Shown here in pieces: positions 1-64,000 of a DNA stretch of 64,000 nt (the stretch's first letter is position 1; the number at the start of each line of letters is the position of its first letter). The stretch covers positions 2,852,001-2,916,000 of the forward strand of contig NZ_AZUP01000001.1 in assembly GCF_000527135.1 (NCBI RefSeq), in the 5' to 3' direction. Source of the stretch: Methyloversatilis discipulorum. GTDB taxonomy: Bacteria; Pseudomonadota; Gammaproteobacteria; Burkholderiales; Rhodocyclaceae. Position numbers and translations under genes: made by a program. Under the pieces are notes generated by a model that worked only from the letters and a program-made list of their open reading frames with translations, did not search any database and was not told the DNA's origin.

Positions 1-149
1 CCCTGGTCGATCACGCTGCGCAGGCCTTGGCCGAGCGCCAGCGCCGAAGTGGCAGCGAGCACCAGCCCGAGCGCCGCCAGCGCAAGACGGCCGCGGTGCG
101 GCCTCACAAGTTCCCACATCACCTGCCTGGCACGACTCAAATCACTCAC
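1..149 (-). CDS. ABC transporter, permease N-terminus (partial)
   Basis: Only the first 49 or so codons lie in the window; the gene runs off the left edge. The reading starts with a basic, amphipathic stretch (MWELVRPHRGRLA) followed by a hydrophobic helix (LALAALGLVLAATSALAL) and GQGLRSVIDQG. This is the typical start of the transmembrane domain of fused permease-ATPase exporters (MsbA-like). I place the start at a GTG (147-149 on the plus strand) because AAGGA lies 9 bases ahead of it; an in-frame ATG 30 bases downstream is the alternative. Exporter class and substrate cannot be told from this fragment. It is divergent from the tRNA-Leu gene. Confidence 0.6.
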   Translation of the reverse strand, partial: MSDLSRARQVMWELVRPHRGRLALAALGLVLAATSALALGQGLRSVIDQ

Positions 150-193
150 GCAGAATCATCCTTTTTGTTGTATATTCGCGCCCCTACCCAAGT

Positions 194-278
194 GCGCGGG
201 TGGCGAAATTGGTAGACGCGCTGTCTTGAGGGGGCAGTGCCGCAAGGCGTGAGAGTTCGAGTCTCTCTCCGCGCACCA
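194..278 (+). tRNA. tRNA-Leu (anticodon GAG)
   Basis: A full cloverleaf can be folded. The acceptor stem GCGCGGG pairs with TCCGCGC (one G-T pair) and is followed by A and an encoded CCA. The D-arm is TGGCGAAATTGGTAGACGC, and the anticodon stem is CTGTC/GGCAG around loop TTGAGGG, giving GAG. A long variable arm (TGCCGCAAGGCGT) typical of class II leucine tRNAs precedes the TTCGAGT T-loop. The length is 85 nt. A possible -10 (TATATT, 171-176) lies upstream without a clear -35. Confidence 0.97.
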
Positions 279-490
279 CACCTTCAGCACCTTCCGGTGC
301 GCATCCCGAACCGTCCGGATCGGGATTGTTTCATGTCATTCAAATTGCCCGCAGCCTTCCGTGCTGCAGTGCGCTGCTGCCGTTCCACGCGCTTTGCTAC
401 TATGCGCGTCGCAATTCCGAGCCAATCAACCCAAATCAAGACTTCCTGACTACGAGCAGGAGGCGGACGAGGTCGGAGAAGGAGACAGCG

Positions 491-1225
491 ATGGCGTTGG
501 ACAAGGTCCTGCTGGGACGCTTGCTGCAGTTGAACGAACCGTGGACGGTACGCGATTTCCGCTTCGACCCGGGTGCCCGCCGCATCGACGCATGGATAGG
601 GCTCGAAGTTCAGCGCGGCTGGTTCGGTCTGGCGCGCAAGCAGGAGCCGGAGGCGGCAGAGCGCGTCTGGCGTCACATCGATCTTGCCGGCTGGCGCTGT
701 CATCTGCGCGTGCTGGCGCCGCCCAACGCCGATCTCAGCTCGCTGCCGTGGGCCGGCCCGGCCGACATGCCCTTCTCGCAGGCACTGTCCAAACAGGTGT
801 TCGCACTGTTCAACGAAGGTGTTTCGCTGAACGGCATCTGCGCCATCACCGGCATTCCGCTGCAGGAACTGTGGAAGTTCAAGTTCGCGCTCGACCAGGG
901 CAAGGCGGCGATCGCCGAACCGTCGAAGGCCTCCGCCACGCCAAGCATGCAGCCCGCCGCTGATCCCGGTGCGCCGCCCGCAGCGGCGTCCGACGACGAC
1001 ATTCCCGACGTGGCCGATCCGGTCTGGCTGCAGCTGATCGAAGGCCAGCGCGACATCGACATCCGTGCGCTCAGCCTGAAGCTGTTGATGACCCGCCTGC
1101 GCAGCCAGATGGAAGTGATCACCGACGACGAGGTGCGCATGCTGAAGCTGCGCGAGCTGCACCGCTACTTCGTCAAGAACGCCCGCATGCTCGGTCACGA
1201 ACTGGCGCAACTGCGCACGCACTGA
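491..1225 (+). CDS. Conserved hypothetical, resembles ISL3 transposase N-terminus
   Basis: A 244-residue protein. The start is an ATG preceded by GGAGA (481-485). I do not recognise it as a named gene. Residues about 1-60 (LQLNEPWTVRDFRF... RRIDAWIGLE) followed by WRHIDLAGWRCHLRV resemble the N-terminal DNA-recognition region of ISL3-type transposases, but the paired cysteines of the zinc finger are missing. Around residues 98-140 is a helix-turn-helix-like run (FALFNEGVSLNGICAITGIP). An Ala/Pro-rich linker (about 145-175) leads to a charged helical C-terminus. No DDE catalytic domain is present, so it may be a domesticated DNA-binding fragment. It is followed 17 bases later by a co-directional gene. 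The family assignment is an inference. Confidence 0.7.
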   Translation: MALDKVLLGRLLQLNEPWTVRDFRFDPGARRIDAWIGLEVQRGWFGLARKQEPEAAERVWRHIDLAGWRCHLRVLAPPNADLSSLPWAGPADMPFSQALSKQVFALFNEGVSLNGICAITGIPLQELWKFKFALDQGKAAIAEPSKASATPSMQPAADPGAPPAAASDDDIPDVADPVWLQLIEGQRDIDIRALSLKLLMTRLRSQMEVITDDEVRMLKLRELHRYFVKNARMLGHELAQLRTH

Positions 1226-1242
1226 TTCCCGGACGGACTTAC

Positions 1243-2250
1243 ATGACGACTCAGAACACGCCCGCGGTGAGCGGACGCATGATGGGGCTGTCCGAAGCGA
1301 CGGCCCTGATCCGCGGCGGTGGTCACTTCAGCGTCGCCGGCGACGAGGCGCTGCTGCGCCAGCTGCCGCGCGGCCACTGGATAGGCGGCACCATTCCCTA
1401 CTTCATGGGCCAGGACGGCGGTGTCACCACGCGCGACCAGCTCTATGTCGCGCAGGTGCCGGTGATCAACGGCCTGCCGATGATCCGCTTCTACGACCAG
1501 ATCAGCCTCGAACGCGTCTGCGCCGACGCGCCGGAGAATGGTTTTTCCATCATCGTGATGCCTGCCTTCTCGGCCGTGCATTCGCTGTTCGCGCGCAACG
1601 CGCCGGGCTACGAAGACATGTACCTGAAGCCGCTGGTCGGCTGGATTTCCGGCATTCACCTGTCGGATCTCGGCCGCGCCAGCCCGCTGGTGGTCAATGG
1701 CGAAACGCTGGAATTCGACGGCGAGCGTGCGCTGGTGATGCATGTGCCGCTGCCGGAGAACAAGTACGCGCAGATCGACATCATCAACCTGTTCACCCAA
1801 GGCGAAGGCGACCGCATCCGCTTCCCGGCCAAGGGTTTCAGCGCGACCGAATGCCTGATCAACGGTCAGCCCGGCAACTTCGCCCAGTACGTGAGTTCGC
1901 GCGCGATCGACACCAAGCTGCCGCTGGTCGCCGACTACAGCGGCGCGATGATCAACGTGAGCATCAAGTCGGTCGATGCCGGCAAGGGCACGGTCGATTT
2001 CTACGCGCCGGTGTTCGACGACATCGAGTACCGCTTCGCCGCGCCGGTGCCGGACTACGTCAGCGCCTTCCACACCGCGCTGCCGGGGCAGACCGGCCCG
2101 ATAGGCTTCAGCTGCAACTGCGTGCTGAACTATCTGTACAGCGAGCTCGAAGGCAAGCGCGTACCGGCCATGCTCGGCCCGATGACCTTCGGCGAAGTGG
2201 CTTACCAGCTGCTGAACCAGACGCTGGTGTATCTGACCATCGAGGGCTGA
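1243..2250 (+). CDS. Conserved hypothetical protein (DUF6976-like)
   Basis: A 335-residue protein, apparently cytosolic, with no signal peptide or clear membrane segment. The start ATG lies 17 bases after the preceding gene, with only a weak GGACGG upstream. Conserved-looking blocks include LPRGHWIGGTIPYFM near residues 43-57, a central region with FDGERALVMHVPLPENKYAQ, and C-terminal GPIGFSCNCVLNYLYSEL. The GGTIPYFM block and length agree with a family I recall as DUF6976, which has no assigned activity. The adjacent cysteines in FSCNC could bind metal or be redox active, but nothing else supports that. Followed by two palindromic repeats. Confidence 0.75.
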   Translation: MTTQNTPAVSGRMMGLSEATALIRGGGHFSVAGDEALLRQLPRGHWIGGTIPYFMGQDGGVTTRDQLYVAQVPVINGLPMIRFYDQISLERVCADAPENGFSIIVMPAFSAVHSLFARNAPGYEDMYLKPLVGWISGIHLSDLGRASPLVVNGETLEFDGERALVMHVPLPENKYAQIDIINLFTQGEGDRIRFPAKGFSATECLINGQPGNFAQYVSSRAIDTKLPLVADYSGAMINVSIKSVDAGKGTVDFYAPVFDDIEYRFAAPVPDYVSAFHTALPGQTGPIGFSCNCVLNYLYSELEGKRVPAMLGPMTFGEVAYQLLNQTLVYLTIEG

Positions 2251-2257
2251 GCGCGCT

Positions 2258-2336
2258 CTTGTGGGCGTGGCCTCGGCCGCGAGGTAAGCAGGGTTCGATA
2301 AAGGCCGCTGTCGGGGTCGGAAGACCCCTCCCACAG
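2258..2336. repeat. Palindromic intergenic repeat, copy A1
   Basis: A degenerate copy of the roughly 90-bp repeat family of this window. The left end is CTTGTGGGCGTGG and the right end is the well-conserved GGGGTCGGAAGACCCC hairpin followed by TCCCACAG. The outer ends are imperfect inverted repeats of each other. Confidence 0.75.
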
Positions 2337-2376
2337 AACCCAGGCCCAGGCTCAGGTCGCAGATCCGGCGCACTCC

Positions 2377-2466
2377 CTGTGGGAGCGGTCTTGGCCGCGA
2401 CTCGGCCGCTGCACTAAGCAGGCTTCGATTGAGGCCGCTGTCGGGGTCGGAAGACCCCTCCCACAG
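2377..2466. repeat. Palindromic intergenic repeat, copy A2
   Basis: A near-consensus 90-bp copy. It starts CTGTGGGAGCGGTCTTGG, contains CCGCGAC-CGGCCG and GGCTTCGAT, and ends with the GGGGTCGGAAGACCCC hairpin and TCCCACAG. CTGTGGGAG at the left end is the reverse complement of CTCCCACAG at the right end. It is in direct orientation with A1, just ahead of the NYN-domain gene. Confidence 0.85.
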
Positions 2467-2540
2467 AACCTCGCCCACGCGCGACGGCCGGGTGCCGATT
2501 GGCGTAGCATGCCGCTTTCCCGTCCAGCATCGCATCCCGC

Positions 2541-3584
2541 ATGAACGACTCCTCCCAGCCGCGCCGCCTCGCGCTCGTCATCGACGCCGACAACGCGCAG
2601 CCCTCTCTGATACAGCCCGTCCTGCTTGCCGCCGCCTCGCGTGGCCGCGTCACCGTGCGCCGCATCTACGGCGACTGGACCTCGCCCAACATGACCAGCT
2701 GGAAGGCGCACCTGCTCGATCACTCGATCCGGCCGATCCAGCAGTTCCGCATCGTCGGCGGCAAGAACGCGACCGACAGCGCGATGATCATCGACGCGAT
2801 GGACCTGCTGCACTCCGGCCTGGTCGATGGCTTCTGCATCGTCTCCAGCGACTCCGACTTCACCTCGCTGGCACGCCGCATCCAGGAAAGCGGCCTGTTC
2901 GTGATGGGCGTCGGCCGCCGCACGACACCGGTCGCCTTCCAGCGCGCCTGCGAGGAGTTCGTGTTCACCGACGACATGCGTGCGTCACCGCCGGCTTCGG
3001 CGCAGAAGAAGAAACCTGCGGCATCGTCCGGCAGCGCCGCCGCACGCCCCGAACAGACGCCGCGCCGGCCACGCAATACGCAGCCGGACGCGCAGATCCT
3101 CGAACTGCTGTCGCAAGGCATACGCTCGGCGACCGACGAGGACAGCGGCTGGGCCGGCATCGGCCGCGTCGGCCAGATCGTGCGCCAATACGAACCCGGC
3201 TTCAGCCACAAGGACTACGGCCACGCCAGCCTGTCCGGCCTGCTCGAAAGCCATCCGGAACTGTTCCGCCTGCGCAAGGGCGACAACGGTCAGGCGCAGG
3301 TGCAGCTGATCGAGCGTGCGGCCGACAAGCAACTCGAACTGCTGCCGGAACCGGCAGCGGACGGCGCGCCCGAAACGACGGCAGAGGCGCCGGCCAAGTC
3401 GCGCCGCAGCCGCCCGCAACGCAAGACGAAGCCGGCCGCCGAGACGGTGGCGCCCGCGCCGGCCGAAACGCCCGCCGCTGCCGTGCAAGCGGCGGTCGAG
3501 TCAACCGAGGTCAAGCCCGCCAAGCCGCGGGCACCGCGCCGCAGCCGCACCCGCAAACCGGAAGGCGAAGCGCCGCAGTCCTGA
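2541..3584 (+). CDS. NYN/OST-HTH (LOTUS) domain RNA-associated protein
   Basis: A 347-residue protein. Residues about 8-145 form a NYN (PIN-like nuclease) domain with the expected acidic positions: DADN near 16-19, NATDSAMIIDAMD near 76-88, and SSDSDF near 102-107. Residues about 185-258 form an OST-HTH/LOTUS domain (ILELLSQGI, GWAGIGRVGQIVRQ, LFRLRKGDNGQAQV), a fold that binds RNA in its family. The C-terminal third is a basic, Ala/Pro/Lys-rich tail (KSRRSRP, KPRAPRRSRTRKP) likely to be disordered and nucleic-acid binding. Proteins of this layout are thought to be small endoribonucleases or RNA regulators; the target here is unknown. It converges on the next gene with 9 bases between stops. 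Confidence 0.88.
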   Translation: MNDSSQPRRLALVIDADNAQPSLIQPVLLAAASRGRVTVRRIYGDWTSPNMTSWKAHLLDHSIRPIQQFRIVGGKNATDSAMIIDAMDLLHSGLVDGFCIVSSDSDFTSLARRIQESGLFVMGVGRRTTPVAFQRACEEFVFTDDMRASPPASAQKKKPAASSGSAAARPEQTPRRPRNTQPDAQILELLSQGIRSATDEDSGWAGIGRVGQIVRQYEPGFSHKDYGHASLSGLLESHPELFRLRKGDNGQAQVQLIERAADKQLELLPEPAADGAPETTAEAPAKSRRSRPQRKTKPAAETVAPAPAETPAAAVQAAVESTEVKPAKPRAPRRSRTRKPEGEAPQS

Positions 3585-3593
3585 GCGCCCGCC

Positions 3594-5627
3594 TCAGCCG
3601 CGCGCTTCTTCCTCTGCGGCCGGGTCCTGCCGCGGCGGCCAGAAGAAGTCGCGCGGCCGCGTCAGGAAGCGACGAGCCAGTTTGACCGACAGCCCGCGCG
3701 TATCTTCCGGCTCGATGCCGCGCGAGCGCAGCGCCACCTTCATCGCCAGACTGAAGCTGACGATGAGGTTGGTCAGGCCGATCAGCATCACGCCGAACAC
3801 GCCGACGGCAATGGCGTGCCAGTCGAGGTCGAAGCCGAGCGCGTGCGTGCCGTAGGCGAGGTTGGCCGAGGCGAAGGCGACGTGGCGGATATCGAGCGGC
3901 AGGCCCAGCAACTGGCCGATGATCGGTGTACAGCCCAGCATGCAGCCGAACAGGAAATTCCCCATCAGCGCCCCGAGGTTGTGTTCGATGTAGTCGGACA
4001 AGCGGTTCAGTCGCGTCTCGCCGAGCAGCGAACGCAGCCATTTCACGCGGCGCAGGCGTTCCGGCACCCGGTGGTACAGCGACTGGTTGTCGTAGTAGCC
4101 GGAGATCAGACCGCTGAGGAAGAGGAAAACGCCGGCGATCGCCGCATGCGGAATGGCCAGACTGAGCAGCGGATGCAGGTCGTGCAGCAGGTGTGCACCC
4201 TTGACCGGATCGACCGGGTGCCAGTCGAGGAAGGTGCCGCCGACCATCGCGATCGACATCGCGGTCAGGAAGCCGATCAATACGTTGCCGGCGATCGATA
4301 TCCACTGCGTACGGCTCACCTGCGCCGCCAGATCGGCCAGCACACCGAGTCGCGCGTCGCGGTTCTGCTTGCCGTCGAGCGCGGCGGCCAGCGTGGCGGC
4401 GGTCATCGCCGGCTGCTTGGTCGCCACCGTCAGGTGCAGGATGTGGATCAGCACAAAGCCCAGACCGTAGTCCAGGCTGTGCACCACGGCCTCCCAGACC
4501 GGGGGCAGGCCGAGCTTGCCGGTCACGATCTTGATCAGTGCCATGCAACCGATGATCAGGCCGGCACCGGCGGCGGCACGGAACATGCCGAAGAACTCGC
4601 CGCGACTTTCGGTCACGTAGTGCTCGCCGGACTTGCTGGCCTGTTCGGTCACCCGCCGCGCCAGCAGTTCGGTGGTGCCCGAGAACAGGTCGCGTACGCT
4701 GTTGCGGCGGGTTTCCTGACGCACCAGACAGAGGAAGAAATCGATCGCGCGGGCGCGCAAGGTTGGCGCATCGACCGCCGGATCGGGCAGCACCAGCATG
4801 CGCAGCAGGCGCAGGCGGGCGACGATCTGTTCGATGCGCGCGAGCAGGAACACCAGGTTCACGCCCACGCCCGCCTCGCGCGAACGACGACGGATGGTAT
4901 CGACATAGCTCACGCACTGGTCCAGCAGCACCTCGAGGTGGCCATCGTGCGGCTGCAGGCCCTCGCCGTGGCTGTGGCGCTCGATGAAAGCGCGCACCTC
5001 GTCGCTCTGCGCGAGGAAGGGCGATTCGTGCCGGGCCAGCGCCGGCTGGTAGCGCAGCAGCGCCGGTTCCATGCCGAGCGCGGCAAGACGGTGCGAGGCC
5101 ATACGCATGCCTTCGTACAGCTCGTGCCGCATCTGCCGGCGGGCGGGGGCGAAGGCTTCGCCCTCGACGGCGAGCGCGTCGAGCAGCGCCTGCCAGTCCT
5201 CGGCCGGGATGGCATTCATCCAGGCGCCGTCGCCGGCATCGTCGAACACCTCGCTGAACAGGTCGCGCAGAAAGTCATCGTCGACGGCCGGCGGCAGCAT
5301 GCGACCGAGCAGACGGCTGCTCAGGCCGCTGAAGAAGCCCTGGTTGGCCAGCACGCCGGACTCGGCATACAGCGTGCGGTGCATGCGCGCCGCCAGCACC
5401 GCGTTCAGGTGCGCGGACAGCGCAGCGGCCAGTTCGGCGCGCGTGCCCAGCAGCCGCAGCAGCGCGCGGAAGCGGGATTCGGCGACCTCGACGCCGTCGC
5501 GGCGTCCGGGGCGCATCAGCGCGATCAGCCGGGCGAGCCGCTCGCCGGACGTGTCGTTGGTGTTGCGCGCCACCTCTTCGAGCAGCGCAGTCAGTTCGGC
5601 GACGTAGGCAGTGCTATGTGTCGTCAT
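3594..5627 (-). CDS. Gcr-family 'site-specific recombinase' membrane protein
   Basis: A 677-residue protein matching in length and character the family named site-specific recombinase (Gcr, COG4389). The name is historical: no integrase or resolvase catalytic motif is visible. Residues about 1-340 are soluble and helical, with many Arg/Glu/Leu. The second half holds several hydrophobic segments (for example [59 protein letters not shown]), so it is a polytopic inner-membrane protein. I chose the ATG beginning [12 protein letters not shown]; a GTG 42 bases upstream is possible, and neither has a strong ribosome-binding site. It follows the ABC operon by 57 bases and may be read from it. Confidence 0.85.
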
Positions 5628-5684
5628 GGTTGAAGCGGAAAAACGGAATGTGGATCGGGGTCGGCGCACCGCCCCGCGCGGCGT

Positions 5685-6371
5685 TCAGTCGCCGCGGGCG
5701 ATGCGGCCATCGACCAGTTCGATGCGGCGGTCACAGCGCGCCGCCAGACGCGGATCGTGCGTCACGATGAGGCAGGCGCTGCCGCGTTCGCGATTGAATT
5801 CGCGCAGCAGCGCAAAAATATCATCCGCCGTGTGAGTGTCCAGATTTCCGGTCGGTTCATCGGCCAGTATCAGCCGCGGCGACAGCGACAGCGCGCGCGC
5901 GATCGCCACCCGCTGCTGCTGGCCGCCGGACATCTGGTTGGCCTTCTTGTGCTCGTGCCCTTTCAGACCGACGCGGTCCAGCAGGTCGAAAGCCACCGCC
6001 TCGGCCTGCGCGGTGGCGACACCGTGCTCGATGATGGACGGCATCATGACATTTTCCAGCGCGCTGAAGGCCGGCAGCAGATGATGGAACTGGAATACGA
6101 AGCCGATATGACGGCCACGCAGCACGGTCAGCGCCTGTTCGCTCAGGCCGCGGGTTTCGGTGCCGGCAATCGCCAGATCGCCGGCGGTCGGGCGCTCCAG
6201 CAGGCCGATCAGATTGAGCAGCGTGCTCTTGCCCGAGCCGCTGGGTCCGATCAGCGCACAGAACTCGCCCTCGGCCAGTTCGAAGTCGAGCCCGTGCAGC
6301 ACTTCGGTCTCGACCGGCGTGCCGACGCCATAGGACTTGCGCAGACCACGCAGCGACACGATGGCGTTCAT
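5685..6371 (-). CDS. ABC transporter ATP-binding protein (LolD/MacB type)
   Basis: A 228-residue ATPase, full length for the LolD/MacB/FtsE group. It has Walker [10 protein letters not shown], a Q-loop ([13 protein letters not shown]), signature [15 protein letters not shown], Walker [13 protein letters not shown] and the switch histidine in VTHD. The start ATG has GAGGAG 6 bases upstream; an ATG 18 bases further up (MHEERR) would overlap the permease gene. The four-gene arrangement with permease, membrane-fusion protein and thioredoxin suggests a tripartite MacAB-like export system. Substrate unknown. Confidence 0.93.
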
Positions 6372-6381
6372 GCGCCGCTCC

Positions 6382-7605
6382 TCATGCACGAATCGCCTGC
6401 ACCGGGTCCATCTTGGCCGCCCGCCGCGCCGGAATCAGCGCCGCCAGCACGCCCACCACCAGCGCGATCAGCGCGGCCGACACCGCGATGCCGGTGTCCA
6501 GCTGCGGCTGGAACAAGGGCGCGCCGTCGCCGGTGCGATAGACGCTGGAGAAGAACTGCAGCAGACCCCAGGCGAGGCCAACGCCGGACAGCGCACCGAC
6601 GAAACCGACCAGCCCGCCCTGCAGCAGAAAGATGCCCATCACGCGGTTCGAACTGGTGCCCATCGCGCGCAGGATGCCGATCTCCTTCTGCTTCTGCACC
6701 ACGCTCACCACCAGCACGCTCGATATGCCGAGCGCAACGATGACGATGACGAAGCCGCGGATCAGGTTGTTCGATACGGTCTGGTTGCGCAAGGCGGCGA
6801 GCAGCTGCGAGTTGGTGGTCATCCAGCTGTCGACCGTCAGGCCGCTGCCGGCCTGCAGACGTTCGCTCACCTCCTGCGCGTCGAAGATGTCGGCCACCGT
6901 GATGTCGATGTTCGACACACCGCCCGGCAGGTCCAGTAACGACTGCGCCAGCTTCATCGTCGTGAACACCCAGCGCCGGTTCAGGTCCTTGTTGCCGATG
7001 TCGAACAGGCCGGTGATCTGCAGCAGTTCGTCGCGCCCGCCGGCAGCGCGCAGGAACATCTTGTCGCCCACCGTGACGCCGAGGTCCTTGGCCAGTTCGA
7101 TGCCGATGATGGCGTTCGTGCCGTCGACCTGGAACTGCCCGCGCGTCATATAGGTATCCATCTTGACGATGCGGCGATAGCGGTCGGGCTCGACGCCGAC
7201 CAGCGCGACCGACTTGCTGGCCCGCCCGCGCAACGCGAAAGCCGGGCCGCTGACCACCGGCGACACCGCGACCACGCGCGGCTGCGCTTCGGCCAGCTTG
7301 ACCATCGCTTCCCACTGGTCGATCGAGCGCAGTCGCTGCGCGCGCGGCTCGATCAGCACGGAGCTGGCGGGGTCGGTCGAGGCGCGCAGATTCACCTCTT
7401 CCAGCGGGCGCATCACGACGTGCGCCTGGCTGCCCAGCACGCGGTCGATGATGGTGGCCTGCAGTTGCGATATCAGCTGCGACAGGAACACGATGACGGC
7501 GACGCCGCCGGTCACGCCGAGCAGGATGAGCGCGGTCTGCATGCGGCCCTCGCGCAGGAAGCGCAGCGCGACCAGGAATTCGAATGGAAGCTTGGGCCGC
7601 GCCAT
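6382..7605 (-). CDS. FtsX-family ABC transporter permease (MacB/LolC-like)
   Basis: A 407-residue inner-membrane permease of the FtsX/LolC/MacB class. One hydrophobic helix lies near residues 20-45 ([20 protein letters not shown]). A large periplasmic domain of about 220 residues follows, then three C-terminal helices ([60 protein letters not shown]), ending in [16 protein letters not shown], the family's typical tail. The ATG is preferred; an in-frame TTG 6 bases upstream would overlap the preceding stop as TTGA. The matching ATPase follows 10 bases later. Confidence 0.9.
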
Positions 7606-7607
7606 CG

Positions 7608-8834
7608 TCAACGACCGAGATTGGGCGTCGGGCCCGGCGCGCCGCGCGCCGGCTTGATGCGGATGCGGTCGCCGTCGAGCGCGCCGCCGGCCGGCATGAT
7701 GGCGACGTCGCCCTCGCTCAGCCCGTCGGTGATCTCGACGCGGCCAACGCCACGCAGGCCGACCTTCACCGGCACCTTCGCCGCCACGCCGTCGCGCGCC
7801 AGCAGCACCCAGGGCGCGGCGCTGTCGACCTCGCGCACCGCCTCCAGCGGCAGCGACATCGCCTGATCCTTGCGCCCGATCACCACCTCGACCGACACCG
7901 TCATGTCGGGCCGCAGAAAGGCCGGCGGTTCGGGCACGCGCAGCCTCACCTCGACCGTACCGCGCTGGGCGTCGATGGCGGGCGACAGGTAATAGACGAC
8001 GGCGTCGAAGGGCTGACCGGGGAAAGCGTCCGCCACCGCCTGCGCGCGGGCGTCGAGCCGCAGATAGCGCAGGTTCTTCTCGTCCAGCGTCGCGTAGATG
8101 CGCGTTTCGCCATTCTCGGCCAGCGTCAGCAGCGCGCGGCCGGCCTGGGCGACGTCGCCCGGCTCGGCGTCGCGCGCAATCACCAGCGCATCGACCGGCG
8201 CGCGCAGCGTCAGCAGGTCGCGTCGCGCCTGTGCCGATTCGAGCGCGGCGTGCGCCTGCGCCAGCCGCGCCTGTGCGCTGATGCGTTCGGCACCGCGCGG
8301 CGTGTTGGCGTCGCGCTGGGCCTGCGCGGTGCGCAGCTGGGCGCGCGCCGTATCGAGCTGGCGCGCCGCCTCGTCGAGTTTCGACGGCGAGAAGAACTGC
8401 TGCGCCACCAGCGCCTGTGCACGCTGATACTCGGCCTCGGCCACGCGCAGATTGGCTTCGGCCTGCTTCACCGCCTGTTCGGCCACCGGCAGGCCGACCG
8501 CATCGAGCTGGGTGAAACGCGCCTGCGCTTCGGCGATCTGCGAGCGCGCCTGTTCGACTGCCGCGTCGGCGTCGGTCGCGCGCAGTCGCACCAGCAGGTC
8601 ACCCGCCTTGACCGCCGCGCCCTCGCGCACGGTCACCTCGTCGATGATGGCAGTGATCTGCGTGCCCAGTTCGATGCGCGACGGCGTGGCGATGCGGCCG
8701 GTGGCGACCACGCTCTGGGTGAGCGGCGAGCGCTCGACCTTGACGACATCGACGGCGATGCCGCGTGGCCAGAACAGCCATGCGACGAGCACCGCTGCGG
8801 CCAGCAGCAGTGCGATCAGGTGACGGGTTTTCAT
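7608..8834 (-). CDS. Efflux periplasmic adaptor (HlyD/MacA-like)
   Basis: A 408-residue membrane-fusion protein. An N-terminal anchor helix (HLIALLLAAAVLVAWLFW, residues 5-22) is followed by a split lipoyl/barrel-sandwich domain (IDEVTVREGAAVKAGDLL and LLTLRAPVDALVIARDAEPG) flanking a long Ala/Gln-rich alpha-helical hairpin (about 95-210), then a beta-barrel domain. It would bridge the inner-membrane permease to an outer-membrane channel, which is not encoded nearby. Its gene lies 8 bases after the thioredoxin gene and directly abuts the permease gene, so the set is one operon. Confidence 0.92.
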   Translation of the reverse strand: MKTRHLIALLLAAAVLVAWLFWPRGIAVDVVKVERSPLTQSVVATGRIATPSRIELGTQITAIIDEVTVREGAAVKAGDLLVRLRATDADAAVEQARSQIAEAQARFTQLDAVGLPVAEQAVKQAEANLRVAEAEYQRAQALVAQQFFSPSKLDEAARQLDTARAQLRTAQAQRDANTPRGAERISAQARLAQAHAALESAQARRDLLTLRAPVDALVIARDAEPGDVAQAGRALLTLAENGETRIYATLDEKNLRYLRLDARAQAVADAFPGQPFDAVVYYLSPAIDAQRGTVEVRLRVPEPPAFLRPDMTVSVEVVIGRKDQAMSLPLEAVREVDSAAPWVLLARDGVAAKVPVKVGLRGVGRVEITDGLSEGDVAIMPAGGALDGDRIRIKPARGAPGPTPNLGR

Positions 8835-8842
8835 TGAAGGGG

Positions 8843-9355
8843 TCAGGAAGCGGGCGGGAGCAGTGTGTCGATCAGCGCGTCGAGCTGTCTGTGATCCGGG
8901 TTACCGATGATGCGTTTGACGATGCGGCCATCGCGGTCGACCAGGAAGCTGGTCGGCGTCGCCCGGATGCCGCCGAAACCGCGGTCCAGCTCGCCGACCG
9001 GGTCGAAGCCTACGCGAAACGGCAGCTTTTCGCGCTGCGCGAAATCCTGCACATGGCTCGGCGCGTCGTAGGACATGGCAACCGCCACCACCTCGAAACC
9101 GCGCGCCGCGTGCCGGCGGTGCGTATCGGCCAGGCCCGGCATGCCGCGGATGCAGGGGCCACAGGACGTCGACCAGAAGTTCACCAGGCGCACCTTCCCG
9201 TCGGCGTGTCCGAAGTCGATGCGGCCGCCGTCCAGCAGCGCGACCTGCAGCGCCGGCACCTGCTCCGGATGACCGGTGCCGCGCAGCAGCCACACCACTG
9301 CAATCAGCGCCAGCAACACTAACGGTGATACCCATTTGCGATCCATAATCTTCAT
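8843..9355 (-). CDS. TlpA-like thioredoxin-fold protein, membrane anchored
   Basis: A 170-residue protein with an N-terminal anchor helix (VSPLVLLALIAVVWLL, about residues 9-24) and a periplasmic thioredoxin fold. The redox motif is CGPC in WSTSCGPCIRG, near residues 69-72. The cis-proline loop is ATPTSFLVD. This is the TlpA/ResE-like arrangement that reduces or isomerises periplasmic thiols. As first gene of the operon with a MacAB-like exporter it may keep an exported substrate or the adaptor reduced (inference). The start could also be the ATG 9 bases downstream (MDRKW). Confidence 0.9.
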   Translation of the reverse strand: MKIMDRKWVSPLVLLALIAVVWLLRGTGHPEQVPALQVALLDGGRIDFGHADGKVRLVNFWSTSCGPCIRGMPGLADTHRRHAARGFEVVAVAMSYDAPSHVQDFAQREKLPFRVGFDPVGELDRGFGGIRATPTSFLVDRDGRIVKRIIGNPDHRQLDALIDTLLPPAS

Positions 9356-9381
9356 TCGTTCAAACACAGAGGGCTTCGACC

Positions 9382-10062
9382 ATGCGTGCGATTGTCGGTT
9401 TTGTGGCGTGTCTTGTCATGTGCACCCAGGTCTGGGCACTGTCACTGTCCGACCTGTCGGACAAGGACGCCGGAGGTGGCCTGAAGGAGGCGCTGACCCA
9501 GGGCGCATCGAAGGCGGTCGATCTGCTGGGCAAGCAGGACGGTTTCCTGAAGAACGCCAAGGTGAAGATTCCGATGCCCGACGGCCTGCGCCAGGCGGAG
9601 AAGCTGATGCGCACCTTCGGCATGAAGAAGCAGGCGGACGAACTGATCACCGCGATGAACCGCGCCGCCGAGGCGGCGGTACCGGAAGCGAAGGAACTGC
9701 TGGTCGGCGCGGTCAAGGACATGAGCGTCGACGACGCGAAGAAGATACTGACCGGTGGCGACACCTCCGGCACCGAGTATTTCAAGGGCAAGACCTCGGC
9801 CCAGTTGAGGGAACGCTTCAAGCCCATCGTGCAGAAGGCGATGGACAAGGTAGGGCTGGCCAAGACCTACGAGAAGTTCGCGTCCAAGGGCGCGAAGTAC
9901 GGCGTGATCAGCAAGGAAGACGCCGACCTCGACAACTACGTGACGGAGAAGGCGCTCGACGGCCTGTTCACGATGGTGGCCGAGGAAGAGAAGGCGATCC
10001 GCAAGAACCCGGTCGGCGCCGCCGGCAGCCTGGCGAAGAAGGTGTTCGGCGCGCTGCGCTAG
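9382..10062 (+). CDS. DUF4197 family exported protein
   Basis: A 226-residue protein with a short signal peptide (MRAIVGFVACLVMCTQVWA, cleavage likely after Ala19 and before LSLSDL). The mature part is helical and matches DUF4197: GGGLKEALTQGASKAVDLLG, VKIPMPDGLRQAEKLMR, and TSGTEYFKGKTSAQLRERF in order. Function unknown; probably periplasmic. It diverges from the thioredoxin operon with only 26 bases between start codons, so the promoters must overlap. Downstream are four palindromic repeats. Confidence 0.92.
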   Translation: MRAIVGFVACLVMCTQVWALSLSDLSDKDAGGGLKEALTQGASKAVDLLGKQDGFLKNAKVKIPMPDGLRQAEKLMRTFGMKKQADELITAMNRAAEAAVPEAKELLVGAVKDMSVDDAKKILTGGDTSGTEYFKGKTSAQLRERFKPIVQKAMDKVGLAKTYEKFASKGAKYGVISKEDADLDNYVTEKALDGLFTMVAEEEKAIRKNPVGAAGSLAKKVFGALR

Positions 10063-10080
10063 GCACGGTCCGGGCGGACC

Positions 10081-10167
10081 CGTGGGAGCGACCTCTGGTC
10101 GCGATGCGGCATTCGCCCAACGCCGGCTTCGCTCGACGCTGCTATCGCGAGCAAGCTCGCTCCCACG
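10081..10167. repeat. Palindromic intergenic repeat, copy B1 (variant ends)
   Basis: A variant of the family whose outer ends read CGTGGGAGCG and CGCTCCCACG, with internal GGTCGCGATGCGGC and GCTATCGCGAGCAAGCTCG. It lies 18 bases after the DUF4197 stop. The right half differs from the GGGGTC-GACCCC type and recurs at 58.0 kb (copy D2). Confidence 0.75.
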
Positions 10168-10202
10168 AAACCCCACCCCGATGGCGGATCGGGCGCATCT
10201 GC

Positions 10203-10293
10203 CGAGAGGGGGCGGCCCTGGCCGCGACGCGGCTGTTGCAGACCACTGGCTTCGATCCCCGCTGCTGTCGGGGTCAGAAGACCCCTCCCACAG
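10203..10293. repeat. Palindromic intergenic repeat, copy B2
   Basis: The left end has drifted (GAGAGGGGGCGGCCCTGGCC). The rest is intact: CGCGACGCGGC, GGCTTCGAT, then the GGGGTCAGAAGACCCC hairpin and TCCCACAG. Confidence 0.75.
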
Positions 10294-10326
10294 AACGCTT
10301 GCCCTGATGAGCGACAGGCGCCGTTC

Positions 10327-10417
10327 CTGTGGGAGCGGCCTTGGCCGCGACGCGGCCGTCGCAGACCACTGGCTTCGATCCCCCGCCGCTGTCGGGGTCA
10401 GAAGACCCCTCCCACAG
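10327..10417. repeat. Palindromic intergenic repeat, copy B3
   Basis: A near-consensus copy. It opens with CTGTGGGAGCGGCCTTGGCC and ends with the GGGGTCAGAAGACCCC hairpin and TCCCACAG, in the same orientation as its neighbours. Confidence 0.85.
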
Positions 10418-10459
10418 AACCCCGGCACGAGCTCAGGTCGTGGATCGGGCGCACCGCCC

Positions 10460-10530
10460 CTGTGGGAGCGGTCTTCTGACCGCGACACGGCCGCCGCAGT
10501 CCGCCGGCTTCGATCGAGACTGCACTCTCG
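10460..10530. repeat. Palindromic intergenic repeat, copy B4 (right end lost)
   Basis: The left half is intact (CTGTGGGAGCGGTCTTCTG, ACCGCGACACGGCCG, GGCTTCGATCGAG), then the similarity fades before the GGGGTC-GACCCC hairpin. The tex stop codon lies just beyond. Confidence 0.65.
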
Positions 10531-10551
10531 GACGACGCGCCGGCGACGTCT

Positions 10552-12879
10552 TCAGCGTTTCGCGGCCTTCGCGAATGCTGCGGCCAGCGCGTTGTTGGCG
10601 GCCGGTGCTTCCTTGGCCTTTGCCATCGCCCGCGAGTCGGGGCGGGCGCCGCGGTTGTCGCGGCTTCCGCCGGCCGGCTTCTTCACCACCTCGTCACCCA
10701 GCCGCATGGTCAGCGCGATGCGCTTGCGCGCCAGGTCGACCTCGACCACCTTCACCTTGACGATGTCGCCCGCCTTCACCACTTCGGCCGGGTCCTTCAC
10801 GTAGCGGTTGGCGATGGCCGACACGTGGACCAGCCCGTCCTGGTGCACGCCGATGTCGACGAAGGCGCCGAAGTTGGTCACGTTGGTCACCACACCTTCG
10901 AGCTGCATGCCCAGTTCGAGGTCCTTCATGTCCTCTACGCCGTCGCGGAAGCTGGCCGTCTTGAACTCCGGCCGCGGGTCGCGGCCCGGCTTTTCCAGTT
11001 CGCGCAGGATGTCCTGCACGGTGGGCAGGCCGAAGCGCTCGTCGGTGTATTTCTGCGCCGACAGCTTCTTCACCGTGGCGGCGTCGCCGATCAGCTCGCG
11101 CGCCCTCTTCTGCACATCGGCCAGTATCCGCTCGACCACCGGATAGGCTTCCGGATGCACCGCCGAAGCATCCAGCGGATTGTCGCCATTCATGATGCGC
11201 AGGAAGCCGGCGCACTGTTCGAAGGTCTTGTCGCCCAGGCGCGGCACCGACAGCAGGGCCTTGCGCGAGGGGAAAGCGCCGTGCGCGTCGCGATGGGCGA
11301 CGATGTTCTGCGCCAGCGTCGAGTTCAGGCCGGAAATGCGCGCCAGCAGCGGGGCGGACGCGGTGTTCACGTCGACGCCCACGGCATTGACGCAGTCCTC
11401 GACCACCGCGTCGAGCGAGCGCGCGAGCTTGGTCTGACTGACGTCGTGCTGGTACTGACCGACGCCGATGGCCTTGGGGTCAATCTTCACCAGTTCGGCC
11501 AGCGGGTCCTGCAGCCGGCGGGCGATGGACACCGCCCCGCGCAGGCTCACATCCAGGCCCGGGAATTCCTTCGCCGCCAGTTCCGACGCCGAATACACCG
11601 ACGCCCCCGCTTCCGACACGACGATCTTGGTCATCGCCAGTTCCGGCTTCAGCCTGATGAGGTCAGCCGCCAGCTTGTCGGTTTCGCGGCTGGCCGTGCC
11701 GTTGCCGATGGCGATCAGCTGCACGCCGTGCTTCTGCGCGAGTGCGGATAGCACATGCAGTGACCCGTCCCAGTCGCGGCGGGGCTCGTGCGGGTAGATG
11801 GTGGCGGTATCGACCAGCTTGCCGGTGGCGTCCACCACCGCCACCTTCACGCCGGTGCGGATGCCGGGGTCCAGGCCCATGGTGACGCGCGGGCCGGCCG
11901 GTGCGGCCAGCAGCAGGTCCTTCAGGTTCTTGGCGAACACGCGGATCGCTTCCAGTTCGGCACGGCTGCGCAGCTCACCCATCAGGTCGAGCTCGATGTG
12001 CACCGACAGCTTGACGCTCCAGGTCCAGCGCGCGGTGTCGACCAGCCAGCGATCGGCGGCACGGCCCTGGTCGCGGATGCCGGCATGCGTCATGACACGG
12101 CGTTCGCAGGGGTTGGGCTCGGGCGAGCGGCTGCCGTCTTCCGGGTCGGTATCGAGCGCCAGCTTCACCCGCAGCGCCTCTTCGTTGCGACCGCGGAACA
12201 GCGCCAGCGCACGGTGCGACGGAATGTCGGCCAGCTTTTCGCGGTAGGCGAAGTAGTCGCGGAACTTGGCCGCTTCGGCGTCGTTGTCCTTGCCGTCCGC
12301 CACCGTGGCGACGACCACGCCATGCTCGGTCACGTAGTCGCGCAGCGCGCCGACGAGCTCCGCGCTCTCGGCGAAGCGTTCCATCAGGATCTGCCGCGCG
12401 CCGTCGAGCACCGCCTTGGCGTCGGCGAAGCCGGCTTCGGCGTTCAGGAACTTCGCGGCTTCGGCTTCCGGCGTCAGTGTCGGGTCGGCCAGCAGCGCGT
12501 CGGCCAGCGGCTCGATGCCCGCTTCGCGCGCGATCTGCGCCTTGGTGCGACGCTTCTGCTTGTAGGGCAGATACAGATCTTCCAGCCGCTGCTTGCTGTC
12601 GGCGTTCTCGATCTCGGCGCGCAGCGCTGGCGTGAGCTTGCCCTGTTCGTCGATGCTGGCGATCACCGCGACGCGGCGCTCTTCCAGCTCGCGCAGGTAG
12701 CCGAGCCGTTCCTCCAGCAGGCGCAGTTGCGTGTCGTCGAGGCCGCCGGTGGCTTCCTTGCGGTAGCGCGAAATGAAGGGCACGGTCGCGCCTTCGTCCA
12801 GCAGGGCGACGGCGGCGTTGATCTGTTGCGGGCGTGCGCCCAGTTCTGCGGCGAGCCGCTGTTCGATCGGTGGGAGCAT
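10552..12879 (-). CDS. tex: Tex, RNA-binding transcription accessory protein
   Basis: A 775-residue protein, normal for Tex. The Tex N-terminal region starts [20 protein letters not shown] and includes [21 protein letters not shown] central YqgF/RNase H-like domain ([18 protein letters not shown]) is followed by helix-hairpin-helix units ([37 protein letters not shown]). An S1 RNA-binding domain ([28 protein letters not shown]) lies near 650-720, with a Gly/Arg/Lys-rich tail. Tex binds nucleic acid and affects transcription and RNA turnover. The start beginning MLPPIEQ fits the family; the longer reading frame upstream overlaps the divergent rep gene. Confidence 0.96.
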
Positions 12880-13003
12880 TTGAAGCGGGCAGGATGGACA
12901 ACGGGAGGCGCGAACCATACCCACGCGAGGCGGCGGCCGCAAGCCGGTAAAATGCGGCCTGACCTTTCTTGGGCATCGCCGTCCGCGCGATGCCGCGATC
13001 CAC

Positions 13004-15013
13004 ATGCTGTCCGACATGAACGCGCCTCAGCGCGAGGCGGTGAAATATCTCGACGGCCCACTGCTGGTGCTGGCCGGTGCCGGCTCGGGCAAGACGCGCG
13101 TGATCACGCGCAAGATCGCCTATCTGGTGCAGGAGTGCGGCTTCGACCCGCGCAACATCGCCGCCATCACCTTCACCAACAAGGCGGCCAAGGAAATGCA
13201 GGAGCGCGCCTCGCACCTGCTCGAAGGGCGCGCCGGCAAGCAGCTCAACATTTCGACCTTCCACGCGCTGGGCGTGAAGATGCTGCGCACCGAAGCGAAG
13301 GCGGCGGGGCTCAAGCCCGCCTTCTCGATACTCGATTCGTCGGATGCGACGGCCATCGTGTCCGACATTTCGAAGGAAACCGAAAAGTCGCGGCTGCGCG
13401 CGCTGGTGTCGCGCATATCGGGCTGGAAGAACGCAATGCTGCCGCCGTCGGCCGCCGCCTCGCACGCCGCGGACGAGATGGAGGCGCTGGCCGCCCGCGT
13501 CTATGAAGAGTACGAACGCACGCTGCGCGCCTACCAGGCGGTCGATTTCGACGACCTGATCGGCATCCCGGCGCGCCTGCTCGCCAGCGACGAAGAACTG
13601 CTCGAACGCTGGCAGCGCCGGCTGCGCTACCTGCTGATCGACGAGTACCAGGACACCAACAGCTGCCAGTACCAGATCGTCAAACTGCTGGCCGGCCATC
13701 GCGGCGCCTTCACCGCGGTCGGCGACGACGATCAGGCCATCTACGCCTGGCGCGGCGCCGACGTCGAGAACCTGCGCAATCTGCAGACCGATTACCCGAA
13801 GCTGAAGGTGATCAAGCTCGAACAGAACTACCGTTCGATGCAGCGCATCCTGTCGGCCGCCAACACGCTGATCGCGCGCAACGAAAAGCTGTTCGACAAG
13901 AAGTTGTGGTCCGACATGGGGCGCGGCGACCCGATCACGCTGTTCGTCGCGCGCGATGCCGAGCACGAGGCGGAGAGCGTGGCCATGCGCATCGCCTCGC
14001 ACAAGTTCGAACACCGCGGAAAGTTCAGCGACTACGCAGTGCTCTACCGCGGCAATCACCAGGCACGGGTGATCGAAACGGCGCTGCGCGAGCAGAAGAT
14101 TCCCTATGTCATCAGTGGCGGCCAGAGCTTCTTCGATCGCGCCGAAATCAAGGACGTGATGGCCTATCTGCGGCTAATCGCCAACGGCGACGATGACCCG
14201 GCCTTCATCCGCGCGGTGACGACGCCCAAGCGCGGCATCGGCGGCATGAGCCTGGAAGCGCTCGGCCGCTACGCCGGCGAGCGCCACATCGGGCTGTTCG
14301 CCGCGATGTTCGAAACCGGCGCCGAGCACGCGCTGCCTGCACGCGCACTGACACCGCTGCGCGAATTCGGCGACTTCATCAACCGGCTCGAATGGCGCGC
14401 CCGCACCGAGGCACCGCGCCTGCTGCTGGAGGATTTGCTGCGCGGCATCGGCTACGAAACCTGGCTGTTCGAACAGTTCGAGCCGAAAGAGGCGGAAGCG
14501 CGCTGGAACAATGTGCGCGAGTTCGTCGACTGGATGGGCCGCAAGGGCGAGGAAGACGGCAAGACGCTGCTGGAACTGACACAGACCGTTGCGCTGATCA
14601 CCATGCTGGACAAGCGCGACGACGGCGAGGAACGCGACGCGGTGCAGCTGTCGACGCTGCACGCGTCGAAAGGCCTGGAGTACAAGCACGTGTTCCTGAT
14701 CGGCCTGGAGGAAGGCATCCTGCCGCACCGCGAATCCATCGACGGCGGCAAGATCGAGGAAGAGCGGCGGCTGATGTATGTCGGCATCACGCGCGCGCAG
14801 CGCACGCTCACGCTGAGCCATTGCGAGCGCCGCAAGAGCGGCCGCGAATCGCGCGACTGCGAGCCGTCGCGCTTCATTTCCGAAATGGGCGAGGACGTGC
14901 AGCGGCCGAAAAAGGACGGTGCCGCCCCGACCGCCGAAGACCGCGCCACCAACGTCGCGCGGCTGGAGGCGATGAAGGCACTGCTGGCCGGCAAGGGCCC
15001 GGCGGGCGGCTGA
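13004..15013 (+). CDS. rep: ATP-dependent DNA helicase Rep
   Basis: A 669-residue UvrD/Rep-family superfamily 1A helicase, close to the usual Rep length. Motif Q/I is NAPQREAV...[13 protein letters not shown], motif Ia is [14 protein letters not shown], motif II is [10 protein letters not shown], motif III is [15 protein letters not shown], motif IV is LEQNYRS, motif V is [19 protein letters not shown], and motif VI is [14 protein letters not shown]. Rep unwinds 3'-5' and clears proteins ahead of the replication fork. The ATG at 13004 was chosen; a second in-frame ATG 12 bases later (MNAPQ) is equally plausible. Divergent from tex and followed by three palindromic repeats. Confidence 0.95.
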
Positions 15014-15028
15014 GCGGCGTCGCGCTCA

Positions 15029-15106
15029 TCTCGCGCGCGACGCGGCCGCTGCAGACAGCCGGCTCCGATCCAGGCCGCTGTCGGGGTCAGAAGACCCCTC
15101 CCACAG
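15029..15106. repeat. Palindromic intergenic repeat, copy C1
   Basis: The left end is degraded and begins within 20 bases of the rep stop. The right half is intact: CGCGACGCGGCCGCTGCAG, then the GGGGTCAGAAGACCCC hairpin and TCCCACAG. Confidence 0.75.
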
Positions 15107-15148
15107 AACCCGCGCGCAGGCTAAGGCCGTAGATCGAGCGCACCACCC

Positions 15149-15240
15149 CTGTGGGAGCGGTCTTCTGACCGCGACATGGCCGCTGCCACTCTCAGGCTTC
15201 GATACGGGCCGCTGCCGTGGTCGGAGGCCCCCTCCCACAG
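15149..15240. repeat. Palindromic intergenic repeat, copy C2
   Basis: Begins CTGTGGGAGCGGTCTTCTG and ends CCCCCTCCCACAG. The internal hairpin is changed to GTGGTCGGAGGCCCC. Spacing to the next copy is about 40 bases. Confidence 0.8.
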
Positions 15241-15280
15241 AAGCCCGGCCCACGCCCGGGCTGTGGATCCGGCGCCCCCC

Positions 15281-15373
15281 CTGTGGGAGCGGTCTCCTGA
15301 CCGCGACACGGCCGCTGCCATTCTCAGGCTTCGATACGGGCCGCTGCCGTGGTCGGAGGCGCCCTCCCCACAG
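15281..15373. repeat. Palindromic intergenic repeat, copy C3
   Basis: Begins CTGTGGGAGCGGTCTCCTG and ends CGCCCTCCCCACAG. It shares with C2 the GGCTTCGATACGGGCCGCTG centre, so C2 and C3 look like a local duplication. Confidence 0.8.
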
Positions 15374-15429
15374 GGCTCCGGTCGTGGGCCTGGCGCACCG
15401 CTATCCGCTCATATCGTCCGCCACGGACG

Positions 15430-15460
15430 AAAAAAAGCCCGCCGATCGGCGGGCTTTTTC
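15430..15460. terminator. Bidirectional intrinsic terminator between rep and the cytochrome gene
   Basis: The stem GCCCGCC-GATC-GGCGGGC has a run of seven A on the left and five T on the right, so it can end transcripts from both directions. It sits between the convergent rep and cytochrome c genes, 18 bases after the cytochrome stop. Confidence 0.9.
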
Positions 15461-15478
15461 ATTGCAGCAGCGCTGCGC

Positions 15479-16075
15479 TTACTTCTTCTCTTCGTAAGCC
15501 GGCGCTGCGATGGCGGCGGCTTCGACCGGCGCAGCCGGAGCAGCGGCGGCATCGGCAGCCGGCTCAGCAGCGGCATCGGCTGCATCGGCCGCCTTCGGCT
15601 CGGCGAAGTTCGCACCCGCCTTGTTGCCCATGTAGGCGACCGCGCGCGTGATCTCTTCATCGCTCAGCGAGGCGTTGCCGCCCTTGGCCGGCATTGCGCC
15701 CTTGCCGTTGATCGCCGATTTCACCAGCGCGTCGAGGCCGGTGGCAATGCGGCTGGCCCAGGCGCCGCTGTCGCCCAGCTTCGGCGCGCCGGCCATGCCG
15801 GCGTCGTGACAGGCGGCACAGGCACCCTTGTAGATCTGCTCGCCCGTCTTCGGGCCCTTGGCTTCCGGTTCGCCCAGCGCGAGTTGCGCAACCGGCTGGA
15901 TCGCACGCGACACCACTTCCGGATCAGGATTGCTGGCGCCCTTATAGCCGGACGACACGTACTGGGCCACCAGCACGCCCAGACCGACAAACACCACAAA
16001 TGACAGTACGACCACCGCGATCAGCTGTTGCGGCGTCTTGATGAGAGTTTCGTGCTCTTCGTGCGCGTCCGACAT
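15479..16075 (-). CDS. Membrane-anchored c5-type cytochrome c
   Basis: A 198-residue protein. A short cytosolic N-terminus (MSDAHEEHETLIKTPQQ) is followed by one membrane helix (IAVVVLSFVVFVGLGVLVAQ, residues 19-38) and a periplasmic class I cytochrome domain. The haem c site is CAACH (YKGACAACHDAG), with the distal methionine probably in KGAMPAKGGNASLSD. This matches the monohaem c5 family (CytC5/CycM-like) that carries electrons in the periplasm. The C-terminal 45 residues are Ala/Pro-rich low complexity. The ATG has GAGGAAGG upstream. The longer open frame upstream runs back through the tRNA-Arg gene and is not used. Confidence 0.93.
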   Translation of the reverse strand: MSDAHEEHETLIKTPQQLIAVVVLSFVVFVGLGVLVAQYVSSGYKGASNPDPEVVSRAIQPVAQLALGEPEAKGPKTGEQIYKGACAACHDAGMAGAPKLGDSGAWASRIATGLDALVKSAINGKGAMPAKGGNASLSDEEITRAVAYMGNKAGANFAEPKAADAADAAAEPAADAAAAPAAPVEAAAIAAPAYEEKK

Positions 16076-16234
16076 GGTGCCTTCCTCTGATGACCTGGAT
16101 AGGGTTGGAAAAACAGAACGCGCCATTATAGCGGCAGCCGGCGCCGCCTGCGCCCCAAACGCACGGCCCGCATGGACGCGCGGGCCCAAAGCGGCTATCC
16201 TTCGCCGCCTGCGGGCTGTTTCACCGCCCGCAAT

Positions 16235-16311
16235 GCGCCCGTAGCTCAGCTGGATAGAGTACTGCCCTCCGAAGGCAGGGGTCGTGCGTTCGAATCGCGC
16301 CGGGCGCGCCA
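16235..16311 (+). tRNA. tRNA-Arg (anticodon CCG)
   Basis: A 77-nt cloverleaf. The acceptor GCGCCCG pairs with CGGGCGC followed by G and encoded CCA. The D-arm is TAGCTCAGCTGGATAGAGTA. The anticodon stem is CTGCC/GGCAG around loop CTCCGAA, giving CCG, and the T-loop is TTCGAATC. It reads away from the cytochrome gene and is followed by a terminator. Confidence 0.97.
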
Positions 16312-16319
16312 ATTCTCCG

Positions 16320-16356
16320 AAAGGGCTGGATCACCTCGATCCGGCCCTTTTGTTTT
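16320..16356 (+). terminator. Intrinsic terminator of tRNA-Arg
   Basis: AAGGGCTGGATC pairs with GATCCGGCCCTT across ACCTC and is followed by TTGTTTT. It begins 9 bases after the tRNA CCA end. Confidence 0.85.
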
Positions 16357-16510
16357 GGGCCGGCCGGCTGCCCGGGCGCCGTTTGCGCCGGACCGACGGA
16401 TACCGCCCTCTCGCCCGTCGCGCCGCGGCCGCCCGAAACGCACAGGTCACCTACCGAGAACCGCCGCGATACGCTGCCAGCGGAGACCATCACCCTTCTT
16501 CACACCTGCG

Positions 16511-17680
16511 CTACGACGCTTCGGCGGCGGGATCGAGGCAGCGACGCACCTTGGCCAGCAGGCGTGCCTGATCGACCGGTTTGACGATGAAGTCAAGCGC
16601 ACCGGCCTCTTTCGACTGGATCACAATGCCGCGCTCGCTGTGCCCGGTCATGACGAGAATCGGAATGCCCGCGAGTTGCTCGACGGACTTGAGGTGGCGC
16701 ATGGCCTCTATGCCGCTCAGACCGGGCAGTTCGATATCCATCAGAATGAGATCCGGATGATGTCTGTGCACCATACCCAGCGCCTCCGGTCCGGAAGCGG
16801 CGAATAGCGCCTGCATGTCGTTCCTGACCAGCCAGTCGCCGATCAGCTTGCGCTGGAACTCGTCGTCATCGACGATCAGGACGACCGGGCGAAGCTGACC
16901 GATGACCTCGGACAGGACCTGCGCCGACTCCAGTTGCGGCGACAGCGCCTGCCTGTACTCGGTCACCCAATCCACCGCCTGCCCCATCGTTTCGGTAGCG
17001 CTGCGCAACTGCGGGTCGATGCCTTCGCTGCGCAGTTGATCGACCTCGTGCGCGACCTTCGGGATGTCGCCCGCCTGGATGACCGATCTGTCGGCCAGCG
17101 TTTTCGGGAATCGCGCCAGCGCGGCGCCGATGCGGTCGCCCGCCTCGTCGAGCGAGCGCCTGACCTGACTCATCTGGTCCTGTCCGCGCGACATGTAACG
17201 TTCGAGCGTCGTTTCCAGTTCCGCGATGCGCCGCATGTGCTCGGCAAGCTCGCTCTGGCTGATCGGCAGCGAACGCTCGAACTCGATCTGGCGCAGCGCG
17301 TGGAAGACCGACATCGGCAGCCGCGGCGTGTCGTGGGTCAGCGGCCAGAACAGGATGTAGTCGTCGAAGTACTCGCGCTTGCACAGTTCGTAGACCCGCT
17401 TCAGGTCGTCCTTGTCACAGAGGATGACAGTGCGGTGAGGAATCGCCTGCACCACCGTGCTCAGGCGATAGAGGCCGAGGTAATAGCGCTCGGCTTTCTC
17501 CAACGAGTTGAACGCGAGCAGCAGCACGTCGGGCTTGATCCGCTCGAAGTCCTCGATGCTGCGGTCCGGATCGGTCGACAGGAATATCTTCTCGAACTCG
17601 TCGCGCAGCAGCCTGCGCACCAGTTCGGCGTCGCTGACGATATCGCTCGCCACCAGAATGCGGACGTCTTCCTTGTTCAA
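16511..17680 (-). CDS. Double-receiver-like response regulator with coiled coil
   Basis: About 389 residues. The first 120 or so (DVRILVASDIVSDAELVRRL... KPDVLLLAFN) have a receiver-like fold without the phospho-acceptor aspartate. A helical region (about 140-255) may form a coiled coil. The C-terminal 120 are a canonical receiver: VVLIVDDDEFQRKLI, phospho-acceptor in LILMDIELPGLSG, VMTG, and the lysine in DFIVKPVD. There is no output domain, so it probably acts by protein contact. I place the start at a TTG overlapping the preceding stop as TTGA; ATGs at 17716 or 17728 are alternatives. Last of three overlapping genes, so probably a partner of the hybrid kinase. Confidence 0.8.
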   Translation of the reverse strand: MNKEDVRILVASDIVSDAELVRRLLRDEFEKIFLSTDPDRSIEDFERIKPDVLLLAFNSLEKAERYYLGLYRLSTVVQAIPHRTVILCDKDDLKRVYELCKREYFDDYILFWPLTHDTPRLPMSVFHALRQIEFERSLPISQSELAEHMRRIAELETTLERYMSRGQDQMSQVRRSLDEAGDRIGAALARFPKTLADRSVIQAGDIPKVAHEVDQLRSEGIDPQLRSATETMGQAVDWVTEYRQALSPQLESAQVLSEVIGQLRPVVLIVDDDEFQRKLIGDWLVRNDMQALFAASGPEALGMVHRHHPDLILMDIELPGLSGIEAMRHLKSVEQLAGIPILVMTGHSERGIVIQSKEAGALDFIVKPVDQARLLAKVRRCLDPAAEAS

Positions 17681-18876
17681 GATCTGTTCACCAGGTGCGT
17701 TCGTCGAGCCTCCCATTCGGCCATCCATTCCGGCAGGCGATCGGCGGGCATCGGTCGTGCGATGAAATAGCCCTGCGCGACGTCGCAGCCAAGATCGCGC
17801 AGACAAGCCCAGTCGCCCGCCGTCTCGACGCCTTCCGCCACACTGCGAAGGCCGAGCTGGCGGGCCATGCCCAGATTCGCGCGCAGAATGGCGAGCAGCT
17901 CCGCGTTCTCGCCGGCGCCACGCACGAAGCTACGGTCGAGCTTGAGTTCGTCGAACGGAATGTCCCGCAGTTGCGCCAGCGACGAAAAGCCGGTGCCGAA
18001 ATCGTCGATCGACAGCCCGATGCGCTTCAGGCGCAGCCGCGACACGATGTCGAGCAAGGACAGCGTGTCGTGCATCAACTGGCTCTCGGTCACTTCCAGC
18101 ACCAGTTGCGCGATCGGCACGCCGGCGCGCGCGGCGGCACCGGCCACCCGGTCGGGGAAGTCCAACGCGACCAGATTGTCCATCGACACATTGATCGCGC
18201 AGCGCAGATCGAGCCCGCTCTCATTCCACGAGCGCGTGTCGCGCAGCGCAACGTGCAGCACGGCATCGGTCAGCTCCTCGATAACGCCGCCGCTCTCGGC
18301 CGCCGCGATGAACTGGTCAGGAAACACCAGCCCATCCTGCGCATGCGCCCACCGCACCAGCGTCTCCACGCCCACCACCCGTGCATCGGAAAAGGCGACC
18401 TTCGGCTGGTAGTGATTGACGAGCTGTCCCTGCCGCACGCCCTGACGCAGTTCGGCCGCCTCATAGCGCTTGCGAAACTCGGGCTCGGCCCGAGCGGCAC
18501 CGGCCGCCGCCGGCTGCAGCAGCGCGCGGATCGATTCCAGCGCCACCGGCTTGCGCAGCGTGCCCAAGACCTGTAGCTGACGTGCGCTCGCCAGGCGACG
18601 GACCGAATCGAGCACACGCACGTCCTCGCCGCTGATCAGGACCAGACCACCGCGATAGCCGTGCCGGGAGAGGTGGCGCAGGAACTCGACACCATCCATG
18701 CCCGGCATGTTGAGGTCGCAGAACAGCACATCCACACTGTCGATCTGCCCGTCTATCAGCGTCAGCGCGGCGCTCGCGCTCTCACAGGCAAGCACCCCAT
18801 CAACCCCCAGCTGGGTCAGCTGGCGCGTCAGCAATCGCAGCGTGAAGCGGTCATCGTCGACGATCAGCACCCTCAT
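17677..18876 (-). CDS. Response regulator with EAL c-di-GMP phosphodiesterase domain
   Basis: A 399-residue protein. The receiver (residues 1-120) has MRVLIVDDDRF, phospho-acceptor in VLFCDLNMPGMDG, and a late KPVAL lysine. The EAL domain (about 135-390) keeps nearly all catalytic positions: GVETLVRW (the EAL motif reads ETL but keeps the metal-binding Glu), INVSMDNL, LEVTES, IDDFGTGFSSL, LKLDRSFV, AEGVET and QGYFIARP. It is therefore probably an active phosphodiesterase switched by phosphorylation. Its start codon overlaps the stop of the hybrid kinase gene by 4 bases (ATGA), strong evidence that they are translated together and work as a pair. Confidence 0.93.
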   Translation of the reverse strand: MRVLIVDDDRFTLRLLTRQLTQLGVDGVLACESASAALTLIDGQIDSVDVLFCDLNMPGMDGVEFLRHLSRHGYRGGLVLISGEDVRVLDSVRRLASARQLQVLGTLRKPVALESIRALLQPAAAGAARAEPEFRKRYEAAELRQGVRQGQLVNHYQPKVAFSDARVVGVETLVRWAHAQDGLVFPDQFIAAAESGGVIEELTDAVLHVALRDTRSWNESGLDLRCAINVSMDNLVALDFPDRVAGAAARAGVPIAQLVLEVTESQLMHDTLSLLDIVSRLRLKRIGLSIDDFGTGFSSLAQLRDIPFDELKLDRSFVRGAGENAELLAILRANLGMARQLGLRSVAEGVETAGDWACLRDLGCDVAQGYFIARPMPADRLPEWMAEWEARRTHLVNRS

Positions 18877-21800
18877 GCCTGCGGCCTCCCCGAAAGTGTG
18901 TCGTCGAGGTGATTGCGTATTGCCTCTTCGGCGCGAGCCTGGATCGAATCCAGTCGCTTCACGCCCTGCTTGAGGTAAGCGATGCGCCCGCTCCTCGCTG
19001 CCCGCTCAAACGTACCGCAGCACTCGGCCAGCTCAAGCGCACCGACCGAGCGGGCGGACGATTTCAGCTTGTGCGCAACATGTGCAGCCCGCGCGCAATC
19101 TCCCACTTCGCAGGCCTGACGAAGCTCGCCCCACTGCGGCAAGGTCGTATCGAGATAGAAGGCGAGCAGGTCGCGGATCGACTCGTCGTCGTCGCCGATG
19201 ATGGCGCGCATCGCATCCACGTCGAACACCGGCAAGTCGACCGGTTGATCCGATTCCGGCTCGGTGCCCACAATGACCTGTTCGATCGCCACACGCAACT
19301 GTTCGAGCTTGAGCGGTTTGGTCAGATAGTTGTCAAAGCCCACCGCCCGTGCACGCTCGTGTTCTCCACGCAATGCGTTCGCGGTCAGCGCAATGATGGG
19401 TATGCGCCCTCCTTGCGCATCTCGCCCGGCCGCCGCCTCTTCGGCACGGATCGCACGCACGAGGGCATAACCATCCATCTCGGGCATGTGCAGATCGGTC
19501 AACAGCATCGCGTAGCGCGAACGCCGCCACATCGCCAGCGCCTCGGCGCCGTTCTGCGCGATCTCGGCCGTTCGCCCGAGCAATGCCAGCTGCTGCAAGA
19601 TGACCTTGCGGCTGGTCGCATCGTCCTCGGCCACCAGGATGAGCTCGCCACTGGCACGCGCCTGCTCGACCGTCGGCGCCGCAGGTGCGTCGGGCACGCC
19701 GCTGGCCTGCTGCTCGTGCAGCACCTCGGGCGACTCCCGGCCGGTGGCTATCGCCACCGCCTGCAGCAGCGAGCGCCTGCGCAGCGCCGAGTAGTCGAGA
19801 CTCACCTTGTCGGCGTCCGCAATGCGCGCACGACGGCGACGACCGCGGGTGATCAGGAGCTGACGCACCTTCGTCTTCGTACCATCGCCGACGTCCAGCG
19901 GAAGGGTCGCTCGCTCGACCGCCCGGACGACCACCACGTCCAGGCCGCCGTCGCGTGCCCGGAGCACGGCTTCGGATTCGTCGGCCACATCGTCCACCCG
20001 GGCTCCTGCATGCAGCAGGTAGTCGGCGAAGCCGGGGTCGTTCAGCACCCGGTCGACAACGATGCAGTGCGTGCCGCGCAGGTCTGGATAGTTCGGCGCC
20101 GGCATCTCCGGCGGCAGCAGGAAAGGAAGACAGGCAACGAAGGTCGAGCCCCGACCGGGTGCGCTGACCACCTGGATGTCGCCGCCCATCAGCTCGATCA
20201 GTCGCCGACAGATGGTCAGTCCCAAACCGGTCCCGCCGTAGCGGCGCGAGGCCGAATTCTCGCCCTGGTTGAACGGACGAAACAGCTGCTGCAACGTTTC
20301 CGGCGTCATACCGATGCCGTTGTCGACCACGGTGAACGCCAGCCGAAGCGGCGACGCCTCGGCCCGCGTCACCCGCAATGCGACCTGCCCCTGCGGCGCA
20401 CTTCGGCCCGCCGAGAACTTGATCGCATTGCCGACCAGGTTGTACAGCACCTGGCGCAGGCGCACCGCATCACCGAGCACACACTCAGGCACCTCGGGCG
20501 AGACGATCACGCGGAGCTCGACTCCGGAGCGTTCGGCCAGCGGTAGCAAGGCATCGCACACCCCCTCGGCGAGATCGACCACCGACAGCGGCTCGGACAA
20601 AATCTCCAGCCGCCCAGCCTCGATCTTCGAGAAATCGAGGATGTCGTCGATCAGCCCCAGCAAGGTCTGGCCGGACTCGCGTGCGGTGCGGATCATGTCG
20701 GCCTGCTGTGCCGTGAGCGGGCTATGCGCCATCACCTCCAGCATGCCCAGCACACCATTCATCGGTGTGCGGATCTCGTGGCTCATGTTGGCGAGGAAGG
20801 CGCTCTTTGCCCTGCTTGCCTCCTCCGCCTGCTGCTGGGCGACGCGCAGTTCGGCGGTCCGAGCGACCACCAGCTCCTCCAGGTGATCCTTGTAGCGGAG
20901 CACCTCGTTCTCCGCCTCATGCCGGCTCGTCACGTCCGTCCACGCACCGACGATGCGCATCGGTTCGCCGTCGGCGTCGCGCTCCACCCTCATGTGATCG
21001 TTAATCCAGATCCAGCGCCCGTCAGCGCCGCGGAAGCGGTACTCGTGCACGACGTGCCCGGTGCGCAACACCTCTCGCGTGTGGGCAATCGCTGCTTCGC
21101 GATCGTCCGGGTGCACATTCCCGCGCCACCAGTCCGGCGTGCGTGTCTGTTCGACCGAGTAGCCGAACAGCCACTCGATGTTGTCGCTCACCCACTCCGG
21201 CTCTACCCGTTCGCCTTCGACCGCCAGCGCATAGGTAACGCCCGGGCTCACGCTCAGGTAATGGCTCAGGCGCGTGGCGACGGTGCGAAGCTCGTCCTCG
21301 ACGCGCTTGCGTTCGCTGATGTCCGTCATGCCTCCCAGCATGCGCGTCGGATGACCGTCCGGGTCGCGGATGACGTAGCCGCGATCGACGACGTAGGCGT
21401 AGCTGCCGTCGAGGCGGCGGAAACGGTAGCTGTCCGACCACCGCTCACCGCCGTCGTCGATCACACGATGAATACCTTCGGTTACCCGATCGAGGTCATC
21501 CGGGTGAATGCGCGAAGTCCACGACGAGATGGCCTTCTCGATCGTCAGAAGGTCGTAGCCGAACAGCTTCTCGAAACCGTCGTTCCACCACAGCGTGTCG
21601 TAGCGGAGATCCCAGTCCCAGATGGCATCGTTGGTCGCGCGCGACAGCCGACGGAAGCGCTCCTCGCTGTCGCGCACCGCCTGTTCGGTCATCTTGCGCT
21701 CGGTGATGTCGCGCTCGATCGCCAGCCAGTGCGTATAGAAGCCGTGTTCGTCGGTGATCGGCACAATGTCCAGCTCGAGCCAGATCATCTCGCCGTTCTT

Positions 21801-24509
21801 GCGGTAGTTGATCACCTGCTCGCGTGCCGGCTGCCATTGCGCCAACGCATCGCGCAGACGGCTGCGCACCTCGGGCTGGGTGGCCGGCCCCTGCAGCATG
21901 CGCGGCGTCATGCCGAGCGCCTCTTCGCGCGTGAAACCGGTGATGCGTTCGAAGGCCTCGTTCACGAAGTGGATGCGCGGCCCGTCCGGCGTGCCTATCC
22001 CATCGGTGCCGGTGATCATGACAATGTCACCCATGCGCGCGATGCACATTTCGAGCAGGCGCAACTGCTCCTCGTCCTTGTGCCGCTGCGACACGTCGAA
22101 AATGACGCCCTCGATGCTCCGCACCTGGCCGTCGGTATCGCGTATCCCCTGCCCGCGTTCCCACACCCAGCGTTCGCCGCCATCGGCGGCAAAGATGCGG
22201 TAGGTCAGTTCGAACGCCCGGCGCTCGTCCAGCGCGCGCGACACGTCCTGTTGGACCCGCAGGCGGTCGGCCGGGTGTATCAGTTCAACGTAACGCCTGT
22301 GCTCGATGCCGACCAGTTCGGCCGGCGCATAACCGGTCAGCGCATGGGCACCATCGCTGACGAATTCCATTGTCCAGCCGGCATCGGGTCGGCAGCGATA
22401 GACCATGCCGGTCAGGTTGCTCATCAGAGTCAGCATTTCGCGCCGACTTTCCTGCAGCGCTTCGTCCGCCCGCTTGCGTTCCGAAATGTCCTGGAAGGCG
22501 CCCTGCACACGCACGATCTCGCCGCGCTCGTTGCGCACTGCCTCACCTATCGTGCGCACCCAGAGCACCTGCCCGTCGCGGCCGGCCGCCTGCAGCTCGA
22601 CGTCGAACGGCACGCCGGTCTGCATGCAGCGCTCGAACACCTCGCGGATCCGCGGCTGGTGCTCGGGGACGTAGAGCTTCAGCCCCTCGGCCGCCACCGG
22701 CATCTGCGACGACTGCAGCCCGAACAGGTCGCGCGCCTCGTCCGACCAGATCATCGCAAGGCCCGGTACGTCTATCGTCCACGCACCCATCCGGCTGACG
22801 CGCGAGGCCATCGCCAGCAGGGCCTGGCTCTGCCGCAGCCGCGCCTCGGCTTCGCGCTGCTGTGTGATGTCTTCTGCGACACCAATGATGCTGTGCGCGG
22901 TACCGTCCGCGTCGCGCTGCATGGACACGCTCATGCGCACCCAGACGATACGGCCATCGGCGGCGATGCAGCGCTTCTCGATGACGAAGCTGTCACGCAC
23001 GCCGCCATGAACCTCGTCCATCAGCGCACGATTGCGTGCCAGGTCGTCGGCGTGCGTGATCGACAACAAGGTGCGCGCCTGCAGTTCCTCCTCGCTGTAC
23101 CCCAGCATGCGCCGGTACGCCGCGTTGGTGGCGATGAAGCGGCCCTCCAGTGTGGTGATCGCGATGCCGGTCGCGGCGTCCTCGAACACCTTGCGAAAGC
23201 GTGCTTCGGTCGCCGCGATCGCCTCGCGCGCACGCTCCCGCTCGGTGATGTCCATCACCATGCCAAGCCGGCGCTCGGGGCGACCTTCGACGTCGAAGAG
23301 CACCTTGCCGCGCTCGTACATCCAGCGGATTTCGCCATCGGGGCGGCGGATGCGATAGGTGTTCTCGATCACCGGCGCTTCGGGCGTCGCATCCGTGTTC
23401 GCGCCGGCCACGCGTGCACGGTCTTCGGGCAACACCATCTCGAGGAAGGCATCCATTGTCCCGGCAAACGCCTCGGGTGCGATGCCAAACAGCCGGCAGG
23501 TCTGTTGCGTCCAGGTCAGGCGGCCACTCGCCAAGTCGAAATCCCAGCTGCCCATGGAGGCGATCGCCTGCGCCTCATCGAGCTGAACGCGCATGCGCTC
23601 CGCCTGACGCTGCGCACACTTCTGGACGGTGATGTCGGTATGTGTGCCGACCATGCGCAGCGGCTTGCCCTCGGCATCGCGCACCATTACCTTGCCGCGA
23701 TCGAGTATCCAGCGATCGCTGCCGTCGCTTGCCCGCATCCGGAACACGGCTTCGTAGAAAGGAGTGCGGTCCGCCAGGTGCTCGCCTACGCAGTGCAGCG
23801 TCGGTTCGAGATCATCCGGGTGCACGCGCGACGACCAGGCCTGCAGCGTGTGTGGAATGTCCTCCGGCGCGTGGCCGAGCATGGTGCACCAGCGGTCGGA
23901 GAAGTACACCTCGTCGGTCAGCAGATTCCAGTCCCACACACCCTCGTCGCTGGCTTCGAGGGCGAACTGCCAGCGCTCCTCCAGCGCCTTCAGTGCGGCT
24001 TCGGTCCGGGCCTGCACGTCCAGCTGGCGGCGCAGCCGCATCTGCGTCATCACTTGGTCAGCCAGCGTGCGCAGCGCACGCCGCTGACGGTCATCGAGGC
24101 GGCGAGGCATCCAGTCGATCACGCACAGCGTACCCAGCACCTCACCATCGGGCGTGAGCAGCGGAGCACCTGCGTAGAAACGGATGCCCGGCTCGCCGGT
24201 GACCAGCGGATTGTCGGCGAAGCGCGGATCGAGCGTCGCGTCAGTGACCTCCAGCAGATCGGGGGCGTGCAGGGCATGGGCGCAGAACGCGATGTCGCGC
24301 GACGTATGCGTAACCTCGATGCCGACGCGCGACTTGAACCACTGGCGCGTACCGTCAACCAGCGACACGAGGGCGACCGGCGTCCCGCACAGCTCGGCGG
24401 CCAGGCGTGTGATGTTGTCGAACGCCGCCTCCGGCGGCGAGTCGAGGATATCGAGTTCGCACAGAGCACGGATACGCGCCGACTCGTTGGCGGGAGGGGC
24501 TGCTTTCAT
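18873..24509 (-). CDS. Giant hybrid sensor histidine kinase (GAF, 8 PAS, HK, 2 REC, HPT)
   Basis: 1878 residues with no membrane helix, so a cytosolic sensor. In order: GAF (about 20-165), eight PAS/PAC units (about 180-1195; for example FALEASDEGVWDWNLLTDE, FEDAATGIAITTLEGRFIAT, LSRATNDAIWDWDLRYDTLW), HisKA with FLANMSHEIRTPMNGVLGM (about 1225), and HATPase with LVGNAIKFS, VVDNGIGMTPE and RYGGTGLGLTICRRL (about 1340-1450). A receiver-like domain (about 1470-1590) has lost its acidic pocket (THCIVVDRVLNDPGF). A canonical receiver follows (VAEDDATSRK, LLTDLHMPEMDG, NYLTKPL; about 1610-1735), then an HPT domain with AHKLKSSARSVGA (about 1815). Phosphate can thus pass His-Asp-His to the EAL regulator encoded 4 bases overlapping downstream. 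Ligands of the PAS units are unknown. Confidence 0.95.
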   Translation of the reverse strand: MKAAPPANESARIRALCELDILDSPPEAAFDNITRLAAELCGTPVALVSLVDGTRQWFKSRVGIEVTHTSRDIAFCAHALHAPDLLEVTDATLDPRFADNPLVTGEPGIRFYAGAPLLTPDGEVLGTLCVIDWMPRRLDDRQRRALRTLADQVMTQMRLRRQLDVQARTEAALKALEERWQFALEASDEGVWDWNLLTDEVYFSDRWCTMLGHAPEDIPHTLQAWSSRVHPDDLEPTLHCVGEHLADRTPFYEAVFRMRASDGSDRWILDRGKVMVRDAEGKPLRMVGTHTDITVQKCAQRQAERMRVQLDEAQAIASMGSWDFDLASGRLTWTQQTCRLFGIAPEAFAGTMDAFLEMVLPEDRARVAGANTDATPEAPVIENTYRIRRPDGEIRWMYERGKVLFDVEGRPERRLGMVMDITERERAREAIAATEARFRKVFEDAATGIAITTLEGRFIATNAAYRRMLGYSEEELQARTLLSITHADDLARNRALMDEVHGGVRDSFVIEKRCIAADGRIVWVRMSVSMQRDADGTAHSIIGVAEDITQQREAEARLRQSQALLAMASRVSRMGAWTIDVPGLAMIWSDEARDLFGLQSSQMPVAAEGLKLYVPEHQPRIREVFERCMQTGVPFDVELQAAGRDGQVLWVRTIGEAVRNERGEIVRVQGAFQDISERKRADEALQESRREMLTLMSNLTGMVYRCRPDAGWTMEFVSDGAHALTGYAPAELVGIEHRRYVELIHPADRLRVQQDVSRALDERRAFELTYRIFAADGGERWVWERGQGIRDTDGQVRSIEGVIFDVSQRHKDEEQLRLLEMCIARMGDIVMITGTDGIGTPDGPRIHFVNEAFERITGFTREEALGMTPRMLQGPATQPEVRSRLRDALAQWQPAREQVINYRKNGEMIWLELDIVPITDEHGFYTHWLAIERDITERKMTEQAVRDSEERFRRLSRATNDAIWDWDLRYDTLWWNDGFEKLFGYDLLTIEKAISSWTSRIHPDDLDRVTEGIHRVIDDGGERWSDSYRFRRLDGSYAYVVDRGYVIRDPDGHPTRMLGGMTDISERKRVEDELRTVATRLSHYLSVSPGVTYALAVEGERVEPEWVSDNIEWLFGYSVEQTRTPDWWRGNVHPDDREAAIAHTREVLRTGHVVHEYRFRGADGRWIWINDHMRVERDADGEPMRIVGAWTDVTSRHEAENEVLRYKDHLEELVVARTAELRVAQQQAEEASRAKSAFLANMSHEIRTPMNGVLGMLEVMAHSPLTAQQADMIRTARESGQTLLGLIDDILDFSKIEAGRLEILSEPLSVVDLAEGVCDALLPLAERSGVELRVIVSPEVPECVLGDAVRLRQVLYNLVGNAIKFSAGRSAPQGQVALRVTRAEASPLRLAFTVVDNGIGMTPETLQQLFRPFNQGENSASRRYGGTGLGLTICRRLIELMGGDIQVVSAPGRGSTFVACLPFLLPPEMPAPNYPDLRGTHCIVVDRVLNDPGFADYLLHAGARVDDVADESEAVLRARDGGLDVVVVRAVERATLPLDVGDGTKTKVRQLLITRGRRRRARIADADKVSLDYSALRRRSLLQAVAIATGRESPEVLHEQQASGVPDAPAAPTVEQARASGELILVAEDDATSRKVILQQLALLGRTAEIAQNGAEALAMWRRSRYAMLLTDLHMPEMDGYALVRAIRAEEAAAGRDAQGGRIPIIALTANALRGEHERARAVGFDNYLTKPLKLEQLRVAIEQVIVGTEPESDQPVDLPVFDVDAMRAIIGDDDESIRDLLAFYLDTTLPQWGELRQACEVGDCARAAHVAHKLKSSARSVGALELAECCGTFERAARSGRIAYLKQGVKRLDSIQARAEEAIRNHLDDTLSGRPQA

Positions 24510-24838
24510 CGGTCAGTAAGGCGAATGCGTGCTACGGCCACGAAGTGGGCGGAGGGGGCCCTGCTTAATACGGACACTACGCTAAGACGGCCGGGCCATC
24601 ATGAACAGGGCGAACCGAACGCATTTGCGATTCATCGAGGGTGCAGGCGCTCACCGGCCTGACGCGATTTACGGCCGTCGCGGTCGGAACTTTGTCAGCG
24701 ACTGTGTCCACCGCCCCTCGCCAAGGCGAGGGCAAGTCGGTCTGGCGGACACAGTCGGCGCACGGCGTCGCCGATGGCGCGCCACACGCGTGCGCTACCA
24801 TCCGGGCGACGGGTCTTCAGAACGGAGTCTGGATACGA
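24510..24838. other. Intergenic region between divergent kinase and GGDEF genes
   Basis: About 330 bases separating two divergent signalling genes. I see no RNA gene, repeat or strong sigma-70 promoter. The plus-strand GGDEF reading frame stays open back to 24641, so a longer start would take up part of this region. Promoters for both genes should lie here. Confidence 0.4.
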
Positions 24839-26770
24839 ATGAGTGGCAGCCAAGAGGGCCTCTCGGGAGGGCGGTGGATCCTGCTCGCGCTGCTCGCTGT
24901 CTGCGTGCTCGACATCCGGCTTTTCATGTTCGTCGATGCGGCACGCACGGAAACGCTGGAGCGCGCGCTCGATACGCTGCACGTGAGCGCCGAAGTGGTC
25001 GCGCGGCGCATGGATCAGCACCTGGCCACCTACGACCGGCTTCTGTCCGGCATTGCCGAGGGTGTCCGGCTTCACGGCGGCATGTCGACCGCCCCCGATC
25101 TTGCCCTGCACCGGCTTCTGGTCAGGCGACACGCCCTCAATCCGGAGTTGCGGTCGCTGTTCCTGGTGCGGCACGACGGCACCGTGGCAGCAATGTCGCT
25201 CAGCTTTCCGGCACCGCAACTCGATGTATCGGCGCGGGACTACTTTCAGGCGCAATCGGGATCGGGCGCCGACGAGCACCGCCTTTTCGTTGGGCCGGCC
25301 ATCATCAGCAAGCTGACCGGCAGGCACATCTTTCCGCTCAGCCGGCGGGTCGAGAACGATGGCAACCGCTTTCTCGGCGTAGCGGCCGCTGCCGTCGATC
25401 CGGAACTGCTGACGACCTTGTTGATCGAGCAGGGACTGCCGGCCGGCTACACGCTGTCGGTCTTCCTGCGCGATGGGCATCGACTTGCCTGCCTGCCTCG
25501 CCGCGCCGACTGCGTCGAGAGCACAGCCGCCGACACGCCCTTGTTCCGCACGCTTCTGCCCGCAGCCGCCGACGGTCTGTTCGCGCGCCAGCGCCTGCTC
25601 GACGAGCCCGCCGGTCCGGCTGCCTACGCCACCTCCAATGCCTATGGAATCATCGTCGCCGCGACCGCGGATGAGCGCGTGCTGCTGCAGTCGTGGCGGC
25701 GCAATCTGGGCAGTTACGTCACGCTGGCGGCAGCGAGCAACCTCGCGTTCGCGGGGCTGGCCTGGTTCGCCTTCCGTCAGTTCCGGCGCCGCCGACTGGC
25801 GCTGCAGCAACTGGCCGATGCAAACCAGGAACTGGAGAACCGCGTCGCCCGCCGCACGGATCAGCTGCGACGCAGCGAAGATCGCGCTCGGACCTTCATG
25901 AACACGGCACGTGATGCCGTCGTCGTGATCGACAGCAACAGCTGCATCGTCGAGTTCAATCGCGCGGCCGAAGCCTTGTTCGGCTATCGCGCAGAGGAGG
26001 TCGCGGGGCGTCGTCTCGACATGCTGATGCCGCCCGCCCAGGCGCCGGCGCACCGCCAGCATGTGCAGGCGGCGAATGCATCGGTCGACGCGCGCGCGAT
26101 GAACCGGGGGCGCGAGGTGACGGGCCGTCACAAGGACGGCCACGAATTCCCGATCGACGTTACCGTCGGCAGCGCAGGCGAAGGTCCGCAGAGCGTCCAC
26201 GTCGGCATCATTCGCGATATCAGCGAACGCAAGGTCATGGAGCGCGAACTGCAGCGACAGGCGTCGACCGACGGTCTGACCGGCGTGCTCAATCGCCGCG
26301 CCTTCACCGCAGAAAGCGAGCGGCTGATATCGGTCGCGTTGCGCCACGGGCGGCCGCTGAGCCTGATGGTGATCGACGCCGACCACTTCAAGAAGGTGAA
26401 CGACGTGTTCGGCCACCCGACCGGCGACGCCGTGCTGAAGGCGCTCGCGCTCACGCTCGCACAGGCGCTGCGCACCAGCGACGTGCTCGGCCGTCTCGGC
26501 GGCGAGGAGTTCGGCATCGTGCTGCCGGAAACCGATGCCACCGGCGCGCACGAGGTCGGCGAGCGACTGCTGCAGGCGGTACGCGAGCGCCGGATCGAAC
26601 ACGACGGCCATACGCTGAACATCACCGTGAGCATCGGTGCGACCGTGCTCGGTGCCGGCGACGACAGTTTCGAATCGGCCTTCCTGCGTGCCGACCGGGC
26701 ACTTTACGAGGCGAAGCACGGAGGACGGGATCGCGCCGTGCTGAAGCTTGGCGGCCAGCCGACCGGCTAA
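24839..26770 (+). CDS. Membrane diguanylate cyclase: Cache sensor, PAS, GGDEF
   Basis: A 643-residue protein. The first membrane helix is about residues 12-31 (WILLALLAVCVLDIRLFMFV). A periplasmic Cache-type sensor follows (about 35-280, with LDVSARDYFQAQ and GRHIFPLSRRV), then a second helix near 290-308 (LAAASNLAFAGLAWFAFRQF). A cytosolic PAS domain (about 355-470; FMNTARDAVVVIDSNSCIVE) precedes a GGDEF domain with the active motif GGEEF in GRLGGEEFGIV. RTSD lies five residues before it and fits the RxxD inhibitory site, so product inhibition is expected. It should make c-di-GMP in response to a small extracellular ligand. The ATG at 24839 (MSGSQEG) was chosen because the frame upstream has no coding character. 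Converges with the GGDEF-EAL gene, 58 bases between stops. Confidence 0.92.
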   Translation: MSGSQEGLSGGRWILLALLAVCVLDIRLFMFVDAARTETLERALDTLHVSAEVVARRMDQHLATYDRLLSGIAEGVRLHGGMSTAPDLALHRLLVRRHALNPELRSLFLVRHDGTVAAMSLSFPAPQLDVSARDYFQAQSGSGADEHRLFVGPAIISKLTGRHIFPLSRRVENDGNRFLGVAAAAVDPELLTTLLIEQGLPAGYTLSVFLRDGHRLACLPRRADCVESTAADTPLFRTLLPAAADGLFARQRLLDEPAGPAAYATSNAYGIIVAATADERVLLQSWRRNLGSYVTLAAASNLAFAGLAWFAFRQFRRRRLALQQLADANQELENRVARRTDQLRRSEDRARTFMNTARDAVVVIDSNSCIVEFNRAAEALFGYRAEEVAGRRLDMLMPPAQAPAHRQHVQAANASVDARAMNRGREVTGRHKDGHEFPIDVTVGSAGEGPQSVHVGIIRDISERKVMERELQRQASTDGLTGVLNRRAFTAESERLISVALRHGRPLSLMVIDADHFKKVNDVFGHPTGDAVLKALALTLAQALRTSDVLGRLGGEEFGIVLPETDATGAHEVGERLLQAVRERRIEHDGHTLNITVSIGATVLGAGDDSFESAFLRADRALYEAKHGGRDRAVLKLGGQPTG

Positions 26771-26828
26771 TGTGCGCCGGTCGCTGTTAGGGGGCGAAGC
26801 GCGCCGCAGTGACAGGACGAAGCAGCCG

Positions 26829-28646
26829 TCAGCCCGGGAAGCCGGCGGCGGCGCGCAAGGGCGCGGCGGAAGGATGGGGTTGGTCCGACAGCAGGTCGGT
26901 CGCCCCGATGCGTTCCGCGAGCCATTGCGTGGCGTCGTTCGCGGCCAGCGGGCGCGACCACAGATAGCCCTGACCCTTGTTGCAGTCCAGCGTCGCCAGC
27001 AGCGCCGCCTGGCCTTCGGTTTCGATGCCTTCGGCGGTCGTGCTCATGCCGAGGCTGCGGGCAACGCGCACGGTGGCTTCTATCAGTACCCGCTTGTGCA
27101 GATTGCTCTCCGCGTCGGCGACAAAGGAGCGATCGATCTTGACCGTGTCGATCGGCAGCTGGCCGAGACAGGCCAGCGAGGAATAACCGGTGCCGAAATC
27201 GTCCAGCGCGAGCGCGAGGCCGAGCGCCTTCAGTTCGAGCAGGCGGGCGCGGATGTCGTCGCCCTGGGCCGCCATGCTCTCCGTCACCTCCAGCTGCAGT
27301 GCCTGCGCCGGCAGACGGCTCGATTCGAGCACGCGCGCGACCTGGGCGGCGATCGCGGCGTCCTGCAACTGTGCGCGCGACAGATTGACCGAAATCATTC
27401 CGGGCGCCTGTGCGCCGAAACAGCGCTGCCAGGCAGCCAGCTGCCGGCAGGCCGAATCGAGCACGAACTCGCCGACGGCGCCGATGAGGCCGCACTCCTC
27501 AGCAATTTCGATGAATTCGACCGGAGATACCAGACCGCGCTGCGGATGCTGCCAGCGGACCAGCGCCTCGAAGCCGGCGACGCGACCGTCGGCCAGCTCG
27601 ACGATGGGCTGGTAGACGACGAACAGTTCGCCCTGTTCGAGCGCCCGCCGCAGTTCCAGTTCGAGTGCGCCGCGACGGGTCGCGATGTCCTTGATCGACG
27701 GCGTGAACAGCACGTGGCGCCCGCCGCCGGCACGCTTCGCCTCCTGCATGGCGAGGCTCGCGTCCTGCAGCACGGCGTTCGCCTCGGCGGCGGCATGAAC
27801 ACCGGCGACGACGCCGATGCTGGCGGAAATGTGCACCTCGACGTCATCGATCAGATAGGGGCGGGACAGCGTGTCGATCAGCCGCTGCGCGATGCTGTGC
27901 ACGTCCTCGCTCCCACGCAGGCCGTCGAGCAGCACGACGAATTCGTCACCGCCGAGGCGGGCCGTCGTGTGCAGCGGCTCCTGCGCAGGGCCGACGGCAT
28001 CGCGCTGACGCACGGTGCCATTCAGCCGCTCGGCCACCATGCGCAGCAGCCGGTCGCCACCTGCCTGCCCGAGCGTCAGATTGACGCGATTGAAGCGGTC
28101 GCAGTTGATGAACAGCACGGCAAAGGTGGGCGCTCCGCCGGCATCGGGGCGCGCCAGCGCCTGCTGTATCCGCTCCAGCACGGCGGAGCGGTTGGGCATC
28201 AGCGTCAGGCTGTCGGTGCGCGAGGCGTCGCGCATACGCGACGCCAGGCGCTGCTGTTCCAGCTCGACCTCGTGCGTCACATCGTTGACGCAGCCCATGA
28301 TGGTGTTGGGGTCGAGCCGGAGAAGACTGATGCCGAGCACGCGCCTGCCGCCGGCGGTCGAGCGCACCGGCATGCGCAGCCCCTCGCACACCAGCGCACC
28401 CGGCTCGACCGCAGCGTCAGCCATGGCGCGCAGATCCGGCGCCACCTCGGCCAGCACCTCGAACAGATTGTCCAGATTGCCCTGCCGCGCCAGCGGCATC
28501 AGCAACTGCGCCGAACGTGGATTCAGCATGGTCACCGTGCCGTCGGGCCGCACCTGCAGCAGGCCGATCGGCGCCTGATAGAGGAACTGGATCAGCGCCT
28601 CGTAGGCGGGCGGCTGCAGAACCTCTGGGTCGCTGTCCGGCTTCAT
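26829..28646 (-). CDS. PAS-GGDEF-EAL protein at the end of the PYP operon
   Basis: A 605-residue cytosolic protein. An N-terminal PAS-like module (about 10-135; YEALIQFLYQAPIGLLQV) is strikingly similar to that of the upstream cyclase. The GGDEF domain (about 150-320) has an intact RLGGDEF motif but no RxxD site at the usual spacing. The EAL domain (about 335-585) has the full set: FEALVRW, ISVNLSRAQL, LEVTES, LDDFGTGYSSL, VKIDRSFV, AEGIET and QGYLWSRP. Both activities look possible; in such hybrids one often dominates. The ATG overlaps the preceding stop as ATGA, so it is translationally coupled to the cyclase. As last gene of tal-pcl-pyp-cyclase it is a candidate output of PYP light sensing. 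Confidence 0.93.
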   Translation of the reverse strand: MKPDSDPEVLQPPAYEALIQFLYQAPIGLLQVRPDGTVTMLNPRSAQLLMPLARQGNLDNLFEVLAEVAPDLRAMADAAVEPGALVCEGLRMPVRSTAGGRRVLGISLLRLDPNTIMGCVNDVTHEVELEQQRLASRMRDASRTDSLTLMPNRSAVLERIQQALARPDAGGAPTFAVLFINCDRFNRVNLTLGQAGGDRLLRMVAERLNGTVRQRDAVGPAQEPLHTTARLGGDEFVVLLDGLRGSEDVHSIAQRLIDTLSRPYLIDDVEVHISASIGVVAGVHAAAEANAVLQDASLAMQEAKRAGGGRHVLFTPSIKDIATRRGALELELRRALEQGELFVVYQPIVELADGRVAGFEALVRWQHPQRGLVSPVEFIEIAEECGLIGAVGEFVLDSACRQLAAWQRCFGAQAPGMISVNLSRAQLQDAAIAAQVARVLESSRLPAQALQLEVTESMAAQGDDIRARLLELKALGLALALDDFGTGYSSLACLGQLPIDTVKIDRSFVADAESNLHKRVLIEATVRVARSLGMSTTAEGIETEGQAALLATLDCNKGQGYLWSRPLAANDATQWLAERIGATDLLSDQPHPSAAPLRAAAGFPG

Positions 28647-29953
28647 CGGGCGGCCACCGACTGCGGCGCGGGCTGCCAGCGCTCGACCCGATTGCGTCCT
28701 GCCGCCTTGGCCGCATACAGCGCCTCGTCGGCACGCTGCATCAGCGCGTCGAAATCGCTCACGTCGGCGTCCATCGCCGCGACGCCGGCGCTGACGGTGT
28801 AGCGCACGGCCTGGCCGCCGACCTCCACCGCCTGCGTCGCAAGCAGCTGGCACAGGCGCTGGGCAACGACCGCAGCACCCTCCAGCGTGGTGTCCGGCAA
28901 CAGCACGACGAATTCCTCGCCACCGAAGCGCGCCAGCACGTCCATCGCACGGAAGGTCGCGGTCATGCCGGCGGCGAGATGACGCAGCACGGCGTCGCCG
29001 GCGGCGTGACCGTACTGGTCGTTGATCCGCTTGAAGTGGTCGGCATCGATCATCACCAGCGACAGCGGCCGCGGAAAGCGCGCCCAGCGCTGCATCTCCA
29101 GCTCGACCGCCTCGACGAAGGCGCGGCGGTTCAGCAGGCCGGTCAGGTGATCGCAGGACACCGCCTTCAGCAGCGCTTCCGCCGCCTCGCGCCGGTCGGA
29201 CACGTCGCGGATGATGAGGCTGTAGGCACGTTCGTCGGACAGCTCGCCATCGCGGTCATGCAGTGGCGCGATCAGGCAGCTGCCCCAATAGCGACCGGCG
29301 TCGGCGCGCACGCACCATCCTTCGTCCAGGCTCCAGCCGGTGCGGTCGGCCTCGTGCAGCCGGTCGAGCACGCGCTGTTCGGAAATCGCGTCTTCAGGGT
29401 AGAACATCGACAGGCTGCGGCCGCTCACCTGCTCCTCGGTGAAGCCGGTGATGCGGGCGATGCTCGGGTTCCAGTCCTGCACGCAGCCGCGGTGGTCGAG
29501 CGACACCAGGGCGTAGTCGGTCAGGCCGATCGCCAGCGTGTTGATCCAGGCCTGGCTCTGGCGCAGTTCGCGGTCCCGGCGGACCGACTGCGTGACATCG
29601 GAAATGACGGCCATCAGCCGCTCGGCGTCGAGCTTCAGCAGCGTCAGCGCCAGCACCTGGCTCTGCCGACGACCGGGCTGACCGGTCGCGATCGGCACCT
29701 GCAGCGCGTCGCACACCGTACCGTGCGCGTCCGGGAAATCCTGCACCCGCTGTCGCAGGTCAGGCACCACGGCTTCCAGCGCGGTGAACAGATTGGCCAG
29801 CTGGCCGTCCGGGGAGAGCGGCATCAGCAGCTGCGCGCACAGCGGATTGATCATCGTGATCTCGCCGTCCGCCAGCGTCTGTACAAGGCCTATCGGCGCC
29901 ATGTACATGAACTGCAACAGCGCTTCGTATTCCTCTTCGACCGGTGCGCTCAT
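28643..29953 (-). CDS. PAS-PAS-GGDEF diguanylate cyclase directly after pyp
   Basis: A 436-residue cytosolic protein. The N-terminal PAS-like module (about 5-125; YEALLQFMYMAPIGLVQT, NPLCAQLLMPL) is shared with the downstream GGDEF-EAL protein. A second conventional PAS/PAC (about 130-255; GLTDYALVSLDHRGCVQDW, ITGFTEEQVSGRS) precedes the GGDEF domain (about 265-425). That has FGGEEFVVLLP and the RxxD inhibitory site (RAMD, five residues earlier), so it is probably an active, feedback-inhibited cyclase. The gene begins 12 bases after the pyp stop and overlaps the next gene by 4 bases. With no membrane segment of its own, it could take its signal from the soluble PYP (inference). Confidence 0.93.
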   Translation of the reverse strand: MSAPVEEEYEALLQFMYMAPIGLVQTLADGEITMINPLCAQLLMPLSPDGQLANLFTALEAVVPDLRQRVQDFPDAHGTVCDALQVPIATGQPGRRQSQVLALTLLKLDAERLMAVISDVTQSVRRDRELRQSQAWINTLAIGLTDYALVSLDHRGCVQDWNPSIARITGFTEEQVSGRSLSMFYPEDAISEQRVLDRLHEADRTGWSLDEGWCVRADAGRYWGSCLIAPLHDRDGELSDERAYSLIIRDVSDRREAAEALLKAVSCDHLTGLLNRRAFVEAVELEMQRWARFPRPLSLVMIDADHFKRINDQYGHAAGDAVLRHLAAGMTATFRAMDVLARFGGEEFVVLLPDTTLEGAAVVAQRLCQLLATQAVEVGGQAVRYTVSAGVAAMDADVSDFDALMQRADEALYAAKAAGRNRVERWQPAPQSVAAR

Positions 29954-29965
29954 GCCTGCTCCGGC

Positions 29966-30358
29966 TCAGGTCTGACGGTGGACCAGCACATAGCGCAAGC
30001 TGCTGCCGGGTCGGGCGAGCAATCTGAGCTTCACCTTGACCGGGCGCATGCGCAGCGTAAGCACGTAGTCGATGGTGTCGTCGAGCACGCTGCCGTCCTG
30101 CTGCGCGTCCTCGAAGCGCTGGGCAACCATGAAGTTGTTCATGCACGGCGCCACCACGGTGAACAGCGCGTGCCCGATCACCCGATCGGGCGACAGGCCG
30201 GCGGCGGCCGATTCGAAGCGGTTGTAACGCCGGACCTGGGTCGCGTCGTCCATGGCGATGACGCCGAAGTCGAGGCTGTCGAGTTCGGCGTCGCTGGCGC
30301 GGTCGAGATAGTCAAACAGTGCGGCGTCGGAATAAGCGATGGTCTGTTCCGTGTTCAT
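29966..30358 (-). CDS. pyp: Photoactive yellow protein (PYP)
   Basis: A 130-residue single PAS-fold protein, the size of classical PYP (125 residues). Aligning by eye with Halorhodospira PYP gives an offset of +3 and conserves the chromophore pocket. Cys72 in VVAPC matches the p-coumarate-bearing Cys69, Tyr45 (RRYN) matches Tyr42, and Glu49 matches Glu46. LDFGVIAMD, VIGHALF and the C-terminal MRPVKVKLRL match FGAIQLD, VIGKNFF and MTPTKVKVHM. Differences are Ala53 and Leu55 at the Thr50 and Arg52 positions, and Leu at Tyr98. These may shift colour or photocycle speed. It should absorb blue light and signal by conformational change. Start ATG: MNTEQTI. It lies 123 bases after pcl and 12 bases before a cyclase gene. 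Confidence 0.93.
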   Translation of the reverse strand: MNTEQTIAYSDAALFDYLDRASDAELDSLDFGVIAMDDATQVRRYNRFESAAAGLSPDRVIGHALFTVVAPCMNNFMVAQRFEDAQQDGSVLDDTIDYVLTLRMRPVKVKLRLLARPGSSLRYVLVHRQT

Positions 30359-30481
30359 GGGGCTCCCTGGGTCGGTATCAACGGACACCCTGAGGTGCGC
30401 CGGATGGCAAGGCGGAGGCAGTGGACACTCCGGATGACGAAGCAGTTATCGGGACATGCGCCCGCGAACTTGAGAAGGCGC

Positions 30482-31696
30482 TCAGGGCGAGATCGGCCAG
30501 TCGGCGGACTTGCCGCGGGCGTCTAGCGGCAACCGGTCGCCGAACGACCAGGCGCGTGGACATTCGGGCGCCGACAGACGTTCCCTTACCCACGCTTCGA
30601 GCTGCGGCAACAGTGCTGACGCGGGGATGCCGGCGCTCGGCACGACGAAGGCCTTCAGCCGCTCGCCTTCGGCCGGCGACATCAGGCGCACCGCGCACGC
30701 CTCGACCTGCGGGTGCTCGAGAAGCACGTCGCGCACCCGCGCCGGAAACACGTTCACGCCAGCCACCTGCACCGCTTCGTCGCGCCGTCCGGCCAGCCGG
30801 AACCGCCCGTCGGGCAACCACTCGATCACGTCCTGCAATGCAGCTCGACACTCGCCACCGTCCGCCGTCGGGCGCACCAGTGCCGCGTCGTCGGCCACCG
30901 CGCGGCGCCAGTGCGGCATCAGCGTGTAGGGCGCGCCGGCGGTGTCGCGCCAGCCGATGCCGGCCGTCTCCGAACTGCCGTAGATCTGCAGCAATCGCGC
31001 CAACCCCTGCGCAACCAGCGCGTCGGCCAGCGCATCCGGGCAGGGCGCGGTGGAGCTGGTACCGATGATGTCGGCCGGCAGCTGTGGACCGAAGCGGGCG
31101 AGCAGCGACCAGTGCGCCGGGTGACTCACCAGCAGGTCGCCCGGCTGCAGCCGGGCGGCCAGCGCCTGCGGCGGCAGCGGCCGCACATCGACGACATCGC
31201 ATGTACCCAGACGGGGCGGCAGCAGGACGCCGAAGATGAAGCCATAGATGTGATGGACCGGCACCGCGACCAGCACCCGCCGGCGCGGCCCGATGCGGGC
31301 GGCCAGCGCATCGGCCTCCTCTTCCAGCATGGCCAGCGCGTGTGTGCAGGCCTTCGGCGTGCCGGTGCTGCCTGACGTGCGGAAGGTCAGGCGGCGGCCG
31401 TCCTGCGCCAGCCCTTCGCGGGCCAGCGCGCAGTACTCGCCGAAAGTACTTGCCGCCGGCAGCGCGTCGATCACCGTGCTGTCGTGCAGCTGCAGCAGTT
31501 CGGCGATGGCGGCGGCCAGCGTGTAGCGCTCCAGTGAATCCAGTCCGAAACCGCTGTCGTCGAACGCCATCGAAGCCGGCCACGGCGGCGGCGGCAAGGG
31601 CGAGCCACCGGGCCGCAGCCGTCGCACCTCGTCGGCGATCAGGTCGGCCAGCACGCGTTCCAGCGCCGGACCGTCGGCGTGCCAAGGGGCGCTCAT
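30482..31696 (-). CDS. pcl: 4-coumarate:CoA ligase, PYP-activation type
   Basis: A 404-residue adenylate-forming enzyme, shorter than plant 4CL and typical of the PYP-activation family. It has the P-loop-like RTSGSTGTPKACTH (about residues 107-120), VPVHHIYGFIFG, IYGSSETAGIGWRD (adenylation core), and DGRFRLAGRRDEAVQVAGVNVFP (hinge and C-terminal lid). The terminal catalytic lysine region reads LDARGKSADW. It should activate p-coumarate to the CoA thioester that is attached to PYP Cys72. The first 80 residues contain FGLDSLERYTLAAAIAELL, resembling the phosphopantetheine-site helix of acyl carrier proteins. The ATG overlaps the tal stop as ATGA. Confidence 0.92.
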   Translation of the reverse strand: MSAPWHADGPALERVLADLIADEVRRLRPGGSPLPPPPWPASMAFDDSGFGLDSLERYTLAAAIAELLQLHDSTVIDALPAASTFGEYCALAREGLAQDGRRLTFRTSGSTGTPKACTHALAMLEEEADALAARIGPRRRVLVAVPVHHIYGFIFGVLLPPRLGTCDVVDVRPLPPQALAARLQPGDLLVSHPAHWSLLARFGPQLPADIIGTSSTAPCPDALADALVAQGLARLLQIYGSSETAGIGWRDTAGAPYTLMPHWRRAVADDAALVRPTADGGECRAALQDVIEWLPDGRFRLAGRRDEAVQVAGVNVFPARVRDVLLEHPQVEACAVRLMSPAEGERLKAFVVPSAGIPASALLPQLEAWVRERLSAPECPRAWSFGDRLPLDARGKSADWPISP

Positions 31697-33264
31697 CCGT
31701 CCGACTCCAGCACGTCGCCTGCGCTGCCTGCGCGCAGCACGCCCACCAGCCGGGTCAGTTCATGGTCCAGCGCGCGGTCCTCGACCACCAGCGGAATGCG
31801 GGACTCGAGCCACGACTGGGTGTGCGCCAGCACCGGCGGCAGCGCACCAGCGTCGATGCGGCCGCGCAACGCGACCGCCTGCCGCGCCGACACCAGCATC
31901 GCCGCCAGCACCTGTTCGCCCAGTTCGAGCACGCGCAGGCAGTCGCGCGCGGCGATCGTGCCCATGCTCACCTTGTCCTGGTTGTGGCATTCGGTCGAGC
32001 GCGAGAACACCGACGCCGGCAGGGTGGTCTTCAGCGCCTCGGCGGTCCACGCCGACACGGCGATCTGCAGCGCTTTCAGGCCGTGGTTCAGTGCGCCGCG
32101 TTCGCCGGTTGCGGCGCTCAGGTTGTCCGGCAGGCCTTGGCTGAAACGGCTGTCCACCAGCAGCGCGAGCTGGCGGTCCAGCAGGTCGAGCACATTGGCG
32201 ACCGCGGTCTTCAGGCTGTCCATCGCGAACGCGACGTGACCGCCGTAGAAATGTCCACCATGCAGCACGCGCCCGCTGTCCGGGTCGATCAGCGGATTGT
32301 CGTTGGCGCTGTTCAGTTCGTTCTCGATCAGCGTCCGCGTGAAGGGCAGCGCGTCTTCGAGCACGCCGATCACGTGCGGCGCGCAGCGCAGGGAATAGCG
32401 GTCCTGCAGCCGTGCCGGATTGCGTGCCGCGCCAGCGTCGCAGGCGAGGTCGCGACGCAGCCGGCGGGCCACTGCCTGCGGTCCGGGGTGAGGCTTGGCG
32501 GCGAACAGCAGCGCGTCGAAGTGATGCGGATTGCCGGCGGTCGCGAACACGTTCAGCGCGGTCAGGCGGGTGGCGACCCGGCTGCAGCGCTGCGCCCGCT
32601 GCCAGGCGAGACAGGCCAGCGCGGTCATGACGGCGGTGCCGTTCATGATGGCCAGCCCCTCCTTCGGTTGCAGCGACAGGGGCTGGATGCCGGCTGCGGC
32701 CAGCGCCTCGCGCGCCGGCATGCGCCGCCCGCGCCACCGCACGTCGCGCTCGCCGCACAGCGCGGCGGCGACGTAGGACAGCGGCGTCAGGTCGCCGCTG
32801 GCGCCGACCGAGCCTTCGGCCGGAATGCAGGGCAGGATGTCGTGCTCCAGCAGCGCCGCCAGATGCTGCAGCAGTTCGTAGCGCACACCGGACATGCCCT
32901 GGCACAGCGAGGCCAGCCGCGCGGCCAGCACCGCGCGTGTCTCGTCGGCCTCCAGCAGGCGCCCCATGCCGACGCCGTGATAGGTGTAGAGGTGCTGAGG
33001 CAGCTCCGCCACCTGCGCGGCGGGCACCGCCACCGTGCACGACTCGCCGTAGCCGGTGGTGACGCCGTAGATCACGCCGTCGTCGGCGAGCAGCTGCAGC
33101 ACGACGCGGGCGCCGGCGTCGATGCGGGCGCGGAAGGCTGTCTCGGTCGACAGCACGGCGCGTCGCCCGCCCTCGGCGATCGCGGCGATCGCCTCGATGT
33201 CGAGCGGGCGACCGTCGAAAACGACGTCATCGTGTTCCGGGGCGGCGGCGGTCATGAAATCCAT
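31693..33264 (-). CDS. tal: Tyrosine ammonia-lyase-like enzyme (MIO family)
   Basis: A 523-residue member of the histidine/phenylalanine/tyrosine ammonia-lyase family. The triad Ala155-Ser156-Gly157 (GSVGASGDLTPLSY) forms the MIO cofactor. The catalytic Tyr66 is in IYGVTTGYGES, with further family motifs NELNSANDNPL and FSRSTECHNQDKVSMG. Context (4-base overlap with pcl, then pyp) argues for deamination of tyrosine to p-coumarate. The substrate-selecting pair reads Tyr95-His96 in an ungapped comparison rather than the His-Leu of the Rhodobacter tyrosine enzyme, so histidine activity is not excluded on sequence alone. No hut genes are nearby. The start is uncertain among three ATGs (33291, 33264, 33255), none with a good ribosome-binding site. 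Confidence 0.87.
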   Translation of the reverse strand: MDFMTAAAPEHDDVVFDGRPLDIEAIAAIAEGGRRAVLSTETAFRARIDAGARVVLQLLADDGVIYGVTTGYGESCTVAVPAAQVAELPQHLYTYHGVGMGRLLEADETRAVLAARLASLCQGMSGVRYELLQHLAALLEHDILPCIPAEGSVGASGDLTPLSYVAAALCGERDVRWRGRRMPAREALAAAGIQPLSLQPKEGLAIMNGTAVMTALACLAWQRAQRCSRVATRLTALNVFATAGNPHHFDALLFAAKPHPGPQAVARRLRRDLACDAGAARNPARLQDRYSLRCAPHVIGVLEDALPFTRTLIENELNSANDNPLIDPDSGRVLHGGHFYGGHVAFAMDSLKTAVANVLDLLDRQLALLVDSRFSQGLPDNLSAATGERGALNHGLKALQIAVSAWTAEALKTTLPASVFSRSTECHNQDKVSMGTIAARDCLRVLELGEQVLAAMLVSARQAVALRGRIDAGALPPVLAHTQSWLESRIPLVVEDRALDHELTRLVGVLRAGSAGDVLESDG

Positions 33265-33367
33265 ATCGAAGTGGGCACGGAGGCGAAGCATGGCAGCGCA
33301 CGGCCGGGCTGCGCAGTGTTGCCCCGGCGCCGCGCCGAAACGAAGACAGCGGCGGCGCGGCGGCGGT

Positions 33368-34444
33368 TCATCCGGCGCAGCGCTGTTCGACCTGGCGATG
33401 GAACAGCGCACCGGCCGCCACGCTGGCCGCCCACGCGAAGGCAAGCGCCGCTGGCGCGGTGTCCGGCGTAGCGCCCCACAGACGGGTGACGACGGCGTTC
33501 ACCAGCATGGCCACCGGGTAGTGGATCAGGAAAACTGAAAACGAAATCCGGCCGAGGAAGGCGAGCGCCGGAATGTCCGGCCAGCGCGCCAGGAGCCCGC
33601 TGCGCAGCCCGCCCCACAACAGCAGCGCCACGCAGCCGGCGAAGGCGACGCGTTCGCGGTGTTCGAGTGTCAGCGCCAGCAGCACGGCGGCGGCAACCGC
33701 CACGCCCCACAGCAGCGAGCGGCCTGGTCTGGACAGCCAGCAGACGGCAGCCCCCAGAGCATAGACACCGAAATAGTAAGGACCGGCGACGTCCCAACCG
33801 GTGTCGCGATTGATCACGAACAGCGACGCGGCCGCGACACCGGCGGTGATCGCGGCGAGCACCGCGGTAGCCCTTAGCGGGCCGGTGCGCGAGGCCAGCC
33901 AGACCAGCAGCGCCGCCATCGCGTACAGCTGGAAGTCGATCGCCACGTACCAGACACCGGCCGACAGCGCCTCGACGCCGACGATGTCCTGCAGCAGCAG
34001 TGCGTGCGCGAGCAGCTGACCGACCGAGGGCTCGGCGGGGAGGCTGGGATCGTCGATCAGCGCGCGCGCGATCGCCGCGCAGGCGACGCTGATCAGCACG
34101 GCTGCCATGCAGGGCAGCGCCAGCCGGCGATAGCGCTTCCACAGCACCGCCGGCAGCGACAGCGGTCGCGGCTGCAGCGCCGGCGCCAGCGCGCGGGCGG
34201 CGAGGAAGCCGCCGATGACGAAGAACACCTGCACCGCCAGCCGCCCGTCGTAGTAGAGCCAGTCGGCCAGCTTGGGGAAGCGGCTGCGGAAGGCATCGGC
34301 CAGCGGACCGTAGGCGACCAGGTGATGCAGCACGATAAGCTGCGACGCGACCGCCTTCAGCGTGTCGAACGCCGCGAGGCGCGACGTGTCGTCGCGTCGG
34401 TCGGCGCGTAAGCGGGCATCGGTGCCGGCCGTCGGGGCGTACAT
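33368..34444 (-). CDS. Acyltransferase 3 family membrane protein (OafA-like)
   Basis: A 358-residue protein with about ten hydrophobic segments, typical of acyltransferase family 3. Near the N-terminus are LAAFDTLKAVASQLIVLHHL, with the family histidine, and the RLAVQVFFVIGGFLAAR motif. Then come the arginine-rich loop WKRYRRLALP and helices such as LVWLASRTGPLRATAVLAAI. The last part is ISFSVFLIHYPVAMLVN. Such enzymes O-acylate surface sugars or lipids. The start ATG is MYAPTAGT; another ATG lies 30 bases upstream. It is 103 bases upstream of tal on the same strand, so it could belong to the PYP transcription unit, but no role in PYP is known. Confidence 0.85.
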   Translation of the reverse strand: MYAPTAGTDARLRADRRDDTSRLAAFDTLKAVASQLIVLHHLVAYGPLADAFRSRFPKLADWLYYDGRLAVQVFFVIGGFLAARALAPALQPRPLSLPAVLWKRYRRLALPCMAAVLISVACAAIARALIDDPSLPAEPSVGQLLAHALLLQDIVGVEALSAGVWYVAIDFQLYAMAALLVWLASRTGPLRATAVLAAITAGVAAASLFVINRDTGWDVAGPYYFGVYALGAAVCWLSRPGRSLLWGVAVAAAVLLALTLEHRERVAFAGCVALLLWGGLRSGLLARWPDIPALAFLGRISFSVFLIHYPVAMLVNAVVTRLWGATPDTAPAALAFAWAASVAAGALFHRQVEQRCAG

Positions 34445-34511
34445 TGCGGGGGATTCCAGGGCGAAGCCCGGCATTGTGCACGCCGCTGCCCCGAATTCAA
34501 GACCGGCAGCG

Positions 34512-35165
34512 TCAGCCGTCGCCGCGCGCCACCTTCGCCTCGTAGGTGGCAAGATCCATCAGACCTTCCTGCATCGCCTGCCGGCGTTCGTGTTCCGGCA
34601 GCACGTCCTGCACCATGTCCAGCCGTTTCCACGACGCGAGCGGCGTCACGCACTCCGCCTTCGGCACGTATTTCGACTGTTCGAGCTTGCGGTACCGGTG
34701 CACGTAGCGCGGACAATTCACCCAGATCTTGCTGACCGTCACGCGCACCAGGTACTTGGCTTCGTCATAGTCGGCCAGCAGCGGGTGCTCGGCCAGGAAT
34801 TCGGCGACGCCCTGCACGCGCACGCGGTGCGGGTTCTCGAAATCGATGAACAGCAGGCCGACACGCGACTGGCCGACGATATTGCCCAGCGAGTAGAACA
34901 TGCCGTTCCCGTCGTAGCCCGGAAACACCAGCGTCTGCGCGTCGAGCACCTTGACGAAACCGGTCGGGCCGCCCTTGTAGGACACCGTGGGGTTGCCGTC
35001 GGGATCGACCGTCGACAGGAAGAACATGTCGCGCGACGCGATGAAGTCCCGCTCGGCATCCGAGATCTGCTCATGCACCCAGCCGGTGTCGAGCATCTCC
35101 GCCAGACCGGTGGTGCCGTAGGCCTGTTGCAGTGCGCGATGATGGTCCGAATACAGGGAAGTCAT
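34512..35165 (-). CDS. Pyridoxamine 5'-phosphate oxidase-fold protein
   Basis: A 217-residue protein of the FMN-binding split-barrel family (PNPOx-like). Recognisable parts are FIASRDMFFLSTVDPDGNPTV, SYKGGPTGFVKVLD, and GNGMFYSLGNIVGQSRVGLL, the usual strand pattern that cradles FMN in this group, then HRVRVQGVAEFL. It is longer than general-stress PNPOx proteins at the C-terminus. The reaction is unknown; it is not PdxH, whose active-site pattern differs. The ATG is preceded by GAGGAG. It ends 67 bases before the acyltransferase start, so the two may be co-transcribed. Confidence 0.88.
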   Translation of the reverse strand: MTSLYSDHHRALQQAYGTTGLAEMLDTGWVHEQISDAERDFIASRDMFFLSTVDPDGNPTVSYKGGPTGFVKVLDAQTLVFPGYDGNGMFYSLGNIVGQSRVGLLFIDFENPHRVRVQGVAEFLAEHPLLADYDEAKYLVRVTVSKIWVNCPRYVHRYRKLEQSKYVPKAECVTPLASWKRLDMVQDVLPEHERRQAMQEGLMDLATYEAKVARGDG

Positions 35166-35288
35166 GGCGGTTCTCCTCGGCTGGATTGCGGCGAACCGGG
35201 CGGACCAGCTCGCCGGCGCATCGAACGTGCGCGTGCATCCATGATAGGGAGCGCCGCGCGGGCAAGATGCCCGCCACGCCGCAGGTGC

Positions 35289-38015
35289 TCAGTGCGCCTC
35301 GTCCCAGTTGCGACCGACGCCGGCTTCGACCTTCAGCGGCACCGACAACTGCGCCACACCTTCCATCAGCGCCGGCACACGCTCGCGTACGAGGGCCAGT
35401 TCGGCCTCCGGCACTTCGAGCACCAGTTCGTCGTGCACCTGCAGAATGAGCCGCGTCTTCAGGCCTTCGGCGGTGAGCCAGCCGTCGACCGCGATCATCG
35501 CCAGCTTGATCAGGTCGGCCGCAGTGCCCTGCATCGGCGCGTTGATCGCGGCGCGCTCGGCGCCCTGACGACGGCCGACCTGCTGGGCGCGGATGTCCGG
35601 CAGCTGCAACCGGCGCCCGAACACGGTTTCGACATAGCCCTGCTCGCGCGCCAGCGCGCGCGTTTCGTCCATGTAGCGGGCGACGCCCGGGTACTGCGCG
35701 AAGTAGCGGTCTATCCAGCTCTGTGCCGCACTGCGCTCGATGTCCAGATTCTTCGCCAGGCCGTGCGCGCTCATGCCGTAGATCAGGCCGAAATTGATCA
35801 CCTTGGCGTAGCGGCGCTGTTCGCTGCTCACCTCGTCCGGCGGCACGCCGAACACTTCCGACGCGGTGGCGCGGTGCACGTCCTCGCCGTCGGCGAAGGC
35901 CTGCAGCAGGCGGGCGTCCTGCGACAGGTGGGCCATGATGCGCAGTTCGATCTGCGAATAGTCGGCGCTGACCAGCACGTGGCCCGGCGGCGCGATGAAG
36001 GCGGAGCGGATGCGCCGGCCTTCGGCGGTGCGCACCGGAATGTTCTGCAGATTGGGATCGACCGAGGACAGCCGGCCGGTCACCGCCACCGCCTGACCGA
36101 AGCTGGTGTGCACGCGGCCGGTGTCGGCGCGCACCATGCGCGGCAGCTTGTCGGTGTAGGTGCCCTTCAGCTTGGCCATGCCGCGGTATTCGAGGATGAG
36201 CGCCGGCAACGGGTAGTCCAGCGCCAGCTGCGACAGCACCTCCTCGTCGGTGGACGGCGTGCCGGACGGCGTCTTCTTGATCACCGGCAGCTTCTCCCGC
36301 TCGAACAGGATTTCCGCCAGCTGCTTCGGCGAATTGATGTTGAACGGCTGCTTGGCGGCGGTGTGCGCGCGCTGTTCCAGTTCCAGCATCTTCTGGCCCA
36401 GCTCGTTGCTTTGCGCGGCCAGCGAGGCGCTGTCGAGCAGCACGCCGGTGCGCTCCATGCGGAACAGGATGTCGGACACCGGCAGTTCGATGTCGCGATA
36501 TATATATGCGAGCTTGCTGTCGGCCTGGACGCGTGGCGCCAGCACTTCGTGCACGCGCAGCGTCACGTCTGCGTCCTCGGCGGCATAGGCGGCGGCGCGA
36601 TCGATCGCCACCTGCTCGAAACCGATGCGCGCCGCGCCCTTGCCGGTCACCTCGTCGTAGCTGATCACCTTGAGGCCGAGGTGGCGGGTGACCAGGGTGT
36701 CGAGGTTGTGGTTGCGGTCGGCCTCCAGCACATAGCTTTCGAGCAGCGTGTCATCGACCACGCCGGCCAGCCGGATGCCGTGGTTGGCGAACACGTGGCG
36801 GTCGTACTTCAGGTTCTGGCCGAGCTTGCCGTGCGTCGCCGATTCCAGCCAGGGCTTGAGCTTCGCCAGCACCTCGTCGCGCGGCAGCTGAGCCGGTGCG
36901 TCGGGATAGACGTGGGCCAGCGGCAGGTAGGCGGCCACGCCGGGTTCCAGCGCGAAGCTCATGCCGACCAGCTGCGCTTCCATCGGCTCCAGGCTGGTGG
37001 TTTCGGTGTCCAGCGACACCACCCGCGCCGCCATCAGCTTCGCGTGCCAGCGATCGAAGGCCGCCCAGTCGAGCAGGGTTTCGTAGTCGGCGCGGTGGCT
37101 GCCTTCGGGTGCGGTCGACGGCGCGGCGTCCTCGGCCGGCGCCGGTGCGTTCACCGTCTTGCGCGGGCCCTTGGCCAGATCGTCGAGCAGGCCCTTGAAA
37201 CCGTAGCGCTCGTAGAGCGGGCGCAGCGCCTCAGCGTTCTCGCCGTCCGAGGTCAGCGATTCCAGCGGCTGCGGCAGTTCGACGTCGCACTTCACCGTCA
37301 GCAGCTTGCGCGCCAGCGGCAGGAAGTCGAGGTGGGCGCGCAGGTTCTCGCCCACCTTGCCGCCGATGTCGGCCGCGTTGGCGACGACGGAATCCAGCGT
37401 GCCGCCGTACTGCTGCAGCCACTTCACGGCGGTCTTCGGGCCGCATTTGTCCACGCCCGGCACGTTGTCCACGCTGTCCCCGATCAGTGCGAGGTAGTCG
37501 ACGATGGCCGACGGCGGCACGCCGAACTTGGCCAGCACGCCGGCCTCGTCCAGCTTTTCCTCGCTCATCGTGTTCACCAGCGTCACGTGCTTGTTCACCA
37601 GCTGGGCGAGGTCCTTGTCGCCGGTCGATACGACGCAGTCGATGCCGCGCTCGGTCGCCTGCGCGGCCAGCGTGCCGATCACGTCGTCGGCCTCCACGCC
37701 CTCGACCATCAGCAGCGGCCAGCCGAGCGCGCGTACCGCCTCGTGGATGGGCGCGATCTGCGCCGCCAGGTCTTCCGGCATCGGCGGCCGGTGGCTCTTG
37801 TAGTCCGGATACCAGTCGTCGCGGAAGGTCGGGCCCTTGGCGTCGAACACGACAGCGCGATAGTCCGCCTTGTAGTCGCTTGCCAGCCGCCTTAGCATGT
37901 TGATGACACCGCGCAGCGCGCCGGTCGGCTCGCCCTGTGCGTTGCGCAGATCCGGCATCGCATGGAAGGCGCGGTAAAGGTAGGACGATCCATCGACGAG
38001 CAGCAGCGTGGGCAT
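35289..38015 (-). CDS. polA: DNA polymerase I
   Basis: A 908-residue protein with all three domains. The 5'-3' flap exonuclease starts LLLVDGSSYLYRAFHAMP and includes VVFDAKGPTFRDDWYPDYK. The 3'-5' proofreading domain includes VVSLDTETTSLEPM and NLKYDRHVFANHG, with metal-binding acids present. The polymerase domain has GRLSSVDPNLQNIPVRT, VLVSADYSQIELRIMAHLS, RRYAKVINFGLIYGMSAHGL and LQVHDELVLEVPE. It fills gaps and removes RNA primers. The start MPTLLLVDG fits the family; the frame stays open further upstream but that region lies across the divergent LOG gene promoter. Confidence 0.98.
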   Translation of the reverse strand: MPTLLLVDGSSYLYRAFHAMPDLRNAQGEPTGALRGVINMLRRLASDYKADYRAVVFDAKGPTFRDDWYPDYKSHRPPMPEDLAAQIAPIHEAVRALGWPLLMVEGVEADDVIGTLAAQATERGIDCVVSTGDKDLAQLVNKHVTLVNTMSEEKLDEAGVLAKFGVPPSAIVDYLALIGDSVDNVPGVDKCGPKTAVKWLQQYGGTLDSVVANAADIGGKVGENLRAHLDFLPLARKLLTVKCDVELPQPLESLTSDGENAEALRPLYERYGFKGLLDDLAKGPRKTVNAPAPAEDAAPSTAPEGSHRADYETLLDWAAFDRWHAKLMAARVVSLDTETTSLEPMEAQLVGMSFALEPGVAAYLPLAHVYPDAPAQLPRDEVLAKLKPWLESATHGKLGQNLKYDRHVFANHGIRLAGVVDDTLLESYVLEADRNHNLDTLVTRHLGLKVISYDEVTGKGAARIGFEQVAIDRAAAYAAEDADVTLRVHEVLAPRVQADSKLAYIYRDIELPVSDILFRMERTGVLLDSASLAAQSNELGQKMLELEQRAHTAAKQPFNINSPKQLAEILFEREKLPVIKKTPSGTPSTDEEVLSQLALDYPLPALILEYRGMAKLKGTYTDKLPRMVRADTGRVHTSFGQAVAVTGRLSSVDPNLQNIPVRTAEGRRIRSAFIAPPGHVLVSADYSQIELRIMAHLSQDARLLQAFADGEDVHRATASEVFGVPPDEVSSEQRRYAKVINFGLIYGMSAHGLAKNLDIERSAAQSWIDRYFAQYPGVARYMDETRALAREQGYVETVFGRRLQLPDIRAQQVGRRQGAERAAINAPMQGTAADLIKLAMIAVDGWLTAEGLKTRLILQVHDELVLEVPEAELALVRERVPALMEGVAQLSVPLKVEAGVGRNWDEAH

Positions 38016-38102
38016 GGCGGATTCCGCGTGGGGACATTCAGTCGGCCCGCGATTATCGCCGCACCCGCTCCCGGCCGTCACAATCACCGGATACTTTTCC
38101 CC

Positions 38103-38831
38103 ATGAGCGCAAAAGACAAACTGCCGGGCATGATCGACCCGGGCGAAGCGGCACGTACCAGCAGCGCACGCGAGGCCTGGCGCGTGTTCGGCATCATGGC
38201 CGAATTCGTCGAGGCGACCGAGCGGCTGCAACAGATCCGGCCGGCGGTCAGCATCTTCGGCAGCGCCCGCACGCCGGTCGACCACCCCTACTACCAACTC
38301 ACCGAACGCGTCGCGCGCGAGCTGTCGGACGCCGGTTTTTCGGTCATCTCAGGCGGCGGCCCGGGCATCATGGAAGCGGCCAACAAGGGCGCCTTCCACG
38401 GCAAGTCGCCGAGCGTGGGCCTGAACATCCAGTTGCCGATGGAACAGCACGCGAACGTCTACCAGGACATTTCGCATTCCTTCGAGCACTTCTTCGCCCG
38501 CAAGTACATGTTCGTGCGCTTCGCCGCCGCCTACGTCGTGATGCCCGGCGGTTTCGGCACGGTGGACGAGCTGATGGAAGCACTGACGCTGATCCAGACG
38601 CGCAAGAGCCGCAGCATTCCGGTCATCCTCGTGCATACGCCGTTCTGGGCCGGCCTGATCGACTGGTTCCGCAACACGCTGGTGGCCGAAGGCATGATTT
38701 CGCCGGAAGACATGGACCTGGTGCAGATCATCGACGACCCGGCGCAGATCGTGGACGCGATATTCCGGCATTACGAGAACCGCAGCTTCATGCCGCTGCC
38801 TGAGGAACACGAGGCGATGTTGAATCTTTGA
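38103..38831 (+). CDS. LOG-family protein (TIGR00730-type)
   Basis: A 242-residue Rossmann-fold protein. The nucleotide-binding motifs of the LOG family are present: ISGGGPGIMEAANKGA (about residues 83-98) and MPGGFGTVDELMEAL (about 148-162), with RKYMFVRFA between. LOG proteins cleave nucleoside monophosphates, releasing the base; in plants and some bacteria they activate cytokinins. The first 45 residues precede the core and may be a lid. Start ATG MSAKDKLPG. Divergent from polA. Confidence 0.92.
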   Translation: MSAKDKLPGMIDPGEAARTSSAREAWRVFGIMAEFVEATERLQQIRPAVSIFGSARTPVDHPYYQLTERVARELSDAGFSVISGGGPGIMEAANKGAFHGKSPSVGLNIQLPMEQHANVYQDISHSFEHFFARKYMFVRFAAAYVVMPGGFGTVDELMEALTLIQTRKSRSIPVILVHTPFWAGLIDWFRNTLVAEGMISPEDMDLVQIIDDPAQIVDAIFRHYENRSFMPLPEEHEAMLNL

Positions 38832-38835
38832 GGAG

Positions 38836-38935
38836 CAGGGGCTAGGGGCTGGAGACTAGGGGCTAGCGAAAATCTCGCGCGGCGACCGCCGCGCCTGTTC
38901 GCTCGCCCCTGACCCCTAGCCTCTAGCCCCCGCCT
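38836..38935. repeat. Inverted repeat built from CTAGGGGCT-like units
   Basis: The left arm (38836-38870) contains GGGGCTAGGGGCTGG and GACTAGGGGCTAGCGAA. The right arm (38898-38935) is close to its reverse complement (TTCGCTCGCCCCTGACCCC, then TAGCCTCTAGCCCCCG). The 27 bases between include CGCGCGGCGACCGCCGCGC, itself self-complementary. It lies between the LOG gene and the next start and could act as a rho-independent barrier, but has no T run. Confidence 0.7.
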
Positions 38936-38988
38936 CGCTGCCCCCCGCCCTGCCTCTGTTAAACTGCCGGAATTACGAAGGATTTTCG

Positions 38989-39345
38989 ATGCGTCCGCTA
39001 CTTTTTGCAGCAGTTTTCGCAGCCGCGCTGGGCAGTGTGGCGCCTGCGGTGTATGCCCAGGCCGGTCGTCCGCCTGACCTGCAGCCGATTCCCGAACCGC
39101 CGCCGCCGCCCGAGCCGCTGGAAGGCGAAGTGGCCGTCGAGCCGCAGATCACCATCATCCAGCGCGGTGAGGAAACGGTGGAAGAGCACCGTGTGAACGG
39201 CAAGCTCTACATGATCAAGGTGACGCCGCGTCACGGCGTGCCCTACTACCTGATGGACGAGAACGGCTCCGGCGCGATGACGCGCTATGACGATCTCGAT
39301 TCGGGCCTGCGCGTGCCGAAGTGGGTGATCTTCTCGTTCGACTGA
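38989..39345 (+). CDS. DUF2782 family exported protein
   Basis: A 118-residue protein with a signal peptide (MRPLLFAAVFAAALGSVAPAV, cleavage near AVYAQA). A proline-rich spacer (PIPEPPPPPEP) leads to the DUF2782 core: VEPQITIIQRGEETVEEHRV, GKLYMIKVTPRHGVPYYLMD and LRVPKWVIFSF. Function unknown; probably periplasmic. It is the usual gene ahead of thrB in related bacteria, 44 bases away here. Confidence 0.92.
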   Translation: MRPLLFAAVFAAALGSVAPAVYAQAGRPPDLQPIPEPPPPPEPLEGEVAVEPQITIIQRGEETVEEHRVNGKLYMIKVTPRHGVPYYLMDENGSGAMTRYDDLDSGLRVPKWVIFSFD

Positions 39346-39389
39346 CCCGCGCGCGCCGCCGGCGCGTGCCCAACCATCCGTTCTGACTC

Positions 39390-40346
39390 GTGTCCGTCTT
39401 CACCACCGTCACCGCAGATGAGCTGCGCGACTGGCTGAAGAATTACTCCATCGGCCATCTGGTGTCGCTGGAGGGAATTCCGGCCGGCATCGAAAACACC
39501 AATTACTTCGTCGACACCTCGCACGGTCGTTACGTGCTGACGGTGTTCGAGAAGCTGACGCGCACCGAACTTCCGTTCTACGTGCATCTGATGGCGCATC
39601 TGGCACGCCACGGCATTCCCTGTCCGGCGCCGATCGCCGACCGTGACAACGAATACCTCGGCACGATCCACGGCAAGCCGGCCATGCTGGCCACCCGGCT
39701 TGCCGGCCGCTCGCAGATGGAACCGGGCGCGGCGCACTGCGCCGCCATCGGCGGCATGCTGGCCACCATGCACGTGGCCGGCCAGAGCTACGGCCGCCGC
39801 TTCGACAACCCGCGCGGCTACGGCTGGTGGCTCGAGACGGCGCCCAAGCTGCTCGGCTTCCTGCCGGACGACGAGCGCGCGCTGCTCGAAACCGAAATCG
39901 CCTTCCAGCGCGAAGCCCGTGAACAGGGGCTGTGCCGCGACCTGCCCTTCGGCGTCGTGCACGCAGACCTGTTCCGCGACAACTGCCTGATGGATGGCGA
40001 ACGCATCGGCGGCATCATCGATTTCTATTTCGCCGGCGACGACTACCTGCTGTTCGATCTCGCGGTGACGCTGAACGACTGGTGTTCCGACGCCTCCGGC
40101 GAACTGGTGGCGGACAAGGCCGACGCATTGATCAAGGCCTACCACGCCGAACGCCCGCTGTCCGACGCCGAGCACCGTGCCTGGCCGGCGATGCTGCGCG
40201 GCGCTGCGCTGCGCTTCTGGATGTCGCGGCTGTACGACTTCCACATGCCGCGCGGCGGCGAGATGGTGCACACGCACGATCCGGCCCGCTTCCGCGACGT
40301 GCTGCGCGCGCGCATCGGCGCCGGTGACGCACTGCCATGGCGGTGA
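39390..40346 (+). CDS. thrB: Homoserine kinase (type II, APH fold)
   Basis: A 318-residue enzyme that phosphorylates homoserine in threonine synthesis. It belongs to the aminoglycoside-phosphotransferase-fold ThrB of proteobacteria rather than the GHMP kinase type. The N-terminal lobe has EGIPAGIENTNYFVDT and RYVLTVFEKL. The catalytic loop is FGVVHADLFRDNCLM (about residues 185-199), and the metal-binding aspartate is in GGIIDFYFAGDDYLLFDLAV. The start is GTG (VSVFTTV), and the end overlaps the next gene by 10 bases. Confidence 0.95.
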   Translation: MSVFTTVTADELRDWLKNYSIGHLVSLEGIPAGIENTNYFVDTSHGRYVLTVFEKLTRTELPFYVHLMAHLARHGIPCPAPIADRDNEYLGTIHGKPAMLATRLAGRSQMEPGAAHCAAIGGMLATMHVAGQSYGRRFDNPRGYGWWLETAPKLLGFLPDDERALLETEIAFQREAREQGLCRDLPFGVVHADLFRDNCLMDGERIGGIIDFYFAGDDYLLFDLAVTLNDWCSDASGELVADKADALIKAYHAERPLSDAEHRAWPAMLRGAALRFWMSRLYDFHMPRGGEMVHTHDPARFRDVLRARIGAGDALPWR

Positions 40347-41113
40347 GCCTGCAGGCGCGTACCTTGCCCGCACTCGCCGGTTGGTCGTGGATCAGCGGCG
40401 GCTTCGCGCTGTTCCGCCGCAACCCGCCGCTGATGACGGCGCTCACCATGACCTATCTGCTGGTCATGGTGTTCCTGAACATCGTGCCGCTGCTCGGGCC
40501 AGTGCTGGTCGCGGTGTGCCTGCCGGTGATGTCGGTCATCGTGTTCAACGGTGCCCGCATCCTCGACGAGAAGCGAGACATCGACGCCGCCGGCCTCAAG
40601 CAGGGGCTGATGGCGAACGCGCGCACGCTGGTGCAACTGGGTTTCGTGCACCTCGGTGGGTCGCTGGTGGTGGTGCTGATCCACACGCTCATCTTCCAGA
40701 TGCCGGAGGGCACAGCGGCCGACGCCGACGAAGAGCTGTTCATGCGCACGCTGATGCAGCTGCTGCCGCTGGTGCTGCCGCTCATCCTGATCATGTGGTT
40801 CCCGCCCTATCTGATCGCGACGCAGAACATGCCGCTGGGCAAGTCGCTGTTCTTCGGCGCCGTCGCCGTGCTGCGCAACGCCGGCGCCTTCATCGTCTAT
40901 TTCGCCGGCGCGGCGCTGCTCGGTGTCGGATTGCCGATGCTGGTGGTGCAGGCGCTCGGTGGCGACGGCAGCCTGGCCAGTGCGCTGCGCTTCCTGTTGC
41001 GCATCGCACTGCTGTTCGTGCTGGTGCCGACGCTGGCCGCCAGCCTGTACGTGAGCTTCCGCCAGGTGTTCGCGCCGGACGAAGCGCCGGCGCCCGAGCC
41101 CGCCGATGAGTGA
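40337..41113 (+). CDS. BPSS1780-family membrane protein
   Basis: A 258-residue polytopic membrane protein with about six hydrophobic segments (TALTMTYLLVMVFLNIVPLL, LVAVCLPVMSVIVFNGA, LVLPLILIMWFPPYLIA, AFIVYFAGAALLGVGLPML, LLRIALLFVLVPTLAASLYV). The pattern WSWISGGFALFRRNP near the start is typical of the BPSS1780 family in betaproteobacteria. Function unknown. It overlaps thrB by 10 bases and nadD by 8, so it is tightly coupled. Confidence 0.88.
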   Translation: MAVSLQARTLPALAGWSWISGGFALFRRNPPLMTALTMTYLLVMVFLNIVPLLGPVLVAVCLPVMSVIVFNGARILDEKRDIDAAGLKQGLMANARTLVQLGFVHLGGSLVVVLIHTLIFQMPEGTAADADEELFMRTLMQLLPLVLPLILIMWFPPYLIATQNMPLGKSLFFGAVAVLRNAGAFIVYFAGAALLGVGLPMLVVQALGGDGSLASALRFLLRIALLFVLVPTLAASLYVSFRQVFAPDEAPAPEPADE

Positions 41114-41756
41114 AGCGCTGCCGCTCGGCGTGTTCGGCGGCACCTTCGACCCGGTGCATGTCGGCCACCTGAGACTGGCGGAAGAGGCGCGCGAGGCACT
41201 CCAGCTCGGTCGCGTGCGCTGGATTCCGGCCGGTCAGCCCTGGCACCGCGCGGCGCCGCGGACTTCGCCGACGCACCGGCTGGCCATGGTCGAGGCGGCG
41301 GTGGCATCGAACGAGGCGTTCGAGGTCGACGGCCGCGAAGTCGCGTCCGGCCGGCCGAGCTACACGGTGGATACGCTCACCGCGCTGCGCGCCGAACTGG
41401 GCGAGGCGCTGCCGCTGGTGCTGATTCTGGGCACCGACGCATTCAGCCTGCTGCACACCTGGCACCGCTGGCGTGATCTGTTCGCGCTGGCCCATATCGG
41501 CCTGGCGACCCGCGCCGGTCAGGCGGTCGATGCCGCGGCGCTGGATCCGGCGCTGGCGGCCGAACTGGCGGCGCGCGGCGGGCGTGATGCGCAGGTCTTG
41601 CGCGAGCGGCCGTCCGGCGCCATCGTACGTTTCGACATGACGCCGCTGGCGGTGTCGGCGACCGACATCCGGGCGCGGCTGGCGCGCGGCGAGCGCTGCC
41701 GCTATCTGCTGCCCGACCAGGTATTCGAATACATCCGCCTTAACCGGCTCTACTGA
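41106..41756 (+). CDS. nadD: Nicotinate-nucleotide adenylyltransferase
   Basis: A 216-residue enzyme joining nicotinate mononucleotide and ATP to deamido-NAD. The nucleotidyltransferase signature [18 protein letters not shown] includes the HxGH site. [26 protein letters not shown] and the C-terminal ISATDIR-type motif ([13 protein letters not shown]) agree with NadD. It overlaps the preceding gene by 8 bases and is 9 bases from rsfS. Confidence 0.96.
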
Positions 41757-41765
41757 AGGTTTTAC

Positions 41766-42146
41766 ATGGATATCAATGCATTGCAGGCGCTGGTCATCGA
41801 CGCGCTGGAAGACATCAAGGCGAAGGACATCGAGGTGATCGACACCTCGAAGTTCAACGCGCTGTTCGACCGCCTGGTCATCGCCAGCGGCGACTCCAAC
41901 CGGCAGACACGCGCACTGGCGCGCAACGTGCAGGAAAAGGTGAAGGAAGCCGGCGGCACGGTAATCAGCGTCGAGGGCGAGGACACCGGCGAATGGGTGC
42001 TGGTCGACCTCGGCGACCTGGTCGTGCACGTGATGCAGCCGGCGGTACGCGCCTATTACAACCTCGAAGAGCTGTGGTCGGGCTCGGCCAAGCCGTCGAC
42101 CGACAAGTCGGCTGCAGCCCGCGCACGCGGAACGGCGGCGCGTTGA
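41766..42146 (+). CDS. rsfS: Ribosome silencing factor RsfS
   Basis: A 126-residue protein that binds ribosomal protein uL14 and blocks subunit joining when nutrients fall. Family features: [51 protein letters not shown] and the terminal YYNLEELW. The stop overlaps the rlmH TTG start (TTGA). Confidence 0.96.
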
Positions 42147-42613
42147 AACTGCTGGTGATCTGCGTCGGGCACCGCATGCCCGACTGGGTCGACGCCGGCG
42201 TGCAGGAGTTCGCCCGCCGCATGCCGCGCGACTCGGCCATGCAGATCGTCGAAGTGAAAGCCGAACCGCGCACCCAGGGCAAGCCGGTCGAGGTGCTGAT
42301 GGAGGCGGAGCGCGCACGCATCGAACAGGCGATTCCGCCACGTGCCCGCATCGTGGCGCTCGACGAGCGTGGCGACGACCTGAGCACCGTCGCACTGACC
42401 GCGCGGCTGCGCCGCTGGCGCGCCGAGGGCGACGACGTGGCGCTCCTCATCGGCGGGCCGGACGGCCTGTCACCGGCGCTGAAATCGCGTGCGCACGAGC
42501 TGATCCGCCTGTCCAGCCTGACGCTGCCGCACGCGCTGGCCCGCCTGCTGCTGACCGAAGCGTTGTATCGTGCGGTGAGCCTTGAAGCAAATCACCCCTA
42601 TCACCGCGAATGA
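42143..42613 (+). CDS. rlmH: 23S rRNA pseudouridine-1915 N3-methyltransferase
   Basis: A 156-residue SPOUT methyltransferase, exact family length. It has [54 protein letters not shown] and the closing NHPYHRE, all hallmark RlmH features forming the knotted SAM site. The start is a TTG that overlaps the rsfS stop; no ATG or GTG is suitably placed. It overlaps maf by 4 bases. Confidence 0.95.
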
Positions 42614-43236
42614 GCCTTTCGAACACCGTTCCGCCCGTCCTCTATCTCGCGTCGCGCAGCCCGCGCCGGCGTGAACTGCTCACCCAGATCGGCCTGAGCT
42701 TCCTGATGCTTCCCTTCCGCGGCCTGCCGCGCGAAGACATCGACGTGTCGGAAGACGTGCGCGACGGCGAGGACGCCGAAACCTATGTCGTGCGTGTCGC
42801 CCGTGCCAAGGCGCTGGGCGGCGAACAGCGTCTGGCCTGGCGGCGCATGTCGGCCGGGCTGGTGCTGTCGGCCGACACCACGGTCGAGATCGACGGCGAC
42901 ATCCTCGGCAAGCCGGCCGACGCCGCCGACGCCACCGCCATGCTCACCCGCCTGTCCGGCAGCACGCACCGCGTGCTGACCGCGGTCGCCGTCAGCGACG
43001 GCCGGCGGCTGGAGCACGCGCTGTCCATTTCAACCGTGCGCTTCGCGAAACTCGAACCGCGCGACATCGAACGCTATGTGCTCAGCGGCGAACCGATGGA
43101 CAAGGCCGGTGCCTACGGCATACAGGGCCGCGCAGGTGCCTTCGTCGAACACCTCGAAGGGTCCTACACCGGCATCGTCGGCCTGCCGCTGAACGAAACC
43201 TGGCAGCTGCTGCGCCGCTTCGGCATGGACATCTGA
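42610..43236 (+). CDS. Maf-family nucleoside triphosphate pyrophosphatase
   Basis: A 208-residue protein. It carries the Maf substrate site [12 protein letters not shown], the catalytic region [17 protein letters not shown], and the second half [20 protein letters not shown] and [11 protein letters not shown]. This dTTP/UTP-type Maf hydrolyses non-canonical or modified nucleotides. It starts with an ATG overlapping the rlmH stop (ATGA) and precedes rng by 28 bases. Confidence 0.94.
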
Positions 43237-43264
43237 TCCGATTTCCCACTTTCCGGTCCGCATC

Positions 43265-44719
43265 ATGAACGACCAGTTCCTCATCAACTTCACGCCGCAG
43301 GAAACGCGCGTCGCCCTGCTGCAGCAGGGCGCGGTGCAGGAACTGCACATCGAGCGCAGCAGCGCGCGCGGCATCGTCGGCAACATCTATCTCGGGCGCG
43401 TCGTGCGCGTGCTGCCCGGCATGCAGTCGGCCTTCATCGACGTCGGCCTCGAACGCACCGCCTTCCTGCACGTCGCCGACATCTGGGAAGCGCGGCAGAA
43501 CGGCGAGCCGCCGAAGCCGATCGAACGCATCCTGACCGAAGGGCAGAGCGTGCTGGTGCAGGCGCTGAAGGATCCGATAGGCACCAAGGGCGCACGCATG
43601 TCGACGCAGATCAGCATCGCCGGCCGGCTGCTGGTCCATCTGCCGCAGGACCGCCACGTCGGCATTTCGCAGCGCATCGAATCGACCGAGGAACGCGAGG
43701 CGCTGCGCGCGCGCATCCACGCGCTGCTACCGCTGGAGGACCCGGGCGGCTATATCGTGCGCACCATGGCCGAGTCGGCCAGCGACGAGGAACTGGCAGC
43801 CGACATCGCCTACCTGCGCAAGACCTGGCAGGAGATCCGCAATCGTGCCAAGACCGCCAAACCGCCCACGCTGGTGTTCGAGGACCTGACGCTGGCGCAG
43901 CGCGTGCTGCGCGACCTCGCCTGCGCCGACACGCAGAGCATCCAGGTCGACTCGCGCGAGAACTACGTGAAACTGCGCAGCTTCGCCGAGGAATACATGC
44001 CGCAGCTGACCAAGCTGCTGGAGCACTACACCGGCGAGCGCCCGCTGTTCGAACTGCACAGCGTCGAGGAGGAAATCGAGAAGGCGCTGGCGCGCCGCGT
44101 GGACCTGAAGTCCGGTGGCTACCTGATCTTCGACCAGACCGAAGCGATGACGACGATAGACGTGAACACCGGCGGCTTCGTCGGCTCGCGCAATTTCGAC
44201 GAAACCATCTTCAAGACCAACCTCGAAGCGGCGCACCAGATCGCCCGCCACCTGCGCCTGCGCAATCTCGGCGGCATCATCCTGATCGATTTCATCGACA
44301 TGGAAAGCGAGGAACACCGCGCCCAGGTGCTGGCCGAACTGCACAAGGCGCTCGGCCGCGATCACACGAAGATTTCGGTCAGCGGCTTCACCTCGCTCGG
44401 CCTGGTCGAAATGACGCGCAAGCGCACCCGCGAATCGCTGGCCCACGTGCTGTGCGAACCCTGCCCGACCTGCGGCGGCCGCGGCGAAGTGAAGACCGCG
44501 CAGACCATGAGCTTCGACATCCTGCGCGAACTGCTGCGTGAAGCGCGCCAGTTCAGTGCGCGCGAATTCCGCATCCTGGCCCACCCCAAGGTGGTCGACC
44601 TCTTCCTCGAAGAAGAGTCGCAGGCGCTGGCCATGCTGTCGGACTTCATCGGCAAGCCGATCTCGCTGCACGCCGAATCGAGCTATTCGCAGGAACAGTT
44701 CGACATCGTGCTGCTATAG
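43265..44719 (+). CDS. rng: Ribonuclease G
   Basis: A 484-residue RNase E/G-family endonuclease that matures 16S rRNA and turns over mRNA. The N-terminal S1 region has GIVGNIYLGRVVRVLPGMQS and AFIDVGLERTAFLHVADI. The catalytic part has TIDVNTGGFVG and ILIDFIDMESEEHR, holding the two metal-binding aspartates. The Zn-link is CEPCPTCGGRG. The last 28 codons, from the ATG at 44633, are repeated nearly identically at 46768, downstream of a low-GC segment. The present 3' end may therefore have been supplied by an inserted element; the reading frame is intact. Confidence 0.95.
   Translation: MNDQFLINFTPQETRVALLQQGAVQELHIERSSARGIVGNIYLGRVVRVLPGMQSAFIDVGLERTAFLHVADIWEARQNGEPPKPIERILTEGQSVLVQALKDPIGTKGARMSTQISIAGRLLVHLPQDRHVGISQRIESTEEREALRARIHALLPLEDPGGYIVRTMAESASDEELAADIAYLRKTWQEIRNRAKTAKPPTLVFEDLTLAQRVLRDLACADTQSIQVDSRENYVKLRSFAEEYMPQLTKLLEHYTGERPLFELHSVEEEIEKALARRVDLKSGGYLIFDQTEAMTTIDVNTGGFVGSRNFDETIFKTNLEAAHQIARHLRLRNLGGIILIDFIDMESEEHRAQVLAELHKALGRDHTKISVSGFTSLGLVEMTRKRTRESLAHVLCEPCPTCGGRGEVKTAQTMSFDILRELLREARQFSAREFRILAHPKVVDLFLEEESQALAMLSDFIGKPISLHAESSYSQEQFDIVLL
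44633..44715 (+). repeat. Left direct repeat (rng 3' end, attL-like)
   Basis: 83 bases inside the end of rng that recur at 46768-46850 with 4 mismatches, in the same orientation. The longest identical run is 34 bases. Three of the mismatches lie in codons that keep the same residue or change it mildly (Asp to Asn). It forms the left boundary of the low-GC island. Confidence 0.88.
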
Positions 44720-44747
44720 AAATCGAGAGACGAGTCAGAGCGAATAG

Positions 44748-45956
44748 CTAATAAAGATGCTGCTCATGCGCCGTTCTCAGTGGGGCCAAATCCGTCTTGC
44801 CGGCTGGTTGCACTTGGTTCGAGAGCGGAAAAACACATTTTTTCAAAAAGATCTCGACCTGTTCCCAACTCGCCCTCTCTGATCGCAGGTTAATAAGTTT
44901 TTGAGTGGCCATATGGATCTTTTCCAGCGATGTTCTCGCTTGTTCGCGTTGGTCATACAGCGAATGGGTATGTGATTTTTGACCTGCATACGTCTGGAAT
45001 TCCCTGATTGGATTGGTTCGACAATTCATATCGGAGTCGTCAGTTGATTCTCCCTCTCGAATCGCATGAGACCCAGAAAAGCTATCCTGAACCATGTGAA
45101 GAAGACTGCCAAATGCCATGTCTTCGATATCCATATTATTCCTAAACCAAGGACGCCCCAATGCAAATAATTCTTCTATGGTGCGCGATTCCCCCAGCCG
45201 AAAGTGATCGTTGATTCCGACGATTTTTACCGCGGACAACCTATCTGCTCGGCTTACTTTCCAGTCATCGGGAGATCTTCCGTCAATTCTCCACATAAGC
45301 TCTGCCCACATTAATATTTTTCCACGTGTTTCCTCCGCCGCCTCGTCCTTTCTCGTGGCCATTGAGTGTAAAAATTGAAGATCGCCAAAATGACTTCTTG
45401 CTAGCAATGACCCCTTGCCACCGGAGTATGCAAGAGGGGACTTTTTGGCGACTTTTTGAACGTGTTTAAAGTGGGCAATCCAGCAGTCAGGCGCCAACGA
45501 GAAGCTGATTGTCCCAACAGGAACAAAGTTGCCCTCTCTATCTTTTTTTCTTCTGCATGCCTTGTGATCGTTTCGATAAATGTAGCTATTCTTTGACTCG
45601 TCGAAAGAGAACGGTGGATCGTCATTCCAAACTACGCCGGCCAAAATCGCCGCGGACACGTCGCTTCTTGAGCAAAGATTGAAATCGCACCCATGTGCGT
45701 GAGCGCTTAATTGCTCATGCACAGGACTTGAATAAAGGTGAACCCCGAGATCGAACACAGGAAAGTGCGACCTAAAGGATATATCGTAGCTTTTTGCTCG
45801 CCGCACTTCCGTATCAGATGGCTTTGGGTGCAATTCGTATGAATTCGCAGGGCTGAAAGTCACAAACATCAAAAGCACTACCGCATGCTTAAGAATGCGC
45901 TTTCGAAATCGTTCTCTCCGTCCCGGCACGCCAGGAATCGCATTTAGCGCCCTCAT
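44748..45956 (-). CDS. Exported protein, possibly Zn-phospholipase C/P1 nuclease-like
   Basis: A 402-residue protein with an N-terminal signal (KHAVVLLMFVTFSPANSYEL). I do not recognise a close family. Conserved-looking histidine motifs are VHEQLSAHAHG, a central LQFLHSMATRKDE, and FGSLLHMVQDSFSGSHAIR. Helical His-rich motifs of this last type (LLHxxQDxxxxxHA) occur in the zinc-dependent phospholipase C/P1 nuclease superfamily, so a metal-dependent phosphoesterase is a fair guess. Several cysteines (CDFNLCSRS, ACRRKK, PDCW) suggest disulfides. The ATG overlaps the stop of the preceding island gene by 4 bases. Base use is low-GC, unlike its surroundings. Confidence 0.75.
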   Translation of the reverse strand: MRALNAIPGVPGRRERFRKRILKHAVVLLMFVTFSPANSYELHPKPSDTEVRRAKSYDISFRSHFPVFDLGVHLYSSPVHEQLSAHAHGCDFNLCSRSDVSAAILAGVVWNDDPPFSFDESKNSYIYRNDHKACRRKKDREGNFVPVGTISFSLAPDCWIAHFKHVQKVAKKSPLAYSGGKGSLLARSHFGDLQFLHSMATRKDEAAEETRGKILMWAELMWRIDGRSPDDWKVSRADRLSAVKIVGINDHFRLGESRTIEELFALGRPWFRNNMDIEDMAFGSLLHMVQDSFSGSHAIREGESTDDSDMNCRTNPIREFQTYAGQKSHTHSLYDQREQARTSLEKIHMATQKLINLRSERASWEQVEIFLKKCVFPLSNQVQPAGKTDLAPLRTAHEQHLY

Positions 45957-46507
45957 TCCTGACCTCCTTGTCCCGTTGTACCTTTGTCATCGGATTTGTA
46001 TAGCTCGCAAGAGAATATTATTCGCGTTATCGCCGCATCTCTTTTGGCCTGATCGCCTCCTGCAGCAATGTAATCGTTCAGATATTTTGACGTATTGTCG
46101 ATTATTTCATTGCGCGTTCTTTGTTGCCCCGCATAATCGTACCCAACGCCCACAAGTTGTTGTTGGGCGGTATTCATAACACCTGCGGTGCCGCTGAGCA
46201 GAGCAGTCGTAACGGCAGACGTATGCCCCGACAGCGCAGACCCAAGCAGTCCCGCAATTGCTCCTGTAGTTGCTGTCCAGAAAGAGAACTGTACCGCTGC
46301 GCTTGCTCGCTTTTCATATCGATTGACAACCGTCTTGCAGTTTTCGATTGCTGCTCGTAGCGCTTCGTCAGTAGCCAATGCCGATGTTGTCCTGTTGGCA
46401 ATATTTGACGCTGCTGAGGTATCGTCGGACTCAGCTCCATATACGAAACTCTTGTTGATTACCGTCAGTGCCACCATGAGAACCGATGCGTAGATTTTCC
46501 GTTTCAT
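45953..46507 (-). CDS. Exported hypothetical protein with hydrophobic Gly/Ala-rich region
   Basis: A 184-residue protein of unknown function. The ATG (MKRKIYASVL) has GAGAGGAG upstream. A signal peptide covers about residues 1-25 (YASVLMVALTVINKSFVYGA). A hydrophobic, Gly/Ala-rich stretch near 85-125 (ATTGAIAGLLGSALSGHTSA, TALLSGTAGVM) could insert in a membrane or form a helical hairpin. Two cysteines (ENCKTVV, FSCELYK) may pair. It is first of the two-gene operon in the low-GC island and overlaps the next gene by 4 bases, so the two products probably act together, for instance as an effector and its partner (inference only). Confidence 0.72.
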   Translation of the reverse strand: MKRKIYASVLMVALTVINKSFVYGAESDDTSAASNIANRTTSALATDEALRAAIENCKTVVNRYEKRASAAVQFSFWTATTGAIAGLLGSALSGHTSAVTTALLSGTAGVMNTAQQQLVGVGYDYAGQQRTRNEIIDNTSKYLNDYIAAGGDQAKRDAAITRIIFSCELYKSDDKGTTGQGGQE

Positions 46508-46767
46508 CGCGTGACTCCTCTCGAGTAGAGCTCGGTACACGGGCACCGTCAAAATGTGAGAAATTGTAAAGCCATCATGCTATATACCTAGACCACTGCT
46601 GCGAGATGTCAAGTGAGTTGCTTGGCGTAAGCAAGTGTGGCGTTCTGTGTGGCGTTCTTATTGCCGATGAGATATCTGGCCGCGGTAGGTTGTGCGTTGA
46701 ACGCAGGAGCTCATCCTTTCGCCCATGAGAGCAACCGGAGCTATCTCAGTAGCCTGCAGGGCTCGCG

Positions 46768-46850
46768 ATGCTGTCCAACTTCATCGGCAAGCCGATCTCG
46801 CTGCACGCCGAGTCGAGCTATTCGCAGGAGCAGTTCGACATCGTGCTGCT
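46768..46850 (+). repeat. Right direct repeat (attR-like)
   Basis: The second copy of the 83-base rng terminus. Weaker similarity reaches about 12 bases further left (GCAGGGCTCGCG compared with GCAGGCGCTGGCC in rng). Normal high-GC sequence resumes directly after it. Confidence 0.88.
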
Positions 46851-46854
46851 CTGA
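46768..46854 (+). pseudogene. Stranded 3' fragment of rng
   Basis: Encodes the last 28 residues of RNase G (MLSNFIGKPISLHAESSYSQ, then EQFDIVLL) plus stop, without start or body. It ends CTC-TGA where intact rng ends CTA-TAG. It is probably the original chromosomal end of rng, cut off when the island entered. Confidence 0.85.
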
Positions 46855-46956
46855 GTCCCGGGAGCGCGGCCGTCGCGTGACAACGCGAGGCTGACGGACA
46901 CGGCGTTTTTGTGGTCTGATTGAATGCAAATCGATCACAACAAATCGCAGGCCATC

Positions 46957-47340
46957 ATGACCGGATCCGGACTGAAAGAGCGCATACGCGCGATCAAGCT
47001 CGAAGTGATGGCGCTCGCCGTCGCGGCGCAGGACACGCGCACGCCGCGCCGCGCGAAGATCCTGCTGCTCTTCCTGCTCGCCTACGCGGCCAGCCCGATC
47101 GACCTGATTCCGGACTTCATCCCGGTGCTCGGCATGCTGGACGAGGTGGTGCTGCTGCCGCTGGGCATCTGGCTGGCGGTGCGCATGATCCCGCCCGACG
47201 TGATGGAGGCGGCCCGCGCCCGCGCCCGCGCCGGCAAGCTGCCGGCCAACTGGGCGGCCGGCATCTTCATCCTGCTGCTGTGGGCGGCATCGATCGCCGC
47301 CATCGCCTGGTGGTGGATGAACCGGAGCCCGGCAGCGTGA
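46957..47340 (+). CDS. YkvA/DUF1232 family membrane protein
   Basis: A 127-residue protein. The DUF1232 core is RRAKILLLFLLAYAASPIDL followed by IPDFIPVLGMLDEVVLLPLG, with the SPIDLIPDFIP signature. A C-terminal membrane helix (AAGIFILLLWAASIAAIAWW) follows. Function unknown. I prefer the ATG at 46957 (MTGSGLKERIR), which has AGG close upstream, over the ATG at 46924. Confidence 0.88.
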   Translation: MTGSGLKERIRAIKLEVMALAVAAQDTRTPRRAKILLLFLLAYAASPIDLIPDFIPVLGMLDEVVLLPLGIWLAVRMIPPDVMEAARARARAGKLPANWAAGIFILLLWAASIAAIAWWWMNRSPAA

Positions 47341-47458
47341 CAGGCTGCGCCGGCCTGCGCTGACACAATTCCTTGCAATCCCGTCAATGACTTACAATCG
47401 GGCCGCAATCAGAGCGGCCCCGCAAGAGGCCGCGGCAAAAAACTGACCGGTGCCTGCG

Positions 47459-48331
47459 ATGGGACTCAGACTCAAATTCAACCTCGTGCTGATCGGCGTG
47501 TTCGCGATCGGTCTGGCCGCCTGTGCGGCGCTGTCGCACCGGCTGCTGCATGACAACGCGCGCGCCGAGGTCGAGCGCAACGCCCGGCTGATGATGGAAA
47601 CCGCGCTCGCCATCCGCGCCTACACGGTGAGCCAGATCAAGCCCCACCTCGATCCGATGCTGGCCGAGCAGTTCCTGCCGCAGACGGTGCCGGCGTACGC
47701 GGCGACCGAAACGCTGAACGAGCTGCGCAAGAACCACCCGGAATACGCCTACAAGGAAGCGACGCTGAACCCGTCCAACCCGCGCGACCGCGCGTCGGAC
47801 TGGGAAGCCGACCTGGTGGCCAGCTTCCGCAACGCGATGGACGTGAAGGAGCTGACCGGCGAGCGCGACACGCCGACCGGTCGCCACATGTATATCGCGC
47901 GGCCGATCCAGATCACCAATCCGGCCTGCCTCGCCTGCCACAACACGCCGGCGACCGCGCCGCCGAGCATGGTCAAGGTGTATGGCGAAGCGAACGGCTT
48001 CGGCTGGAAGTTGAACGAAATCATCGGCGCCCAGGTGGTGTCGGTGCCGATGACGGTGCCGGTGAGCAACGCCGACCGCGCCTTCACCACCTTCATGGCC
48101 TCGCTGGTGGGCGTGTTCGTGTTCGTCATGGTGGCGCTGAACCTGATGCTGGAGTGGCTCATCATCCGCCCGGTCGCGCGCATGTCGGCCGCCGCCGACC
48201 GCATCAGCACCGGTGACTTCTCGGTGCCGGAATTCGGCGACGGCGGGCGCGACGAGGTATCGGTGCTCGGCGCCTCCTTCAACCGCATGCGACGCAGCCT
48301 GGAAACGGCGATGCGCATGATAGATAGCTGA
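47459..48331 (+). CDS. Haem-binding sensor (Tll0287-like/DUF3365) with HAMP
   Basis: A 290-residue inner-membrane protein. Helix 1 is FNLVLIGVFAIGLAACAAL (about residues 6-26). A periplasmic domain of the DUF3365/Tll0287 type carries one c-type haem site, CLACH (ITNPACLACHNTP, about 158-163). Helix 2 is FMASLVGVFVFVMVALNLML. A HAMP domain (IIRPVARMSAAADRISTGDF, EVSVLGASFNRMRRSLE) ends the protein, with no kinase or cyclase output of its own. It is followed 7 bases later by a Ser/Thr kinase gene, suggesting the pair senses redox state or a gas through haem (inference). The ATG is preferred to a GTG 9 bases upstream. Confidence 0.85.
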   Translation: MGLRLKFNLVLIGVFAIGLAACAALSHRLLHDNARAEVERNARLMMETALAIRAYTVSQIKPHLDPMLAEQFLPQTVPAYAATETLNELRKNHPEYAYKEATLNPSNPRDRASDWEADLVASFRNAMDVKELTGERDTPTGRHMYIARPIQITNPACLACHNTPATAPPSMVKVYGEANGFGWKLNEIIGAQVVSVPMTVPVSNADRAFTTFMASLVGVFVFVMVALNLMLEWLIIRPVARMSAAADRISTGDFSVPEFGDGGRDEVSVLGASFNRMRRSLETAMRMIDS

Positions 48332-48338
48332 GCGCGGC

Positions 48339-50417
48339 GTGAGCTCCACTCCTTTCGGCGACGACGACGAGGCGTTCACCGAAGACAGCGTGAACTCGGA
48401 CGTGCTGGCCGGCAGCGGCTTTCTGCCGACGGCCAACGCCAGCCCCGGAGCGCTGCCGGTCGGCTGGGCGCTGAACGAGTACCGCATCGAATCGCTGCTC
48501 GGCGGCGGCGGCTTCGGCCTGACCTATCTGGCGCACGACACGCTGCTTGACTGCAAGGTCGCGGTGAAGGAGTTCCTGCCCACCGACATCGCGGTGCGCG
48601 GCGACGCGCAGCGCGTGCTGCCTCGGGCGGGGCCGGCGGTCGAGATGTTCGAGCAGGGCCTGCGCCGTTTCCTCGACGAATCGCGCGCACTGGCCACCTT
48701 CCGTCACCCCAACATCGTGCGCGTCAGCCGCTTCTTCGAAGCCAACGGCACCGCCTACATGGTGATGGACTACGTGCAGGGGCGCACGCTGAACCAGTGG
48801 GTGCGCGAGCGCAACGACGCGATCGACCGCACGACACTGCTGGCCATCGTCAAGCCGCTGCTCGACGGCCTGCAGGTGGTGCATGACGGCGGCTTCCTGC
48901 ACCGCGACATCAAACCGGCCAATATCTGCATCCGCGACGACGGCACGCCGGTGCTGCTCGACTTCGGTGCGGCGCGCCGCTATCACGACACCGAGCACAC
49001 GCTGACCGCCATCGTGACGCCCGGCTTCGCGCCGTTCGAGCAGTACCACTCGCACGGCAATCAGGGGCCGTGGACCGACATCTACTCGCTGGCCGCCGTC
49101 ATGTACTGGCTGGTGACCGGACAGCGCCCGGTCGAATCGGCCGCCCGCGTGCACAACGATCCGCTGCGGCCGGCCGCCAAGGCCGCCGACGCAGCCACCT
49201 TCGGCGCTTCGCTGCTGCGCGCCATCGACTGGGCGCTCGAACCGCACGAAACCCGGCGCCCGCGCAGCGTGGCCGACTTCCGCCGCGTGTTCATGCCAGT
49301 GCCGGCGGCGCGCGGCCCGCTTGCGTCCGGCACGCCGCCGGCGCCGGCGGTGCGCGCCAGCGGCGCGTCGGAAGAGCGGCGCACCATCGTCTGCAGCGTG
49401 CTGTACGCGCAGATCGACCGCAGCGTCGATCTCGATACGGCGCAGCGGCTGGCCTGCAAGTCTGAGCTGGACGACGCACTGGCGCGCGCCGCGCGCTCGG
49501 TCGACGCTGACAGCCGACTCATCCACGACACCGAGGACGGCGCCGCGCTGTGCCTGCTCGGCCAGCCCGAGGACGCCTGCGTGGTGGCGCAGCGGCTGCG
49601 CGCGCTCGATCTCGGCGACGAGGGCGGCGGCCTGCGCCAGGGCATCAATCTGGGTCCGGTGCGGGTGACCCGCGCCGGCACCGGCGCGCTCGACGTGCAC
49701 GGCGACGGCCTCGATGCCGCGCGCACGCTGGCCAGTCTGGCGCGCGCCGGTCAGGTGCTGGTGTCGCGCGCCTATTTCGAAACGGTGTCGGCGCTGGGCA
49801 GCGGCGCGCCGGTCGGCCTGCACGCCACCGGCCAGCGCGCGGAAATCGCCTCGCGCAGCCAGGAGGTGTTCGAACTGGATGCGCGCAGCGGCATCACCCG
49901 CCGCGTCGACGATGCCCAGCCCGGCCTGGCGCAGGACGCGCTGACGCCGGTGCTCGAAGCGCTGCTCGCCCGCCACATCGGACCGATGGCGCGCGTGCTG
50001 GTGACGCGCATCGGACCCAAGGTGGCCAGCCCGGTGCTGCTGATCGAACAGCTGGCGACGCACATTCCGGGCGACGCGCAGCGCGCCGGTTTCCTGATCG
50101 AGGCCAAGCGGCACATCGCCGGCACCACCGGCGTGTCGTCGACGGTGCGCAGCGCGTCGATCGACACGGTCAGCGCCTCGCGCCGCAGCGCACCGCTCAC
50201 CACCACTTCGCGCAGCAGCGCGTTCGGCCCGCGGCCGCTGGACGACGCGCTGATCGCTGACATCGAACACCGTCTGGCCCGGCGCATCGGGCCGATGGCG
50301 CGCATCCTGGTCGGCCGCGCGCTGAAGCGGGTGAGCGACGAACAGGCGCTGCTCGACGAGCTGTCGCGCGACATCCCCGACCCGGTGCAGCGCGCCGCCT
50401 TCCTCGCCGGCAAGTGA
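48339..50417 (+). CDS. Ser/Thr protein kinase with cyclase-like domain and C-terminal repeats
   Basis: A 692-residue soluble protein starting at GTG. The kinase domain (about 48-330) has the loop LLGGGGFGLTYLAHD, VAVKEFLP lysine, FLHRDIKPANI catalytic loop, LLDFGAARR and an APE-like APFEQY. A domain resembling class III nucleotide cyclases follows (about 345-520; DVHGDGLDAARTLASLARAG matches the GD-x-x-AAR-L region), but the first metal-binding aspartate appears lost (SVLYAQIDRSV). It is thus probably regulatory. Two similar C-terminal units, ARHIGPMARVLVTRIG and ARRIGPMARILVGRAL, resemble DUF8082. It probably works with the haem sensor encoded just upstream. Confidence 0.9.
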   Translation: MSSTPFGDDDEAFTEDSVNSDVLAGSGFLPTANASPGALPVGWALNEYRIESLLGGGGFGLTYLAHDTLLDCKVAVKEFLPTDIAVRGDAQRVLPRAGPAVEMFEQGLRRFLDESRALATFRHPNIVRVSRFFEANGTAYMVMDYVQGRTLNQWVRERNDAIDRTTLLAIVKPLLDGLQVVHDGGFLHRDIKPANICIRDDGTPVLLDFGAARRYHDTEHTLTAIVTPGFAPFEQYHSHGNQGPWTDIYSLAAVMYWLVTGQRPVESAARVHNDPLRPAAKAADAATFGASLLRAIDWALEPHETRRPRSVADFRRVFMPVPAARGPLASGTPPAPAVRASGASEERRTIVCSVLYAQIDRSVDLDTAQRLACKSELDDALARAARSVDADSRLIHDTEDGAALCLLGQPEDACVVAQRLRALDLGDEGGGLRQGINLGPVRVTRAGTGALDVHGDGLDAARTLASLARAGQVLVSRAYFETVSALGSGAPVGLHATGQRAEIASRSQEVFELDARSGITRRVDDAQPGLAQDALTPVLEALLARHIGPMARVLVTRIGPKVASPVLLIEQLATHIPGDAQRAGFLIEAKRHIAGTTGVSSTVRSASIDTVSASRRSAPLTTTSRSSAFGPRPLDDALIADIEHRLARRIGPMARILVGRALKRVSDEQALLDELSRDIPDPVQRAAFLAGK

Positions 50418-50418
50418 T

Positions 50419-50799
50419 ATGGCAGCCATGAACCGCTGCCCGCACTGCGGGCGGGACACCATCGCGCGTCTGATCAAGCTGACCGCCCGCGCCAAGGCGC
50501 CGGCCGTGTGTCCGGAATGCGGCGGGCGCTCGTGCACCGGCATCACGCCGCTGTCGCTGTTCGGCTACTTCGCGCTCATCCTGGTCTGCGGCACGCTGCT
50601 GCGGCTGGCCGCGCGCACCGGCAACCGCTGGTCGCTGCTGGCCGTGCTGGCGCTGTTCGGTGGCGGCTTCCTCTACATTTCCTACCGCACGCCGCTGGTG
50701 AAGCTGGAGCGCTATCCGCTGCAGCGGAACATCGCCATCGCCGTCGTCATCGCGGTGTTCGCGGCCGGCGGCTGGTGGTGGTTCAGCAGCGGCGTCTGA
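50419..50799 (+). CDS. Zinc-ribbon membrane protein
   Basis: A 126-residue protein. Two CxxC pairs (CPHCGR near residues 7-12 and CPECGG near 31-36) form a zinc ribbon. Membrane segments follow: LFGYFALILVCGTLLRLA, LLAVLALFGGGFLYISY and IAIAVVIAVFAAGGWWW. Unknown function. It starts 1 base after the kinase stop and so belongs to the same operon; an ATG 9 bases later (MNRCPHC) is equally likely. Confidence 0.75.
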   Translation: MAAMNRCPHCGRDTIARLIKLTARAKAPAVCPECGGRSCTGITPLSLFGYFALILVCGTLLRLAARTGNRWSLLAVLALFGGGFLYISYRTPLVKLERYPLQRNIAIAVVIAVFAAGGWWWFSSGV

Positions 50800-50808
50800 A
50801 CGGCGGGC

Positions 50809-52278
50809 TCAGCAGCGCGCCGCGCTGCACGGTGACGACGCGGTCGCGGCGTCGGCCGGCCGCAGTGCGTCACCACCCTGCTGCGCCTGCAGCGTGCGCG
50901 GCCAGTCGGCGACCATCGCATCGAGCCGCGCCTTGATCGCCTCGCCGACGGCGATCTGCGGCTCCGACGGCTCCAGCCCCTCCGCCGCTTCCCGCGTGCC
51001 GACCGCGGCGCGGGCGCGGGCGAAGGCTTCGGTGAAGGACGGTGTTTCACGCAATGCCTCGTCGAAGAAGGCGCGACCGAAGAAGGTCCAGTCGGCTTCG
51101 TGCGAACAGCCGTGCGAACTGCGGTCGGCGCGCGCCGCCGACATGACCAGCGTATCCGGCCCGGCCAGCGGCCCGACGAAGCCACCCGAATAGCAGGCCG
51201 ACACCAGGATGACGCGGTGGCGGATGCCGGCCGCGTCGAGCAGGGCACCGAGGCGCTGCGGCGTCAGCTGTTCCAGTTCCCACGGCCACAGGCTGAGGTC
51301 GAAGCGGTGGTCCTCGGCGCCGTGCGAGGTCAGGAACACGAACAGCACATCCTCTTCGCGGTTCATCCGCTCGCCGAGCGCGCGCAGGCTGGCTTCCATC
51401 GCGCTAACGGTGGCCAGCGGCCGGTCGAGCACGGTGGCCGGGTTGTTGGCCAGCACGATGCTGCGCCCGCCGGTGCCGAAGCGCTCGGCGAACAGGCGTT
51501 CGACCTTGTCCACCTCGCGCAGGAACACGTCCTGCGCGCCGTGACCGGCGATGGCCAGCAGGAACAGTTCCGGCCGCCCCGCTTCGCCCGGCTCGACGCG
51601 CGCGATCGCTTCGGTCAGCAGCAAGGGCTGGCGGTAGATCAGCGCTTCGCTGCGGGCGGCCTGCCAGCGCGCCGTTTCGGCGTCGTCGTCATCGGTCTGC
51701 GTCGCCACCCACAGCGGCATCTGCGTGCCCAGCATCGCGGTCGGCAGCAGGTAGCACAGGCCGACGATGGCCAGCATGCCGAGCCGCCGCGCCGGCTTCG
51801 CGTCGAACACCTCGCCCAGCAGCACGGCCGAGGCGATCAGCCCCCAGGCGGCCGGAGCCCACCAGACGAGCGTCACCGCATCGCCCAGTTCCGCCCATAC
51901 CTCGGCCGGCAGCAGCGCGAGCGCATTCCACAGCAGCGACAGCCAGATCCACAGCGCCGCCATGCCGACCACGCCACGCAGCCAGGCCTCCGGACGGCCG
52001 GCCAGACGGGCAGCCGCCCACACGGCGAGCATGAGCCAGGGCAGGTGGAACAGCTTGCCGGCCAGCGCGTCGGCCATGAACCGGCCATCCGGACCGGCGC
52101 TCGCGAAGTCGAAACCGAAATCGAGCGCCAGCGACAGCAGTTCGAGCGCGATCCAGGCCGCCGCGCCGGCGCGCAGTGCTGGCGCGGCCTTCCACAGCAG
52201 CAGAGCGCGCAGACCGGCGCCCAGGTTGCGGGCGAGGTCGGCCAGAGGCGAGCGGGGTGGCGTCGGTTCCAGTTCCAT
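50809..52278 (-). CDS. Membrane protein with C13 (legumain/caspase-like) peptidase domain
   Basis: A 489-residue protein. The first 195 residues carry about five hydrophobic segments (AAAWIALELLSLALDFGFDF, LPWLMLAVWAAARLAG, LWIWLSLLWNALALLPA, WGLIASAVLLGEVF, LGMLAIVGLCYLLPTAMLG). The C-terminal part is a clan CD cysteine peptidase fold with His319 in VFLTSHGAEDH and Cys362 in ILVSACYSGGF, the expected catalytic pair. The C13 family includes GPI transamidase and legumain; bacterial members are barely studied. Start ATG MELEPTPP. It is convergent with the zinc-ribbon gene and divergent from ahcY. Confidence 0.87.
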   Translation of the reverse strand: MELEPTPPRSPLADLARNLGAGLRALLLWKAAPALRAGAAAWIALELLSLALDFGFDFASAGPDGRFMADALAGKLFHLPWLMLAVWAAARLAGRPEAWLRGVVGMAALWIWLSLLWNALALLPAEVWAELGDAVTLVWWAPAAWGLIASAVLLGEVFDAKPARRLGMLAIVGLCYLLPTAMLGTQMPLWVATQTDDDDAETARWQAARSEALIYRQPLLLTEAIARVEPGEAGRPELFLLAIAGHGAQDVFLREVDKVERLFAERFGTGGRSIVLANNPATVLDRPLATVSAMEASLRALGERMNREEDVLFVFLTSHGAEDHRFDLSLWPWELEQLTPQRLGALLDAAGIRHRVILVSACYSGGFVGPLAGPDTLVMSAARADRSSHGCSHEADWTFFGRAFFDEALRETPSFTEAFARARAAVGTREAAEGLEPSEPQIAVGEAIKARLDAMVADWPRTLQAQQGGDALRPADAATASSPCSAARC

Positions 52279-52393
52279 CGTCGGATGCCGTAAATCGTGC
52301 GGAGGTCGGGAACGGATTATCCGTTGCCGCACTCTGTAACGGGCGCTGAACGTGAAACCGGGTACTTCACCCGGCAGACGCGGGACGCGACGC

Positions 52394-52399
52394 TATAAT
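52394..52399 (+). promoter_or_regulatory. -10 element of the ahcY riboswitch leader
   Basis: A perfect TATAAT lies 8 bases ahead of the SAH riboswitch. No good -35 hexamer is found at 16-18 bases upstream, so it may need an activator or an extended element. Confidence 0.6.
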
Positions 52400-52406
52400 C
52401 CAAAGC

Positions 52407-52498
52407 TTCCGAGGAGCGCTGCAAGGTGCCGCAAGGCCCCCAGGCTCGGACCCCGCCAGACCGTCACGGTCGCGGGCACTTTTGCAACGGCGCTCACC
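52407..52498 (+). promoter_or_regulatory. SAH riboswitch
   Basis: Matches the S-adenosylhomocysteine riboswitch: CCGAGGAGCGCTGCAA at the start, CAGGCTCGGAC in the middle and GCAACGGCGCTCACC at the end. GAGCGC pairs with GCGCTC (P1) and CCGAG pairs with CTCGG (pseudoknot). It lies ahead of ahcY, whose product removes SAH; in this class ligand turns expression on. Confidence 0.95.
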
Positions 52499-52575
52499 TG
52501 AACCCGCCGCCCGGGCAGCAATCCGGCCGCGGATGGCAGGTGAGACACCGCCTGCCGCATCAAAAGGAGCCCGTA

Positions 52576-53985
<1,410 letters not shown>

Positions 53986-54028
53986 GTGTCCGGTTCGCGG
54001 TTGGCGCGCCCCTCGGGTCGCGCCAATG

Positions 54029-54060
54029 AAAAAGGCCATCCCGCGGGATGGCCTTTTTTT
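54029..54060. terminator. Terminator between ahcY and the carbonic anhydrase gene
   Basis: AAAAAGGCCATCCC-GC-GGGATGGCC followed by seven T. A-run and T-run on opposite sides make it bidirectional between these convergent genes. A second hairpin, TTGGCGCG/CGCGCCAA (54001-54026), stands directly before it. Confidence 0.93.
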
Positions 54061-54073
54061 GCGTCTTTGCGAA

Positions 54074-55588
54074 TCAGCGCGACTGCTTGATCAGGCGGCT
54101 GTTGGCCGCCTGCACCGGCCGCGCATTGTTCCGGTACAGGTGGCCGAAGATGCCGATCTGTTCCGGCGACAGCTGCAGCGGCTCCTTCATCACCAGCCAG
54201 GTCACGCCTTCCGAGCAGGGCGGCGTCGTCAGCGAACCCATATAGGTGTAGTAGTCACGCTTCTCCGGCAGCAGTTTCGCCAGATCGATGCTCACGTCCG
54301 GGCGCGACTCGACGTTCTTCTGCAGCGGCAGGTAGGCCCACAGCGTATTGAACAACGGATGTTCGGTCCCGCGGTCGAGCAGCACCGCCACCACGGCCAG
54401 ATTGCCGTCCAGATCCTTGTGCACCAGGTGGGCGACCATGTCATAGGTCTTGCCGTTGACGCGCTCTTCCGCCGGTTTGTGGAAATGGAACTGCACCAGT
54501 TCGTAGCGCTTGCCGACCAGCGTGATCGTGCTGCCCTCGCCGACATTCACCTGCACCGTGTGGCCGTTGTCGACGACGGTGAAATAGGTGGTCCGGTAGT
54601 CGAACTGTATCGGCGGCAGATCGACCTTGATGCCGTCGCGGATGTCGATCGGCGATTGCGTCTGGCCGGTCGCGCATTTCGTCCATTCCGGCTTCAGCCG
54701 GCCCCAGTTCTGCGGGCCGAATTCGCCCTCGTAGCTCCAGTGGATGTCGCCGTGCGCATGCGCGACGGGCGTAGCCTCAACCGCCGGCTTCTTCGGCGCA
54801 GCATGTGCAGTCGGCGCCACGGCGGCCATGACCGGGCGCGGCCGCGGCTTCGGAGCCGGCGGCGGCAACGGGATTTCGCTGCGCATCACCGGCGGCTTGG
54901 TCGCCGCCGGCGCGGCGTCGTGGGTGTCCGGCTTCTTCGCGCCGGCATCGGCCACCTTTGCCGGCTCGGCCTTGCCGGCCTCAGCCTTCGCCGCCTCCGG
55001 CTTGCCCGCAGCGCCTGCAGGCTTCTTCGCGCTGCTCATTTCCTCGCGCGCCTGTGCCGCGGCTTCGCGCAGATCGGGCTTGATGTTCACCATTTCGGTG
55101 CGCTCGACCTTGCCGAGATCGCCCGCGTTGGCGGCGGTGCGCGCAGCGCGGCCAGCCTGTTCGGCCACCTGACGGAGTTCTTCGGCGGCCGGCGGCTGAC
55201 ACACTTCGCGGAACAGCTTTTCGTCCAGCGTGCCCGGCAGCAACGAAATCTCGCTGTCCGAGCCAGTGCGCTCCTCGCGCAGGATCTTCTGGTTGGCGTC
55301 GAGATAGACGCGCTTGATGGTGGCGAAACGCAGGCTCTGGCAGTCGTAGCGGTTGAGCGCCTGCACCATCGCGTAGCCGGTCTTTTCGGCGTCGGCCTCG
55401 GTCAGCACCAGACGGCCCCAGGCCACCTTCTTGCCGCCCTCGGCGCGCAGCACGCTGTCACGATCGATCTCGATCTTCTTGCCGCGGTCGGTCGAAATCG
55501 TGTGCCAGTCGGCCGCCTGCACCGCGCCACAGGCGCAGCCGATCGCCAGCGCGATCAAGGTCGGTCGGAAGATGGAAAGCTGCGTCAT
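54074..55588 (-). CDS. Exported alpha-carbonic anhydrase fused to a surface-adhesin-E-like domain
   Basis: A 504-residue protein with a signal peptide (LIALAIGCACGAVQA, cleavage before ADWHTI). Residues about 26-125 (WHTISTDRGKKIEID... RFATIKRVYLDANQKIL) resemble the small surface-adhesin protein E domain, with the usual cysteine. A long Ala/Lys/Pro-rich linker (about 170-275) follows, then a complete alpha-carbonic anhydrase: YEGEFGPQNWGRL, QSPIDI, NGHTVQVN, zinc ligands in LVQFHFHKPAEE plus LVH, and YMGSLTTPPCSEGVTW. It should hydrate CO2 in the periplasm or at the surface. The fusion and linker are unusual in length; plain bacterial alpha enzymes are about 250 residues. Confidence 0.92.
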   Translation of the reverse strand: MTQLSIFRPTLIALAIGCACGAVQAADWHTISTDRGKKIEIDRDSVLRAEGGKKVAWGRLVLTEADAEKTGYAMVQALNRYDCQSLRFATIKRVYLDANQKILREERTGSDSEISLLPGTLDEKLFREVCQPPAAEELRQVAEQAGRAARTAANAGDLGKVERTEMVNIKPDLREAAAQAREEMSSAKKPAGAAGKPEAAKAEAGKAEPAKVADAGAKKPDTHDAAPAATKPPVMRSEIPLPPPAPKPRPRPVMAAVAPTAHAAPKKPAVEATPVAHAHGDIHWSYEGEFGPQNWGRLKPEWTKCATGQTQSPIDIRDGIKVDLPPIQFDYRTTYFTVVDNGHTVQVNVGEGSTITLVGKRYELVQFHFHKPAEERVNGKTYDMVAHLVHKDLDGNLAVVAVLLDRGTEHPLFNTLWAYLPLQKNVESRPDVSIDLAKLLPEKRDYYTYMGSLTTPPCSEGVTWLVMKEPLQLSPEQIGIFGHLYRNNARPVQAANSRLIKQSR

Positions 55589-55709
55589 GTCCGGTCTCGT
55601 TCAGGCTCTGCCCGCATCCGGGCGATGACCGGTCTACGGCAGAGGGGCCCGTTGGCTTGAACGGCACGCCTTGCGTTGCCGTCGCGGGCGGGTTACCGTG
55701 GCGATGCAC

Positions 55710-57786
<2,077 letters not shown>

Positions 57787-57808
57787 GGCGGAGGGCCGCC
57801 TCTCTGCT

Positions 57809-57912
57809 CTGTGAGAGCGGCCCTGCGGGCGCGGCCTTGGCCGCGACAAGGCCGTCGCCGTCCGCCGGCTTCGCTGCAGGCCGCTGTCGGGGTCAGAAGA
57901 CCCCTCCCACAG
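57809..57912. repeat. Palindromic intergenic repeat, copy D1
   Basis: A slightly longer copy, with an extra CCCTGCGGGCGCGG in the left part. It begins CTGTGAGAGCGG and ends with the GGGGTCAGAAGACCCC hairpin and TCCCACAG. It lies 22 bases after the thiC stop. Confidence 0.8.
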
Positions 57913-57946
57913 AATCCAGCTCCGGCCACGGGTCGGGTGCGAACCT

Positions 57947-58029
57947 CGTGGGAGCGGCCTTGGCCGCGACGGGGCGGTCATCACAGGCACCGACTCCGCT
58001 TCAGGCTGCTATCGCGAGCGAGCTCCCAC
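57947..58029. repeat. Palindromic intergenic repeat, copy D2 (variant ends)
   Basis: Begins CGTGGGAGCGGCCTTGG and ends GCTATCGCGAGCGAGCTCCCAC, the same alternative right half as copy B1. It lies between convergent thiC and the oxygenase gene. Confidence 0.78.
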
Positions 58030-58067
58030 CGATCACGGCAGTACCCGAGGGCCTGTCACATCTCCGC

Positions 58068-58859
58068 TCAGCCTTTCGGCCCCACGCCGAAGAAACTGCG
58101 GAAACGGTCCCAGCGGCGCTTGAACCAGGCCCTGGGCGTGTCCTGCACATAGTAGGTGAGCATGATGGACACACGCTCGCCGTCGGCTTCGGTGGTCTGA
58201 CGCACGCTGTGCCAGCTTTCCTTCTCGACGACAGCAAAGGCGTAGCCGCTGGCCGGCATGAAATCCATGGCCACCGTCCGCTCCGCGTCCGGACCGCTCC
58301 TCCCGTGGTGGAACACGGTGCCGAGGTGGCGCTGCGCGCTGTCCCGCGGCAGGTAGAACTGCACGGTGATCGCCTTGGCCGGCACGTCGGCATGAATGCC
58401 GATGCGATAGCCCGGCTGGTCACGGACCAGGATGGGAATCGGATAGAAATCCAGCTGGCCGATGGAACAGCCGAAGCGGGTTTCGAGCGAATGCCGGAAC
58501 TTCTGCTTGAACGCGTCCTGCAACGCCCGCGAACGCAGTGTGCGCGATACGGCCGTCCACATTGCGCGCTGCTCGGCCGGCAAGCGCCAAAGCTGTTCCG
58601 GATACAGGTACATGCGCAGTCGCGCGCTGCTGCCGTCGGCACGCATCGCATCCTTGTGACGCAGCTCGTGGAAACGGTCGCGCGCCGGCATCATGGCCAG
58701 AAGCCTTGAATAGAACCTTGGAGAAAATACCTCTCGCATGTACAGATGCTCGAATGGAGCGGAGCTCGCCACGCTGTCGCGAATGGCGAAAAGCATCTGG
58801 TCGCCAGGCAGTTCACCGGATCTACTGCATGCACTCGGGGTCGTGCTCTGGGTCTGCAT
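58068..58859 (-). CDS. 2OG-Fe(II) oxygenase-like protein
   Basis: A 263-residue cytosolic protein. The iron-binding facial triad of the 2-oxoglutarate oxygenase superfamily can be read as His156-x-Asp158 (YRIGIHADVPAKAITVQFYL) and His217 (VEKESWHSVRQT), with Arg229 (RVSIMLTYY) as the likely 2-oxoglutarate contact. GTVFHHG and FMPASGYAFAV are consistent with the double-stranded beta-helix. The substrate is unknown; proteins like this often sit with glycosylation or polysaccharide genes, but none is next to it. Divergent from the c-di-GMP riboswitch and metalloprotease, across a 50-base palindrome. Confidence 0.8.
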   Translation of the reverse strand: MQTQSTTPSACSRSGELPGDQMLFAIRDSVASSAPFEHLYMREVFSPRFYSRLLAMMPARDRFHELRHKDAMRADGSSARLRMYLYPEQLWRLPAEQRAMWTAVSRTLRSRALQDAFKQKFRHSLETRFGCSIGQLDFYPIPILVRDQPGYRIGIHADVPAKAITVQFYLPRDSAQRHLGTVFHHGRSGPDAERTVAMDFMPASGYAFAVVEKESWHSVRQTTEADGERVSIMLTYYVQDTPRAWFKRRWDRFRSFFGVGPKG

Positions 58860-58903
58860 GTGATGAGTCCTCTATGCATCACAGTGAAAAAGCATAACCC
58901 CAC

Positions 58904-58953
58904 TGTGCGCCAGCATGTTTTGTGACTCACATCACGAAACATGCTGGCGCACA
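58904..58953. promoter_or_regulatory. 50-bp near-perfect palindrome with CRP-like core
   Basis: Two 22-base arms (58904-58925 and 58932-58953) pair at 21 of 22 positions around CTCACA. The centre reads TGTGACTCACATCACG, close to the TGTGA-N6-TCACA operator of CRP-family regulators. It lies between two divergent genes and could be a DNA operator or, if transcribed, a strong hairpin. It has no T run. Confidence 0.65.
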
Positions 58954-58998
58954 TTCAAGCTCCGTCGGCGGTTTGCCGCTAACACCGGCGAAGCTGAA

Positions 58999-59079
58999 AA
59001 AAGGCAAACCCGTCCGAAAGGCGGGGACGCAAAGTCACCGGTCTAATCCGCGCACGCGGGATGACGGCGGGGCCGCCAG
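58999..59079 (+). promoter_or_regulatory. c-di-GMP-I (GEMM) riboswitch
   Basis: Matches the class I cyclic di-GMP aptamer: AAGGCAAACCCGTCCGAAAG, with its GAAA tetraloop, then GCGGGGACGCAAAGTCACCG, GTCTAAT, and GATGACGGCGGGGCCGCC with the tetraloop-receptor side. It lies 77 bases ahead of the metalloprotease start, on the same strand, so it should put that gene under c-di-GMP control. Confidence 0.93.
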
Positions 59080-59155
59080 TTCCCTCCTGTTCGATGCAGG
59101 TCCGGGGCGCGCCAGACGGTGACGACACGACAGACATCCGAGCCGGAGTTTCACG

Positions 59156-61159
59156 ATGATCGCCCTGCGCCACGCCGCATCCCCCGTCTGCACCGCACTG
59201 ATGTGCGCATTCGCGCTGTCGGCAGCCCCTGCTGCCGCTTCCCCGCGCGCGCTGCCGGCGGCCGGAACAGCGGTATCGGTGATGCAGCCGCTGCCGACGT
59301 CCGGAGCCGAGGGTGGCATGTGGCCCGTGCGGCTGGACGTGGCACGCCTGCGCTCAGCCCAGCCAGGCGAAGTGCTCCGGTTCGCGCTGCCCGACGGCAA
59401 TCATGTCGACGTCGTGTTCGATTCGACGCTGGGTGGCACCGACGGCCTGCAGTGGATCGGTCACCACACCGCCGGCAGGCAATACGCGGTGCGGCTGCGC
59501 ATCGATGGCGAACTGGCCGCAGGGGTCATCCGCACTCCAGACGGCGGTTTCGTACTGGGCCACGTGGACGGCGCTCAACTGATGGGTCCCGATCTGTCGG
59601 CGGCAGCGAATCCCGTTGCGCTGGATGGTCTGCCTTCGATGTTCCTGAGCGCCGACAGCGTGACGCCGGACGACAGCACGCAGGGCCCCGAAGCGCGCGC
59701 CGCACGTCGGCCGGCTGATGTCGCCCATCCGGTCAGCTTCAATCTGGTCGCGCTTTCAGCACTTGAGCCGGGCGAGAACGTGACGCTGTCGATCCCAGAG
59801 CACGGTGACTATCGCGTTCGCTACGACCGTACCGATGCCGGCGATGCCGACACCACGACCTGGGTCGGCCATCTGGCCGACTACGGCAGCGAATTCCGCG
59901 TCATCGTCACGTCTGGGCCGAACGGCAGTGTCGGCAACATCCTGACGCCCTCTGGCGAACTGATGCTGGTAGATAGCGGTGGCACGCAATGGCTGGTCGA
60001 CCCGGTGCGCTCCGGACTGTCGCAATTCGAATCCGAGCATGCCGACGCCGTGGGCGAGGATGTACCTGCAGCAGCCGGTGGCGTTACGGCGATGGGCGGC
60101 ACCTCGGCCGCGGCGGATGCGGGCACCACTGGCACCACGACGGCCGGCAGCGGCAGCGCGGCCAACGGCAGCGAAACGACGATCGATCTGCTGGTGCTCT
60201 ATACGCCGGGCTTCAAGAAGAAGCACGGCAGCGTATTCGGCACACGAATCGCCCAACTGGTCGCGCTGGCCAATCAAGCCTACGTCGACAGCGGTGTGCC
60301 GATGCGTCTGCGCCTCGTCGCCAGCGCGCAGGTGAATGACAGCGACACCACCAGCAATTCGACCACCCTGTCCGCATTGGCGCGCGGTACCGGCGCCTAC
60401 AGGACGGTGCCGGCACTGCGCAAGAAGTATGGCGCCGATCTGGTCGCCGTCGTGCGCCCCTTCTACATGACGGCACAGGGTGGCAGCTGCGGCGTGGGCT
60501 ACGTCGGCGGCTACAACGGCAGCAACATTGCCTACTACGGCAACTACGCATACTCCGTGGTCAGCGACGGCCGTGACATGGCCGGCAGCTATTACTACTG
60601 CACCGACTACACTTTCACCCACGAACTCGGCCACAACATGGGCCTGATGCACGATCGCGCTACGGTCGCGCGCCAGGGCGGGGGCAGCGGCAGCCACCCC
60701 TACGCCTTCGGTCACGGCCGAAGCGGAAGCTTCGGCTCCATCATGAGCTACATCTCGCCGGTGATCGGTCGCTTCTCCAACCCGGATCTGACGGACTGTG
60801 GCGGCAGCTTCGCCTGTGGCGTTCCGGTCACCGATCCGGCCAGCGCACACAACGCCCAGGCCTTGAGCAACAACCGCGCGGCGGTGTCGTCATGGCGGTC
60901 GACGACGGTGCCCACCAGCTATCAGGTATCGGGCACCATCTCGCGCGGCGGCAGGCCGCTTGCGAACGTCACGATGAGCGCAACCGATGGCGCGACCTGC
61001 ACCGCGAGCGGCCGCACGGGCGCCTACGCCTGCACCGTGCCCTGGGGCTGGAGCGGCGTCATCACGCCGCAGCCGACCGTCGGCAGTGTGCGCCCGGCGA
61101 ATCTCTTGCTGACGACAGTCAAGGCCGCGCAAAAGAAGAAGAACTTCGTCGTGCGCTGA
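59156..61159 (+). CDS. Exported metzincin metalloprotease (reprolysin-like)
   Basis: A 667-residue protein with a signal peptide (LMCAFALSAAPAAASPRA). The N-terminal 330 residues look like a propeptide with two related parts: DVVFDSTLGGTDGLQWIGHH and YRVRYDRTDAGDADTTTWVG. The catalytic domain begins near TTIDLLVLYTPGF and has the zinc site HELGHNMGLMHD (about residue 488), the HExxHxxGxxHD form of M12-type metzincins, with a Met-turn in SIMSYIS. A C-terminal domain with VSGTISRGGRPLANVTMSA resembles a carboxypeptidase-regulatory-like beta-sandwich. The ATG has GGAG upstream. Expression is expected to follow c-di-GMP through the leader riboswitch. Confidence 0.92.
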   Translation: MIALRHAASPVCTALMCAFALSAAPAAASPRALPAAGTAVSVMQPLPTSGAEGGMWPVRLDVARLRSAQPGEVLRFALPDGNHVDVVFDSTLGGTDGLQWIGHHTAGRQYAVRLRIDGELAAGVIRTPDGGFVLGHVDGAQLMGPDLSAAANPVALDGLPSMFLSADSVTPDDSTQGPEARAARRPADVAHPVSFNLVALSALEPGENVTLSIPEHGDYRVRYDRTDAGDADTTTWVGHLADYGSEFRVIVTSGPNGSVGNILTPSGELMLVDSGGTQWLVDPVRSGLSQFESEHADAVGEDVPAAAGGVTAMGGTSAAADAGTTGTTTAGSGSAANGSETTIDLLVLYTPGFKKKHGSVFGTRIAQLVALANQAYVDSGVPMRLRLVASAQVNDSDTTSNSTTLSALARGTGAYRTVPALRKKYGADLVAVVRPFYMTAQGGSCGVGYVGGYNGSNIAYYGNYAYSVVSDGRDMAGSYYYCTDYTFTHELGHNMGLMHDRATVARQGGGSGSHPYAFGHGRSGSFGSIMSYISPVIGRFSNPDLTDCGGSFACGVPVTDPASAHNAQALSNNRAAVSSWRSTTVPTSYQVSGTISRGGRPLANVTMSATDGATCTASGRTGAYACTVPWGWSGVITPQPTVGSVRPANLLLTTVKAAQKKKNFVVR

Positions 61160-61242
61160 GCATCCGGCGTCCGTACGGCTCGCGCGGTTACCATAGCGCC
61201 CTGCGACCCGACGTGCGGGTCAACTTTCTGTGGGGCAGTCTG

Positions 61243-62055
61243 ATGCGGATCACTTTCATCGGCGGCGGCAATATGGCCAGCGCGCTGATCGGCGGCATGT
61301 TGAAGCGCGGCGCCATCGCTGCCGACATTGCCGTGGTCGAACTCCAGGCCGACGGTCGCGACCGGCTGGCGCGCGAATTCGGTGTGCGTGCGGTCGAGGC
61401 GCTGGACGCCAGTGCGGCCGGCTGCGACCTGCTGGTGCTGGCGGTGAAGCCGCAGCAGATGCGCGAAGTGTGCGCCAGCATTGCGCCTCTGATCGACGGA
61501 CAGACGGTACTCAGCATCGCCGCCGGCCTGCGCGCGAGCGACATCGGTCGCTGGCTCGGCGGGCGGGCGCGCATGGTGCGTGCAATGCCGAATACGCCGG
61601 CGCTGATCGGTCGCGGCGTGACCGGCCTGTATGCCGACGCATCGGTCGGTGACGCCGAACGCGCCCGCGCCGAAGAGCTGCTGTCGGCCGTGGGCCGTAC
61701 GGTGTGGGTGGACGACGAGAAGCTGATCGACGCCGTCACCGCGGTGTCCGGCAGCGGCCCGGCCTACGTGTTCTATTTCATCGAGGCGATGGTGCGCGGC
61801 GGCGAGGCACTGGGGCTCACCGCCGATCAGGCGCGCGAGCTGGCCATCGCCACCTTCACCGGCGCGTCGGCGCTGGCGGCACAGAGCCCCGAATCGCCGG
61901 CCACGCTGCGCGAGCGCGTCACGTCGAAGGGCGGCACCACCGAAGCGGCACTGAAGTCGATGAATGCCGACGCCGTCGGCGACGCCATCGTGCGTGCGCT
62001 GGCCGCCGCTGCCGCGCGCGGCGCGGAACTGGGCGACCAGCTCGGCGCCGCCTGA
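61243..62055 (+). CDS. proC: Pyrroline-5-carboxylate reductase
   Basis: A 270-residue enzyme making the last step of proline synthesis. The NADPH site is ITFIGGGNMASALIGG. MVRAMPNTPALIGRGVTGLY and VTAVSGSGPAYVFYFIEAM follow, then RERVTSKGGTTEAAL, all in the family order. The ATG MRITFIGGG was chosen; the frame upstream overlaps the metalloprotease end and is not coding. Confidence 0.96.
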   Translation: MRITFIGGGNMASALIGGMLKRGAIAADIAVVELQADGRDRLAREFGVRAVEALDASAAGCDLLVLAVKPQQMREVCASIAPLIDGQTVLSIAAGLRASDIGRWLGGRARMVRAMPNTPALIGRGVTGLYADASVGDAERARAEELLSAVGRTVWVDDEKLIDAVTAVSGSGPAYVFYFIEAMVRGGEALGLTADQARELAIATFTGASALAAQSPESPATLRERVTSKGGTTEAALKSMNADAVGDAIVRALAAAAARGAELGDQLGAA

Positions 62056-62107
62056 ACCGGCGCCCGGCCAACACTGTCTTCACGCGATACGACAACGACA
62101 CGAACCC

Positions 62108-62674
62108 ATGCTGACCGACCTGACCCTGCTCGTCCTCAACGCCGTCGCCAGTTTCATCACCACGCTGCTGCTGGCCCGCTTCTACATGCAGTGGGCGCGC
62201 GTGAGCTTCCGCAACCAGATCGGCGCCTTCGTGATCCAGACCACCGACTGGGCGGTACTGCCGGCTCGGCGCGTGATACCGGCGATGTTCGGACTGGACA
62301 TGGCGACGCTGGTGGTCGCCTGGCTGATCCAGGTGGCGCTGATCCTGGTCGGCGCGCTGCTGCACGGCAGCATCGGTGCCGACGGTCTGATACCGCTCGC
62401 GCTGCTGCGCGGCGTGATCGAAATCGCGCGGCTGTCGGTGTGGTTCCTGATCATCGTGCTCATCATTTCCGCGGTGATGAGCTGGGTGTCGCCGGGCAAT
62501 CCGATCGGCAGCATGATGAACGCGCTGACCCGCCCCTTCCTGCAGCCGATACAGCGCGTGATGCCGCCGATCGCCAACGTCGACCTGTCGCCGCTGGTGC
62601 TCATCCTCATCCTGCAGATCGTGCTCTACCTGATCGACGCGCTGTCGCGGCAGCTGTTCGGCCTGCTGGTCTGA
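62108..62674 (+). CDS. yggT: YggT family membrane protein
   Basis: A 188-residue integral membrane protein with two YggT repeats: NAVASFITTLLLARFYMQWA with NQIGAFVIQTTDWAVLPARR, and LSVWFLIIVLIISAVMSWVS with NPIGSMMNALTRPFLQPIQR. About five membrane helices. Usually downstream of proC, as here (52 bases). A role in osmotic or cell-division processes has been suggested for the family. After the stop, CCGCCGCCGAAGCGGCGG could form a weak hairpin. Confidence 0.93.
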   Translation: MLTDLTLLVLNAVASFITTLLLARFYMQWARVSFRNQIGAFVIQTTDWAVLPARRVIPAMFGLDMATLVVAWLIQVALILVGALLHGSIGADGLIPLALLRGVIEIARLSVWFLIIVLIISAVMSWVSPGNPIGSMMNALTRPFLQPIQRVMPPIANVDLSPLVLILILQIVLYLIDALSRQLFGLLV

Positions 62675-62702
62675 CGCCGCCGCCGAAGCGGCGGAAACGC
62701 GT

Positions 62703-63749
62703 TCAGACGCTCATATCGACCTGGCTCACGCTACCCGCAGTGCCGTCCTCGCGCAGGTAGACGCCGGTCGCGCGCATTTCGCCCAGTGTTTCGTTGGCGG
62801 CATTGCGCAGGCTGAACGGCGTGTCGACGCGGCCAAGATAGAAGGCGCCGGCGTTGGCCTGCTTCATCGTCTGCAGCGTGCCGGGGCCTTCCGCGTCCGG
62901 GCGCCACAGCCGCAGCTGCGCGAAGCCGCTGTCGGCTTCATCGATCCAGCCGTTGCCGTCCTCGTCCAGCGCGGCCAGTTCCTCGAAACCATTGCCGGTG
63001 GTCGGTCCGAACAGTTCGCGGCCGTCGTCGATGCGACCGTTGCCATTGCGGTCGAACGCCAGCATGCCGCGTCCGCCGGCCAACGGCACCTGCTCCTTGC
63101 TGCCGTCGGCGTCGAGATCGAAGGCGAAGCGGACGTCGGACAGCGCCGCCGCCGGACCGGCGAAGTCCAGCATCAGCGGGTCTTTCAGCACGGCGTCGCC
63201 GGCGCGGAAGGATTCGCTGACGCTCATGCTTAAGCTGCGCGACATCTCGCTTTCGAGCTTGAAGGCGATCTCGCGCCCGTCGGCGGTGCGCACCGTCCCT
63301 TCGGCGGCGAAGCGCGTGGTTTCCGATTCGCTGTATTCGGCGTGGTAGTCGTACTCGATACCCCAGCCGGCGCGCTGCGGCGCCTGCGACTGCGCCGCAG
63401 CCGCAGTACCGGACGAAGCGGGCGGCGCTTCGGTCGGCATGTCCGCGCTGCGCAGCCAGCGCACCGGCTGGCCGGTGATCTTCTCTATCATCATGATGAG
63501 CAGCGACAGCCGGGGATCGTTGCGTACGGCCTCCTCGATGCCGTCCGGCGCCTCGACCGGATCGGCCTGCTGTGCGGCGAGCGCCGCTGGCGACAGGCTG
63601 ATGCGCGCTTCGCTGCGCGACGGGGGTGGGCCGTCGGTGGGCGGGCGGCGACGCTCACCGGTCCACATTTCAAGTCGTTCGGATACCTGCAGACGCCGCG
63701 ATTCGGCGTGCGAGGACTCAAGCTGTACGGTGCTGGCGGCGACCTTCAC
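62703..63749 (-). CDS. EF-hand calcium-binding-motif protein, unknown function
   Basis: A 348-residue protein without signal peptide. The start is a GTG (VKVAASTVQLE) with AGGAGG 9 bases ahead; no ATG fits as well. The N-terminal 140 residues are charged and Pro/Ala-rich. A middle region (YDYHAEYSESETTRFAAEGT, REIAFKLESEMSRSLSMSVS) looks beta-rich. The C-terminal third holds EF-hand-like loops: DLDADGSKEQV, DRNGNGRIDDGRELFG and DEDGNGWIDEADSGF, the last two with the DxNGNGxID spacing of dockerin/EF-hand calcium sites. Similar conserved hypothetical proteins occur in pseudomonads. Role unknown; calcium-dependent folding is likely. Confidence 0.82.
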   Translation of the reverse strand: MKVAASTVQLESSHAESRRLQVSERLEMWTGERRRPPTDGPPPSRSEARISLSPAALAAQQADPVEAPDGIEEAVRNDPRLSLLIMMIEKITGQPVRWLRSADMPTEAPPASSGTAAAAQSQAPQRAGWGIEYDYHAEYSESETTRFAAEGTVRTADGREIAFKLESEMSRSLSMSVSESFRAGDAVLKDPLMLDFAGPAAALSDVRFAFDLDADGSKEQVPLAGGRGMLAFDRNGNGRIDDGRELFGPTTGNGFEELAALDEDGNGWIDEADSGFAQLRLWRPDAEGPGTLQTMKQANAGAFYLGRVDTPFSLRNAANETLGEMRATGVYLREDGTAGSVSQVDMSV

Positions 63750-63786
63750 GGTTCTGTGCCTCCTGGGTTCTGACCTCGATGTGCCA

Positions 63787-63968
63787 CCCGGAAAGTGAAG
63801 CGCGCGCACGTGCCCACGTGCAGTCGGCGACGCTTGCAGGCGTGCCTGCAAGCGTCCGTACCGACCATCGGGCGGCTTGGCAGCGTCGCACCTGACAGCA
63901 AGTCGGGCGGTATCGCCGCACCCTGCGCGAGGCAGGGCGTCAGCCGCGCGTGCGCTTCACTTTCCGGG
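63787..63968. repeat. 182-bp nested inverted-repeat element
   Basis: The ends are 17-base perfect inverted repeats (CCCGGAAAGTGAAGCGC at 63787-63803 and its complement at 63952-63968). Inside is a perfect 13-base-pair hairpin with a 2-base loop (63829-63856, GACGCTTGCAGGC and its complement) and a smaller one, CCCTGCGCGAGGCAGGG. No gene can be supported in the last 250 bases of the window. Confidence 0.75.
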
Positions 63969-64000
63969 CGGATACACAGATTTACGGCCGCTGCGGCGGG

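Follow-up and report, generated by a model that had tools for sequence, protein, structure and literature searches.

Clade-C photoactive yellow proteins (PYPs) are described as "often" standing beside GGDEF genes in the portions of Xing 2022 (PMC9664959) available to us. The accessible text of Dohmen 2025 (PMC12826048) counts GGDEF in 29, EAL in 22, pCL in 42 and TAL in 7 of 113 predicted pyp operons, which makes a TAL gene within such an operon the rarer case. In Idiomarina loihiensis, as told in the same portions of both papers, biofilm is reduced by blue light. The downstream partner of free PYP is stated in the available part of Xing 2022 never to have been identified, and the abstract of a 2026 paper (PMC13250908) still calls the partner of H. 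halophila PYP unidentified.

The locus analysed here lies in a window of 64,000 nucleotides from a Methyloversatilis genome, in which the five genes tal-pcl-pyp-cyclase-(GGDEF-EAL) occupy the minus strand from 33264 to 26829 (Table 1). It resembles the clade-C pyp loci in the available text of Xing 2022, where a free-standing PYP is found by c-di-GMP genes, often with pcl, and Burkholderiales are prominent. In addition, pyp adjoins GGDEF/EAL genes on one strand, the arrangement by which pyp/c-di-GMP operons are recognised in Xing 2022 and Dohmen 2025. Because this linkage is already published, the free PYP coupled to GGDEF/EAL genes that the initial annotation had singled out is not new. The same annotation had placed five genes on one strand, with two 4-bp overlaps and 12 bp between pyp and the cyclase gene. 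Pfam and NCBIfam matches and the PYP residues bear out the genes at the coordinates given, and the junctions agree exactly (tal/pcl overlap at 31693-31696, cyclase/EAL overlap at 28643-28646, pyp-cyclase gap at 29954-29965). A gap of 123 bp between pcl and pyp was absent from it. A promoter scan found 0 promoters against 0.3 expected, a count that the GC-rich DNA makes uninformative.

Table 1. Features of the pyp operon in the window.
Feature	Position	Strand	Description and basis
tal	31693..33264	-	ATG at 33264, 523 aa; aromatic amino acid ammonia-lyase (MIO family); Pfam Lyase_aromatic
pcl	30482..31696	-	404 aa; PYP-type 4-coumarate:CoA ligase; TIGR02372
pyp	29966..30358	-	ATG at 30358, 130 aa; free-standing photoactive yellow protein, clade-C features; TIGR02373
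Diguanylate cyclase	28643..29953	-	436 aa; N-domain - PAS - GGDEF; motifs and structure model
N-domain of cyclase, candidate PYP receiver	29540..29953	-	PAS fold (predicted), without Pfam family
Second PAS of cyclase, residues 143-258	29180..29527	-	Pfam PAS_9, 41 bits, and structure model
GGDEF domain of cyclase	28688..29155	-	Pfam GGDEF, 158 bits
GGDEF-EAL protein, probable c-di-GMP phosphodiesterase	26829..28646	-	ATG at 28646, 605 aa; Pfam and motifs
N-domain of GGDEF-EAL protein	28239..28646	-	45% identity to cyclase N-domain
GGDEF domain of GGDEF-EAL protein (RLGGDEF)	27723..28217	-	Pfam GGDEF, 107 bits
EAL domain of GGDEF-EAL protein	26949..27656	-	Pfam EAL, 241 bits

The cyclase contains RAMD-5-GGEEF, in which both the GG[DE]EF motif and the RxxD inhibition site are present. 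Of 75 related cyclase ORFs, 72 have GGEEF and 69 have RxxD; the set includes one "DGC" row from inside the phosphodiesterase clade (L026) rejected as a broken phosphodiesterase frame. The GGDEF-EAL protein carries EALVRW, EVTES, DDFGTGYSS and KIDRSF, and the EAL motif is kept in all related ORFs (69/69). Judged by these motifs, it is a probable c-di-GMP phosphodiesterase.

Both enzymes begin with one and the same domain of about 130 residues, referred to here as the N-domain. The Pfam search gave no match for either the cyclase's first PAS or that of the GGDEF-EAL protein, and four N-domains cut out alone and searched up to E 10 returned chance matches only and no PAS family. An AlphaFold model and fold search identified the cyclase N-domain as a PAS fold resembling solved PAS domains; through its identity to this copy, the N-domain of the GGDEF-EAL protein is predicted to share the fold. 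Kinship with PYP itself was rejected, as profile comparison gave a probability of 0.1% and no sequence relationship between N-domain and PYP is therefore seen beyond the fold. The initial annotation did not mention a first domain common to both enzymes. In the available portions of Xing 2022 the shared N-terminal domain, its kinase variant and its unlinked copies are not described, the neighbours being named only as GGDEF/EAL, and those of Dohmen 2025 make no mention of the shared N-domain.

We propose, with a probability of roughly 0.6, that the operon works as a switch from blue light to c-di-GMP, in which light-activated PYP signals via the N-domain of both enzymes. The lyase and ligase would supply p-coumaroyl-CoA to load PYP on Cys69, as their families and the published H. 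halophila biochemistry suggest. Light-activated PYP would then act in trans on the dedicated PAS-fold N-domain of the diguanylate cyclase and of the GGDEF-EAL phosphodiesterase, altering the activities of both enzymes together; in relatives a histidine kinase carries the same N-domain. Reasoning by analogy from what is published for I. loihiensis, we guess that blue light would lower c-di-GMP.

The N-domain keeps near-exclusive company with this free-standing kind of PYP. In each genome sampled, the best 10-22 candidates from a first look were scored. An order-level sample of 399 genomes held the N-domain in 11, PYP in 12 and both in 11, and the 195 genomes of the family of G056 held the N-domain in 38, PYP in 37 and both in 37. 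In an alphaproteobacterial family (that of G560, 189 genomes), 9 genomes have the N-domain and the same 9 a free-standing PYP, each time directly in front of the N-domain gene. N-domain matches of only 23-28 bits were taken as likeness to PAS domains in general and left out of the counts. In the G056 family this concerned 8 genomes with no stronger match, plus additional rows in G838 and G918, and in the G560 family 12 such genomes, plus a single additional row in G1010. Seven PYP genomes without the N-domain in the latter family were also rejected: in six the matches lie within 884-910-residue frames, Ppr-like fusions by length, and in the seventh (G1102) the match is a 25-bit fragment.

Gene neighbourhoods gave the same pairing. 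The N-domain lies directly behind PYP in 79 of 80 public loci (80 of 108 relatives), the 80th ending at its contig end, and an adjacent pair is present in 8 of the 10 plasmid records examined (10 of 13). No natural PYP:N-domain fusion was found among the ORFs of these 80 loci; two rows labelled "NDOM-PYP-GGDEF" are, on our own reading of their order, instances of the second PAS matching weakly. Relatives carry the N-domain on cyclases, on cyclase-phosphodiesterases and, in two genomes, on histidine kinases, so that the output is swapped while N-domain and PYP stay. The second PAS is absent from the phosphodiesterase and kinase partners, which leaves the N-domain as the sole common part. As a control, a second, classical (clade-A) PYP in 11 N-domain genomes was inspected, and it had the N-domain next to it in 0/11 cases and pcl in 11/11. 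A database search for the gene order, suggested in the initial annotation, recovered the core of pyp and a domain-bearing enzyme in both Burkholderiales and Alphaproteobacteria. The self-contained blue-light to c-di-GMP module put forward there is still the best reading, with a core order that recurs, although its linkage of PYP to c-di-GMP genes is not novel.

The common start of both enzymes and the company kept with this kind of PYP make the N-domain a strong candidate for the long-sought signalling partner of PYP. Slightly less firmly than the switch itself, at little better than even odds, we suggest that it may be a dedicated clade-C PYP receiver. The two proteins would form a PAS:PAS phototransduction pair to which cyclases, phosphodiesterases and histidine kinases can be coupled as outputs, and the N-domain would be the first general partner of free PYP.

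Exceptions to the pairing were also seen. The 100%-complete genome G826 of the G056 family gave no PYP match although its domain-bearing cyclase is intact, and the N-domain was not found on the 493-kb plasmid record of L109, where a clade-C PYP is present. A lone diverged N-domain copy (G164:C41) stands apart from pyp in a genome whose PYP is without Tyr42 and Glu46. The second locus of G848 retains only a PYP remnant beside the N-domain, and at several loci the EAL protein is without an N-domain. Across 91 loci, partial correlations with PYP distances were 0.20 for the N-domain, 0.27 for the second PAS and 0.16 for GGDEF. By this measure PYP tracks the second PAS at least as closely as the N-domain, and co-divergence does not favour the N-domain.

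This lack of preference and the N-domain kept without PYP in G826 speak for a reading in which the N-domain is an independent sensor of a small molecule or cofactor, or a dimerisation cap. PYP would then act elsewhere, for example on the cyclase's second PAS, and the genes would stand together as parts of one response; ligand binding and dimerisation are both common among PAS folds. We regard this as unlikely. The N-domain is common to three kinds of partner next to PYP, whereas the second PAS is missing from two of them, the phosphodiesterases and kinases. An independent sensor would also be expected in PYP-less genomes, yet strong matches occur there in only 1 of 58 domain genomes (three samples, 11 + 38 + 9, a few genomes being counted in two).

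It is more doubtful still that pyp and the domain-bearing enzymes were merely transferred as a unit, their exclusive company reflecting ancestry and transfer and not contact. Five PYP genomes retain domain-bearing phosphodiesterases unlinked from pyp, the pair has stayed through output swaps, and the classical PYP of the same genomes, in some within 4 kb, never acquired the N-domain. Hitch-hiking of this kind does agree with the patchy occurrence and the plasmid copies, and the Fisher values were computed without regard to relatedness.

For the blue-light switch preferred here, the photoreceptor and its chromophore supply were assessed by residues and profile scores. The window PYP keeps Tyr42, Glu46 and Cys69 (H. 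halophila numbering), and all three are conserved in 79/79 linked PYPs of the public loci. Against NCBIfam photo_yellow (TIGR02373), a model probably built on clade-A members, it scores 82.5 bits (E 2.6e-23), below the cut-off of 143.05. In the available text of Xing 2022, Met100 is conserved in clade C and Phe92, Phe96 and Trp119 are not. The window PYP agrees, with Leu for Phe96 and Met100 kept, and with Ile for Phe92 and Tyr for Trp119 as read from the sequence by eye; the clade A and C labels are our own, assigned by score and signature residues. The tal product matches Pfam Lyase_aromatic at 523 bits and carries the Ala-Ser-Gly of the MIO group (GSVGASGDL). Its nearest solved relative is a tyrosine aminomutase (253 bits), its best NCBIfam model (BagA/FevW TAL) gives 410 bits against a cut-off of 1000, and its selectivity site is Tyr-His, compared to Ser-His in the aminomutase. 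This lyase is the probable source of p-coumarate. The pcl product, at 334.5 bits, narrowly misses the 334.7 cut-off of NCBIfam 4_coum_CoA_lig (TIGR02372), by 0.2. It is highly improbable that PYP fails to work as a photoreceptor in this operon, for lack of p-coumarate or with a different ligand, and that the operon responds to some other cue, since the residues kept in every linked PYP and the PYP-type ligase in the operon speak against it, while the lyase's distant relation to solved enzymes, the PYP score under the cut-off and the altered PYP of G164 speak for it.

For the signal route out of free PYP, the N-domain offers a candidate that can be expressed on its own and tested for binding. 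It is found with outputs of opposite sign and, if it binds PYP, would also serve as a modular adaptor linking blue light to c-di-GMP or two-component signalling. Compared to the operons in the accessible text of Dohmen 2025, the window's run of tal, pcl, pyp, cyclase and GGDEF-EAL genes is fuller than the counts would predict. Two other systems are told of in the available portions of PMC9664959 and PMC12826048. Idiomarina loihiensis likewise has a free PYP adjoining a GGDEF gene, but its PYP belongs to clade A. The Ppr/Ppd fusions (PYP-phytochrome-kinase or -GGDEF-EAL) also couple PYP to kinase or c-di-GMP outputs; there PYP is fused in cis with phytochrome, whereas the window PYP is a separate protein that would act in trans.

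The five genes of the photoactive yellow protein (PYP) operon lie on one strand of a genome assembled as a single 4.31-Mb contig, and the named best protein matches of the window are Methyloversatilis. Overlaps of 4 bp join tal (MIO-family aromatic amino acid ammonia-lyase) to pcl (PYP-type 4-coumarate:CoA ligase) and the cyclase gene to the EAL gene, while pyp is spaced 123 bp from pcl and 12 bp from the cyclase gene. The coordinates thus bear out the gene set, common strand, overlaps and 12-bp gap of the initial annotation, and its chromophore Cys, Tyr and Glu are all present in PYP, as Cys69, Tyr42 and Glu46.

Genes of the PYP operon and its flanks (window coordinates)
Gene	Coordinates	Strand	Position
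tal	33264-31693	minus	operon gene 1
pcl	31696-30482	minus	operon gene 2
pyp	30358-29966	minus	operon gene 3
diguanylate cyclase	29953-28643	minus	operon gene 4
GGDEF-EAL protein	28646-26829	minus	operon gene 5
acyltransferase	33368-34552	minus, as tal	upstream of tal
dCache-PAS-GGDEF	24641-26770	convergent with operon	downstream of operon

Profile searches gave clear family matches for the lyase, ligase, GGDEF and EAL parts, with the ligase 0.2 bits short of its curated model's cut-off and PYP about 60 bits short of that of the curated PYP equivalog model. The cyclase carries GGEEF and an RxxD site; the GGDEF-EAL protein carries EAL, DDFGTG and KIDRSF. PYP agrees with the clade-C features given in Xing 2022: it retains Met100 and has Leu for Phe96; reading by eye gave Ile for Phe92 and Tyr for Trp119.

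The cyclase and the GGDEF-EAL protein both open with a stretch of ~130 residues, here called the N-domain, whose two copies are 45% identical over 121 residues and matched no Pfam family. The cyclase N-domain is modelled as a PAS fold (AlphaFold: pLDDT 87.6, pTM 0.76, 74 sequences) and groups with PAS, LOV and PYP structures (Foldseek, VIA); sequence kinship with PYP was looked for and none was seen. The full-cyclase model (pLDDT 82, pTM 0.59) runs N-domain, helix, second PAS, second helix, GGDEF. The genome has 46 GGDEF matches, and its two N-domain matches, from the 10 of 46 first-look candidates scored, both lie inside the PYP operon.

The N-domain keeps close company with PYP. Among 399 Burkholderiales genomes, 11 carry the N-domain, 12 carry PYP and 11 carry both. 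By locus, pyp adjoins 13 of 14; the fourteenth (G164:C41) is a lone, diverged N-domain protein whose GGDEF motif is degenerate; its genome, 68% complete, holds two further pyp-N-domain loci. A survey of 84,980 public species with two peptide patterns yielded 108 relatives. In 79 of the best 80, which were analysed, PYP is directly upstream on the same strand, the matched stretches being 2-78 bp apart; at the eightieth (L030), the contig ends 100 bp from the N-domain start. Two N-domains occur in 70 of these 80. In the family of genome G056 (195 genomes), 38 genomes match the N-domain strongly (at least 100 bits) and 37 carry PYP, with an overlap of 37. The Burkholderiales, public and G056-family samples share species, and the co-occurrence tests ignore ancestry. 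In the G056 family the N-domain adjoins 40 of 41 clade-C PYP rows (35 from the neighbour test, 5 from match coordinates), the last being at a contig end. In the alphaproteobacterial G560 family (189 genomes), nine genomes have strong N-domain matches; the identical nine have PYP matches above 110 bits, adjacent in every case. The N-domain is also found on 8 of 10 plasmid records examined (10 of 13), each time behind a clade-C-kind PYP, in Caballeronia, Indioceanicola, Sphingomonas, Rhizobium, Polymorphobacter and Methylobacterium. A further such pair is present in Caballeronia SBC2.

Some observations speak against a dedicated pairing. Genome G826, 100% complete, encodes an intact N-domain cyclase, and a search for PYP gave no match. 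Plasmid record CP099603.1 (locus L109) holds a clade-C-kind PYP, and the N-domain was not found on that record. The second locus of G848 has a mere PYP remnant beside the N-domain. Partial correlations with PYP distance were 0.20 for the N-domain, 0.27 for the second PAS and 0.16 for GGDEF (91 loci), or 0.19, 0.19 and 0.18 (74 betaproteobacterial loci). PYP distances track the N-domain no better than the second PAS, and co-divergence therefore lends specific contact no support.

Details of the surroundings were noted at three loci. A FAD-type oxidoreductase ORF, read by eye, adjoins the G826 cyclase (L166). At L109, a 4.1-kb gene with a PAS-protein annotation converges on pyp, and BLUF and cyclase genes lie beside pyp. 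At locus L104 (genome G125), two tandem pairs of PYP-like genes flank a pcl-like gene; in some of the four the PYP part is followed by a long tail, and the locus has no N-domain.

Natural controls are provided by 11 G056-family genomes that also carry a clade-A (classical) PYP. The N-domain adjoins the clade-A gene in none of the 11, and pcl adjoins it in all (L105 and 10 others). Six G560-family genomes with a PYP match inside an 884-910-residue frame are without the N-domain. An N-domain phosphodiesterase lies apart from pyp in five G056-family genomes (G775, G811, G828, G832, G849), that of G828 on a 4.2-kb contig where separation is not readable; at least four of these genomes therefore keep the N-domain in the company of PYP outside a shared operon. 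Clusters with two PYPs were also seen (L025, L037, L039, L070, L077, L111, L112, L117), in which a clade-A-like PYP with pcl, sometimes TAL, lies no more than a few kb from a clade-C-like PYP that stands before an N-domain enzyme.

The outputs joined to the N-domain vary. It is fused to PAS-GGDEF and to GGDEF-EAL, the latter directly behind PYP at L138 and L152, and also to a PAS without output domain (L050); in two genomes (L106, L102) the fusion partner is a histidine kinase. At L081, L082 and L094 both copies share a single frame and the cyclase domain is missing. In a tree of 116 domains, kinase-type N-domains form a single clade (support 97/96), as do phosphodiesterase-type N-domains (100/99), one mislabelled row aside. 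The N-domain is the sole part common to all partners, the phosphodiesterases and kinases being without the second PAS; in some loci a neighbouring EAL protein is without the N-domain. The kinase-linked PYP of L102 (genome G164, 68% complete) keeps Cys69 and has His at 42 and Ala at 46.

The analysis shows the operon anatomy, the residues, the predicted fold and the co-occurrence. The most likely mechanism, at a probability of roughly 0.6, is that PYP, presumably loaded with p-coumarate, would touch the N-domain PAS, a contact that may gate cyclase and phosphodiesterase together; an effect of light, and its sign, are likewise putative.

Elsewhere in the window, a c-di-GMP-I riboswitch (58993-59080, plus strand, 71 bits) stands just before ORF 59156-61159, which has a HELGHNMG zinc-protease motif by eye; the two are a possible c-di-GMP read-out ~26 kb from the PYP operon. 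A TPP riboswitch (55705-55811, plus) precedes ORF 55813-57786, ThiC-like by eye, and a SAH riboswitch lies at 52405-52502 (plus). G+C is ~0.48 at 44500-46550, compared with 68% for the genome; this region, with minus-strand ORFs 44748-45956 and 45953-46552, was probably acquired.

No paper on PYP in Methyloversatilis or Massilia was found in the open-licence literature. Among 113 predicted pyp operons, Dohmen 2025 (PMC12826048) counts GGDEF in 29, EAL in 22, pCL in 42 and TAL in 7, and Xing 2022 (PMC9664959) reports that GGDEF genes often adjoin clade-C PYPs. The linkage itself is therefore not new, and the coupling of a free-standing PYP to c-di-GMP enzymes does not stand out as the initial annotation had supposed. 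The parts of both papers that were consulted contain no mention that we found of a domain common to the partner enzymes; in Xing 2022, clade C is described as uncharacterised and PYP partners as unknown. The kind of operon is already known; what appears to be new is the shared PAS family, its company with PYP and its swapped outputs, which together offer a direct test of the PYP-partner question.
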